Positions 1-64,000 of a stretch of DNA of 64,000 nucleotides are shown here, piece after piece. This stretch comes from Watersipora subatra (Eukaryota > Bryozoa > Gymnolaemata > Cheilostomatida > Watersiporidae): positions 8,612,869-8,676,868 of the forward strand of contig NC_088711.1 of NCBI RefSeq assembly GCF_963576615.1, written 5' to 3'. The notes beneath the pieces were generated by a model. That model was not told the DNA's origin. It saw only the letters and a list, made by a program, of their open reading frames with translations, and ran no database searches. A program made the translations under genes and the position numbers. Every line of letters begins with the position of its first letter. Within the stretch, counting starts at the first letter, position 1.

Positions 1-244
1 TGACATCCAAAATTCTTTGGAAACGTTCCTGTTCGGTGAGTAAAAAAACTGATGGAAATTAAAACTAAGTCATAGAAATAAAAAATATATGAATTAAGTT
101 AATTGAAACTATTTTTGTAAGCTAAATTCTCTTACGTGACATATTTTTAATGGCTCTACTGCCGATCTTAGCATTGTTGAGCTTACACTTTTGTTCATGT
201 GTCTGTAAGCTAACAACAAACTTTTTTTGGGGATTGCTACTTTA
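1..244. other. SLC25A21 intron sequence at the left edge, no gene
   Basis: AT-rich. Parts of 50-240 resemble 28960-29110, so this is probably old repeat. A GT donor-like site at 36 was checked, but the bases before it do not give carrier sequence in a compatible phase. Confidence 0.4.
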
Positions 245-870
245 CTAGGTGAATGTCCGGTGTTGCACGGGTAATAAAAAAGGTTTCTGCATAGAAAATT
301 TATTTTTAATTAACATATACAGCATTTACCATTCTAACTTTTAAATCTTTGTTTATTTCTGTGGGTGTCCGGCCGATGCATAATTCAAAAGCTTGAGGTA
401 TAGCTAAAACAAATTGTTGAAAAACATTTCTTCTGCTACCCATTCGTTCAAGATTTAAATCAGCTTATAAACAGTCGCAGGTGTAATATAGTTGCCATTG
501 ACTAAGTTTCTCTTCCCAATGAACTTGAGTAACTTAAGCTAGTAACTTGAGCTAGTAACTCAAGCAAATATATAATCTTTGCTATAAGAGCCGAGTCTGT
601 CCGAAGCCAGCTAAGAGCATTAGGAAAAAAGAAAGCACATCACAGGAATCGAACCCATACTTTCGGATGCACAAGTGTGAACCTAAGTGCACTACCACCA
701 AACATGCAGCCACTTTGTCATGCTTTGGAATAATTATGCATATAATCATTGCACCTCATAATCTCTCACGTCGCACTGGACTGCAAGTGTACATATTTTC
801 ACCAATCACTATTAATTGGACATAGGAATGATAACGGACAAACACCTGATTATATGTATATATGTTGATC
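245..870. repeat. Dispersed repeat, copy 1
   Basis: The stretch 345-870 matches 30197-30700 along its length with many substitutions: the ccgatgcataattca and aacttgagctag blocks, then a Helitron-like unit, then attaactggacat. The part 245-345 matches 24190-24300. The left edge at 245-248 is CTAG next to a gcacgg stem, which on the minus strand looks like a Helitron-type 3' end followed by T. All copies are old. Confidence 0.6.
576..795 (+). mobile_element. Short Helitron-like unit, copy 1 (decayed)
   Basis: It starts TCTTTGCTATAAGAGCCG and ends near gtgtacata where copy 2 has gtgtaCTAG. It aligns with the two halves that flank the large transposon (4352-4509 and 11042-11094). Within it, on the minus strand, lies a tRNA-like stretch with a B-box-like GGGTTCGATTCC at about 638-649 and an A-box-like region before it. 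Confidence 0.5.
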
Positions 871-1478
871 CAGTTTCTACATGTAATCGAGTTTTTTGTT
901 ATTTACCTTTCTACGTAGTTTGATAGAGGGAATGTTAATGTTTTATGTAACTATTTCAAATATTCATCAGTCTTTCGGCTCTAGAACGAATAAAACAAAA
1001 TACAATGTACTCTTACAAGAATAATGGCTAAAAGGTGCAATATTTGTGCCATACTTATCGAGTATCAGAACGGATTAACTTTGAGTGTCGAAGCTCTACA
1101 GTCTACTGTATGTGACAATAAGATTATTTACATGTTAACATGATTGCACATCAACACTGGCATCAAGCGCTACTCCAATTACTCTTGTACTCCTCCAGGA
1201 TTCTACACCTATATATTTGTACCTAAAAGGCCCTGTATTCGAATAAAATTGTCATATGTTTACAACATAGTTGATTGAGATAGATGCTTGTACTTTTTTC
1301 AATATGAACACACTCTGCTATACAGAAGACAATTCAGGTAAACTAGATATTGAATTATAAGTAACTATGGGTTAATACACATGTATGTACTTGCTTTCGA
1401 GACGAATGCAAGAAATGTGCCAGACTCACTGGAATGCATCCTCGCATGTTTATATAGCTTTTGTGATTTTATATACAG
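871..1478. other. SLC25A21 intron sequence, no gene
   Basis: AT-rich unique-looking sequence. A segment near 980-1020 weakly resembles 29300-29350. No coding exon was recognised before the acceptor at 1478. Confidence 0.4.
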
Positions 1479-4400
1479 ATTTTTGTCATTCTACAAAGGA
1501 ATTCTCCCTCCCATTCTCGCTGAGACTCCAAAGCGAGCAACAAAGTTCTTTACCTTTGAGCAGTACAAGAGTATATTCGTAGCCCTCAATCTGCCTCTGC
1601 CTTATGTAAGTCTCTAATAACTAGCTGAAACCGAGCTTCTTTGAATTCTTCAGATTAATATGAGTAGCAAACTGGTGGCTGGTACAGTTATACGAAAAAC
1701 TTTTTTCAAGTAACAATATTACAATGTCATCTCAGGGAGAATTTAGATGATTAGGAGTTGTTCTCTCTTTGATTTGTAAGAGAATAAAACTAACACTTTT
1801 TGAATGTAGTTTCAATTTAAGAAAATTAAAAGCCACGATTGCAAACAATGACAAGTTACTGTGAGTTATTATTCAAATAGAAATTTTATATAATACACGG
1901 CCCCGTTTGCAGATATTAGTACATGCATGTTGCAAATATTAATTAGACATATTTTTGTTTGGTTAATACTTGAAACAAAGTAAATTTTTGTATGGACCAA
2001 ATTGACATATAATAAAGCAGATTTGTTGGTGTATAGACAACCGTTGAAAAGAAGTCAAAGCAAAGGTAATCCGTTAATTGTTCATCATATTAGAAATTTT
2101 ACTAATTTCATAAGTATGACCTACATAGTGTAAGTCTGAAAAGTTGGACTATAGCAAGACAAACTCCAGCCTTGCTACTGAGCAGCCTGAATTATGCCAG
2201 GCAACTTTTGCTTCACCTTTCTGCCTTCTACTCGCATCTCTCTCTGTACTTCAGCATAGCCAATGCTCAGTTTAACTTTCATTATTTTATGATTTGTCTG
2301 GTTAGCTAAGTTTCAAGACGTTTTGTCAAATACTTCTATTAAAGCTTTTCGAAGGCTTTTCTTTGAATGCTTGCCAGCAAAATATTGTTGCAGAAAACAG
2401 TTGCAATATTTTTCTGTCAATTCCTTGTACAGTCATACATTGACTTACGAGCTTAATGCGTTCCGAGACTGAGCTCGTATGTTAATTTACTCGCATGTTG
2501 GTGCAATTTATTTATATATAAAACCATTAAATATATATTGATTGGTTTCCATACTCTGAAAATGCAAATCAAACACTCAAAACAAGATATTGTAACCGAA
2601 AGAACATGTTGTCATAACATTGTCCATAACAACATCGTCCTAATTTACCGAATGCTTTCAAAAAGCAACAATTAAAAAATAATGCCAGGAAATGTGATCA
2701 ATTAAAATGTGAAATTAAACACATACAATAGTGTGCTGCAGCTAACGCTAGCATTTGCCAGAGAGGGAGATATAAGTTATTCTTCATTACAACAGTTGAC
2801 TTTGATAAATTTGGATTTTATCAACGTCTTAAAAGACAAACGTAGAAGCAAACCTAAAAGCAAACTTTCATTTTCAACTTAACGTAATTAAAATTTCTTC
2901 GGGGTTCGTGGTTTGAAGTTTCTCGCTGGTTAGCTAATTTTTCCTTTGTTTCACTTTCACGACTAGCCGGCCGTTTTAAGATGATCCTATCTAAAGACGT
3001 TTGCCTTTGTCGCCCTTTCGACATGTTGCGATTAGGACGAACGCAGGTGTCGTCACAAAAGGTTAATGCGCGACCATTAGCCAACTTGTCCGAATGTCTA
3101 TTTTTATAATTTTGCTAGATAGCGCCGGCCTTTTCATATAACATCGCTTCAGTTACGCTGTCACCGGCCAATTGTTTATCCAATGTCTGAGTAGTCTCTC
3201 CCTCAGCGGTCGTGAAGATCGCTGCGCCGTTTAGAAACTATGGCCAGTCCTTTTGCGAACTAAATGCCCTGAATATAATCCTTTGGTTTAATAATTGTGG
3301 ATGTATTTCTGTCATATTGCTGAGCTAGCTCAGTCACGCATACACATTTTGCATATTTTTCAATAATTTTCCGTTTAATGTCAACTGTTATTATTCGCTT
3401 TTTCTTTGCATTATCTTTCATTTTACTGGCAAACTTTCGGTCAACGCAGAGTACTTTTAATTCACATAATTTTGCACTGAAAATCGCAAAAAAAAACACG
3501 GTACAAAAGTATAACCTGAGCAGTTGAAAGATACAGAGTGATGCTGTTCTCATAAAACACCTCCGGCATACTTGGCAACTGACTCATGTGCTCGTATCTC
3601 AAACATGGCTCGTATGTTAGTGCTAAAACTTGCTTAAAAGCTGGCTCGTATCTCAAGTTTCTCGTACGTTGGAGCACTCGTAAGTTGAAGTATTACTGTA
3701 CATGTAGTTGGAATTCTAGACAGTGTTTTTGTACCAAATTTCTTGTAAGTCAAATTTTCTTGCAAATTTATATCTGCTCTTTTGCTCTTTGTAATATTTT
3801 ACTTGTTGGTTGACTTATGTCTTAGTTCAAGTCTGTATTTTTCCCAATGGCCACATTTTTATTCTAAAATGTATTTTGTTTGTTAGCCATTGTCAGAAAC
3901 AACCTGGAGACAAAGCAAGTTGAGGTATACTGTATGTCTCATCTTAATCGTATTTATCCAGTCATATCAGTTACCATAATTTAAAACTATGGTATGGCAC
4001 CATGCAGTTGGCTCGCAGTTCTTCAGTGCTGTTTATTGATGAAACATCAAAACAGTACATCAAAACCATTTTTCCTTTATCATTGGTTTTCCTGATATTG
4101 GTGGGTAATGCATGTAGATGCATGCTTTTCATAGTTTATCAAACATTTTTGGTGGTATATTTAGAGGATGTGCTTTTTATCAGTTTTCAGACAGCGTAGT
4201 TGGTATGTTTGTTGCTGTTCATGGCTCCTCAGACTTGGTAAGTGGTAGATTGAAGACAAGAACAGTTAATTTTATTTAAAAATAGTAGTTGGCCGTTTTC
4301 AATTTTTTTGTCAATGCACTAAGTTTTTGGCAAAATTTACTCATCAATAAATCTTTACTATAATAAGAGCCGTGTTTGTCCGTCTGTCTGAAGCCATGCA

Positions 4401-7400
4401 AAGAGCGTTAGAAAAAAGATTCCCTCACATTGGAATTGAACTTGGAAATTCCCTAGCCACACAGCCACCTCACCACATCCGAGAATAGTTTTGCACACAG
4501 CTATAGTCTAGTTGGTAGAGGGGGTCTGCGTGCACCCCCCGGAAATCAATTTCTAATTGATGTCTTCCTATGGGGAAAAATGTGTAGAAAACAGTTTGCT
4601 ATGTTAAAAATTTGAAATATTGTCCCACGTGCCTATTTTATGCAAATTAAGCCGCCATTACATGAAAATACTAAAATCGCTATAACTCCGCCAATGCAAC
4701 AGATAACTGCAAAAATAAGGTGTCTAGACCCAGGTTTTGAGGGTCTAGCATCAATATAAGACCAGTCTCATAGTGACCACATGTGTTCCTGACATGTAAG
4801 ATATGCAAATTAGTGCCGCCATTACTGAAAAACCTATTTTTACCATATCTTTGCAAATGTTATAGCAATCGTGAAGAACGTGTTGTCTGTACCCTTGTTT
4901 TATGGGTTGATGTTTATTATTAGACTATATTTGAATGTGCCTTTTGCTTATTTGTTTTATTATAATGAGATATAGTCAGGTAATGAGAGATTCTGAGGGT
5001 ACTTACCAATTAGTGTTTATTAAGCAGTGAAATATTTTTTATCATTTCATCATAGGTGGCAACACTTTACTGAATAGGAGAGGATGTGATTCATTGAATC
5101 CGTGTCATTTATATTGGATGAAGCAGTGTGTTTTTCAGCAATTTATGAATCATTCTAGGTTTATCTTTTCTAGGTTTATCATAATTTAGTCGGCTTATAG
5201 TCAGATAGGTAAAAGGTGTTTATATAATCTCTCAAGCTCTATTTGATAAGACAATTAATGCAATTACTTGCATGACTCAGTGTCATTGGTAGTAATATTT
5301 CAAAACACTTCATCATGTTGGTTATAGGCCTATACTTCTCATTTCAGAGTAATAGTTTTGGTATAAGTTCGCCATCATGCCAAAGCGAAGGAATGCTGAA
5401 TCTGCCAGCACTGAACGCACCAGCCTGAGCAAAAAGCCTGCTTCACCTGCACTTGTATGCATGCTTCATGTGTTATCCATCTCTGATCATGGGCCTTTTA
5501 CCCCACTCAGTAGAATCAAAGGAACTGCATTTGATAAACTAAAGCACCTTCATGAAATCCGAGACCTGCGGCTCTGTCAGCCACATGCATCTCCCTATCG
5601 TATGCAGTCTGTATGCGACCAGATTCCTGAGACTGTCCCCGAGGACCTTGAAAATAATGGGTATCACCGTCAGTGTTATCAGCGGTTCTCTGGCAATCTG
5701 CATCTTATAGAAAATAAGACAACTGAGGAACCACAGGCATCCACCTCGCTATTGCATTCACCTCGTAGACATTCAACTGGACCTGTCTTTTCAGAGGAGT
5801 GCATTTTTTGTGAGAAAGTAGAGATCAAAGGTGCTGATCGAAAAACTGTACGACCTGTCCATTTCTCATCTTGGAGAAACAAGGAAAATGCATGGGAACA
5901 AATTGAATCGAGAGCTGAAAAAATGGGCATGTTTCGGCTTCATAGACGTGTGAAAAATGTAGACCTCTTTGCTGTAGAAGCAAAACATCACCCATCATGT
6001 TTGAGATCATTCCACACCGCATTTGCTAACTTTGAACGCGGGGTTAACAGAGCAAATGACCCAAAGCGTACTGAACACGCGAAGATTTCGGCCGCTTATG
6101 AGAAGGCACTGAATTTTGTACGGGAGCACATTCGAACTCATGTCATCCAACGGAATGAAGTCCTGCGTCTAACATCATTGCGCTTGCTCTATATTGAAGA
6201 ACTGAAACGCAATGGGCAGGAGAATGAAAACTACCACTCAGAGAAACTCCTGAAACGTCTACAAAATGATTCAATCAAGGAGCATGTGTCCTTTCTGAAG
6301 GTTGATCATGACAAACTTGATGCAATTTCATTTTGGCTTGTGTACAATTCCAATATTTCGGTTAACGATGCTTTAGCACAAGCTTACACGCTTGGTAGCA
6401 AAGACAAATACAAAAACGCTGCTCTGCTTCTTCGCAGTAATATTCTACAGGCTTACAAAGACTCCAAAGTCCTCCCATGGCCGCCAACATTAGATGATAT
6501 GGACCTCAGCTGTGATGATCTACTACCATCTGATCTCATTCGTTTTCTAAGCATGGTGATGTCAAGAAAAGAAAACATAGATACAAGTGAAAAGATGAAG
6601 CGACTGGTATTCTCCATTGGGCAAGACATTTGCCGTGCAGTGTCAGATGGAAAATGGAAATTACCAAAGCACATGCTACTGTGTGTGACCGTTCGACACT
6701 TGTTTCGTAGCAAGCAGCTCACCAAGATATTGCACCGACTTGGTCACTCCGAGACATATGATTTTGGTTTAGAGATGGAAACTGCACTGGCCAAGGTCCT
6801 GGATAAGGTATCAACCTATCTCACACCCCAGATTGTGACAGGAGAGGGCAACATGGTATTTCATCGTGAGTGGGACAACCTCAACAAAACTACAACGAAT
6901 GTTCATGGCAGCAATATTGTCAACAGTGCTGGGGGAATCATGGTACAGGAGGTCAAGCCCGGGATCCAAAATTCAAATGTCCGAATGCTTCCAATGATGG
7001 ATAAATCCAAACAGCGTAGCTTGAAAGTTGATACACCAGAAACCCTCCCACCCCTGCACTTCACTCGTATTGGACCAGTGTTTCCAGATGGCTCTTCATT
7101 CACACCACCTGTTAAAAATGAAACAGTTTATACTACCAAGAAAGAAGAGTACTACGTCTGGCTCTTCAGCAGGTATATTGGAAGCAGTGGTGAACAGCCT
7201 GTGCCTGGACTAGGGGGGTTCATCTCTGCAACTGGAACTCCGCCACCAAGGAAATCAACTGTTGACTACTTTACACCTATTCATCAACCAATAACTGACA
7301 ACACAGTCGTTCGTGAGCTACTGAAGCGGTCTGAGGCAGCCACAGCCGAGGTGGGTCAGAAATGGGTCCTCAATACATTTGACCTTGGCGTTTGTATGAA

Positions 7401-10400
7401 GGCACTCCCCATTATTTGGCGTTGACCAGAAGAGTTTGCCAAACATGTTGTAATGATTGGCCCCTTTCACACATCCATGAACTTCATCGGCATGCTCACA
7501 GGCCACAAAATTAAGGGTTCAGGATACACTGAGATTCTCTTAGAGGCACAGCTTGTGACAAGTGGATCCATAAAAGGTGTTCTTAGCGGAAAAGCATATG
7601 CCAAGTCCCTGTTTTGCATTAAAACTGTTTGCGAAGCAATGGAAAGGCTGTTGATTGAACAGTTTGCTGAGGAAGAGAACACATTGATGATTGACAATCC
7701 TTCCACACTACTGGAGATTATCGAGTCATGCAACCGGGAGAACCTTGAGGACGCACTCAAAGATGACTCCACCATGAACCTTATCAGAAAGTATCAAGCC
7801 TACGAAGACAAAGTACGCCAGGGCCACTTGAGAAAGACTGCTACTTTCTGGATGTCCTTTGTTGATCAATGTCATCTCGTCTTCATGCTGCTTTACTCCG
7901 TTAAAACCAACAACCTTCAGCTGTTCCACTTCTGTAATGGAGAGATGGCACCACTCTTCTTTGCATTTGATGGGCAGAACTATTCAAGGTTTGTTGAACA
8001 TGTATTTCATCTCCTTGTTTCTTTGATAACTATAGAATGCCGAAATATACAAGTTGACTTATACAACCAAATACAGTGTCAGCATAAACACAAACACAAA
8101 CATGTTCCCACAAGTCTCTGTCTCCCTATTTTACAGGTACCTTGTTTGGTTGGAAGTCTATCTAACAAACATGGAGAAGATACACCCAGGGGCAAAAGAC
8201 CTACTAACCAAGGGTGGACTCGCAGTGGCAAGATCGATGATACCTGGGGCACTCAGTGCAGTTGACAAAACTATGGAGGAAACATTCATGCGGTTCGCCA
8301 AATCATCAGGTATAGTACCTGGTTCATTGAATGGCATAGACAATTATCATATTGATACATGTACACAGATGAAAACTTGGTTTTATACTTTTCAGGTGGC
8401 TTTGCTGGACTGTACAGTCAATTTGGGGCATACCAGAGGTGGTGTCGCACAACTTCCACGCGGGCCCAGTTTCATGAAAAGACCCTTGAAATGGCTGGCC
8501 TTCTTGACGATCCTGACTGCCCAAGGGCTGGGAGGCATCGCGAGCTTGAGAAGGCAGAGATAAAGAAGAGTGAGAAAGCTGTTCAAAGAGTCATCACTGC
8601 TGTCAGAAACTTCACGAATCCATTCACAATCCCAGATAAGGACAGGCTCTACTCCTTAGCCTCTGGTTCTCCTACATCCAAGGATGTTGAGAGGGATGTG
8701 CTGGAAGCTGACGCTGTAGGAAAAGCTGCAAAGGCTGACTTTATTACACGTTTGCAGAGCGGCCACCAAGGAAGCTTTTTCGACCCAATCAAAAGGAAGA
8801 AACTCAAGACCATGGAGGCATGCAACAAGAAGATCAAGCTCACATCATCGCAAGGAAAGGTAAGTTTATATTTCATTGAGCAAGTTATGTATTGTTAAGG
8901 GACTTTTGTACAATCTGTATTACAATATAAAATTATAATATATATTGTTATTTCAGGTCATACAGTATCAGGAGCAAAGCAATGTTGCATTCCTTCTCCT
9001 TGTGAAGTCACAGTGCCTAGATGAACCAATTGACTTGGATGAACTCATGAAGTACAGCCTGATGCCAGTGCCTCCAAGTATTGGAACATCAGATGGATTT
9101 TTTGCGAAGACCAACAAAGCCACCATTCTGCACTACCTGATGGAAGAGTTCAACCAAGATGAGCTGCCTTATCCAAAGGATGCCTTATTCATCCAGGATG
9201 GAATGGCACTTCTCCATGTCCTTTCTAACTTGCCCCCGACCTGTGGGGAGATCTGCCTTCAGATACTTGACCAGATGATTGCCAAAAAACATTTCTTGTT
9301 CTCAACTGACAGCTATTTTCCGGGATCCATCAAAGCTCAGGAAAGACTTCGACGTGGCAGCTCAGAGAGAATCATTCTTGCCGGACCAGCAACAAAAAAG
9401 CCATACGACTTCAAGGTGTTCCTTGCAAATGACGACAACAAGAAGCAGCTCTGTCAACTCATGCTGCAGGTATGGAGTGGCCAACAGGTGGCATCTAGAC
9501 TGGAGAGAACTGAGATGGCAGTACTGATTGTCGAGGGGAGAGCTCATCAGTTCGTTTCCAAAGAAGGCAAGGTATGTGAAATTGCACCTTTATTTTTAGG
9601 ATGACTACATTCATTTACATGTTAATCCAAAATATGCTCAATGACCTTTTTTGTTTCAGGTCGAGGTGCTTGAGATGCCCACTATATACAGTAACCAGGA
9701 AGAGACAGATACGAGAGTGGTGTTGTACCTACATCATGCTGTTGCTCTTGGTTACAAGAATGCTGTGGTTAGAACCCCTGACACGGATATCTTCGTGATT
9801 CTACTCTACCATGCCCATGCTATCAAACTGACTGTGTACCTTGATACAGGATCAGGAAAGCAACGTCAGCTCATCAATGTATCTGAGCTTGCACAATCAT
9901 TAGGGGAGGACTACTGTGCTACCCTTCTTGGCTTCTATGTCTTCACTGGGGAGGATTGTACCAGTGCTTTCAAAGGAAAAGGGAAGGTCGGTCCACTAAA
10001 AAAGCTTGAGAAGAACCCGAGATTCCACAAGGTGTTCAGAGAACTTGGGAATGACTGGAGCATAAATGGCCTAATGTTGAACCAGTTAGAACAATTCACT
10101 TGCTTGATGTACAGCCAAAGTCGTGATTTGTCTGTGGATGCCGTCCGATCTAAGATGCTTCGAAAGATGGTAGGAGAAAATGAAAAATTAACATTGAAAT
10201 CTAAGGTGGACTTTGCTCGCCTCCATCCATGTCTTTCAGCATTGAAGCCCCATGTCCAGCGTGTGAACCACCGGGTTTGTTTGTACAAACGAGCTAACGA
10301 ACCCATTTGTGAAAAGCCAAACCCCTACGACGAGGGCCAGGGATGGATAAAGACAGAAGAAGGCATGCTGGAACCATTGTGGTCATGTGGTCCAGTACTA

Positions 10401-13400
10401 CCTACCTCACTAGTTGATCTCCTTGAAACTATTGATGATCAGGAGGAAGCAGAAGATAATTGCGAAGACGAAGAAACAGATTCATTTGACTTCGACAGCG
10501 ATGAAAGCGATGACGATTGAAGCTTGTGATGACAGGGAACATTTAGATGATTTCCAGAAGCATCTATATCTTAATTTTTTTTTCTTCTTAATGTGCAAAT
10601 GACACTTGTGATGAAAAAACGACTGGTCTTATGATGTTCTTTCACCCTTAAAATACGAGTACAGGCAACACGTTCTTCACGATTGCTATAACATTTGCAA
10701 AGATATGGTAAAAATAGGTTTTTCAGTAATGGCGGCACTAATTTGCATATCTTACATGTCAGGAACACATGTGGTCACTATGAGACTGGTCTTATATTGA
10801 TGCTAGACCCTCAAAACCTGGGTCTAGACACCTTATTTTTGCAGTTATCTGTTGTATTGGCGGAGTTATAGCGATTTTAGTATTTTCATGTAATGGCGGC
10901 TTAATTTGCATAAAAAAGGCACGTGGGACAATATTTCAAATTTTTAACATAGCAAACCGTTTTCTACACATTTTTCCCCATAGGAAGACACCAATTAGAA
11001 ATTGATTTCCGGGGGGTGCACGCAGACCCCCTCTACCAACTGTACTACTATTACACTTGATCCCTCACGGCATACGGGACTGCCAGTGTACTAGTTTTCT
11101 ATAATAATAGATAGTTTTTCTTAGATGTTAGGTTTGCTTTTTGAAGTTATGTGTTACATCATTCATTGTTTCTAACAACTTATTTTCCGTTGTAGGCTTT
11201 TTCATTTGCAGGCTTCCTCTCTGGATGCACCGAAGCTTTTGTTATAAACCCATTTGAGGTGGTCAAAGTGCGGCTGCAATCAGAAAAAATGCAGTTCTCA
11301 GCTGTAAGTATTCATTCTAATAGTGTATGGGTTTATTTGGCTCTCACATAGGGCCAATACAGTGGTGTGCAAATATATTCTCCAACATGACTAATGTACG
11401 ATTTATAATATGACTAGTGAGAGGTGTTGAATTGTTATGCTCAGAACCGGCATAAACAAGCTTTATTGTTCACCGTGTTACCCAAATGAATTGCCTCGGA
11501 AAATTGCTGAAATGAGAGAAATTCGGAAATAGGCAAATTATTTTTGTGAATGTTAGTAGCCCTTGAAAGTGCCTTTCAAAAATTTAGGGTTAGCTTTTTC
11601 TGACAGCTTTTATTTTTAGTTTCTCATGTTATGCAAAGTCTTTGGAAATTCGGTTGTTTCAATAGCTTTCCACCCGTGGCCAGTATCAGTCACATATGTT
11701 ACAGAGTATCGCGTTCTTGTTTTCATAAACATCCTGATATTAAAATGCTCATCAAAACAAAAGTTAGCATCAAATGTATTTTGTAAACCATATTTGAAGA
11801 GCGTGACTCATGCAACCTGCTTCTGAAATATCAAAGTTTGATCTTCTTCGTTTGTAAAGAGGAATAATAACTCCACTTTTTTCAGATAGCCAAGTATTGT
11901 TTTAAAATGTGTGGCTTATTCAAGTGCTACTTGAGCGTGTTGCTAATAAGCTAACTATTGCTAAAATATTTGGCTTTGTCGATAAATCTCTCACGTGTGT
12001 TCTAAACATCTTCACCACCGAATAGACACTTGGAGTGGATGTTCTTAAGAACATAGACAGGTGAAAATCTTACTCTAGGTTTGTGATAGAATACAGTCTT
12101 AACTCTAAATGTTTTGTAAGTTATGAAAAAATATTAAAGAGTTGAATGGAAATATCATGCGTATTAATTCCAAGATGATGTCTAGATAGAACGGTATAAA
12201 GTTGGTTTGATATTGAATATGACATAAAGGATTGTATTTGTCAATCCTTCACTTAGCACTTCATTGCGTTGGTATCTGCATCAGAATTTAAGCTTGCCGT
12301 TTGCTTAGTTCTTTTACATTATTAAATTAAATGAATTTAATGGTATTCTCAGGGCTGTTACTATTGACTGTGGCTCAATGTCATTACTCAGTGCTCCTGT
12401 GCAGTACAAATATTGATAATATATATTAAACAGCAATATGTTACAGCTGTGCTTATTTATTAATAAGATAGTTTAGCCATAATAGGGACCTTAGAGAAGT
12501 TTAACAACAAAGTCATCAAACAGCTTTAGATAAACACATTGTGGGTTTCCTATAGACTGGCAGAAATAGCTAGATAGGTGTGTAAACACTGAAGCTTGCT
12601 TGTTTCTGTCCAGCTTACAATTGGTAAACAATTTAGGTAATCACCCAACTAGCAATTTTTCAAAAAAATTCAGACAAGACATACAGCTTTTCAACTGTTT
12701 GATCAATATTCCATCATTTCCATGCTATAGTGTTGAACTTTAATAATATAAAAATATTTTCAATACCTTATGAAAAAATATGTAAAAGTGAAATAAAAAA
12801 TAATTAGGTGTCGACTAAATTTTGACAGGGTTTTGAGGGGTTTTGACTGTTAAGGATGAGTTGAATGCGCAGTACATCGTGAGGTCCTAATGCTACATTC
12901 CAGTCTGTGTGTATTTCATCATCTAGCAAAAGAATGCCTTTTCAACAGCAAGGGAAATCATTAGAACCGATGGATTTGGCTTAAAAGGGCTAAACAAAGG
13001 TTTGACAGCCACTATATGCAGACACGGTATATGGAATGCGTGCTACTTCGGCTTCTATCACAATGTCAAGGCCTTCCTGACGAAAGACGGGGTTAGTCGG
13101 CATGCGCAAGGACCTCCACACCCTTGACTGATTAGTCACGACTGCTCGCTAGCTTGTTCCTTTCACTGGCTGTTGCCTACACTTTCACTGCATGTATATT
13201 ATTATATTGTAGTTTAGTGCAGCTCTCATCCACATCTGCTAGTCCAGTTTGACCTCAGAGATTGCTAGACAAGAGGCAAGTGCACTTTCAGTCCTTTCCT
13301 GACTGAGTGACCTCTAATTCCTCGGTCTAGCTTATGTGAGAATTATTCGGGCTGTAGTATTCGTAACACGCGTAGGCAGGTGGCTTAATAAGATATTAAC

Positions 13401-16400
13401 ACACTCATTGCGTATGATTACATTACTCCTTAATTTGATCGTTAACATTTTCAGCTCAATAATTGGGGCTCTTCATCAATTATTAGTAGTGGCAGAGACC
13501 CAACAAGCTTGTCAGACCTTTTGCATCACCCATAGCTCATTAGTTGCGAGACTAAACTTTGTGCTTTGCTTTTCCTGTCATTTTATGAGCAATCTCCTGC
13601 AATCCTAACATGAGTAATCTTCGCTCTTTAAAACTCTGTCTTACTTAGGTATAATTGCCTATTAAGCGTCAGCCTCAATCTTATCGGTATTTATCTTTCT
13701 TGTTATGAGCATCGTTTCTGAGATTATTCACTATACCTCTGACTCATGCTTGCTGCCACCCTTAGGCAGCTAGATACCCACCTTTCAAAGCACCCTCCCA
13801 CTTGTTGGTGTTTATACTTCTTGTAGCTGGAAACATAAGCAAAGACTAATACCTGTCCAGGCGAGGGATGGGCTGTAAACAAACTTCTATAATTGGAAAT
13901 GCTCTTCATTTTTTATACCTCCTCCCCTGCTCTTGTTTATCATGTATGGAGTTGTCTGTCATTTCATTACATGGCTATGCATTCTGGTTCCTCACTTTTT
14001 ATTGTTTTCCTGATTCTTCAGAAAGATTCAGACCAGCAGGGTAGTATCTGACGCAGAGCATTTTCTTTTCAAATCTGATAGTCTTACGGTTAAAATAAAT
14101 AAGGCATGACATGGCTGTAGATGCACTTGAGCATGGGCCAAGGTGTAGCCATTACAATGGTCAAATAACATCAAGTGTGCTTGTTCCTCATTCTCTCACA
14201 TGTTTCTCATATATGGCACTTTCATAAGAGGAACTGTTTAACAAGAGTAAACTGCGTCGGAGGATGTAGACGCAATAGAGACTATTTGTTTTGCAGACGA
14301 CTTTGTAATGATCCCTAGGATTAGCCCTACCTGACTCAGCTCAAGTGTAGCCACTGTTGTTGAAGGGTTTTTATGTCAATTTAATAGAATTCTGATGACC
14401 TGTGCATGTATTTTTTTAATTGTTGCTTGCTTATGTAGGAAGTGATGGGAGTGCCTAAAAGACTGTTGATAGGCTTCACGGCAGGTTCTTTGGCATCCGC
14501 TGTGAATATTCCTTGGGACGTGGCTAAGAGCCGCATTCAGGGCCCACAACCTGATTCATCAACAATTAAATATAAGGCTACAGCTCAAACGATCAGACTG
14601 GTTGCTAAAGAGGAAGGGTGAGGTTTAGCATATCTCAATATAGTCCTCAACATTTTGTTTATTCTTGAAGTAACCTGCCAAGAAAGGTGTGGAATCTGTT
14701 GAATTGCCTGTTATTATACTTCATCTAGCAGCTATTGCTTTATAAATGTTATTCGAAAATGTGTAGCCTCCACTTTGGTTATGAAGCTTACCGTAGTGAC
14801 GACAGTTCAACGTGTATTCAAAGTTAGACAGTTAAAAACAAACTGGAAACACTAATAACAAGATTAACAATAAGCATGATATAGAAATATGTTTCCTCCA
14901 TTTTTAGCAATAAGTTATACATGTATAGCTATTAGCTTTGATATAAAGCTCACTCTAGCGCCAATAATTCGTTGTGTTATGTTAAAAAAGCTCAAAGCAA
15001 GTTAGAAACAAGAATAACATTAACAATAATTTAATATAGAAATTGTTCACTTAGCTATAAATGCAATAGCTATCGGTACTTCAAATAATCTGTCGAGTAC
15101 GAATGTATTACGGTATATCGTAAGCTCCATGTTAGCTCATAAACTGAAACATATTTTCTCAGGAAGAGACTGCTGCTTACCATACCGTGCCTTCCTTACG
15201 AATGCTACAGAAATATGCTCTAACTTCATGTTTGCTTGATCTGCATTTTGAATATATGAGTAAGAGCTGTTTGATAGCCTTTACAGTCATACTTTGACAT
15301 ACGAGCTTAATGCGTTTCAGGACTGATCTCGCATCTCAATTTATTCATGTCTCAAGGCACTATTTCGTATATTAAATATCTATATACAAATTAATCTGTT
15401 CCCACGCTATGAAAAAAACACTTGAAATAGGATATTACGGAGGAACAATGTGTTTTTAATTGTTGTAATTTAGTACCTTCGCTAACAAAGTAACAAATAC
15501 CTATGTAGTTGTTTAAATCTGCAATGAAATGTAACATTACTATTTATACTACTATAAGTTTTTACCTTAGAGACAGACGTAGTGACTAACGGCGGTTCAA
15601 GAGACTTGACAGCACCGCATTCGGTACACTAAAATTTTATGACGTTATGTAACAGAAACTTTGAATGTGACTTAAATGAATTTAGATTACTAAATACACA
15701 CCTAAAGCAAAGTTAATTTTTGCTAAACTTACTTTAATTTTGTCAACTTGATTTTTTATAATTTGTTTCTGGTTTGGCGCTTTCTGCCTCGCGTTCACTG
15801 TAATCTTTATTCAACCTTTTAAAAAATTTTTTCAAACTGATCCGAGGAGAAAGATTGAGCTACGAGAGCTCAAAAGCTGCGAGAGGCCACTTTCATTGCC
15901 TATAGTGGCTATCGAGAACCATACTTGGCCCTATAGTGACCAGTGAGAATCGGCTCGTATGCACGTATCTCAAAGATTATTCGTATGCCAAGGAACAAAT
16001 TTGCTAAAACTCTGCTCGTATCTCGATTGTCTCATATGTTGGAACACTCGTATGTAGAGGTATGAATGTATTATGTTTTTATTGCACAATTTGTTGCCTT
16101 GATTTAAAAACAAAATTTGAATACAAATGTGCATTTATAAATTGTGTTTTTTAAATATCGTAAATTTTTATATTTTATATTCCCAAGTAAAATTGTGAGT
16201 TGTAGAAATAGCTGCTTCTGTATGTTTGGCAGCTTTGGCAGTAAGTAGTTAAATAATTTTAGATTTGACATGCAACTCGAGGAATAAAGTCGATCTATCA
16301 CTATTCATAGGTAGGACAGATAAAATACCTTGAGTGAAAATCACTCTATGATAGTTACATAATACCAAGTGTATTGTATTATTTTATTATTTATAAGTTC

Positions 16401-19400
16401 GATCCAATATTTGCTTCATAGCTTACTGAAATTTTAAAAATGGATAGCTTTGGCACACAGTGATTTTCTATGAGAAACTGTTTTTTAAATGTTATAAATT
16501 CTTAAATAAAACTACCGTGAAAGCAACACTTTTCCTTTTAATATGCTGTAAGCTATTTGAGCACTCATATCTAATCTGGCTTGTTTCATCAAATCGAGTA
16601 CAGTATTCAAATGTAATTCACAGTTTTATTACACGATAAAATGTTGACTACAAAGAACTTGGCTATATACATATCTAGATCATGGTCCTAAGTTTAGCTT
16701 TGGAATATTTTTTGGTAAAACATGATGTGATACATGGCCATATTCAAATACCTTTCCATAAAAGTGTTAGATATTCTTTGTTCATACACGCAACTTAATC
16801 TTTGGTAGCCTCTCAATGTCTTTATGGAGATGCATGCTGATATTGAATGTATAATATTTGAAGAACTGATTGGCTGATTAACCCTTCATGTTGGTAGAAG
16901 CTTGCGGTTATTGTGATTTAGTCTACCAGTTTAGAAGAGTGAGAGCTCAAGATATGCAAATTCATTACTTATAGCCTGTGGTCATTAGTGTGCGAACCGA
17001 ATTGGCTCACAAAGTATTGTCAGGGCCCACAGTTCTGTCATTTTCATTTCTAGGTTTCTATCATATTAAGTATTGACTCAACTAAGTTTTGTTTCACACC
17101 TTATAATTGAGAAAACATTTTATGCTAATAAGTGTCTTTTAATAAAAAAAATTCTGAATTCATTTTTTGGCCTTATTGACTTGCTGATGTTTTATAGTTT
17201 TGTTATCAGAATCTCTGTAGCGGTCATCAGCTGCACTTAACCTGTACTCATAGTCACTCAGAGGTCAAGCAGAGAAATCAAAACATTAGTGTTTTGATAT
17301 TTACTACACCATGTTTACTTTATTGTATCAAGATTAGACACTGATCGTCACGAGCCTTACAGTTGTTTCCTGTAACAAGTACATTGATGGTCTAATGACT
17401 GTACGCTTGTACGGATGTTCGTTATATTCCTGGAAAATAATCGTTATAAATATCTATGTCTCAAGGTGATCCATGCAAATAATAGCGGGACTAGAGACTG
17501 TATGTTATATTTTCATGTTGCGCTAGTTAGATAATGAGTAACAACAGAGTAATTATTGACGCTGGCAGCCAACAGCTCATTTGATCAATGATTAGGTTCC
17601 CATTTTACTGACCAAGATTAGATTTCAAAAATACAAGTTTTTATGGAGATGCATGCTTACATTGTATGTACAATATTTGGAGGACATTGGTTGACGGACA
17701 CCTCGTATTGGTAGAAGCCTTCGGTCATTGTGAACTAGTTTAGTTTGTTTACCATTGAAAAGATTTTCCAAGTGTAGATAAATTGACAGAAAGCTTCTAG
17801 TTTTTTTGAGACGCTTCTATTGTCGAAATGGCGTCCTCTGTTTTGTTATAGATAAGTAAGGATTTGATACTGGTTACTATACTGGAAACCTTTTTTATGA
17901 AGGTCACTAAGCATGTACCATCAATGGTTTTGTTCTTGCTACTGTCATATTTGTAGATACCTTGATTTGTTTTCATTTTCGATAGATTCTGATTTTTTTT
18001 CCAAATGTTGATATCATGGAGCACAAACGTTTACATTGAAGCCTACCAGCTTCACACTCCATAGGATACATGTATGTACCTAAGTACATGTTGCCGAAGT
18101 TGTTAGATGTTGGGACTGCACATTCTGAGTCATTTTTCCAGAACTAGAAGTTCAGTCGAGCCTCCAAGTGGTATTTACACTCGTATTAGTAACTGAGCAT
18201 CATGGTATTGACCTTTGTAATTTGAATATACCGGAAAAAAACATTATTTAATCACCATGGTGTTCTATTTTTCAACCCTTCTCTTAGCATGGTGCCTTAT
18301 TAGAAAAAGTGTTGAAATAAAGGGTTGCGTTGTATTTTTCAAACACCTCGTCAGAATATACAGAAGGCAAATTTAACCCTTTCACAGGCGAATCAAATGT
18401 TGCCTATAATTTGCTCTCTCCTTTAGTGGTTGACATTAAGCCTTTGAGTGGACGAAATTTGCTAACTTATCTCCAACTTGTCTTAAATCTCTTAATAAAT
18501 ATGCACGAGGAAGCTGATACATGTCTCCACCAGTTGATAGCTATTGCTTGCAATTAGCCTGCTATGATCTTATAGCCTGTATTGCACTTTATTGATGCTT
18601 TGAAGTTTTCTATTTCATTCTAAATTTTACGGTATACTTTCGTTTTGCAACTATACTTAACAAGAAGTTGCATAAAAGCTCATTGCACTCATTGATATGT
18701 TTGTTACGGTTTGCAGCCAAAACAGGCTTTTTTAATGTGCAATAGAAGAGGAGTTGGGAACGTCGATCCATTGTAAGCAGTTTCTCATTGTAGAAGGTAT
18801 CGCAATCATCTATGATCGCAATCATGCTATCAAATAATAGGCTACAAATCTGAAAATTTAAAAGTTATATAATAATCTATCAAATGCTACAAATATATAT
18901 ATATATTCAAGAACAAGTGACAAACAAACCATATTTATAACATATTCAGAACCAAAAATTAACATTTTAAAACCAAAATTTACATTTTCAAAATAAAATA
19001 TTACCATTGTTTGCTCAGCCAGTTGCGTTCTGATTGCTGTTTTGGTTTGGAACCATTCTATATTCTTGTGGCTGTTCAATACCTTCCACAGTGTTTTCTG
19101 ACCTCGATTCCTTTTCTGCACTGCAGAGCTAGTCGACATTAGTGTCCAAACAATTTTTAGCCGAGCCAAGCTTTTACGCGATGCCATTTAGAATACACCT
19201 CTCACGCAAATAAAGAAAAACGCGTGGAATCAAAATAGCCTCAAAATATTAGCCTCAAAATACGTCCTAGCGCAGATTCCATCGTAAACGCGCAAAACCT
19301 TTTCACATACATCGAAGTATCAAGAGATCAAAAAAATGAAGCTTTTATTAGCCTGACACGGTTTCTAATTATTTCTATGGCGTTGCGTTCAAAGTTTTAA

Positions 19401-22400
19401 CCAAAGAAAACTATAGAGACTTGAGTTTGAAAACGGAATTCAATACGAACAGAAACAATGAAAGCATTAATTGTAATTGAGTCATCATTTGTACAGTTTT
19501 GTGGACACTTTTCTGCTGATCACTTGCTATTATGGGTTCGTAAAGATGGAGAGTGTCAAATAGTGTCAGTCAAATAGAAGTGGCATTCAAGTAAAGGGTA
19601 GCGCTCTATTTTCCAAATCTCTCATAGTGTCATTCAAATAAAAGTGGCATTCAAATACAGGTTTTACTTTTACGCCATAGTAAAAGGTTATGTTTAAACC
19701 ATAACTGTCACGAACAACTTTTATCGTATTTACTAGGTAAATTAGACACGCTGATTCCGATTTTGTACTCAAAATAAAGATTAGTCCACTAACCTTCAAA
19801 GTCATTTAGGCTTTTTTAAAGCGTTTCAATATCCGTTTCAAAAATAACACAATCGGCATTACAAGCTCCGCCCATAAATATGTGACGAAACCTAGCTTTT
19901 TCAGAAACGGAAGTTAGGAATGTTTAGTCCGATTTAGAATAATAGAGATGGGTGTCTTAAAACCCATTATTATCTAAATCCAGCCTGTAAAATAGTTTCA
20001 ATTTTTTATGAAAGGGATATAAACTATTTAAAATTGCTCGCAGCTTGTTACATGACGTTTAAATGGGCTGGACGCCGAGAAAAATGAGCTCAAAAAGCGC
20101 GGTTTTATCACGAGCTAGCGTTGTTATTGCGCTTTTTAAATATGCAATGCTAAATAGCTTATCTACCTTTCAGAAAAGACTGATATTATTTTTAAGGCTG
20201 AATTTAGATATTAATGAATTTTAAAACACCCATCTCTATTATTCTAAATCGGTCTAAACATACCTACGTAACTTCTGTTCCTAAAAAGCTAGGTTACGTC
20301 AAGTATTTATGGGCGGAGCTTGTTATGCCGATCGTGTTGTTTTCGAGACCGATATTAAAACGCTATAAAAAGTTCTTCATTACTCTGAAAGTTAGTGGCC
20401 TAATCTTTATTTTGATTACAAAATCGGAATCAGCATGTCTGATTTACCTAGTAAATATGATAAAAGTTGTTCGTGGCAGTTATGGTTTAAGGAATGAGTT
20501 AGGAGGGTGCTGCACGGTCTGCTGAAGTATAATCAAGTGGGAGAGAAACATAATTCTATGAAACACTTGAAATACCTGAGAATGCAGCTTGTTCTCGTCT
20601 GGATGGGCAGACACTTGGCCGCTTGCTTAATCTTGAGATGGGATCTGGCAATGCCAAATATTTCCATGGCTTGAGTGGCTGAGATGAAAGCCGGCTTGGC
20701 ATTGGAGGAGTTTGTATTGTAAACAATTTACAACAGCTCTGCTATTTTTAGTTTGTTAATACATTAACAATAATTGTTCTGCGTGAAATGGATATGGCTT
20801 TTCACAATTGGTTACACAATAAGTAGATTGACTTGAGACGGCGGAGACTGCTGAAGGGTTTGTTATGAGCCTCTTCCATATCTTGTTTCGATAGCGAGTC
20901 AACATATTCTTGTGTGTTTTGGCAAAAGTTCATTGTTTGGAGTGAGACTCTCAACAGATTTTATTCCTTGAGAAAGAACGAAAAACTTTGCTTTTGGTGC
21001 AGGCTTGCTGCAGCCACACTCCTCGTTTTCTGAAATAACACTCCGGTGCCTGAATCTTTGCCAAACATTGTAAATTTGAGCCTCCTGTATGACAGAGTAT
21101 TAAAACTCTCGCCTTCGAACCTGATAAAGAGTGATATAGACTGGCGATTGTAAACTCTCAATGAGTAAAGATCAAAATGACTCAATTTAAAATTATGTCA
21201 CTTTTAGTTTCTAAATCTATCGTTAATAAGTAAAAATGAGTAATTTGGTATAGTTTTTGTCCTGATAGGGTAGAAAAAAAACTAAAAATTGAGAGGATTG
21301 TTTGGAAATTTGTGATTGCCTTAAATGGCGTTGATAACGCTTCTAGGTCAACTATACTATTACTAACTTTTGCTCTGCCACACCTATACGTGCCTGTTAA
21401 GTTTGCTGACGTCTGATACCTCTATTTCCCACCCAAAAGGTATCAGAATGTTTTACCAGAGTACTGCCAATTAACCACAGACAGCGGATTTGTATCGTTA
21501 ACATTTACTTTTTACCTGTGATCAAAAGTGTGGCTGGAGAAGTGGGATAAAGTGTTTGTATGATTAGTCTTAACTATATTGATATAGACACTCTATTGCG
21601 TCAATGCGCGCATTGTGTATATCTATTGCACGCATTTGATAGGGTAACCAGGCCTAGCTATACCGAAATATATTCTCCATCATTCGATAATCGCTTCTGT
21701 TAGAGAGTACCAATCCATTACCTTCTGCCTAATGTCCCCTTCTAGATTTTCTCATTATTGTATTCAACCCGTCAATAGTTGTGTCATTGATTGATATCTT
21801 TCAGAGCTTCTTCACTTGACAACACATAAATCTTCAAGTTATTTAGGTCATATTTACAATATAACTCATTTTTGTCCGTTTAGGATTTGTCTGCCCTCTA
21901 TCAGTGTAATGTCTAATACAGCATGTATCAAATTTGTTGAATGTAATGCTGTATTGATAGCATAGAAATTATCTTCTCTGGGCGTGTAATATAACATCCT
22001 GTTCTAACGAATCTTTTTATAATGTTTGTTATCACATGTCGACTATAGTTTTATAATTAGTTTTGGCATTCTAATTTGAAACAGCAGTATACTACTTGCA
22101 CACACATTAGCTGTTGACAGCTCATCACTACTAACACTAGACTTTAACTTATAAAAGCTACTGTTATTCCACTATTTAAGCGCTGCTCTTTACAGTGATT
22201 GCAGAGACACTATCTAGACACAGTGTTGAAACCATAGACCTATTAACTATACCAACTATTAAGTATAGTTAGTAGGTCTATGGTTGAAACACTGCCTTTT
22301 AGTAATGGCGGTTTTCTCATCGTTCCAACTAGTTCTTTCCCCAACTCTTGCAAGTTCGTCATTCCTTTGATTCCCTAAATAGTCTTCATCCTTGATTATA

Positions 22401-25400
22401 GCATCAACTTCTGCTAGCATCCTTTTTCTGTGTGAAAGATTAGCTGAGGTACATCTACAGTATTTACGAGACTTTCTAGAAATCTTTGCATTATTTTAAT
22501 TATATATACCCTAAGCATAAGTCAGTACTACTATATCACCAATAACAATAATATATCTACTTGCATCGTCTGCTTGGCATTTAACAAAAGATTATGGTTC
22601 TTCTGAGTAAATATTGATGAGGGGGAGTACAAAAACACCCACTACATGGTACTGGAATAATACCTTACTGTGTCTCTCACTGCTAGATGGAAAACTTGTG
22701 TTAGCGCCATTCCGGGCAAGTTGAAGTTTATTCTTTCTTTAAATAGATCTCAAGCAAAACCAGATTGAATTAAATCTCTTGATTTTATACCGTCTCCCTT
22801 CGCTGATGTGATGCGTAGCACCATCATGTTTTACACGCATAGGTTTAGTCATGGCTGGTGCTCTGGTGTATAATATGACATTGCTGGGCTAATCCAAATA
22901 AATACTATACATTTTACAAGCAAATTGACTTGCAATGTTTTAATTGTGTTTATATTGAGTTTATTGTATAAACTAATAGAATTGAAGCAGTAGCTGTAAA
23001 ACGGTAGAAAGATATATTGGCTAGTAGTGATGGAGTTGACATTATTAAGATGAATCTATATAACTTTAAATTGAAAGTTTCTAACTTCTCTTTTTCATAT
23101 TGCCTTTCTTTATCATACATTTAGTAGGTTCAATTGCTCTCCGGCACACAGGTGAAACACGCTCATTCCTTACCATTGAATGATATCGGTACAGTCAAGC
23201 GCCAAACCTTTGGGTCAAATTTAGGTTAATATATATAAATGGCTCCCACGCAATCATTTATGCATGTTTTATGGATCAGTTCCGGAATTAAATGAGCTTC
23301 CAGAAACCGGTGCAATATATTGTAGGAGTGTATACCTTTAAATATGTCAACAAACATATTTTTAAATTCTATCATCATGAGTGATGATCTGGAAATTTTA
23401 TCGGTTGCATAAGTTCATGCAATACAACGTGATCTCTATTCTTGTGATCGTTCGCAGTGAGACGCTTGCTACTATGGTGAGAATAGGCTTGCCACACCTT
23501 TTCCTATACCTTTTGGTTGTCAAGATTCAATGAATGGGTAAAGAATGTGTTTCTATATCTGATGAGAAGAAGAGATGCTAGCTAGACACTTTTCTCACTG
23601 TTATAACTACATATTTGTTTCTTATCTTTCAGAGTTGCTGCCCTTTACAAAGGCCTGCTGCCCAAGATAATGCGACTTGGACCTGGTAAGCATGCATTTT
23701 TACAAAATATAGACATGTCATTTCTACATGGAATACTCAGGGGAGAGGGATGTGTGGTACACCAGCTATTTTAATGGTACTGAGCGTAGCATCTGATAAT
23801 AAACATCTTTTCCAACACTATTGAGAATAGTATTGCCACGCCTCACTATGTAGTGCGTAAAGCAGTTTCAGCGATATCCGTGCGCCAATTTGTTGTCGCC
23901 AGAAAAATATTAAAAATAACCACGCAACTTCTATAGAAGATAAACCGAATGTATTGATTCACGATACAGTCAAACCTTGACCTATGAAGTTATTTAATTG
24001 AAAAATTTGGGTCCTTTATATTGAAATAGTTGTATGTTGAAACTACTGTCTGTTGAAACTACTGTCTGTTGAAACTACACTCTGTTAAAACCATTGTATG
24101 TTGAGACCATTGTATGTTGAAATCATTGTATGGTAAAACCACTGTATGTTGCAACAGTTGTATGTTGAAATCATTCTATGTTATATGTAAAATCTAGGTG
24201 AATACCGGGCATTGCACGGGCACTAAAAGTTTGTGTGCAGAAAATTCACTTATATTTAACATACAACATTTACCATTCCAACTTAAATGAAGGCGTTTAT
24301 CTATTTACCGTAAAACCTTTCTTTGAACGCCATGATATTCTATTTGTCAACGCTTCCTTAGTGTGGCGATTTATTAGAGATGACGTTCAAATAAAGGGTG
24401 GTGTTGTATTTTCAACCACCTTTTCAGAATGTTGAGAAGATAAATTTAACCCTTTGTCGGGCGAATCGAATGTCACCGGTATTTTGCTCTCCTTCGGGCG
24501 GTGCAACATTAACCCTTTTGGATGCAAAAAATTTGCTAATTCGCTTCCAACTTGTTGTACTCCAACTCTTTAAATAAATACGTATGTACGAGGAAACTGT
24601 TACATGTACATGTCTCTACCGGTTGATATCTTTTGCTTGCAATTAGTCTATGATGTTCTTATAGCCTGCGTGGATATTTGTTGGAACTTTAAATAAGGTT
24701 GCATAAAAGCTCATTGCACTCATTGATAGGTTTTCCTGCAGTTTGCAGTTAAAACTGGCTTTTTATGTGCAACAGAACAGGAGTTACGATCGTCAATTCA
24801 TTGTAAGCTGAGTTCAGATTAACGCAATCAGGGTATCAAATAATGTGCTATAAATCAGCAAATTTATAAATTTTATAATAATAGTCGATAAAATGTTACA
24901 AATATATATTCAAGAACGAGTGACATAAACAAACCATAATTATAATACATGCAGAAACAAAAATATTAGCATTGTTTGCTCCACAGGTAGCGTTCTGATT
25001 GTTGCTTTCGTATGGAACTATTTCATCATCTAGCTATTCAATACCTTCCACAGTGCCTGCTGACCTGAACTCCTCTTCTGCACTGCTAAACTAGTCGATA
25101 TTAGTGTCCAAACAATTTTTTTAGTAGAGCAAAACTTTTATGCGTTGCTATGTGATAAACTTTTCGCAAAAATAATGATAAACTTTTAGCCGAATGCGCG
25201 GCTATCACAAATCGTTCAAAGCATCGCAATTGCTAAAACTTGAAGTATCAATACCGCATTAAAATCAAAGAACTATTATTAGCCTGATACAGTTACTAAT
25301 TCTTTTTATGGCATTGCAATCAAAGTTTTCAATGAAAAACCTAAAGACTTATGAGTTTTAAAACAGACTTCGATACGAATAGAAACAACTGGCGAATTAA

Positions 25401-27798
25401 TTGTTATTGGTGTAATCGATTCATTATTAGCACATTTTTGGGGACACTTTTCTGCCGATCGCTTGCTATTATGGGTTCATAAATATTAAAAATGTCAAAT
25501 AGTGGCGGTTAAATAGAAGTGATCTTCGATTAAAGGGTGGTGCTCTATTTTTCAACCCTTCTCACATAGTGGCGCTCAAATAGAGGTGGCGTTCAAATAA
25601 AGGTGGTGGTTCAAATACAGTTTTTGCGGTATATATTTAATCACACCTACTTTTTTCATTTCCACTTCACCAGGAGGTAGAAAATTGATGTATTACACAT
25701 TTTTTAGGGTGGCAGACTCCCCAGTACCTCAGTAGGCTTATCAATCAACGAAATCTTATACAATTAGTTATATCTAAAGAATTTTATTTGTTTACTCAAA
25801 GTTTATTATATGAAAAGGAAAATCAACATCTTCTAAAACTTCATATCATGAAAAACACATTTTGTGCAGTTCAGAAAATTTACAGAAAACTAAGACAACA
25901 GCAAAGGTATTTAAATGTGAAATAGTTAGCAAGTAATAGTTAGATAGTCTGTTCTGCTACAATACAATAAAATTGATTTGATACTGATACAACGAGTACA
26001 AACTGAGAAAACAAAATAAAAATCATGAATATGTCTGATTAATAATAACAATGAGTACATAGAAGTTTGTGTATAAAAAAGATGATTGTTGCAGTAGAAG
26101 CTATTCATCCAAATTTTGAATACAGCCATGCTGGTACAAATGTAAAAATATGGTATCGGAATTAATGCATCCCCGAAGTGCGCGAGGGTAAACAATGTTC
26201 TTTGCCTGGCCGAGCGGAGAGATAACGTGAATCATGAATTCGCGGAGTTTGAAGGAAAAAATGTTTAAGCTAATACTTGAAGCAAGTACTGTAATGAACT
26301 TTTGTGATAAACATGCGTAACGAACTTACTATTCGTCTGTTCAAAAAAGGAAATGGCGCATGTTAGTATACTAATCCGTATTAAATAAGAATGTTCATTC
26401 AAACGAGAATGTTTTAAATAAAATTGATAGGAGATATTTATAAAAAATGAGTTTTAATTAAAACAAAAAATATCATAAAAACTGTAAATGAAGAAAAGAG
26501 GCAAAATTTTGTCTGTATTCAATTATTGTAGCGCGCAAACTGAAAGCCAAGCATGCTGGTATTTTCACAAGCGCTGCCTAAGGATTTGCTCAAATATTTC
26601 CTCAGTACGGAAAGGTTGGTGTAGTGTAATAGGTAATTCCTGTGTCCGCAGTCGGGGGCGTTTTGAGATCGAATCCTCTGCAAAGCTGAATTTTCATCCT
26701 TAAGACATTATCGCTATAACTGAACAGACCGACACTCACATTTATATATATATTTTATATATATCGGCTAATAAACAGTAAAATAGATTTTTATTGCTTT
26801 TAAATTTTGCATCGTAAAAATATCTGTCATTTACATGGCTTTCTCAAATCTTATAAGTCTAAGATTTCACCAATGAGTGGCTCGGTCATAGATCTGCTGT
26901 TTGGTGAACCCTGAGAATCTCATGTAATTGTGATAACTATGTATCTGCATATGTGTTTTGTATTTTATCATTGACCATCTACATTCTAAAACAAACAAAA
27001 TGATTTTGGTAAGACAAACATAAGTCTAGGCTCATATTGCTCACCACCTTAACTCAACTCAGGTAGCACTGAAGGTACATTCACACTCAACAGATAGACT
27101 GATGGTGATGCTCATTAGTGCAGTCAGTGTGCCGACAGATTTGCTGTTTTATATATAATTTTATCATAGGCAGTTTGAGACAGCAAAAATCACTCACAAA
27201 TATCCTTCTTCTAAATATGTCGTAGGTCAACTTGTCCAATGAATCGAGCTGTGTGAACCAACTAACACTCTAAAGGAAGGGATTGTATTGGTTTATGCGA
27301 GAGTGTTATTATTGCTAGGAGATGGTATGCTGTAGACTTGATTTTGGCTTCTGTTGAGACTAGTTGGTCAGTCAGATGTATCTATACATGTAGGTAGGCC
27401 AGGATGCAGTTAGTTGTCAACAAATAAACATTTGAGTTTCAAAGGAACTCTTGCTTAGCAGGTAGCCTTTTGTGACTCTGGTCAAAGTTATTCACATTCT
27501 ACCGCTGCTTTGGCTCTTTTTCTCTGCAGCATGTGCATTGGAAATGCAGGCTGCGTGTCACTTCATAATGCAGATTTTTAAACGGGTATAAGCTGGCTGT
27601 CTACCAAATTCCTTACCTCTTGTTACTAATTGTGGATTCGTTTGGCGTAGAATTGTATCTCATCGCATTCCAGAAAGATGCGTTAATATTCTGGAAATGT
27701 CGATCTAAGCTTGAAGCTGCCATATCTCTGTTACAGGTGGAGCTATCATGCTGATTGTTTATGAACATATGTTCGACTACCTCAAGCTTCACTTATAA
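1479..27798 (+). CDS. SLC25A21: Mitochondrial 2-oxodicarboxylate carrier, last six coding exons (5' partial)
   Basis: Exons read 1479-1605, 11196-11303, 12927-13091, 14439-14617, 23633-23685 and 27737-27798 (TAA). Each has an AG acceptor and GT donor and phases join without a frameshift. They give about 230 residues collinear with the C-terminal three quarters of SLC25A21; about 70 N-terminal residues lie left of the window. Landmarks: the end of repeat 1 with FYKGILPPILAETPKRA and FFTFEQYK; the repeat 2 carrier signature NPFEVVKVRLQ; GLNKGLTAT and RHGIWN; the repeat 3 signature IPWDVAKSRIQGPQP; then ALYKGLLPKIMRLGPGGA. From the family: an inner-membrane carrier that exchanges 2-oxoadipate for 2-oxoglutarate in lysine, hydroxylysine and tryptophan breakdown. 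Introns run from 1.3 to 9.6 kb and are filled with mobile DNA; the 9.6 kb intron after the first visible exon carries the nuclease transposon in the same orientation. Identification is near certain; the exact 5' end of the first visible exon is slightly less sure. Confidence 0.95.
1606..2429. other. SLC25A21 intron, nothing recognised
   Basis: AT-rich intronic sequence between the exon ending at 1605 and a Tigger element. No conserved ORF, RNA gene or repeat seen. Confidence 0.5.
2854..3084 (-). pseudogene. Tigger transposase C-terminal tail remnant
   Basis: The minus-strand reading contains QTSLDRIILKRPASRESE, a recognisable Tigger tail (SLDRFF-x-KRP-type). It lies in transposase order after the HTH fragment, which supports one internally deleted gene rather than two insertions. 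Confidence 0.6.
3260..3421 (-). pseudogene. Tigger transposase N-terminus, CENP-B/pogo-type HTH remnant
   Basis: From the methionine at 3421, minus strand, the reading MKDNAKKKRIITVDIKRK continues through KVTELAQQYDRN-like sequence (here CVTELAQQYDRNTSTI). This is the N-terminal helix-turn-helix of pogo/Tigger transposases and CENP-B. It then meets IKPKDY-like sequence and a stop at 3260, where the coding region is lost to an internal deletion. It is a DNA-binding-domain remnant, not a functional transposase. Confidence 0.75.
3699..4351. other. SLC25A21 intron, nothing recognised
   Basis: AT-rich sequence between the Tigger element and the Helitron-like unit. A 65-codon open frame at 4002-4199 has no recognisable domain and looks random. 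Confidence 0.45.
4510..4892 (+). repeat. Left terminal inverted repeat, 383 bp
   Basis: Matches the reverse complement of 10659-11041. The mismatches I count are near 4560, 4593, 4635, 4696 and 4886. It holds a C6 run close to the tip and an internal ggtctaga...gggtctagc repeat. Confidence 0.92.
5377..10520 (+). CDS. Transposon-encoded protein with zinc clusters and XPG/FEN1-like nuclease domain; one in-frame stop
   Basis: Exons 5377-7988, 8137-8309, 8396-8859, 8957-9571 and 9660-10520 join in frame (4,725 bases, 1,575 codons including the stop); introns are only 86-148 bp. The ATG has A at -3. N-terminal zinc-ligand clusters: C67/C80/H97/C100, and C142/C145 with H204 or H205 and C208. The middle holds WDNLNKTTTNVHG and GPFHTSMNF motifs that I recall from a widespread uncharacterised invertebrate family. 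The C-terminal part looks like the XPG-I region: E1302, E1303, D1305, then TPDTDIFVILL (D1329, D1331), then TGEDCTSAFKGKGK (D1387) resembling the FEN1 helix-hairpin-helix with its last catalytic Asp. The tail is strongly acidic. Codon 683 (7423-7425) is TGA, the only lesion seen; conserved sequence (PEEFAKHVV) continues beyond it in the same frame, so this copy is probably recently inactivated. Less AT-rich than the surrounding intron. Confidence 0.85.
10659..11041 (-). repeat. Right terminal inverted repeat, 383 bp
   Basis: Inverted partner of 4510-4892. The inner edge is 138 bases after the stop codon of the transposon gene, so any poly(A) site would fall in or near it; no AATAAA was seen in the gap. 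Confidence 0.92.
11304..12926. other. SLC25A21 intron, nothing recognised
   Basis: AT-rich, no coding exon or clear repeat seen. Confidence 0.45.
13092..14438. other. SLC25A21 intron, nothing recognised
   Basis: Less AT-rich than its surroundings in places. Open frames at 13336-13608 and 13724-13909 have no recognisable domain and look random. Confidence 0.45.
14618..15283. other. SLC25A21 intron with a degenerate direct duplication
   Basis: About 14731-14890 and 14925-15050 share order and wording (agctattgctttat/agctattagctttg, then ttagacagtt or gttagaaac, then taacattaacaataa and atatagaaat). This is an old local duplication of about 150 bp. Confidence 0.4.
15284..16068. mobile_element. 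Tigger-type MITE
   Basis: The left end CAGTCATACTTTGACATACG follows TA (15282-15283) and closely matches the left end at 2430. The right end reads ggaacactcgtatgtagagg and ends near 16068 before TA. At 785 bp it has no transposase remnant I can see, so it is a non-autonomous relative of 2430-3698. Confidence 0.75.
16069..18230. other. SLC25A21 intron with a 130-bp degenerate duplication
   Basis: 16806-16940 and 17637-17770 are imperfect direct copies (tttatggagatgcatgct, then ttggtagaag, then a cggt-attgtga block). The rest is AT-rich with no recognisable coding sequence. Confidence 0.45.
18231..19669 (-). mobile_element. pogo-like element of the CCGTAAAACC family, copy 1
   Basis: Starts CCGGAAAAAAAC after TA (18229-18230) and ends caggttttac near 19669. 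The subterminal zones repeat short blocks such as gtggcattcaaat. The interior matches copies at 24308, 35642 and 52776. The minus strand 19187-18858 keeps a decayed piece of coding sequence shared with the other copies. Confidence 0.7.
18858..19187 (-). pseudogene. Decayed transposase fragment in pogo-like copy 1
   Basis: The reading includes LMSTSSAVQKRNRGQKTLW and KTAIRTQLAEQ, parallel to SSTEDELKPEDIVEGI and NQNAAIRAND in copy 3 but frame-shifted between blocks. Only the C-terminal part of the original protein seems represented. Confidence 0.45.
19694..20490. mobile_element. Foldback element with about 270-bp inverted arms
   Basis: The left arm (from accataactgtcacgaacaa at 19698) is the inverse of the right arm (ending ttgttcgtggcagttatggt at 20486), with scattered mismatches over about 270 bases and a central spacer of roughly 250. 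TTAA stands directly outside both arms (19694-19697, 20487-20490), consistent with a piggyBac-type target. Because TTAA is its own complement it could equally be part of the arms. No coding capacity. A half-copy lies at 61500-61800. Confidence 0.75.
20491..22224. other. SLC25A21 intron, nothing recognised
   Basis: No conserved exon or repeat identified. The stretch 20500-20720 is noticeably less AT-rich but carries stops in all frames checked. Confidence 0.4.
22225..22290. mobile_element. 50-bp palindromic insertion with 8-bp target duplication
   Basis: GTTGAAAC occurs at 22225-22232 and again at 22283-22290. Between them lie 50 bases whose first 20 (catagacctattaactatac) and last 20 are inverted copies with one mismatch, around a 10-base loop. 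Perfect 8-bp duplications are typical of hAT elements. The end catagacctacta also occurs alone near 54474. Confidence 0.7.
22291..23632. other. SLC25A21 intron, nothing recognised
   Basis: AT-rich, no gene or clear repeat seen up to the acceptor at 23632. Confidence 0.45.
24030..24185. repeat. 16-bp tandem repeat, degenerate
   Basis: About nine units of the type tgttgaaaccattgta/tgttgaaactactgtc, with substitutions building up along the array. Confidence 0.75.
24186..24307. repeat. Dispersed repeat fragment
   Basis: ctaggtgaataccgggcattgcacgg and the following gcagaaaat...acatttaccatt match 245-345. The pogo-like element inserted at its right side. Confidence 0.55.
24308..25629 (-). mobile_element. 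pogo-like element of the CCGTAAAACC family, copy 2
   Basis: Begins CCGTAAAACCTTTCTTTGAA after TA (24306-24307) and ends ttttgcgg before TA. Subterminal blocks (gtggcgctcaaatag, aggtggcgttcaaat, aggtggtggttcaaat) are repeated near the right end. The interior, minus strand, keeps the same C-terminal transposase-like relic as the other copies (around 24960-25140), too broken to read through. Confidence 0.75.
25630..27736. other. Last SLC25A21 intron, mostly unassigned
   Basis: AT-rich except for a SINE-like unit at 26600-26750. Open frames at 25926-26195 (-) and 26488-26703 (+) have no recognisable domain; the second runs into the SINE. Confidence 0.45.
26604..26750 (+). mobile_element. tRNA-derived SINE-like element
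   Basis: GGTTGGTGTAGTGTAATAGG resembles a Pol III A box in D-arm context and, 40-50 bases on, GAGATCGAATCC resembles a B box. The following atccttaag...gaacagaccgac segment is shared with 29765-29893, which supports one SINE family. Confidence 0.55.
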
Positions 27799-29386
27799 AA
27801 GTACGTCAACTATTCTAGATATTCGCATTCCAGCCAACGCTTTTTATCCTCGGAAATTTCTTGCGTGCAAGTTATGTCAAGATATATCGTACTCGCTATC
27901 TGTATGCTGAGGACGCGAGATATATCAAACTTGCTACCTACGTACATGTTTAGTTCATGAGACAAATCACACTTGCTAGCTATATGCTTAGGTCAAATCA
28001 GTATTTTTTTGCTGCTGGGAAATTTTAAAGTTTGAAGAAATGTTAGGACGAAATAATTAGATTCACTTGTCATTGTTTAAACACTCTCATGTTAACACAT
28101 ATCAGCTTTCATATCACTAGCAAGCTTTTCCCTATTTATTCATTTGAGAGAGATAAAGGAGCCTGTATTTTAGTAAATAATCTATTCATCACCATAATAA
28201 AACTATCATTTAAAAGTTGACGCCTGTGTTACAAGTTAGATTATACCCATGCTGCATGTGATTTTGTAGACAAAGTCATATGGGATGGTAACACGGAAAT
28301 TATTTTGATTTACATATTTTAATTTGCTTGTTCAAGTTGTAACACAGCCATTGTATATTTGAGCTCCATCATGGACAGTATAAAATAAAAATTAATGATA
28401 AGTCTTCGTATTGATGTATATTTGGTCACTTATTAAATATCATATTACCAAACACCAGCAGTGTTTGTGTTTGCTACATTTATAGCAGTTATTAAGAAGA
28501 GATTATAATATTACCAAATTGTTCTATTGATCAGCAGATAGGGCATATGTGTTATTTCTGTTTTTTTTACAATGTTTATTAATATATTGCCTAAAAAATG
28601 TTTATTTGACATCTTATTTAGGCCTCTCTATGGCACGCATCCTTTATCTCATTTTCCTTACTTTAACCCATTTTTTGTGGTGGTGACTTGAGACAAAACT
28701 TCTGCTCTTAGTAATTGATCTCAAATAAACTTAAAATCTGTTTTAGTTAAATTATTCACAAAAACCTTCATGAGGCCAATTATAAGATAGGTGTGAGCTG
28801 TTGGAGCTGTTCTGTGTTCTATCTAACTAACCATGTCTACGCATGGTCTACGTATATGTTGAGATGAAACTTCCACAACGTATCTCACAATAAGAAGCAA
28901 TTTCTAACACACAACATTCAATGTTACCCAAAACATTGCATTCTGTAAACAAACATAAAGAAACTAATGGAAATTAAAAAGTTAGAGTAAGCTATACCAC
29001 TGATTATACCATCATATACGACTGAACTTAGACATTGCCTAGCCCACATTTCCGTTCAGGTGTCGCTGAAAGAGCTAGCAAAAACTTGGTTACTGATTAT
29101 CATTTAACTAACTTTTTTCATATAATTTTTACATTTTCATTTGTACAAAGTTATATATAATACAATATAATATATGTACATAGTTATATATAATATAATA
29201 CAATATTTGTACATAGTTATATATAATATAATACAATATTTGTTCAGTTATAATATTTTCGTTTTAGTGGTATCTGTGATTGCTTAAAGCTTTAATTATA
29301 GATTTTTGCGCTCGAAAACAAATTAAACAAAATTTAATGCATCCTTATAAGAGTATTTGCTTCAACATACAATTTTCATTCTAGGA
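27799..29386. other. SLC25A21 3' UTR and following intergenic DNA
   Basis: No gene. At 29150-29240 there is a degenerate AT tandem (ttatatataatataatacaatatttgtacatag units). Parts of 28960-29110 resemble 50-240. Confidence 0.45.
28196..28201 (+). promoter_or_regulatory. Candidate poly(A) signal for SLC25A21
   Basis: AATAAA lies about 400 bases after the stop codon and is followed by a GT-rich stretch (gcctgtgtt). A second AATAAA at 28384-28389 is an alternative. Assignment rests only on position. Confidence 0.35.
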
Positions 29387-30194
29387 ACGTTTACAGGGAT
29401 TTTACATTATGCGAACAGTGAAATACATGTAAATTGCCTAATCCGTTCCAAGATCTTTTTAAGCTCACCCCATTGGTCATACAGAAAGAAAAAAACTAGA
29501 CTTAATTTGTTGGCTGTATCGTTACAGTAATGTTATTAGTTTGCATCGACAACTTGTCTCCTTTTTCTGATCAATTTTACAAGTTTTATAGACTATGATC
29601 GTGGTAATTTTACATTAAGTTGGTGAGGCGCGCGCATATTCGAATTTTATTTACAATGACTCGTTCTAGACAGCAAAGTCTATTCTGGAAAGTAAAACTA
29701 ATAAAAAATATTTTCTACATCTGCAATAAAGCAAAACAAAAATAAAATTTACTATAAAAAGAGCGGTGTCAACCTGTTCGTCGTCTATTTGTATCCAGGG
29801 AGCAAGGTTAGGATAAAAGATAACTTTACACGATACTCTCAACTCGTGACATTCAGATTGGTAGACCGACGCTGTAACACCTGCACCAATCAATCACCTT
29901 GAAGTATTTCTTAACAATTGCGCAGCTACCCATTCTCTGTTTTGTCAACACATTTGACGATCTATTACGACGAACAAAAATGTCATGGAAGTTATATATA
30001 ATAGATATAACTAATGCTAGAGGGCGTCGTTTTTTCTCACAAATGCTGTGAGATATGTTACCATTCAAATCGAACTTGAGAAGTTGTCCCTACTTTACAC
30101 TTTACGTTATATAAAGTTTGTTACGTAGTAAAAAGCAAAAACTGCATAATTTTTTTACATTTTTTTGGAATTTACGTTTTAGGAGTGTCTACTG
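29387..30194. mobile_element. Tc1/pogo-type MITE, left end decayed
   Basis: The right end, reverse-complemented, reads CAGTAGACACTCCTAAAACG and is followed by TA at 30195-30196. The left end after TA is only loosely similar (ggaacgtttacaggg). A SINE-like unit lies inside, and the sequence to the right continues the dispersed repeat seen at 345. About 0.8 kb, non-coding. Confidence 0.5.
29765..29893 (-). mobile_element. tRNA-derived SINE-like element, minus strand
   Basis: The minus strand reads a D-arm-like gtgttacagcgtcggtct, then a degenerate B box (cacgagttgagagtatcgtg), then the same tail block as the 26604 copy (atcctaacctt...atagacgacgaac). Confidence 0.5.
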
Positions 30195-30196
30195 TA

Positions 30197-30700
30197 TTTG
30201 TTTATTTCTGTGTCTGTCTGGCCAATGCATAATTCATATATTCGAAAATTCAAGGCATAGCTAAAACAGATTGTTAAAAACATTTCTTACTTTCTATGCT
30301 ACACATTCTTTTAAGATTTAAACTAGCTTATACACAGTGGCAGGTAACATGCAGTAGTTACCATTGGGTAAATTTCTTTACCCAATGAATTTGAGTAACT
30401 TAAGCTAGCAACTTGAGCTAATATTTTAATCTTTACTATTAGTAAGATCCATGTCTGTCTGAAGCCAGCGTTGAACATTTGGAAAAAGATTACACCTTAC
30501 AGGAATTAAACTCGTATATTCAGATGCACGAATGATAAGCCAAGCGCACCACCACTAAACCATACAGCCACCTCGCCACACTTTGGAACAGTTGTGCATA
30601 CATGTATAACCTTTACACATGCCGATCTTTCACAGCGCATTCTAACCCATCGCTATTAACTGGACATACGACAAACACTTCAGTTCATATCTATATATAA
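30197..30700. repeat. Dispersed repeat, copy 2
   Basis: Collinear with 345-870: tttatttctgtgtctgtctggcc, then aacttgagctaat, then a Helitron-like unit at 30430-30640, then ctattaactggacata. Divergence is high. Confidence 0.6.
30430..30640 (+). mobile_element. Helitron-like unit, copy 3 (decayed)
   Basis: Starts TCTTTACTATTAGTAAGATC and shares the tRNA-like inner part (on the minus strand TGGTTTAGTGGTGGTGCGC) with copy 1. The 3' end is eroded. Confidence 0.5.
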
Positions 30701-33700
30701 GCAGTGAAATTGTGAGTTGACTATTTGTTTCATTTATAAAAAAAACTTGTGCTTTGGTTTACTTGCCAAAAATATTATAAGAGTTGTCTTCTCATTTAAA
30801 TGGGATCATTTAGGTTCTGTGTAACTTTTTAAAATTATTTTATTATGTTTATTATTTTTTCAATAGTAATATAGTTGGGTTTTAACTACTGTCAAGCTTT
30901 TTGGAAGTATACTTATTAAAGATTTTTTGCTGCTATTTTCGATGATTTATATTTGTACAATTGTTTTGTTTTCGCTAACAACCTCCAGTGGCTTATGTTT
31001 TAGTAAATAATTTTTTAGGTAGGTTTTATAGAGTAGCAGGCCAAAGAATAGTAGTAAAATGAAAAGGCAAAAAAAGTTCACGAAAAATGTATGTTGTGTT
31101 GCCTGTACTGTTGATGCTTGGTTTGGTGATGCTACTCAACTATTAGAAGATATTTGTTAATAAAAATGTCAAGTCTAGAAATTGTGCTTTTTATGGTGCT
31201 GTACATCTGAAAACTTTGCTACTTCTGAATAGTAAACATACTTTGGAGCTGGAATACTCGGTATACATGTATGATATAATAGAATACGTATGGTTTGAGC
31301 ACTCTTGGTTCCCCTAGCTCATAACTATAATGTTTTGGCAATTTAAAAGGCTATAACACTTCTCTTCTTATCTCGTCTCCTTGCCAATTGTTTGCAAACC
31401 CTCATGTATACTAGCAAAGTAATTATTTTGAAGAAATTGTATATTATACAAACATAAGTCTGCAGACGGATTCTTCAACTGACGCAGGAGTCTTTTTCTT
31501 ACGTCATGAGAATGATTCCAAGTCGTCTTGTCAGCATTCTTTTGATTGTCAATACATCGCCTTCTTGACACTACGTGAGTGTAACATGATACATATGCAT
31601 GCACGCATTATGTATGTTTCTTTCTAGTAAGCTTTTTACCAGATAAAAAATATTGATCTATCGTCTCAATGACGCATATTGAAATGTTTAAAAGAAAACT
31701 CGAGTTCTCAGTTTGGTTAGCTGTCTACAGACAAGAATGGGAGTTAGTAATAGAGCCCAGCAAAACAAGTTCAACTTTTTTAGAGAAATTGGCCTGTAAA
31801 GTGTTTTAGAGAGAAAACGTACAGGTTTTAGCGATGCGCGGTGAGATATATATTTATCACAGTTTGTAGACCTTATTTTTCTACAAAATGGAGGAAGATG
31901 AGTGCTCCTAATTCATTCAACCTGAATAAGCCAAAATGACTTATTATGACAAGTGACGGTTTGTGGGGAACTTAAAAAGTCATAAGTTGTCTCTGCATCA
32001 GTCTGTGTTGTTGATGTATCTTCTCATTATAAGACTTTGACGATCTTATTTAGTTACGGAATCATTGCTCATTTGATGATGCGTACAGTAATGCTTTATA
32101 ATCTGACTTTTTGTTGTAAACCTTCAAGTTGAATAGCACCTGGTCACTTTTATTAAAAACCTGCATTACAAAAGTGATATTTTCAAAAGTTGAACGGTGA
32201 TAGTTTTTTATCTAGTTAACAGATTTGATGTCTAGCCCTTATATTGTAGAAAGAACTTTGAAAGATCATACCATTCCGAAAGTAACTAGGCATTGTCCCA
32301 AATTTTTTTACCAATCCGTTGTAATGATTATTCAATGCTACAAAATAATCATCATGTTGACTCATCATTCGCTATCTGTAACAGAACATAAGTTTGAAAA
32401 GGATCATGACCAAGTTTTTCAGTAAATTATGATGATTGAGTTAGAACACTTATATGGCTCTCATACAGTATATACAGATGGTAGTACACCCACCCTCGTA
32501 TTGACTATACCTAGAGTGTTGAGAAATACCCAGAGTGCCATGGAAATTCTACTAACTTTATACAGTAATGAAATTGTCATATTTGGATGTCAACTATATT
32601 TAAATTGGTCACCCTTGGTTTGTCACCCTCGTGTTTGTATAGCCAAACACTAAACAGATTTCATATTTTTAACGCAGTTACTGCGGCCAATCGTTTCTTT
32701 TTAGGTCAATGCATGATAATCAAATCAAAACTTTATGAGACTTGTGTTATAAGCTGGTACTGGTTTGGTAGCAGAGAATAAGCCCCTTGGCATTTGGCAC
32801 CAGCCGGAGCTTTTAGCAGCAAGAGGGTTATTAATTTTATCATGCGAAGCTCAACTACCTTGTTAAAAATTGCTAATTTGTTGCCTTTTCATTAGTGTCC
32901 CAAAAGAGCAAACAATGTCATACATTCGAACATGCTACAACAAAAGGTTGTTTTGTTCATGTTATATATAATTTTGTACATGTTATATATAATCTTTGTG
33001 TACTCAATACCATAGCGTTCACATTTTTACTCTCACAAAAAAGTGAACAAATCGACTGTCGATGAATTGCTTATATATGCTGTACCTTGCTGTACTTTGT
33101 CTTTCTGCCATTTTCATTTTGCTTGCATTACCAGGCTCGACCTAATTGTTTCATTGTTTCTCGGGGCTTCCTTCTCCTTGGTGAGCATAGGTAAGCATCA
33201 CTACCAATAACTTCGCAGGCCAAGTGCTCGTGGAGCGACTCATAGTCTAGCTTCAGTCTTATTAGATTACTGACAATGGATGTGTAAATTCCTCACACTC
33301 GTGTGTACTGATATCATCAGAAATGCGTGGGCTTTAATTTTTCCTATTAGCTAGCAACCCCAAGAAACTTAATAGTGCAGGTAATATTGGGAGTGGAATT
33401 ACCAGGAGGCTGTGTTTAGTTTGTTTGGGCTCTGAGATAGATACATTGCAATTTTACCAGACCATAAGTCGAATGTTGGTTAATGTTTGTACTTTGTATG
33501 TAATCTCCACTTTATTCAGATAATAAAATGTTTAAATAATGTCATTCTAGAATAATCCTTCGCTCCAATCGTGGTTTTATTCGGATTGGGTGCATTAATA
33601 GTAGAAGCCTAATCTATTTTTAAACAGAGTCCAATTACTTATTTATAAATTATTTGAATATTTCATGAATTATTTGTTGTTTTCAAATTATTACATTAGC

Positions 33701-35641
33701 TGATGGCAATAGCAATTGGTAATTTTCATGGAGTCTCGCTGTTTGTTTAATTCTACATGAGTGTTACAAATGGTTGCAATAGCGTTTTATCAAACTCTCA
33801 ATACATTGTATTACAGTCATAACAGTTTTGTGATATATTCTCAGCCAACAGAGTTGATGTTTGCTTATTGCAGATTCATATTGCAAGTAATTACTCATTA
33901 TGTGATCAGGTCAACACATTTATTAACAGTTTTTTAATAGAATTTTACCAAGATGGTTTAATGGATACAAGATTTTGTTTCAATAAAAGGTTCTGTATTA
34001 TATCGATACTTGTTATACTTAATTATAACAATATCGCTATAGCAAAAGCTATTTTTACATTAATTGTTAATTATTGTTAATCAATGCGTGTTGATAAAAG
34101 TTCAGTTCCTGGATCATACACAAAATTATTAATGCTCTCACTTTTATAAATATGTATTTCATTGCCAAAGCAGCAATTCCTTTTGAACTTTTAGTCGGTT
34201 TTATTTTACCTGTAATTATTTGCGTAACACACCTTCAGCTATCCGATTTCCTCCAGCTGTAGATGGCTGTCCAAATAACTTTGCTAAATCCTAGCGCACC
34301 AAATTGCACAAGTACAAATATAGTAACATGAGTTCATTTCGCTTTACATATAAACCAAAAATGATGATTTTTAAAGGTTTTGTTTGAGGACTACATCCTG
34401 TTTTTCAAAATATTTCCTAGCCACTAGTATCTTGAACTTATTCTTACATAATAGTGCATGAACATGGCACTTCTTCTAGGAGCTAGTTATCATAATCCAA
34501 CAACTCTAAGCTATTACTAGTAATGAATGAGAAGGAGTTGAGCTATTCAAATTTACTTCATTCATCGGCTTTGAGCTGATATTCCTAGAAACGCTAATCA
34601 TATGTATAATATTCCCAGCACTGGCACTCACCATATTGCTATCTGTAACCACTAACTATACAAATTATGCATCTATAGGTAGAGAAGAATGGCACTGCCA
34701 AAATTTAGTATACATACATGGCTTGCATTGTTGTGCCGGTGAGGGCTGACTTTGCTACACTGCTCGCAATGCCATGCGTGGCAAGTCTCATTATTGGTCC
34801 AAAGCTAGAGCTAAAATCTGCTACTTGCGCACCACATACCTTCCGAATGCAAATGCCATCAGGCACGCCACTTAACTCTGCTACCAAACTACAATAAAAA
34901 GTCTTATGAAATTTCTGACTTGATTTTGTACAAGCTGCACTGATGTTACTTGCAAATCTACAATAAATACTCAAGATAATGTAAAAAAATACATTTTGAA
35001 ATAGTTAAAAATCTTTAAAGTGCAATTTCAATCATTTTTGTCAAATAGAATTATTTTCGTAAAAGTAAAAAACAATGAACATTTTTATTTAGAGTAATGG
35101 TTTATTAATTATATCAAGTCAATTTCATACCTACAGTCGATAAAGTGCGAACACCCCTAGAAATTTGGCCTGCCCGTTATAGGGTTGAATTAGTAGCATT
35201 GCATCAATGATGATTTGTACAGTCTTGGAGTAAACTACCCATTTTATATATCATCTGAATGTTGAGATTCTGGCCTATGTCCTTAATTACATAAAAAGAA
35301 GACAACCAAGTTTTAGGTAGACTTGTAATAAACTCAGAATAATGTGATATATTAAGTGAATTTCTAAATCTGCTCAGTTCAGCACCGCTAATTCTTTTAA
35401 GTTATTTCATTACAATAGGTAACAGTAATGGTATGAAATATCTTTCTAGGCGTTACCCTAAACGTTGCATCCCCTGATATAGTTGAAAAGTTTTGGCTCA
35501 GCATTTAGTGGGTACAAATGTGATGGAAGAGTAGTACACAGTTCATTCCGATTTTAACTCCGAAATTGTCTCGTGTAACTGTGGAAACTTTGAGAGCTGT
35601 AATTATCCACCCGCATGAGCAAGGACTGGGTTTTAAAATTA
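30701..35641. other. Intergenic, no gene recognised
   Basis: AT-rich. The longest unexplained frame is 34974-34705 (-), 89 codons, with an unusually balanced composition but no domain I recognise. Other short frames look random. Confidence 0.4.
34705..34974 (-). other. Unassigned 89-codon open frame
   Basis: The reading contains LVAELSGVPDG, GAQVADFSSSFGP and LATHGIASSVAKSAL, which is less biased than the random frames nearby. No family recognised, no clear splice partners, no neighbour to link it to. It may be a repeat fragment or chance. Confidence 0.2.
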
Positions 35642-37120
35642 CCGTAAAACCTCTATTTGAACGCCACCTCTATTTGAACCCCACCTCCAATTGACCGCCA
35701 TCCTGAGAAAAGGGTTGAAAAATAGACTGCCACTCTCCAATTGAACGCCACTTTGACATTATTTGATCTTTCTGATTTCTTTATCAACTGATCAGTAGAA
35801 AAGTGTACACAAAATCGTATTAATAATGAATCGTTTATATCAATAACAGTTCATTCTTTCATTGTCCAATTCTAAAGCTTTTCGTTTTTTTTGTTAAAAC
35901 TTTGAAAGCAACACTGTAGCAATAATCAATAACAGTCCAGGCTAGTAGTAGCTCTCTGATTAACGCAGTTTTTCCACTTCGAATTAGCCTACATATATAC
36001 ATTATGAACAACGGCTTAAATTTACGATGGTAGATGGAACTTGGAAAGCAACGCCACAGAAATAACTACTAACTATCTCAGGCTAATAGTAGTTCCTTGT
36101 TTAACGCAGTCCTAATACTTCGAAGGACATGCATATAAAAACCGGTTCGCAAGTTTTGGACCAAAGGTTATACGTTTAGCGAGCAAACTTTTAGCATTGC
36201 GTGTGTGCTAAGTGCAGCAGCACGTGAAAGTTTCTCACTGCCGAAAATTTTTTTGGATGCCAATATCGACTGGCTCAGCAGTACAGAAGATGAATTGAAG
36301 CCAGAAGATATTGTGGAAGGTATTGAACAACTAGAAGATGTTCATTCTATCGAAAGCAACAATCAGAACGCAGCTATCCGAGCAAATGATGGAAATAATT
36401 TTTGTTTCAAAGACATCAATTTTTGTTTCTGCATGTAATATAAATGTGGTTCGCTTATGTTACTTGTTCATGAATATATATTTGTATTATTTGATAGATT
36501 ATTGTTGTATAACTTATAAATATGCAGATTTATAGCATGTTATTTAATAGCATTTTGCTGCTATCTTAACACGGCTTACAATGGATCGATGCTCATAACT
36601 TCACTTCTATTGCACACAGAAAGCTAGTTTTGGCTGCAAACTGTAGCAAACATATCAGTGAGTGCAATGAGCTTTTATGCAAGATTGCTAAATATAGATA
36701 TAAAATAAAAATGTTTTCAACTTTAGAATGAAATAATAATTGAAAATGCCAACAAATCGCAAAAAAGGACACAGGCTATGTTATCATCGCAGGTCAATTG
36801 CAAACAATAGATATCAACAGGTAGAGATATTTTTTGTTTTTTTGATGCATATTTATTAAGAGATCTTTGACAAGTTAGAGGTAAGTTAGCATATTTATTG
36901 CATTCAAAATGTTTAATATCGGTCTACTGGAAAAAGAGGGCAAAATATAGTCGACGTTTGCTTCGCCGTAATAGGGCTAAATTTATCTTGTGAAAATTCT
37001 GACGAGCTATTTAAAAAATAGACCGCCAGCCTCTATTTGAATGCCGCCTCCGATTGATCGCCACCATAAAGGAAGGGTTGCAAAATAGAGCGCCATGGCG
37101 TTCAATTAGAGGTTTTACGG
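35642..37120 (+). mobile_element. pogo-like element of the CCGTAAAACC family, copy 3
   Basis: Starts CCGTAAAACCTCTATTTGAA after TA (35640-35641) and ends tagaggttttacgg before TA (37121-37122): clean inverted ends with a TA duplication, 1,479 bp. Both subterminal zones repeat the ttgaacgccacc motif. It is oriented opposite to the other three copies relative to its coding relic. Confidence 0.85.
36205..36438 (+). pseudogene. Transposase C-terminal fragment in pogo-like copy 3
   Basis: The best-preserved relic of this family: DANIDWLSSTEDELKPED, then IEQLEDVHSIESNNQNA. The same acidic, low-complexity tail occurs in 53559-53347 (-) and, broken, in the other two copies. Tails of this kind end jerky/Tigger-type transposases; the HTH and catalytic core are absent. 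Confidence 0.5.
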
Positions 37121-37122
37121 TA

Positions 37123-40100
37123 GTTCCAATCAAACCGGGGTGTCGGAATCTACTGTAAAATACGCCATTAAGAGATGTATTATGATATGTATTATGATGC
37201 ATTGTCGTAACACTATATTATGGTACCATTATGGTATATCTACATCAGACATGGTCATAATGTTTACAACACCAATGCTGTTGCGTCTAAACAATATACA
37301 AATCATTACATTGGATTTTGACAGCATTCTAGATTAGATATTAAAGGTATGAAGTAATTTTGTCTTGAAGCTCGATTTAAATTTTTCTTAGAATAAGATG
37401 TATGTTTCAACATGGCTTTTAGTAGACCATTTAACCTTGAAGGTGGTGAATTGAACTTACCTACACCTACTTACCCTACTTACCTAGGGTTTCATAATAT
37501 TAAAGTTGAAATGCTTCAATTAACTTCTAAGCAGTTTGTAACTTAGTTTATCGGTTTTATCATATTAACAAACTGATGTCTCATTCAAACATAAGCTAAG
37601 GAATTTTGGTGGTAATGCAAGAGTCGGCTACTCTTTGGCTACAAGTCAGTTACAGCTGCATTGTATCAGAGACATTTTTACATTGCTACAGATACACTGC
37701 TATAAAGGTCAAGGAGAATAGTATTACGCATTACATATAGCGTAAGGTTTAATAATAGACCTCGCAACAGTGTTGTGGAATAACACTGTTGTTCCATAAC
37801 ACTGTTGTCTCCCCAACACTGTTATGTAACTGCAACTCATAAGATGTTTTGCTTGTGGCTACGTATATTGTTGCTATATCACTGTATCAACTTAAACCAT
37901 TTCTCCATGGCAAGAATGTACAATGTTGCATCTCCTTGGCTGTAGTCGCTTTGCTATAGATTTACATGTTGACATAAAGCTGCGTTGCCACGGTGATCTT
38001 GCTTCATGGAAAGACATAAAATATTTCAGTGCCAGGATAAATTGGTAATTCAAGCTGTTAGTATTGTCTGATTAAAAGGTTTGGTGGGGGAAGCTTCCTT
38101 GTTTGGAAAGATAGAATAATGTGGACTACTCCAGCTTTAGATGTTATCATCTCAAATATAACATTTCCATAGAAGTAGACTTGGAATCTTCCAAACTTCC
38201 TAGCTTGGTTTTTTCCGTTTTACGAATTCATCAGGTCAAATAGTTTCTTTCCATCGTTTGTCTTTACCATATTTCCTGATAAATATTGTAATTCTGTCAA
38301 TTGAACATATTTGAACTAGATATTCATTTAGTTTCTAAAAGGATACCATCATTTTGAAGGGAATTTTCCTCTTAGGCTTCACACTTTCCTAATAGTGTCA
38401 AACCTAAGAGAGGTGAGTTTGTGTGACAATTGCGCATCATCCTTTCTAAACATCTCTTGCACAAGCCGTGACTTTGAGCTGCATATTATGTGGTAACTGC
38501 CAGATAAGCCTTCTGTGGTGAGTTGAAATGGTTCGACTCCCCAATCGGTCATTAGTTGATCACGATTGTTTTAGTGGTTACATTGCTCTCTCATAAACTA
38601 ATGATATTAGCTTTATTAGTGCATATATTTATTTGTTAATAGTTTATTTTTAAAAAGTTTATTACTTTGGTTGCTTTGTAGTAAAATCTGTTGACCAGTG
38701 CCAAAAATGGTCTCTAACAAATTGCTGGTAAGATTTGCATCCCAGTTTTCTCAATAGATTTTACTACAAAAGTCTTATATATAATATATGTCAACTAGTA
38801 TAAATTCCATAAACTAGTATAAACTAGCGTAAACTAGTATAAGCTCCTTACTACGGCCAAGGCTTAGTAAGGGAAGACCATCTAGCCTGGCCTGGCAAGC
38901 CAGTTAGAGAATCATTCATTCGAAACATGATTCTCAATCATCTAGCCAACCCTACGTACAGCGTTGATGCAGTTATTGTTTTTGTCTGTTTTCATTGATT
39001 TCTGTTCATTTGAAGTTATTTAAAAGTGAGTTTGAAATGCAATTATATGTTTTGCATAATTCAATGTAGAAAATCTATTTATGCTCAGAAGTTTTGTTTC
39101 TCACATTTGCGTCACACATTCTCCTTTCATCAATATCCACCCACGCTGCGTGATTTCCATTTGGTCATGAATATGGCTCTTTGACCCAAGCATTTTGACT
39201 TTGACGCGGTCTTTCCCGTCTGGCATTTCAAAATGTCGTCACAGCTTTTGTGTGTTTTTTTTTGTAGGCATGTATCATAAAGAAATGGACCAGCACATCA
39301 AAACAGAGCATTTGACATATTGTAACTCAGTTGAACTATCCCAAGGAACACGCGCTATTATTTATTCTCCTTGTACTCCAGCCTGTTTTTTTGCCAGAGA
39401 CCTTTTCTTCAAATGCTAATAGAAAATTCATATGCATTGTTATGACATCCTAAGAATAAAATATCTTTGAGTTTCTCTCCGATCAGGCCTAAATACTGTA
39501 GGTTTCTAAATTAGATATTGCATTGCGTTAGAAACCCTCCGTTCTAAAGATTGATTACTCAGTGAGCATGTTACAAATACAAGTTTTGTGAAATGTCACT
39601 TGGTTTTCCTTACAGATTTCAGTCAAAGAATTTTTCCAATGTACAAGATCTTTGTTCAGTATAAAAACTATAAATATAACGAGTAATACATCGCCGTCGA
39701 TACTACTGGCTACTACAGGAAGAGCAAAGAGATGAATTTATATTCATTATAACTGTTCTCATCCACTTTTGGAGTTTATATCATATTGTTTGATGTGATT
39801 TATACAGATCTGATCGGCACTAGTGAAAATAGTGGCTGTTTTCAAACCAGGTAAAATTTGAAATACAGACACGACACAGCATCCCAACCACCACAGCCTC
39901 CAAATAATTGCTTGAATCTGTATTCAAAAGCTCTGCTAAGCTTCTTTCTAAAAGCTTGTTGCTTCATATCATTGTCTACGCTGGTTCCTAGAATCTATCT
40001 CATGTTTATTGCCCAAGCCTGCGCAAAATATGAAACATTCGCACGTGTTTATGGAATCTTTCTGTTAGGCTGGACCCTTAGCCAACTTCTAAAGATCATT

Positions 40101-41998
40101 TAATGCTAAGAAAACCAGTTTTGAACAATATTTGCGTACATACATGTAAAATTATTTCACAAGTTCCAGCGATTTGTGTGGTGCATGCATAATACATTAC
40201 TTGGTTCAGTGTATCCCAGTGATGCTATTAATAAAAAGGCGTCGAAGTACCTGCAGCGACACACTTCACGAACCATTCTCTCATAATATTGAGACTCATT
40301 TTGTTGCTTTAAATAGTTATTGATTCTGGAAAGATATGTCTATATTCGACATATTCAATGTTTAGAAACATGCAGTCCCGCAGGAAATCCCACATTCAAA
40401 CTATGTACGTTTGCTTAACTCATCTGCATGAAAGCCGGATCAGCGGGTGTACAAAACACCACAACTTCTCCCCTAGCGGCAGATCCTGATTTTGATAAAC
40501 ATTCCGATTCCTCATTCATCTGCGGCCACTTCAGTGGCAGGATGTAAACGATACAAGTTAGCTGAGTATATGACGGTTTTGTTAGCTATGATTAAATTGT
40601 AATAAGTGAGATCACTAGGCTTTCACCTGATGTCAAATACTGTGAAAATATAAAAACTCGTTTAATTCAACCAGACAATCTGCTAAAAAATCGAAGTTTA
40701 TAAAAATAGTTCATTAGCACAAAATGGCTAATTTGAAAATAAAGTGATTGTAAAATCACATTCAATTCATCAAATCTTTCTTGTTACTTCGAAACACACA
40801 AAAATATGCCTAGCAGTGATATGGAGGCGTAAACAAAACAAGTAATCGCAGATATTCAGACGAATGTAAAAATTTGCAGAGCTACTCAACCTGCTTGCTT
40901 ATCAAACCAATAAAGCTAAGCCTGCCTTGGACTTTATCAAAGGCACCAAGAATTGCAGCGGAACTATAATATGGCCATCGCCCAAGCTGCCTACAGGTTT
41001 TATAGGAATTCATTCCACTTTCACTACATTTTTTTAGCTTCCATACAAGGTGAGGAAGTTATAAACGCAGCCTATGATTGTGATCTTGCAGTTCTCTGAC
41101 TATTATTGATTACTATTAGTAAGCAAAAGTGAAGGAATGTTTCAACTCACTAATCTGCACACACGAAAGCTCTCTAAAAGAAAGTTAGAGTCAAGGTTGG
41201 GGTTGCGTATAGCTAGAAAGCTTACTCGCTGTTTTCACATGCTCAGAGCTATCTGTAGAAGACTACTTATTAAAAGTCTACAAACCTTTTAATAACCCTT
41301 AATAACCCTTTCTTACAAACCCTTCAAGTCTACAAACAAATCTTACAAACCCACAAGCCAAAGTCTACCAAGTTACTAATTTTTATTTTAACGCTGTCCA
41401 ATACCATACTAATTATGTTACTCAAGCCACCGCAGGTTTGTTTATTCCATAAACCAATCTGATTTCATATGCATTGTCTGGTAAAATTTCTATTCAGTCC
41501 ATTTGTTTCTTCTAAAAGCCTCTTCTTAATGAGTCGATGTGTGCCCAATCGAAGTGGTCTTCTGGTGAAATCTCTTCTGTGAAATTGTGAAATTCAAATT
41601 TATTTTTAGCATGAATATCCTCAGTGATTTATTCACAATATTGACCAATTGATACTAGTGTCTGGTCAGTTGCGCAATTATAATTCGCAGTAATTGACAT
41701 GTTGCAGCAGGTTTGTTGTCAGGGTACCACTTGCGCGGTAGGCTTCTAAATGTGAGAAAGAGTTGTTGCCTTGTTGAATTTTTTTAAATATTTCTAATGA
41801 ATTGGTGAATCACAGTACTCAACCTCATAGAAACCCAAGCAGCTGATAGAATGAAGTTAGCTGGCAAGGCATCGTAATGCATGTCCTTTGATCTTGAGCT
41901 TCCGCCAATAGTTTGATCTAACCAACCCTATAACGTTTTAATGGATAGCAGGATGTGATCCCAGCTCACAACTCAGTGTTTAATAATTGAGATTCTGT
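37123..41998. other. Intergenic, no gene recognised
   Basis: AT-rich. Small inverted and direct repeats of aacactgttg at 37755-37822 and of actagtataa at 38798-38842. Frames at 39195-39419 and 39858-40103 have no recognisable domain. Confidence 0.4.
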
Positions 41999-42004
41999 TT
42001 TATT
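41999..42004 (-). terminator. Candidate poly(A) signal of the RGK gene
   Basis: AATAAA on the minus strand, about 265 bases after the stop codon. Assigned by position only. Confidence 0.4.
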
Positions 42005-42266
42005 GTAGTTGGTAACAAACATGGCATTTCACTGTACAAAATGGCTAACATTACTACGAAACAAATCTGCTTTACGCTAAGCAATGTATACAAACGTGCT
42101 TAAATAACATTGTAACAATAAAGATACTGTTGTGACAGTTGCGAAAAGAACATATCATTTCTGCTAAGCAGCTAAAAAGACTGAAATATAAATAAAGTTT
42201 AGGAAAACTGTGTTGTGATTTGACTGAATAAATAACTGTTAAAAATAGCATCGCCATTTTGTAGCC

Positions 42267-44396
42267 TTAGGGTGTAGCTGCCCGACTTTTCTTTCCTGAC
42301 CCCCGGTGTACGATCTTGTTTACTAGTCCTTTTACAGATTTTTTAAATCCAGATTTATTCGTCTTCTTGCTCGATTTGACAGATTGCCTCCCTTGTTCTT
42401 TTATCTGACTCAGTATTCCTACTAGAAGATTGTCTACTTTGTGGTTTAACATCGTCGATGTTTCTGTAAACTTTGCGCCATATTCAGCTGCAAGCTGTCT
42501 TCCATCTAAAATGCAAAAACAAATTAAATATATGTAATATGATCCTTTGAAGGAAATATGAAATGCAAAACTACATACGGCTGTCGCGATTACATAAAGC
42601 CTAGAGACCTGCTTACCTTCAGTTGAAACTTGTCTTTTCCTCACCAGGTCACTCTTATTACCGCATAGAATAATTGCTTTTGTCTTCTCAAAATGTCGAA
42701 GGTTTTTCAGTAGTCCCTTTGCTTCCTCAAATGTGTCTCTGTCTGTGCAGGAGTAAACAACTATGTAAGCGTTGGCCGAACTCGGATCATAGTTGTTTTT
42801 ATCGTAATCCTGAAATATAAGCCACATATAAGATTTCTATAACATGTGAAAAAGTATACTCCAGCCATAAATTAACGCTTAAGTATATCTAAAGAAAATT
42901 TTCATTATGATCGCCATTATGGGTCATCTAGCTAACCCTTTCGACATCAAAATTTTACAACACTAAGATTTCTTTGGTAAAAAGAGTATGAATTTTAGAC
43001 GTTTCTGCTTACCGAGTCCATAAATATGAGGAATGATTCTTCGTGGTCTACTTGAACGGTGCAGTACTTCTCTTGCCCATCATCTACAATGTAACACCCA
43101 TAGTTAGTCATGTATTGCGAAATCGATAGGACCAAGGAACAGCGCACTATAAACATGATACAAGTGATTGAATTCTTCCATAGGGAGTTGAAAGCTAATA
43201 CCATCCTATTATAGTATGCGTCACAATACACTATGCAAGCATGAGGCATTAGTTTTCTAAGTTTGTTTGCGGAGGCGAATGGAATACACACCTCAGTGCA
43301 CATGATGATCGATATGAGCTGATGTAACGCCGATGCACTGGCTACTGAATATGCAAAAGTTTTGTGAAGTATGCTGGCAATTATTTGATATGGAAGTTTT
43401 TGTAAAATAAATGCTTTCGTGTGAATATTTATCATCTGAACAAACTTAAATCAGTTTTAACATGTCATGAGCTGAAACACTTCACAGCGGAATTTCTTTG
43501 ACTGGCTATGGCAGTCACCTAACTTTGAGTAACAGGATACTCACCTAAATAGTCGGCTCCGGCGATGTCGTCTGAAGTTAGAAACTGTTGAGTGAGGGCA
43601 GTTTTTCCGACTCCTTCAGCTCCTAGTAGCAGTATTCTATGAGTATTTGTGAGTGTGTAGTCGTTGCCACAACCTCCCATGGTTTCCTCACCATCTGATT
43701 GTCCTTCACTGCTGGTACTACTTGAGACCAAGCTGTGGTGAGATGCGCTTTTCACGGTGTCACCTCGGTTTTGTAATTTTTTTCCCGAAGTTTGAAAATT
43801 ACGCACTCGGAGGAGGTGGCTTTTCGAAGGTACGGAGTTAGTTCTTGGTCGATATTCATCATCATAATTCTGCGATGCTTTAGGTAACTCCCTTCCATGA
43901 GAATGTTTTCGTGAAACTCTTTCTTTGCTACTTTCTGAGAGAATTTGTCGATCTGCCGATTGCGACTCTAGGCTGTCAAAGTCTCGTTCAGGAGTGTGAG
44001 ATTTAGGCGTACAGCTACGACCTCGTGCAATACTTGAAAAGTACTCAAAGTCATCAGCCATCTTTTCGTTTTCCACCAACAGGCCTGTAATTATGTAACT
44101 TTTCAATATAATTATCAGAAGATGTGCTGGCACATGAAAGATGAATCAGAAATGATAATAATAGTTTTCAGTTAGAAGGCAAACCGATTATTTAGAGACT
44201 GTTCAATGCGACTCGCAAATAGAGAGATCAGCTGGCCTCTCTAATAACAAATGCACACAGCACATTACGAGTAAGTAATGGCTGACTAAGCTATAAATCC
44301 TAGATATAGGATATGCGAGTATCATGGCGCAATACAGCAACAGCAAATTATACATAAAAGTAACGTTTTTGTAGAAAACATACCGAGTACAGCCAT
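42267..44396 (-). CDS. RGK-family small GTPase (Rad/Gem/Rem-like)
   Basis: Coding exons on the minus strand are 44396-44384, 44084-43545, 43083-43013, 42809-42617 and 42505-42267. All have GT/AG borders and sum to 1,056 bases, 351 aa plus stop. The start ATG has G at -3 and +4. Residues 1-150 are a Ser/Arg-rich extension with RTNSVP (85-90), a 14-3-3-like site. The G domain has P-loop GAEGVGKT (159-166), GNKSD (258-262) and ETS (287-289). The G3 region reads FMDSDYDK instead of DxxG, as expected for RGK proteins, whose G3 is non-canonical. The C-terminus is basic (KKSVKGLVNKIVHRGSGKK) with no CaaX box, typical of RGK membrane targeting by charge. From the family: membrane-associated proteins that inhibit high-voltage-activated calcium channels through the beta subunit and affect the cytoskeleton. 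Which vertebrate paralogue is closest cannot be decided. Confidence 0.93.
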
Positions 44397-44567
44397 TTCT
44401 AATTTATATCGAAGAAGATATGGATCAACTGGGTAGCTTCGTGGATCTAGCATAGCTCTCGAATGAAGTTCTCCACAAGAGATCGGTGTTTAAATATCAA
44501 GCCAAACAATAGCGAATGTTAATTTACTCAGCTCTGCGAATGTTTGGATAAAACGCAACAGCCTGCG

Positions 44568-44575
44568 TTTATATA
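44568..44575 (-). promoter_or_regulatory. TATA box of the RGK gene
   Basis: TATATAAA on the minus strand in the context gagtatataaacgc, about 170 bases before the start codon. Transcription would begin near 44540-44545, giving a first exon of about 160 bases with a 145-base leader. Tissue-restricted genes often have such a box. Confidence 0.6.
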
Positions 44576-45065
44576 CTCTAGAAGAGCTGCGTGATTCATC
44601 GAATCAAGTCATCGCTTGAGCCAATCAGATTCCTTACACTGGGCCCATGATTTATTCCTTTACTCGGCTGTGTTTAATTAGTAATACGCAGGTTTATTAG
44701 CCGAAGGTAGACACGCTCATTGTGGGTTTAGCCTGGTAATGGACCCAAACAAACTGAAGGGCCCCACAATCAACCTTTCTATAGTTATTGTCTTCGTGAA
44801 AGTTAATACCTTCTCTGCAATTAATTGCGTGGGTGCTACTCTATTTATAGATCATACTGGGTCCACTCCGCAAACAATCCTCAGATCACATTGTCTTACA
44901 TTGCCTGCATTTAATCAGGGAAAGCCTTACATTTCGTACACTTCACATGCACTGAGAGACTTGAATTCTATAGATATGAGTTAGTGCACACAGCTGCTGC
45001 ATACATGGCTTCTTGTTCGAACACTTTGATCAGCGCCTATTTAAGGAACAACCTGTTCCAAGCTC

Positions 45066-45196
45066 TATATATATTACTTTATTGGCAATAATTTCATTTC
45101 AAACAGAAATGTTTTTCAAATTACACCATACAATACTCGTAAAACAAAATAAGTGCAACAGTTAGCTACTAAAATCAAATAAATGGTTTGACAAAT
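45066..45196. repeat. Dispersed repeat, copy A
   Basis: Shares tatattactttattggcaat, gaaacagaaatgtttttcaaatta and aaatcaaataaatggtttgac with 46505-46677. Confidence 0.7.
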
Positions 45197-45747
45197 AGTG
45201 TTAAAAATACCTTTCTTTGCTAAGTGAACAAATATTTGGTAGAAGATTGTTAAAGCAGCTAGCAATGATATTTTAAAATAATTGTTAGGCGTGTATGCAC
45301 TTTCTTTATATTACATAAGTTGAAATGTCTTACATCGCTGTCATTGAGACAAGCATATTCATATGATGTTAAATGTAAGATTGTACTTTTCAGTTCAGCT
45401 TCTCTGCTCAGAGCAGACTGTTGCAGACAAAATATGTGTTTGTCAACTAACCCAATGTTTCCATATAATACTTCCATGAAATAGTTCAACAATTTGTTCA
45501 TCTCAAGTCTGATCATTGTAACCAAAGATTCAAAAAACAGTTGCAGCTACAAAGGTCACAATAGATACTCAGAAAATGCTTGAACCTATTTTTTGAGCGA
45601 TTTGAAACAAAATAGGGAGTCCATACACAACATTAACATTATGCTTGTTTATTTCGCAACCTTTCATTGTACGTGTAAGTGGAAAATATAGTACGATATC
45701 TAAGTAGGTATAGTTCAGTATTACTATAACAAAAAGTGCTCTACAAA

Positions 45748-45810
45748 CACTGGAGCAACGTTACCCTGATGTAGGAAGCTCCTACATCAGGGTAGCTCCA
45801 GTGCTTGTAT
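45748..45810. repeat. Long hairpin
   Basis: taccctgatgtagga and tcctacatcagggta are perfect 15-base arms around a 3-base loop. Outside them cactggagc and gctccagtg pair again across a one-sided bulge. Confidence 0.85.
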
Positions 45811-45999
45811 TATAGGTGCTCCTCTGGAATATGGTGGTCTAACTATTTGGCATTTGTAACAGCTTGTATATGTTGAATATATTTGTGTGTAGCAACCAGT
45901 ACCACATTCTCCTCTTTTTTCATCGGCGTTTAGGTGGCCATGCAGGCTAATAGGCTTTGTCAGTTTAGCAGAGAAAACAATTTAGGGTCAGAGGTTCTC

Positions 46000-46090
46000 T
46001 CCACCACCACCTGTGGATTGTTGTGAGAATTGAACCGCAACTTGTTGGTCACAGTTCAGGATTTCTAGCTCTCTAGACTCCTGACTGCTT
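46000..46090 (-). mobile_element. tRNA-derived SINE-like element
   Basis: The minus strand has an A-box-like tctagagagctagaa and, about 35 bases on, a B-box-like GCGGTTCAATTCTC. Body and tail are not clearly delimited. Confidence 0.45.
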
Positions 46091-46247
46091 CCAGTATCCC
46101 ATATAAATAGTGTATATACAAATGTCTTGTTGTTGAGTTGTAGGAAGTATGCGTATGCTGAGAACGTGGTAACTTTTTTTCAAAGTGCAAAACAATAATT
46201 TATTTTGTTATGATTGAAACACAACGATCAGACTTAAGGCTTGTGCG

Positions 46248-46318
46248 GCTAGTTGGAACCTGTGCTATTAGTTGGAACCTGTGCTACTTGTTGGGACGTG
46301 TGCTATTAGTTGGGACGT
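46248..46318. repeat. Tandem repeat, about 19-20 bp unit, four copies
   Basis: Repeats of agttggaacctgtgctatt and its variant ttgggacgtgtgctatt. Confidence 0.7.
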
Positions 46319-46504
46319 GAGAGAATAGAAACTCATTCTATATATGTTCACACTGTAGCATGAACACTATTCTTCAACACCTTGCCAACAGTTTTTAAAC
46401 GTAAACAGCCAGTGCAGATTTGTAGTCTAGTTTAGTGAATTTCAAATGAAGTCAAGAGATGGCACCTTACACGCTTGGTAAATGCCTTGCCACAAATTCT
46501 GCAT

Positions 46505-46677
46505 TATATATATATTACTTTATTGGCAATTCTTGAATTTGAAACAGAAATGTTTTTCAAATTATGTCATACAAGAAGCATAAAACCAAAAACACATAAA
46601 AAGTGTAAAAAAACACGAAAAAATTAAAAAGGGCGAGACAGTTAGCCACTGAAATCAAATAAATGGTTTGACATATA
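46505..46677. repeat. Dispersed repeat, copy B
   Basis: Same blocks as 45066-45196 with an extra A-rich insert in the middle. Confidence 0.7.
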
Positions 46678-49600
46678 ATCGTATACTGTTTATGACGACC
46701 TGTAACCTGCTAGCTGATTACCATAAATTTTCGACACTGATGTTCTCAGAAGTACGTACGTGTACAAACAGCTATTTTTGATAAAAATAGAAAAGTAATG
46801 TATTTTTTTGAATGTCTGAATGTTTTGAGGTCGCTCTATGACGGCTGTTAAGCGTAGACAAAAGGAGTATCAATAACGTCAATCATTAACATATTCAGCG
46901 GCTGCCAGGCTGCGCTGACAGGCTGTGCAAACGTAGATCAATCCTTTTTACAACTACGGCGGGTAAACTTCTAAGCGCAGTGTCCGCTAGCGCAACTACA
47001 GAGTGTCAGACTATAGACCATCAATTTTTATGACACGGTATATAAACATCATACGCACTCAGCCTGATATGTACTTCAACATATCTCTCCTACTAATTCA
47101 AATACTACATGTTGGCATACAAATAGGCAATAAGCATAAGCAACTTCAATAAAAAAAGACAAAATTTTAAGGATAGTAACAGTACAATATGATAGAATAT
47201 GAAAAGGATACCTGCTGGATATGTCAAAAACATTTCATGGAGAGCGCATTCTTCGGAGATAGAATGCAGCCTAGACCTAGAGTATCTGCTAAGAAACTGC
47301 CTGCTCAGTCGGAGCATTGCTCAGTCTCTCAACTATCTGTGTCTCCATGTGAAACTGACAGCGTGTCAAGCGCCAAGTAGAAGCGTTAATAAAAAGCGCT
47401 TCCTGAGGGCCTAATCATGCTTTTCTATTTATGACAGCGCTTGAATTTCTTATTGAAGATGCCAACGCTGTTAATTACGGACTTAACTTTGTTAGCTTCT
47501 ATTTTTGTATAGTTTTTGTTACACAATACAGACACCTACCTCAACCCTGACAACTGCGTCTCAACCCCAACAAGGAAGAATCGTGTTCCCTTGAATGAAC
47601 AAACGTGAACTAAGTACAAATTCTGTGCAGTTAACGCCTCAGCACCTATTGTCGGAATATCACATCATTATGCATGCTACAGTCTAGCTTAGGCCTAGCG
47701 CATTGATTAATTTAAAAATCGTTAGGTTTGTTGAGGTAGCTGGTAAAGCTGTCTATTTCCATTGTTTCAACTCGCTGTTAAGGCTTTTGATGTCTGAAAC
47801 ACTGGTGCTGCCGATTGTTGCCGATCACAATTGTCTTTGTCATCGCAGCTATGCACACGTGACACATAAAAATGTGACAAGGATAAATAAAATAACATTT
47901 GAAAGATAGTTTTGTATTGGTATTATAAGTGCAACTTCAGTTCTGTCAAAAGTTTTAAATTAATGTGCATTGAAATGATTGCAGATAGCTACTGACGCTG
48001 TCGCAGAACTTTTGTCATCCTAAAAATACTTTCATTGATTTTCATGTGTCTTTCTATTTCTGTTTAAAGAAAGACATTCTCTGGTTGACTGACTCTCCAT
48101 AAGCTGAACTTTACAGCGTGAGAAAAAAACACGATAAATTATTTATATCCCATAAATAATTTTTTATCTTAAAATCAACAAAATAGATACAACATTACAA
48201 TATGACCTGTTGTGTATACTTGTCAAATCATCAGGAACAAAGGCTTTCATAAAACATTAGCATGCTTGATTGAAAAAAATTTCCTTTGAAGAACAGTAAT
48301 CAGAAAAAATGCACTCAAGTAGAGGAAAAGATTTGCTACAGACTTCTCCCTCGAGTGGTTCCCAGGTTATAAGCAAAACATATGAGTGTCTCCTAGGCAC
48401 AGGGCTATTGGAGGACATCTACAGAGCTAATTCCTATGACAGTTTCTATACACAAAAACGATAAAAGGAAGTGAATGCCGGAGAATCTCCATAGAGACGA
48501 CCTGACGTTTTTTGGTAAATATATTTACATACACATACAGCATTTACGCCAACAGTCACCAACAGAGTCTGCTGCCTATAGAAATCAAAGAATTGGATAT
48601 GAGATGTTTACATAGCAGTTGACTTGTAAACTCTTTTGTTTCTCGGTACTGAACTCGATACCGGAAATTGAAACTAGCATATTGCAGCAACTCAGTTCAT
48701 TATTCCTCATGGTAAATATCGTGAGAATGTATCAAGAGGAAATGCTGACATTTGCTGCCAAATTGAAGTGGCAGAAATGGTATAGCGCGTTGGTTAGTCA
48801 GCATTGACGCATTGGTTAGATTATATATCCTTCATAATCTAAAACAATTGCTTCATCCGGAGGCCTTTTGTGAAAAGAGGCCGTAATTAACTGCAAAGGG
48901 GTGATTTTTCCAGCCAAGCCCTCCTCTGTTTTGTGATTAGATTAATAATGACATCATAGAGTAATAATTATGGGTGGATCGTGGGAGTCTGTTCTATTTG
49001 ATATGGCACCGAGTACTAGAGAACAACCATTTGCACTCGGGTCTGTGCATTGAGTATAAACACTGTCCAGGGCAGCGTTACTCAAACCTGCGCATCCCGT
49101 TCATGGCATCCCATCCATTAGTGCAGTAGGCCTACAGAATGCGAGATGAACCACGTGCATGCAGAAAAACGTGTCCTGGCGAGTAATTTGTGATACTAAA
49201 ACGTCTTTAAGCGTTGCCGTGTCAACCAGCAGGTCCACCCACGATTGAACTTGTGATAAATCATCAACTTCATAAGCGGAGCAGGATATAGCCGTAGTGA
49301 ATGCATGCATGAATAGAGCACGAGATCTTTATGCGCACCGCAAAGTGAAATAACTTTGCAGAACATATCCGTTTATGGCTTCAGTTTATGACACTGACCG
49401 TATGCAGCTCAGTCAAAACAGCGGCAGACGTGATCAAAATATATGTACATTGCGAATCGTATTCCAGTCGATATCAATACCGTAGTCTAGTAGTTCTGTG
49501 CCATTTATTGCTTGTATTATACCTCTAGTGTATATAGCCTACACATTTATGAGTGCACGTATAAGTCAGTGGTGAATAATACTGACCTTGATGTTTACAA

Positions 49601-50654
49601 TGCAGTAAACAAGCATATAAAATATATGAGGTTGCAAAAGTGAATCATACTGGTGAAAAATTGTGTTTTCACGCATGATACTGCTAAATATAACATTTTA
49701 TAAAAAGTAATTGCAATGAATCAATTTGTTTTCTTTCAATGAAGACTTGTGGCCGGAATAGAAAAGCAAATAAAAATAGCACTAAAGATATTTTGCCACT
49801 AGCTAGGTTTTCAACACATGTAACAATTCCTATTGATATTTCTAGCCAAGTGCGCACAGATGCATTGCTCTATATTAGCCTCGTTTGGCACAGGAGAATG
49901 CTCATTGCCCCTAACGAGATACCATCAAGAGGCTTGAGTGGGTGATAATATCTCTTAGGTTCTGATTGCTAAACGATTATGCCCGTTTTGTAAGTTTCTA
50001 CTCGCTTGTGAAATTACATAATATCATTGATATTACTGGTGATCATAGGAACCTTATCGTTTATGCGAGATATTCTTTTACTGAGAAAAGGTTCATGAAA
50101 GCTGTGCTGCTTGGCTGCCTTTGTTCAATTCAAAATTGCCTTATGGTTGCAACTGTTGAGATATTGATTTGGGTGAAACAAGGTCTTGCTTTGCTGTAAA
50201 AGTTGAGCGGTTTATCATGAAGAAAGAGCAGATTAGTCATCTTGTATTTGAAGGCTAGTTGATCGTCTTGCTGATTATTTTATGCATTATGCAACTAACT
50301 TTATATTACTTACAAACTAATAGACATCAAGTTCTTACAAATTGAAAAATTATTGTTATGATTTAGACAATTATTTTTAAAAAATGGCTTTTCAGGAGCC
50401 AAACATGTTTTCTATTTTACTACCTATTAAATTTCCTTTTCGTAAATAAGCCAAAATGCTGCCATCTTTAATAGGGCATTGGCTGCTTTTCATCTCAGGA
50501 ATTCTCCGAGTCCAGACTTATTAGAGGGTTCATTAAGCTGATTGTGTGGGGGAGGCCGCCACTTCATAATTGTGGTAATTATGAAAAAACAATAACACGA
50601 ACAACGCGAGTCAATGCTCTGACACAAATCAGAATTTATCGATTCCATGTTGCT

Positions 50655-50697
50655 ACAGCTCTGACTTTCGAAGAGCTTGCTCGAAAGTCAGAGCTGT
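50655..50697. repeat. Perfect 17-bp hairpin
   Basis: acagctctgactttcga (50655-50671) and tcgaaagtcagagctgt (50681-50697) are exact inverted copies around a 9-base loop. Confidence 0.9.
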
Positions 50698-51627
50698 GCC
50701 AAACGAAAAGTCTGTTCACCGTAACACTAAGTTGTAGCTGTTTGTTATACTAAATGAAGTTCACGTCATGTCGAGAACTTTAGCCCAAATTATTGAGAAC
50801 ACTGCTAAAGTTTGTTAATCATTACTGTTCTTGTGTATAGGAAATTGAATAAAAAATGTTTTACCTCTTCATGGTGGGAAACTCACAATACTTGCTACCT
50901 GCTTGATTTTTCTTTTTTATTAGTTTGTACCCGTAATACAACCAAATGTCAAAAGTTTATAGTACAAGTGTTGCTTAGTAAGATACTTTGTGTGGGGGTG
51001 GAATAAGGTCAACTTTCTCATTGAGCCATAGGTCACAAGTTATCTCTTTTGGAATGCTTAACCTGGCCATTTATAAGTAAAAGGTGAGATAGTTCATGTA
51101 GCAATAGATTAGGAGCCAGACAAAACATTGGTTCAATACGACCGCGTGTCGGTACTGGAAGTATCTAATTTAGTTCAACACTTGTGATAACACAGACCGA
51201 TAGCAATAAATTATACCAGGAGTTAGGTTTTCTTTGCTCTGGTAGCACAACTCCAATTTTTAAGCTAGCTGCATTTTAATAATTGTATCATATATGGTAT
51301 TTATAAGTTCCGCGGATATCAATTCTAGCGATTCTACAGGCAAAAGCTGTGGATATGTGTACGACATGTTGTGGAGCTACCGCACAAGTATTCTAACCAT
51401 GACTGAATCACTGATGAGACTCGCACAATTCGTGCTGCAGAAAGAAGACGTGATACGACTATACATGTGCAAACAGCCCATGTAAGATAGTAGAGAAGAA
51501 TACTCAGTATATTTGATTCTAGCAAAACATGGAGACAATGCATTTGACATAGTAAAATACTAAAATATCAGCTGATAAAGAGTGGAAGCGAAGTGCTCAG
51601 TATCACCGAGTATTTAGTTATGCTTTT

Positions 51628-51700
51628 AATATAATGCAATAGATGCAAATATAATGCAATAGATGCAAATATAATGCAATAGATGCAAATATAATGCAAT
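51628..51700. repeat. Tandem repeat, 20-bp unit
   Basis: Nearly perfect copies of aatataatgcaatagatgca, just under four units. Confidence 0.9.
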
Positions 51701-52310
51701 GCAAGAAACAAGTATATAATAACTAATAAAATTCATGAAAAAGACATGACTATGCATAATACAATAGTTCAAAAAGAGACCAGGAAACACCAACTAATTT
51801 ACTTTTAAGCAATACTAGAGGATGCAATTAAAGAGTGAAACATTTATAATCATTAAAATTGTAATTTAGTCGCATTCAGCTATACGACGGAGAAATATTC
51901 TGCACGACTATCAAGATAATATTGACTATAGGATGCGAATAGTCTATTTAAAACAGATAACTATTGCTAAATCACATCTAAGCGCTGCATATGTCAAACT
52001 ACGGCTGAGCCGACGTAACCTCTACATTTACAAATTGTTTACGAGCAAAAATACACAAATCTTAGCTACTTAACTTTGAGCAAGTGTGAACGAACAGCGC
52101 TTGACCCAGTAACACAGACACACACACTGCGCACCATTGCGGACTCTTGTAAACCAAAGAATATCTCTAAACTTGAGCAATAACTAAGAGTAATGACTAG
52201 TCACAATCTGCACACGTCAGCACAAATCATTTCAGCAGATATGCAGAGACGGCGGCAGGAAGCCCATCTACATCGAAGTACTTTTCACCATGATATAGCC
52301 ATGTTTAGAC

Positions 52311-55300
52311 TTAGTTCCTCATCAGGGAAGTGTCCAACTTCCTGTTATAATTCTCAATCACCCAGACTGTATTGTGACTGTAAAAGATGATGGTGGAGAG
52401 ACATGTGAGACACAGGAGAGGACAATTCTGTGTAATCAGGCGTGACATAGTCTAAGGTTACCATTCAATGACCCGTATAGCGCATGGTAATTAGAGACAT
52501 AAATGTATACCAAGAATGCTCTCCTGATAATCTATTTTTAAAGATAACATGAAGACATTGTCAACACCCTCTACATTGGTAAACAAGAGTATCAAAGTAG
52601 ATTCTGAACAGTACAAAGGAGTTTAACGCTTTCTGTGGGACTCTCATAGCTTTGGATAGCTTCAGATTACATATTACATATATAATATACATATTACATA
52701 TATAATATACATATTACATATATAATATACATATTACATATATAATATACATTTTGTATATATAATATACATATACTGTAAAACCTCAAATTGAACGCCA
52801 TGGCGCTCTATTTTTCAACCCTTTCTCTATAGTGGCGGTCAATTGGAGGCGAAGTTCAGATAGAGGCTGGCCGTGTATTTTTTAAATGGCTTGTCAGAAA
52901 TTTCGGAAAGTAAATTTAGCCGTATTACGGGCAAAGCGAATCTCATCGATATTTTGCTCTTTTTTTGGTGAAGCGATGTTAAACCTTTAGAATGCAATAA
53001 ATCTGCTAACTTACCTCCAACATGTCAAAGATTTATTCATGAATATGCATTGAGAAATCGAGTAATATCTCTACCAGTTGATTATCTATTGCTTGCAATT
53101 GACCTGCATTGATATTATAGCCTGTGTCCTGTTTTGCAATTTGTTGGCACTTTCAATTTTTAATTCATTTTAACTTTGAAAACATATTTTTATTTTATAT
53201 TCATATTTACCAATGTTACGGTTTGGAGCCAAAAACTAGCTTTTAATGTGCAATAGAAAAGGAATTACAAACGATGATCAATTGTATGATCAGATTACGG
53301 CAATGATTCTATCAAATAATATGCTATAAATTTGCAAATTTATACGTTATATAATTGATAATCTACCAAATATACAAAATATATATTCATGAAAAAATGA
53401 CAAACGAATGACACTTATATTACATGCAGAAACAAAAATTAGTGTTTTTAAAACAAAAATATTGCTATCGTCTGCTCGGATAACTGCGTTCTGATTCTGG
53501 CTTTCGATGGAACAAACATCTAGTTGTCCAATAGCTTCCACAATGTCTTCTGACCTCAACTCTTCTTCTGCATTGCTGAACTAGTTGATATTAGTGTCCA
53601 AACAATTTTTCGGCAGAGCAAAACTTTTACGCGGTGTATTTAGCACAAATGCAACGCGTAAGTTTTGCTCGCTAAACATAACCTTTGGTCAAAAACTTGC
53701 AAACCGTTTAATATGTACATCGAAGTACTAAGACCGCGTTAAACAAAGAACTACTAGTAGCCTGAGACAGTTAGTAATTATTTCTATGATGTTACTTTCA
53801 AAGTTCATCCACCATCGCAAATTCAAACCGTTTTTGATATACGGCATGTACTTCGAAATAGAAAGACCCCGTTAAACAAGGAACTACTATTAGCCTGAGA
53901 CAGTTATTGATTATTTACTTTTATGGTGTTACTTTCAAAGTTTTAACGAAAAAAAAACAAAAAGCTTTGGAGTTGGACAATGAGAGAATTGATTGTTATT
54001 AATGTAAATGATTCATTATTAATACGATTTTGTGGACACTGTTCTACCGATCACTTGATATTATGGGTTTATAAAGACCAAAGATAGTCGAAGTGGCGAT
54101 AAAATGGAAGTGGCATTCAAATAGACGGTGGCGCTACATTTTTCAACCCTTCTCTCATAGTGGCAGTCAAATGTAGGTGGCGGTCAAAATTTAATGTAGG
54201 TGGCGGTCAAAATTTAATGTAGGTGGCGTTCAACCAGAGGTTTTACGGTATATCTGAAGTTTTGCTTTAGTAGCTACATGGGAGTGGCTTGGAGTTTGGT
54301 TTGTAAATTACAAAAAATGCGATTTACACTCGAATAAATACAGCTCATATATATACACAGTGTGTTTATCCGCATGTAAGTCGCATGTTTTGTACCAAAA
54401 TATCGCCTAAAAATCAGTATCTACATATAAAGGACAAGAAGAGTCTAAAGACAATGTACTTTGATTAAAAGTCATAGACCTACTAAAGTCTAGTGAGCTA
54501 GCCAGACACAGAAAGGAACTGTTGAACAATCTTAACATCATGAAACAGAAAAAGCTGAAGTATGCAATAGCATGAATATTGGTTTCAAAATGCAGTGACT
54601 AAAACTAGAGAGTAGGTACCAATTTCGGTATATCCATTTTAATATTTGCCCTTTTCAGGGCTTTAAAAAAACCACAAAAGGCGTAGTTAGGAAAACATGA
54701 CTTAAGGATACTCCCTACTGTGAGCACAGTTTTCAGGTGGTTTATTGACATAAATATAATATATAACCTTCAGTAAAAAGATAAAATAAAAATTTCACCA
54801 ACCTGACAACTTTGACAAGGTTGATTGTTTAAAAATGAATGCCTCAAACTTGACATCTATTCTACGGAGTGGCATATCTGCTACATTAAAACCTAATGGA
54901 TGCCAACAGACTTATATGCATGCTAAAGACATCAAAGCAGTTTCTCTTCTACGTATTGGCACGACTAATAGATTATCCTAAGCTAACAAAGAAAAGGCCA
55001 GAGTTTGGTTTGAACGGAGCTGGTAAAGCGGCATGATCAGTCTAGAGAATGGTGCAATGACGCGAAGTTTCAGACAGGTAAGGCAGAGTTCACACCACTC
55101 CTACTGACAGATATAAATACATACATGCCCTTTTGAACAAAGTCACTGAGCTGATGTTTAAAGCTAGTTAACACAGTTGAAAGAACGAACATAATTGATT
55201 GCCAGCTCATAATATGAGGATTGTAATGGTATGCAATAAAACAACATCTGATGATTTAACATTGATCTTTGATTAGTACAAATACAAGTTTAATAGCAGT

Positions 55301-58300
55301 TACCTGGCCATGAATAGGTTAAAAAGCATACATAAAGGTATCGATGAAAGGAGGTCCATTTGATCAGGCCAGTGATGGCTGGTCAGTACTTTGACATGAT
55401 ATTGTCAGAAGGGAAATTACAATAAGGAAAATCCCGTGATAGCTATTCATGATATTCTCAGATGGAATTTACAGTAATATGAGTATGATACTATGAGATT
55501 GCTGTATAGCAATACTCACCGAATTACATTTCTGAAGATGTCATATATCGTATGACGAGCTTTGATCTCTACCGTTACAGCGATCATGAAAGTGACAAAA
55601 AAAACAACGCCGCAAGTAAGCGTGATCAGCTCTGTAACAGTCAGACTTGCCTTCTCTTCCTCTGTCACCTACAAAACACGCTCAGGTTTATTCCAAATTC
55701 TCAAAATAAGATGTTCAACAACGAGTTCAACAAGGCAGACAACTACTACTACATCACATCAATACAGATTTAGTAAGCGGCGTCTGAACATTGGAAGCTG
55801 ACATCATACACACATCATTTCAATAAATGTTCCTATCAGACAGAGACAAACATAAATTTACTATAGAACGAGTTTGGAGAGACAAGGCTTTGTTGCTGGT
55901 CATTAGTGATATAATGATATTAACTTCTCTACCAGCTGCGGGCGTATCCCAAGTGACCCGGACATGATTGAGTTACAGGATTATTAATCAAGTTCAAAAG
56001 AAGCAAGCTGCGATATGAGCACCAGTTGAGGAAGTGAGAAAGCGCTAACGGACAAACAGCAATGGCAGCACAGGATAAGAACTGAACTTCAGCCAAATAT
56101 CAATGAATATTCCATGGCAAACACAGACTCACAGGAAGTATAATACAGACCGTCTCCATCATACACGGTCAAGATGTCTAGTGAATGAAAGCTATAAACA
56201 TTAATGCTCTAGCAAGAGTAGCAGTAATGCTCTAGCCAAAGTAATGCTCTGACAAGAATAGCAATAATACTCTAGCATGAGTAGAAGTAATGCTCTAGCA
56301 AGAGTAGAAGTAATGCTCTAGCAAGAGTAGAAGTAATGCTCTAGCAAGAGAAGAAGTATGCTCTAGCAAGCATAGAAGTAATGCTCTAGCAAGAGGAGAA
56401 GTCATGCTCTAGCAAGTGTAGAAGTAATGCTCTAGCAAGAGTCAAAGTAATGCTCTGACAATAATACTCTAGTTAGAGCAGCCATACACTGACTAGTAAA
56501 TCTCCTGCTAAACATGATAACAATTTATTGTAATATACTTTGCATACGTATTGCCTCTCATTGTACTCCCCTTTGATTTTAATGTGTTTTGAAATCATTT
56601 GCAATTCAGAATGACAGGTGTCTTCAATAGAGTGACATACAGCTGCATCCATTTCACTCACTATTGTTCCATATTATAATATGAATCCATTAGATTAGAG
56701 CGGACAAAACGAAACTGCTGTACTCTGATTGGTTGGCATAAGATATTTAGCCCTTATCTAGTCCATAAAAGCAGAAATACCAGTTAATGTACTTTCCACT
56801 GACTCTTTGATATTTTCACACTTTCTTGTCCTTGATTCAGCTCATGTACAGTGTACTAAGTCACGTGGGCATAAAAACAGAAGATAACATGTTGATCACT
56901 AGTTGAGATGAAGTGATACTTTTTCAAGAATGCCTAGTAGATAGAGGAACCATGACTGCCTTTTAAAAAGCCCCAATTTTAGATTCCGTGCTGTGGTCAA
57001 CTAGCAATGCGTTCAGTTTGTGTTTCTCAAACATAAGCTTGTCAGTGTTATTGGTTGTTTCCCATGAGTTCGTCTTACAGATAGAGAGACTGCTGATCAT
57101 GTTGTCCACACTTGCAGGCGGAAACATTGTGAGAAATAGTGTAAGTACATAAGGGTTCTAAGATTCTGGTGACAGTCAGATAAATGTTAAGTAGAGACAC
57201 ACCGAAGCAAATCTATTCACATTATCAAAATAGTTAGATTAGATCGCATGTGTGCACACGCTAGTACAAACCAAATATGACATATCTAACAGACATGTTG
57301 AAATGTGAGAGCATAACAAACTTTGAGAAAATACACTGTGCTGTATGTCAACCAAAAGCACCGTTCACCCTCACAACACAGTAGCCAGGTCACCTTGTAC
57401 TTGTGAGCTCCTCCGTTGCTCGAATCATAGATGAGGTGCTGAATAGTGACAACAGCTGACGACACCATAGCGATGATACACAAGATGAATATTGAGTGTA
57501 AAATCTTATCCCTGGTAGAGATTCGACGCATCTTCCATTCTCTACACTGAAAAGAGTTACAGACATTCCTCTGCGTATCAGTAGGTACCAAACTCAGAGA
57601 TTCGAAGTTTTATAAAATTGCTTAACACAACAAACAATTAGTAAGTGTTAAAAAAACAAGCTAGAGTTCGTCTACTCAAGCACACCCACTCACAATCGTG
57701 AAAACCATTGACAAGATTTTGGCTAAAAATAGATTATACTCTAACTTGACGGGCCAAATGTGAAGGATAGGTCTGCAAAGTCACACTCATTTGTGGATAC
57801 AAAGCAGCATCACAAGTTAATAGAAAGAGAGCGCATCATTGCACATCAGCTCAAGCAATACAAAATCACTTTGTTACATAAAGAAAAATAACATAGTCAG
57901 TAGCAATCAGGTGACATTTAAAATACAATGTGTATTAGTTAGAATCAGTGAGCCAAGGCTGGATAAACTACCTTTATGTATTTTCTCTTTCTATACAAAT
58001 ATCCACAGAGTTCACAATTGCGAGGGTACTGGTATTTCTTCCTCCGTAGTCTCACCTCTATCCAGTGCTGTAAAATAATCTAACATATAGAAAATCTGGA
58101 TATTGCGAACAAAGAGCCAATTCACCCAAATACAATACGTGAATTATCTGAGCAATTTGGTTTTGTAATGTTAAACCATTCAGCACGTTAGTGGATGAAA
58201 TCTAACAAGTCTATAAATATAAACGATGCAAAATCTACTATTTTGCATCAAATATGAGTAATCAAGTTTTTCAAAAAAGCATCTTCAAAATTAGGTTTTT

Positions 58301-58819
58301 TAAGTTAGTTTAGTTTTTTGCTCGAAGTTACCAAGCATTGTTTTATCAACGTTGCTGGAGTAATAAATGTTAGCTTTCTTGTATCAACTCACCAAAAGGC
58401 TATTCTTCATCGCTTACCCTTAAACATGTTCCATGTACATACTTGAGACTGCCATCACATCGGCAGGGAGTAAGTAAGGCATTATTCTTTTCAGCGGGAT
58501 TTTGACATATTCTGCAGACTGGGTGTAATGATGAAAGTGTTGAGGAGAACGGAGTTAAATCATAACTTATTTTAATGCCAGGTAAGGAAAGTGCTTCATC
58601 GCTTGATGATGGTGAAGAGTGCTCAGACTCATCATCAGTGAGTAGACTGTGTGACAGCATAGGAACATTTAGATTGTGGATTTGAGTTGGCTGAACAACA
58701 ACTACTTTTGGATTTTCCGAACAAAGAGTGCTGTTAACTGTTGGAGAAAGCATGGGCTCCGTATCAGCAACCACTGCTGCAGCATCTTCAGGTACATTTT
58801 CCGATCTATTGTCGTCCAT
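52311..58819 (-). CDS. MARCHF8: Membrane-associated RING-CH E3 ubiquitin ligase (MARCH1/8-like)
   Basis: Minus-strand coding exons are 58819-58418, 58067-57972, 57546-57394, 55668-55520 and 52377-52311. They have GT/AG borders and compatible phases, and total 867 bases for 288 aa, close to vertebrate MARCHF1 and MARCHF8. The ATG has A at -3 and G at +4. A Ser-rich cytosolic N-terminus leads to a C4HC3 RING-CH: C102, C105, C119, C121, H129, C132, C152, C155, with seven residues between C121 and H129 as the class requires. Hydrophobic segments at about 181-203 and 231-250 are the two transmembrane helices; the short tail ends TVWVIENYNRKLD. From the family: ubiquitinates membrane proteins in endosomes and at the cell surface, driving their down-regulation. 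Orthology to MARCHF8 rather than MARCHF1 is not resolved; the symbol stands for that pair. Any 5' non-coding exon was not located. Confidence 0.9.
52378..52667. other. Last MARCH intron, unassigned part
   Basis: No feature seen between the last coding exon and the AT tandem array. Confidence 0.4.
52668..52772. repeat. AT-rich tandem repeat, 20-bp unit
   Basis: About five copies of acatattacatatataatat, directly beside the TA at which a pogo-like element inserted. Confidence 0.9.
52776..54248 (-). mobile_element. pogo-like element of the CCGTAAAACC family, copy 4
   Basis: Starts CTGTAAAACCTCAAATTGAA after TA (52774-52775) and ends agaggttttacgg before TA (54249-54250), 1,473 bp. The right subterminal zone has five close copies of gtggcggtcaaa-type blocks, two of them a perfect 23-bp tandem. 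It lies in a MARCH intron. Confidence 0.85.
53347..53559 (-). pseudogene. Transposase C-terminal fragment in pogo-like copy 4
   Basis: RSEDIVEAIGQLDV and CSIESQNQNAVIRADD match the relic at 36205-36438. No HTH or DDE core remains. Confidence 0.5.
54251..55519. other. MARCH intron, nothing recognised
   Basis: AT-rich. The sequence catagacctactaa at 54474-54487 matches one end of the 50-bp palindrome at 22233 but has no inverted partner nearby. Confidence 0.4.
56202..56475. repeat. Minisatellite, 23-bp unit
   Basis: Around eleven units of gcaagagtagaagtaatgctcta with point changes and a few shortened units, in a MARCH intron. Confidence 0.9.
56476..57393. other. MARCH intron, nothing recognised
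   Basis: No gene or repeat identified between the minisatellite and the exon at 57394-57546. Confidence 0.4.
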
Positions 58820-59889
58820 ATTGATCTTTAAACAATGTTAAAGAAAACACGTAGTTCTGTAGGTAGTAAACATAAAATACAAAAATACTTCACTAAGTCT
58901 ATTAGTAAAATGAATATAGCTTACACCGATGAAATCAGAAATATAATGTAGGCAGAGCGTAAATAAATGCAAATTTATTAGCAAGACAAGATTAAAATGA
59001 ATGGTAAGCTACAACATCGTAGTACCTTTAACATATCTAAGAGTTATCTAACGGTCTAATATCATTTAAGTACCATTGGAAAATTACACAATCTCCTCTC
59101 CTCGAACTACCCAACGGATATAAAATAATTGCCTTAGCTTTTAGAAAAATTGATATAGATCAATCGAGTTCGTTTCAAGCATCTACAGTCAACGCGTCTT
59201 GGATCATCGGCTTAAGGCATGGACAAGGTCGTGTAACGTAAGACATTGAATATGTCTATGATCAATGTGCTTATAATTCAAGAAAAGACAACTTCTTATG
59301 TTATTTTATCAAGAGATTAGACGGCTGATTTAGAGTATCTAAATTGCGAGTCACAGAGCTACGAGTTACTACTCCATGTAGCTTATACAACTCAGTTATA
59401 TTTTTTTCAAGTTGACCAACACAACAAGACATGAACTGCAATAGACTGAAAAAGATATATTTTACATCACAAATGGTATCTAGGAAAAAGCTTTATTACA
59501 AATTATAGCAAAATTGCATCAGGTTAAAAAGGTATATTAATGTTTAGAAAGCTTATACTAGACAAAATTTAATAATATTTCAACATTACAAACTGCTATC
59601 ATCACATACAAACTTGGGATTTATCGTCCCTGCAGCCATGAGCTCAGCTTATTACCTGTCACAAGCAACATAAATACTTCACAACATGAAATAAATATGC
59701 ATTTGGCGATGCATCTAGTCACAGCAGTTATATGCTTTTCAGTATATCGTTGCTAATCACCACACAAATTACTCCCAGTCTATATTACCTGCTGTACCTA
59801 ATCTTAAGCTCTAACTATCCGAAGATAATGTTTATCTTGGTATATATTCATCATCAGTCTCCCACACTAATGCCAAACTGGAACCCTGA
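58820..59889. other. Upstream region of the MARCH gene
   Basis: AT-rich; expected to hold the promoter and leader, but no TATA box or initiator could be assigned with confidence. Confidence 0.4.
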
Positions 59890-60055
59890 TTGCACCTAAA
59901 AACAAACAATATCCACGTAATACAGAGAAGGAATTTTGACTGAACCTATCAACATACAATACCAATGTTATACAGAGAAGGAACCCTGACAACCCAACAA
60001 CAAACAATACCAATGTTATACAGAGAAGGAATCCTGACTGAACCTAACAACACCA
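59890..60055. repeat. Tandem repeat, about 55-60 bp unit, three copies
   Basis: Copies share acaataccaatgttatacag followed by agaaggaa(c/t)cctgac; the first copy is the most diverged. Confidence 0.75.
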
Positions 60056-60239
60056 CTAAAAAATTACTTGATTAAAAAGAATATAATTGCTTCTTTTATT
60101 TTCATATTTGCTTCTGCTATAACTTTGCACACTACAACAGATATTGATTGAGTGAAGGTGTATGGTGGTTACTATACAGCTGTCAACTGTTGACACCTGT
60201 TACAGGTATCTTAACAACTTTTATTACTCTGCCTTCACA

Positions 60240-60420
60240 TTAACATGGGCTGTTTACGAAACCCACATACCTTCACAGTACCAGTACTCTTCATCAGACC
60301 ACACACACACACCTCCACAGTACCAGGTCTCCCTATCAGACCAAACACACCTTCACAGTACCAGGTCTCCCTACCAGACTCCACACACCCTCGCGGTGCA
60401 AGGGTTTTATGAGACAAATT
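60240..60420. repeat. Degenerate tandem repeat, about 40-45 bp unit
   Basis: Repeats of ccttcacagtaccaggtct, followed by ccctaccagac and acacac. Confidence 0.65.
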
Positions 60421-60917
60421 TTCTGCTTACAAATTAACAATCGATCGAAAAATCGATCTATTTATACCGACTGCTGCACTGCAGAACTTCTTTTTGCCGA
60501 GATATTCCTAAACTCTCTGCAAGACTGACTGCCAGACTGAGGATAAAAGTTGGCAATGCAAACACCAAAGCATTAACTGGTGCCATTGTGAAACCTTGAC
60601 CAAGCCAAAAAGGTGTAAATTAAAAGACTAGAAAAGACCTTATCATGCCGCTGATGCTTGATCGGAAAACAATAGTTTAGTTCCATCTTAGCACCAAGGA
60701 AGTTTGTCACAATCCCCGCCCCATAAGTTAGCCGCATTGTACTCAGCTGATCTTGATAGCGTTTCTTCCATGAACTCTCTAAAAACATATGTACTGAATA
60801 TATCGATGAATACTAGAGAAAGTCTCACCCGACAAACTTTGAAGAGTTTAGGATATTTATACCAAAACTGGATAATAGATATATGAATACAGAAAACTTC
60901 AAAAATTGCTCAAAATA
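60421..60917. other. Intergenic, nothing recognised
   Basis: Short frames only (60573-60788 minus and 60704-60886 plus overlap each other); none has a domain. Confidence 0.4.
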
Positions 60918-61266
60918 TGAATACAGAATTAATGAACATGAATACGATATTAGTGAATATGAATACAGTATTAGTGAATATGAATACGGTATTAATGAAT
61001 ATGAATACGGTATTAATGAACATGAATACAGTATTAATGAATATGAATACGGTATTAATGAATATGAATACGGTATTAATGAATATGAATACGGTAGTAA
61101 TGAATAGGAATAGAGTATTAATGACCATGAATACGGTATTAATGAATATGAATACGGTATTAATGAATATGAATACGGTATTAATGAATATGAATACAGT
61201 ATTAATGAATATGAATACAGTATTAATGAATATGGTATTAATGAATATGAATACCATATTAATGAA
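60918..61266. repeat. Minisatellite, 21-bp unit, open in several frames on both strands
   Basis: About sixteen units of gaatatgaatacggtattaat. Because the period is a multiple of three, four of the six frames stay open and would read heptad-like strings (MNMNTVL, EYGINEY, and on the minus strand YSYSLIP, NTVFIFI). Nothing suggests that any of them is expressed. Confidence 0.92.
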
Positions 61267-61499
61267 GGTAATCTCCTGTATTTATATTCAACTAAACCAA
61301 GCAGTTGAACATAAATAGAGCTAGCTAGGTTAAATGCTGATCTATGTTCATTGAGTCTCATTTTAAATGCATGAAACAATTTGTTGTGAAAACAAACAGG
61401 CTTTAGTTTAAACCTGGAAATTGGTCACTATGCATCAGTATTAACACTTGAAACAAAAGTTTTGAAGTTGAAGCTTGGAAACTAATCAACAATTATAAC

Positions 61500-61800
61500 A
61501 ACACTAGTGTGTGATAAAATCGAGCTTTTTCAGCTCATTTTTCTCGACGTTCAACCTATTAAACATCCTGTAACAAGCTACAAGCAATGTTAAATAGCTT
61601 ATCTACCTTTCAGAAGACAGATTATTTTGAAGGCTGAGTTTAGGGAATACACGTAAAGGATTTTAAAACACCCATTTCTATAATTCTCGATCGGACTATA
61701 CATCCCCAACTTCCGTTCCTAGAAAGCTAGGCTACGTCACATATTTATAGGCGGGGCTTGTTGTGTCGATTGTGACACCGATATTGAATCGCTGTAAGCC
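61500..61800. mobile_element. Half-copy of the foldback element
   Basis: Matches the inside and right arm of 19694-20490: caatgttaaatagcttatct, then ttttaaaacacccat, then gaaagctaggctacgtcaca and ggcggggcttgtt. The left arm is missing and the match ends near 61800 at caccgatattgaatcgct. Confidence 0.7.
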
Positions 61801-62257
61801 TTAAAGGTTGACTTGCAACAAAATTCACATTACAGTTATTTGGTATCAAAAGATCCGCCATGTCTTACTCTGTTGTGTAGTAGGTGCCAAATATGTGGGA
61901 ATGTGATTAAAAGCTCTTAAAAGCTCAAAAACGAACAGAAAATCGCAGCGACACGAGACCGCCCTAGTTTGGATTCGTTTTCCAAAACGGCTAAAATGTG
62001 ACGTATGTGTGGGAGGTGGTTTATGTTTACACTTTCATGCATCCTTATTCGTCGAACTATTTTCACAAATATACTTCACGCTTGCAATAAAAACCATGTC
62101 TATTGTTCTTACGCGTCTATTTTATCGGCATCGTAATGCTGCAACTTTGAGCACTGATATCTCAAAACATAGCATAAAAATATGTTTAATTTTTTAAACT
62201 TAGCTTGAACGATTGCATATCATCCTCTGATAAAAATGATGAGCCTTTTGGTCCGCT
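61801..62257. other. Upstream region of the THAP gene
   Basis: No coding sequence. It starts where the foldback half-copy ends, so this may be the 5' part of the mobile element that carries the THAP gene; the end of such an element cannot be shown here. Confidence 0.35.
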
Positions 62258-64000
62258 ATGATGGTCGAAAAATGCTGTAGAAGTTGTTCGCGCCATATGG
62301 CGGGAATTGTAAGTCACATGATCAGATAATGTTAGTTTCAGTTCAAGTTTGATCTATCGCAAATAACAGATACGCTTTCTCGTATTAAACTTGTTAATTT
62401 CAATTCGTCATAATCTCTAACGCGCCACATCGTGTGTGTGCAGCTGGCAAGCTGAGAAGCACCTTTTTTCTTGGCCAAGAGCAGAGAAAAAACCAGACCT
62501 TCACCGGGCGTGGAGCAACTGGGTGAAGCTGGATGTGACAAACTTTATTTATTCGCCTGCTTACTCTTACCTTTGTTTTCGCCATTTCAAAGACGACATG
62601 TTTTCTAACCTGTTTGCATACTCCACATGCCACCAAAGCACGTGAGTAATTTATTTTATGAACCACTTGTATTCGTAGTAGTAACTCGGGTTATTTTCTA
62701 GTATTCTCCTAATACTACTGTATTAATCTATATAATATTACAATACTAATGTCATTTAATTGTAATATGATATTATTAGTATTTTGTCTTTTTAATTACG
62801 TGTATTATTCTTATTATAATAACAAAACTAATTCATACTGCATATCTATCTGTAAAACGTAATACATTAATCTATAATTGATAAAATAATGTTATAAGTT
62901 TCACGATTAATTTCGCCAAATTTCTTAACCCCACTCACTTATAGATATGTTATATAAAATAGTTATTGTCATTTTCTGGTATCATCGTTAATAGCATATT
63001 AGTATTATTAGATGATTATTATTAGTATTAGATGATGAAGAGTTTGTGACAACCACTGAAGACTGGGAAGAGTTGGCGCTATGTTGGCCAGCGTCAAACT
63101 CTCTCCAATTACATGTAAGATAGCGCTGAACTTAACCAAACTTGACAAAACATAAAGAATATCCATAGAGTTATTACTCACATTTTCATGTTTACAATAT
63201 CATGGATTCTGATAAGGTTTTGTAAAATCTGTGTCATGATTGCATGGCTATAAATTTATTCTTTTTCTGATCAAGCAAATGTGATATAATAACAGGAAAT
63301 GATGTTGTACAAATCTTATTGCAAGTCAACTATTGTGTTGTGATTTCAGACCCAAATCCTCCTTCAAAGAGGAGAAAATAATAGTGAGTGTGACAGCACT
63401 CCAGCGACTATTTCACTGTCACGCCTGCGCCCTCCCCTGCTCATTCACGATTGTGCGAGAAGGCGGATGGGTAGAGTTCAAGGTTACATGTGCCTCCTGT
63501 CACCAATCGTACACTTGGGAAACAACTGCCAGGGTAAACAGAGCTCACGTCATCAACCCCCTGCTGGCAGCTGCATCACTCTTTTCTGGCAGATGCCTTA
63601 CGCAGAACCTCCGTTTTCTGTCGCTCCTGAACATCGCGATACCAAGCCACAGCGTTTGCCTCTACCAACAAAGAGAATACTTACATGGTGTGAGTGTTAA
63701 TATTTACCCATAAACTTGAAAAATGTGAGTAAAAGCTAGGCACACTAATTGAATAACGACATTTAGAAACAATTTTTTTCTTGAAATGAAAATATGTCAT
63801 CCTTCAAGCGAAATATATTATAATTTGAAATTCTGATTCTTCATCATAATATAACACAAAAAGGGGGAAGAGGATTCTACATTCTTAGACTAATGATAAT
63901 GATACAAATTAATCTTGTATAATGAAGTTTTACAATATTTTACAGTGTATTGCTGAGCAGTACACCCTGCATAACGAGGGATTGATGGCAGCAATCGATT
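62258..64000 (+). CDS. THAP-domain protein, transposase-like, 5' part (3' partial)
   Basis: Proposed exons are 62258-62308, 62457-62641, 63350-63689 and 63946 to the right edge, with phases 0, 2 and 0 and GT/AG borders. The joined N-terminus is a THAP zinc finger: C7/C10 (MVEKCCRSC), 46 residues, then CFRH, with the FSWP and AWSNW positions typical of the domain. The spacing lies within the C-x(2-4)-C-x(35-53)-C-x(2)-H rule. This supports the acceptor at 62456 over the stronger-looking one at 62443, which breaks the frame. Exon 3 has CHACALPC and TCASC, a probable second zinc site, then NPLLAAASLFSGRC; I recall similar segments in transposon-like uncharacterised animal proteins. THAP domains bind DNA in P-element and Kolobok transposases and in host factors. 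Family and full length are unknown because the gene leaves the window. No frame break seen. Confidence 0.72.

Follow-up and report, generated by a model that had tools for sequence, protein, structure and literature searches.

A probable, recently mobile AcademX-type transposon whose predicted protein joins a putative DDE core to a FEN1/XPG-like nuclease domain

The window analysed here, a 64,000-nucleotide stretch of the Watersipora subatra genome, contains an element that is likely a recently mobile cut-and-paste transposon of the AcademX type, with a protein that would combine zinc clusters, a DDE core and a FEN1/XPG-like nuclease; the class is assigned by published description. The element is delimited by long terminal inverted repeats (TIRs) and flanked by target-site duplications (TSDs), as follows:

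4504..11047, plus strand: whole transposon, 6544 bp, borders set from 19 copies with TSDs
4504..4925, plus strand: left TIR, tip TAGTCTAGTTGG
10626..11047, minus strand: right TIR, tip TAGTACAGTTGG on the minus strand
4501..4503, no strand: left TSD copy, CTA, 3 bp
11048..11050, no strand: right TSD copy, CTA, 3 bp
4639..4762, plus strand: module 1 of the left TIR, first of two diverged tandem modules
4802..4925, plus strand: module 2 of the left TIR, second of two diverged tandem modules

The longest inverted repeat without gaps pairs 4504-4925 with 10626-11047 (422 nt, 95% complementary). The original prediction had described inverted ends with five differences, which holds for the outer 383 bp of the two arms (98.7% identity), while its TIR length and borders were slightly off. 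The tips of the window element read 5'-TAGTCT-AGTTGG on the left and 5'-TAGTAC-AGTTGG on the right, and either TAGTCT or TAGTAC was found directly outside the AGTTGG tip in every one of the 19 copies covered at both ends, indicating that the element extends six bases further on either side. AGTTGG was thus ruled out as the true end, since the outer six bases are constant and the TAGT..ACTA ends yield TSDs. The left and right arms differ at columns 5, 6 and 58 in 19/19 copies and at columns 91, 134, 195 and 386 in most copies, and the tip asymmetry, CT on the left and AC on the right, is fixed across copies. Because these arm differences are largely family-wide, they are a poor gauge of the age of the window insertion, and their use as an age clock was dropped.

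A genome-wide search with a 33-base tip pattern found 55 matches, whereas the reversed control had 0, indicating that the inverted ends are no chance repeat. These tips form 26 pairs plus 3 lone tips, so that the single-copy outcome named in the original prediction as refuting a transposon is not the case. The TSD is 3 bp in 18 of the 19 copies covered at both ends and 4 bp in the remaining one (L022 and L027, covered at one end, were left out of this count); when flanks were cross-paired between copies as a control, matches were seen in 12/342. One copy, L026, is inserted in a LINE-like repeat, and all 40 scored places for its empty site (1385 candidates) span the joined flanks, matching the L026 flanks over the full length or one base short of it; in one of these sites, inspected base by base, the junction is gapless. 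The copy number, the TSDs and the empty site bear out the original view of a complete mobile unit rather than a host gene, and exclude a host gene with accidental inverted repeats.

Seventeen copies compared with the window copy are 98.8-99.2% identical to it. A length of 4924-4926 bp is common to 5/19 copies, each at a separate site, and in four of these five mapping showed one and the same deletion. Equal length and the same deletion at different target sites indicate that the deletion derivatives moved, presumably mobilised by enzyme from other copies.

The gene of the window copy was modelled with 5 exons and 1574 codons, all introns being GT/AG:

5377..7988, plus strand: exon 1, encoding two motifs that resemble zinc clusters and the beginning of the putative DDE transposase (D500, D669, E723)
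7423..7425, plus strand: in-frame TGA at codon 683 of the window copy
8137..8309, plus strand: exon 2, E918, the putative alternative third catalytic acid
8396..8859, plus strand: exon 3
8957..9571, plus strand: exon 4, first half of the FEN1/XPG-like nuclease (D1164, D1201, K1209, R1213)
9660..10520, plus strand: exon 5, second half of the nuclease (E1302/E1303, D1305, D1329, D1331, D1387) and stop codon

The premature TGA means that the full protein cannot be made from the window copy, and an intact frame was found in none of the six full-length copies read. Zinc clusters had been proposed for this protein, and two such motifs were recognised by eye in exon 1 (C67/C80/H97/C100 and C142/C145/H205/C208), while the Pfam zinc-finger models had no match in the scanned protein pieces. 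The protein is without a C-terminal CXC tail. In those parts of the element's own protein that were scanned, no Pfam model reached its cut-off. Exon 5 gave a retroviral GP41 match with E 0.0026 to 0.035 and 16-18 bits, where the cut-off is 29.6; this match recurs in just 1 of 11 aligned members and was taken as chance. Scans for tRNAs and Rfam families within the window found none, and a search of IMG/VR with a diverged relative of the element, L059, found no relatives.

In the C-terminal part, seven acids follow the FEN1 order (D1164, D1201, E1302 or E1303, D1305, D1329, D1331 and D1387), the FEN1 active-site carboxylates being given in PMC6009646 as D34, D86, E158, E160, D179, D181 and D233. 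All seven columns are acidic in every aligned row having a residue there, with an E at one of them coming from a misaligned exon-4 fragment, and further acids besides the seven are conserved in the same alignment. The element has K1209 and R1213 at 8 and 12 residues past the second acid, D1201, whereas the gateway bases of FEN1, K93 and R100, lie 7 and 14 past D86 (PMC6009646). When a structural model of L059 was compared with solved structures using Foldseek, Xrn1 (probability 0.99) and Rad2 (0.94, 0.89 and 0.66) ranked highest, the next row that was neither Xrn1 nor Rad2 having a probability of 0.21 among the best 50 of 143; the four best had E values of 0.003 to 0.13, none reaching 0.001, and the model is of uneven confidence, the stretch with the second acid being of low confidence. 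Together, the seven acids and this relative's model support the predicted PIN/XPG-FEN1-like C-terminus.

Profile searches for the C-terminal fold, the other check that the original prediction named as able to refute it, gave a mixed outcome. Pfam XPG_I, searched genome-wide at E <= 10, gave 8 matches, 0 of them at element copies, while, when PDB sequences were searched with a profile, Exonuclease 1 took the first four places among seven chains, at the SGCD site and with a weak E of 0.065-0.079; anthrax antigen and one other PDB row, with E 0.5-0.8, were taken as chance. The domain thus resembles the FEN1/XPG/EXO1/Xrn1 superfamily in the order of its acids, in the K/R pair and, via L059, in fold, but is too diverged for XPG_I. 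Since Foldseek ranked the exoribonuclease Xrn1 first, the domain might be an RNA-processing or regulatory passenger with no role in transposition. We consider this unlikely, because the domain sits in the same polypeptide and the FEN1-like acids are kept in families that are ~26-36% identical to L059.

The nuclease of AcademX is XPG-like, and the AcademX and AcademH lineages were reportedly defined by Kojima in 2020. In PMC10045372, AcademX is described as having TSDs of 3 or 4 bp and an element-encoded nuclease, and AcademH, in the same superfamily, as having TSDs of 9-10 bp and a helicase. The element agrees with AcademX in its 3-4 bp TSDs, its nuclease and the TIRs on a mobile unit, and differs from AcademH in TSD length; helicase Pfam models had no match in the scanned pieces of its protein. 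The guess of an Academ relative made in the original prediction is thus in line with the published description of AcademX (PMC10045372). Academ is also named among the superfamilies with a DDD/E transposase in PMC9587614, and PMC10294476 reports bivalves to be rich in Academ elements that have DDE/D profile hits together with TIRs and TSDs.

An Academ likeness judged by description, together with the lack of a Pfam model over cut-off in the scanned pieces, would also suit a separate superfamily in which a DDE-like transposase and a FEN1-like nuclease were joined independently of Academ. Such an origin seems improbable to us, given the agreement of TSD length and nuclease with AcademX and the 108 diverged matches in the same genome, which suggest a large, old superfamily, not an isolated one. 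The AcademX-type element appears to be a well-preserved representative of an already known group of transposons.

The original prediction had recognised no DDE core in this protein. That view is not supported: the middle region has acids that diverged families share, and the Pfam family DUF6589 scores with some relatives. In an alignment of one family copy and three relatives, D500, D669 and E723 are invariant in all four sequences, where they are not the sole invariant acids, and E918 pairs by eye with an E in the relatives L059 and L060. DUF6589 has 15 matches in the genome, of which 4 are at loci that also match the element's protein, and within some relatives from the same genome it scores on the transposase half; those pieces of the element's protein that were scanned gave no match to it, and none of the papers searched names DUF6589. 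The AlphaFold2 model of the family's own transposase region had a mean pLDDT of 32, too low to read the fold, and that of L059 was poor in this region as well; searching PDB sequences with the alignment of the transposase gave a single row (E 1.4), taken as chance. Judged from sequence, a transposase core consisting of D500, D669 and either E918 or E723 is probably present. That the XPG-like nuclease itself transposes the element with host ligation and no DDE strand transfer is very unlikely: the nuclease does have a full FEN1-like acid set and the DDE fold is putative, but the three acids are invariant and the fixed TSDs at precise tips are the usual DDE mark.

For the AcademX-type element with a DDE core, we propose that a single multi-domain protein would carry N-terminal zinc clusters, a DDE-type core and, at the C-terminus, a FEN1/XPG-like 5' nuclease. 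The zinc clusters would probably bind the TIR modules, the DDE core may cut the 3' ends and join them, staggered by 3 bp, to target DNA, and the nuclease could cut or trim the 5' (non-transferred) strand, or flaps remaining after joining, with the gaps being filled by the host. In Tn7, as outlined in PMC9527255, a recombinase cutting 3' ends (TnsB) is paired with a nuclease cutting 5' ends (TnsA). The DDE core and nuclease of the element would share the labour likewise, a likeness that we infer to be functional. TnsA has a restriction-endonuclease fold and is a separate protein, whereas the nuclease of the element is fused in the same polypeptide. It is conceivable, and we put it forward tentatively as one joint proposal, that the fused FEN1-like nuclease serves the element as a second-strand enzyme of its own and is a eukaryotic counterpart of TnsA, that together with an RNase H core it cleaves the two strands with no hairpin and determines the short 3-bp stagger, and that DUF6589 is the transposase half of this machinery.

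Exact ends, TSDs, an empty site and a gene model that is nearly complete are now available for one transposon, which opens the way to a reconstituted assay of transposition or cleavage, in which the role of the nuclease beside the probable DDE core could be tested. Moreover, some proteins scoring on DUF6589 are now tied to this transposon superfamily.

The long TIRs of the window element are built of doubled modules. Modules 1 and 2 gave a local alignment score of 76, while 500 shuffles scored no higher than 41, and they may represent candidate protein-binding modules.

The window element occupies 4504-11047 (6544 bp) and is bounded by an ungapped inverted repeat of 422 nt (4504-4925 versus 10626-11047, 95% identity), the outer 383 bp of which differ at five positions between the two arms, the number given in the original prediction. 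Within the left arm, 4639-4762 and 4802-4925 form a diverged tandem pair of modules (their alignment scores 76, the best of 500 shuffles 41). The second module shares its end point with the inverted repeat, and the right arm mirrors this layout. These modules are candidate binding sites for the zinc clusters of the encoded protein. Between the arms lies a single multi-exon gene, also as predicted, which gives 1574 codons after splicing at GT/AG sites:

5377-7988, exon 1, GT/AG splicing
8137-8309, exon 2, GT/AG splicing
8396-8859, exon 3, GT/AG splicing
8957-9571, exon 4, GT/AG splicing
9660-10520, exon 5, GT/AG splicing

The frame of the window copy is interrupted by one in-frame TGA at codon 683. 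Pfam Mito_carr matches on the same strand flank the element (1354-1614 and 11196-11303), and the element therefore apparently lies within an intron of a mitochondrial-carrier gene.

A search of the 784-Mb source genome with a 391-base stretch of the left terminal inverted repeat (TIR) returned matches of 97-100% at no fewer than 40 places (40 scored of 55 candidates), and 20 matching regions were retrieved for comparison. Ends and target site duplications (TSDs) were analyzed in 19 copies with both ends, including the window copy; L022 and L027, with one end only, were left out. The original prediction had taken AGTTGG as the element's tip, but in all 19 copies six more bases lie just outside it, TAGTCT at one end and TAGTAC at the opposite end, so the true ends are further out. 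With these borders, the TSD is 3 bp in 18 of the 19 copies and 4 bp in one, while 3-bp agreement was found in just 12 of 342 mismatched flank pairs used as a control. The element is not single-copy: a 33-base tip, allowing up to 3 mismatches, was found 55 times genome-wide (reversed control, 0), which reads as three unpaired tips and 26 pairs in head-to-head arrangement, each pair covering 3.8-6.6 kb. One tip carries CT and its partner AC in the 20 pairs with both tips listed and in three more from the TSD set. An empty site was found for copy L026, which is inserted in a repeat whose frame, judged by eye, resembles reverse transcriptase. The joined flanks of this copy match at all 40 scored places (of 1385 candidates), each match starting at base 1 and ending at base 299 or 300, and the one place read base by base has a gapless junction with a single ATG. 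Copy number, TSDs and empty site together bear out a complete mobile unit.

Across copies, left arms are 99.0% and right arms 98.8% identical, compared to 97.6% between the two arms of one copy, and of the arm differences three (two at the tip) are fixed in 19/19 copies with others near-fixed, indicating that the arm differences mostly predate these insertions. Identity to the window copy is 0.988-0.992 in the 17 copies compared, five of which are full-length or almost full-length (L028 is missing 37 bp of a TIR). None of these five or the window copy has an intact frame, and all splice sites are kept; an intact copy may exist among the further full-length copies in the tip census. Each of the other 12 is missing a large internal segment (1.1-2.7 kb), and three of them carry a small deletion as well. 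All 12 have lost transposase-side exon sequence and, judged by breakpoints, 10 also part of the nuclease; in the alignments, microhomology at eight deletion junctions amounts to 0-4 bp. A class of 4924-4926 bp accounts for 5 of the 19 copies, with TSDs ATA, TAA, ATG, TCT and TAA; four of them proved on mapping to share one deletion, the fifth (L012) being outside that comparison. Deletion derivatives of this kind have thus been mobile, and other copies presumably supplied the enzyme. The element inserts as a discrete unit, with a 3-bp (rarely 4-bp) duplication, precise tips and deletion derivatives at separate sites.

The original prediction recognized no DDE core, but conserved acids and DUF6589 matches at some relatives' loci suggest that the protein likely contains one. 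D500 (WDN), D669 (FD) and E723 are common to copy L010 and three relatives, in an alignment with other invariant residues, further acids among them. E918 lines up by eye with a glutamate that relatives L059 and L060 carry within a motif whose last residues are QRW. We tentatively favor E918 over E723 as the putative third catalytic acid because it is located after a helical stretch. The predicted structure of the family's own transposase region has a mean pLDDT of 32, too low to reveal a fold. Pfam DUF6589 matches 15 places in the genome. Four of these coincide with loci that the element's exon 1 or nuclease protein also matches: C2:49.84 Mb and C10:7.18 Mb reach or exceed the cut-off, and C1:38.81 Mb and C1:62.57 Mb fall slightly short of it. 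The six strongest DUF6589 matches are absent from the nuclease and exon 1 match lists, which score part of the candidates; these loci may represent another lineage within the superfamily. The strongest matches include C6:52408474, C9:440697 and C6:57003771.

The exon 5 protein matched at least 136 places (136 scored of 481 candidates). Among these, 28 rows at 79-100% belong to the window element's family, some copies accounting for two rows each; the other 108, at 24-32%, are diverged nuclease relatives. Several of the latter have single open frames of more than 1000 codons, and they may include domesticated genes or intact transposons with few introns. Six relatives were read (L057-L062), L061 being nearly the same as L059. 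In an 11-member alignment, acids occupy seven FEN1-like positions in every row reaching them; the survey covered columns with an acid in every row, and conservation extends to further acids. At the seven positions the window protein has D1164, D1201, E1302 or E1303, D1305, D1329, D1331 and D1387, an order matching that of the seven active-site carboxylates described for FEN1 (PMC6009646). K1209 and R1213 lie 8 and 12 residues after the second acid; in FEN1 the gateway bases lie 7 and 14 after. In a profile search of PDB sequences, Exonuclease 1 supplied the best four of seven chains (E 0.065-0.079), with the alignment falling on the SGCD motif. The predicted model of L059 has low overall quality (mean pLDDT 47.6), with block means of 64-83 over residues 791-830, mostly 69-88 over 961-1110, and just 25-49 over 861-940, where the second acid and the two basic residues after it are located. 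Its top Foldseek matches were Xrn1 (E 0.003, probability 0.99) and Rad2 (0.94, 0.89 and 0.66), the best other row among the best 50 of 143 matches reaching 0.21. The predicted XPG/FEN1-like C-terminus is thus supported by the seven acids, the Exonuclease 1 rows and the Xrn1/Rad2 matches, but not by Pfam: the 8 genomic stretches matched by XPG_I all lie away from element copies, and the pieces of the element's protein that were scanned gave no match at or above the cut-off of any Pfam family. The C-termini of L058, L059, L060 and L062 (the last seen by eye) bear a cysteine-rich CXC-like tail that the window element lacks; Pfam TCR matched in 2 of the 11 aligned members (best E 0.00083) and, in a scan of L059 and L060, stayed below cut-off.

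The nuclease encoded by AcademX elements is XPG-like. In both TSD length and possession of a nuclease the element agrees with this lineage, to which it was matched by published description: AcademX TSDs are given as 3 or 4 bp and those of AcademH as 9 or 10 bp, with a link to nuclease and helicase (PMC10045372). Academ is listed among the DDD/E superfamilies (PMC9587614), and 100 curated Academ elements are reported from bivalves (PMC10294476); our literature search did not find Academ, transposase and PIN domain named together. In transposition, the zinc clusters would bind the TIR modules, the DDE core would cut and then join the 3' ends, and the FEN1-like domain would handle 5' strands or flaps. 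By analogy, this domain may play a part like that of TnsA, which cuts 5' ends alongside TnsB, the enzyme that cuts 3' ends (PMC9527255).

Elsewhere in the window, dispersed repeat copies, 72-83% alike and some mutually inverted, lie at 35728-37122, 52774-54115, 18237-20037 and 24303-25604. An inverted repeat of ~345 bp (19694-20037 versus 20144-20490, 85% alike, short spacer) is possibly a MITE or foldback element. A 21-bp tandem repeat of ~17 copies (60914-61266) leaves several frames open on both strands, and a fragment at 63303-63710 has a below-cut-off match to Pfam PF20700 (Mutator-like transposase, E 7e-5). Host gene pieces on the minus strand comprise a Ras-family GTPase (42270-44145), which we take to be RGK-like, and a RINGv domain gene (58403-58837).
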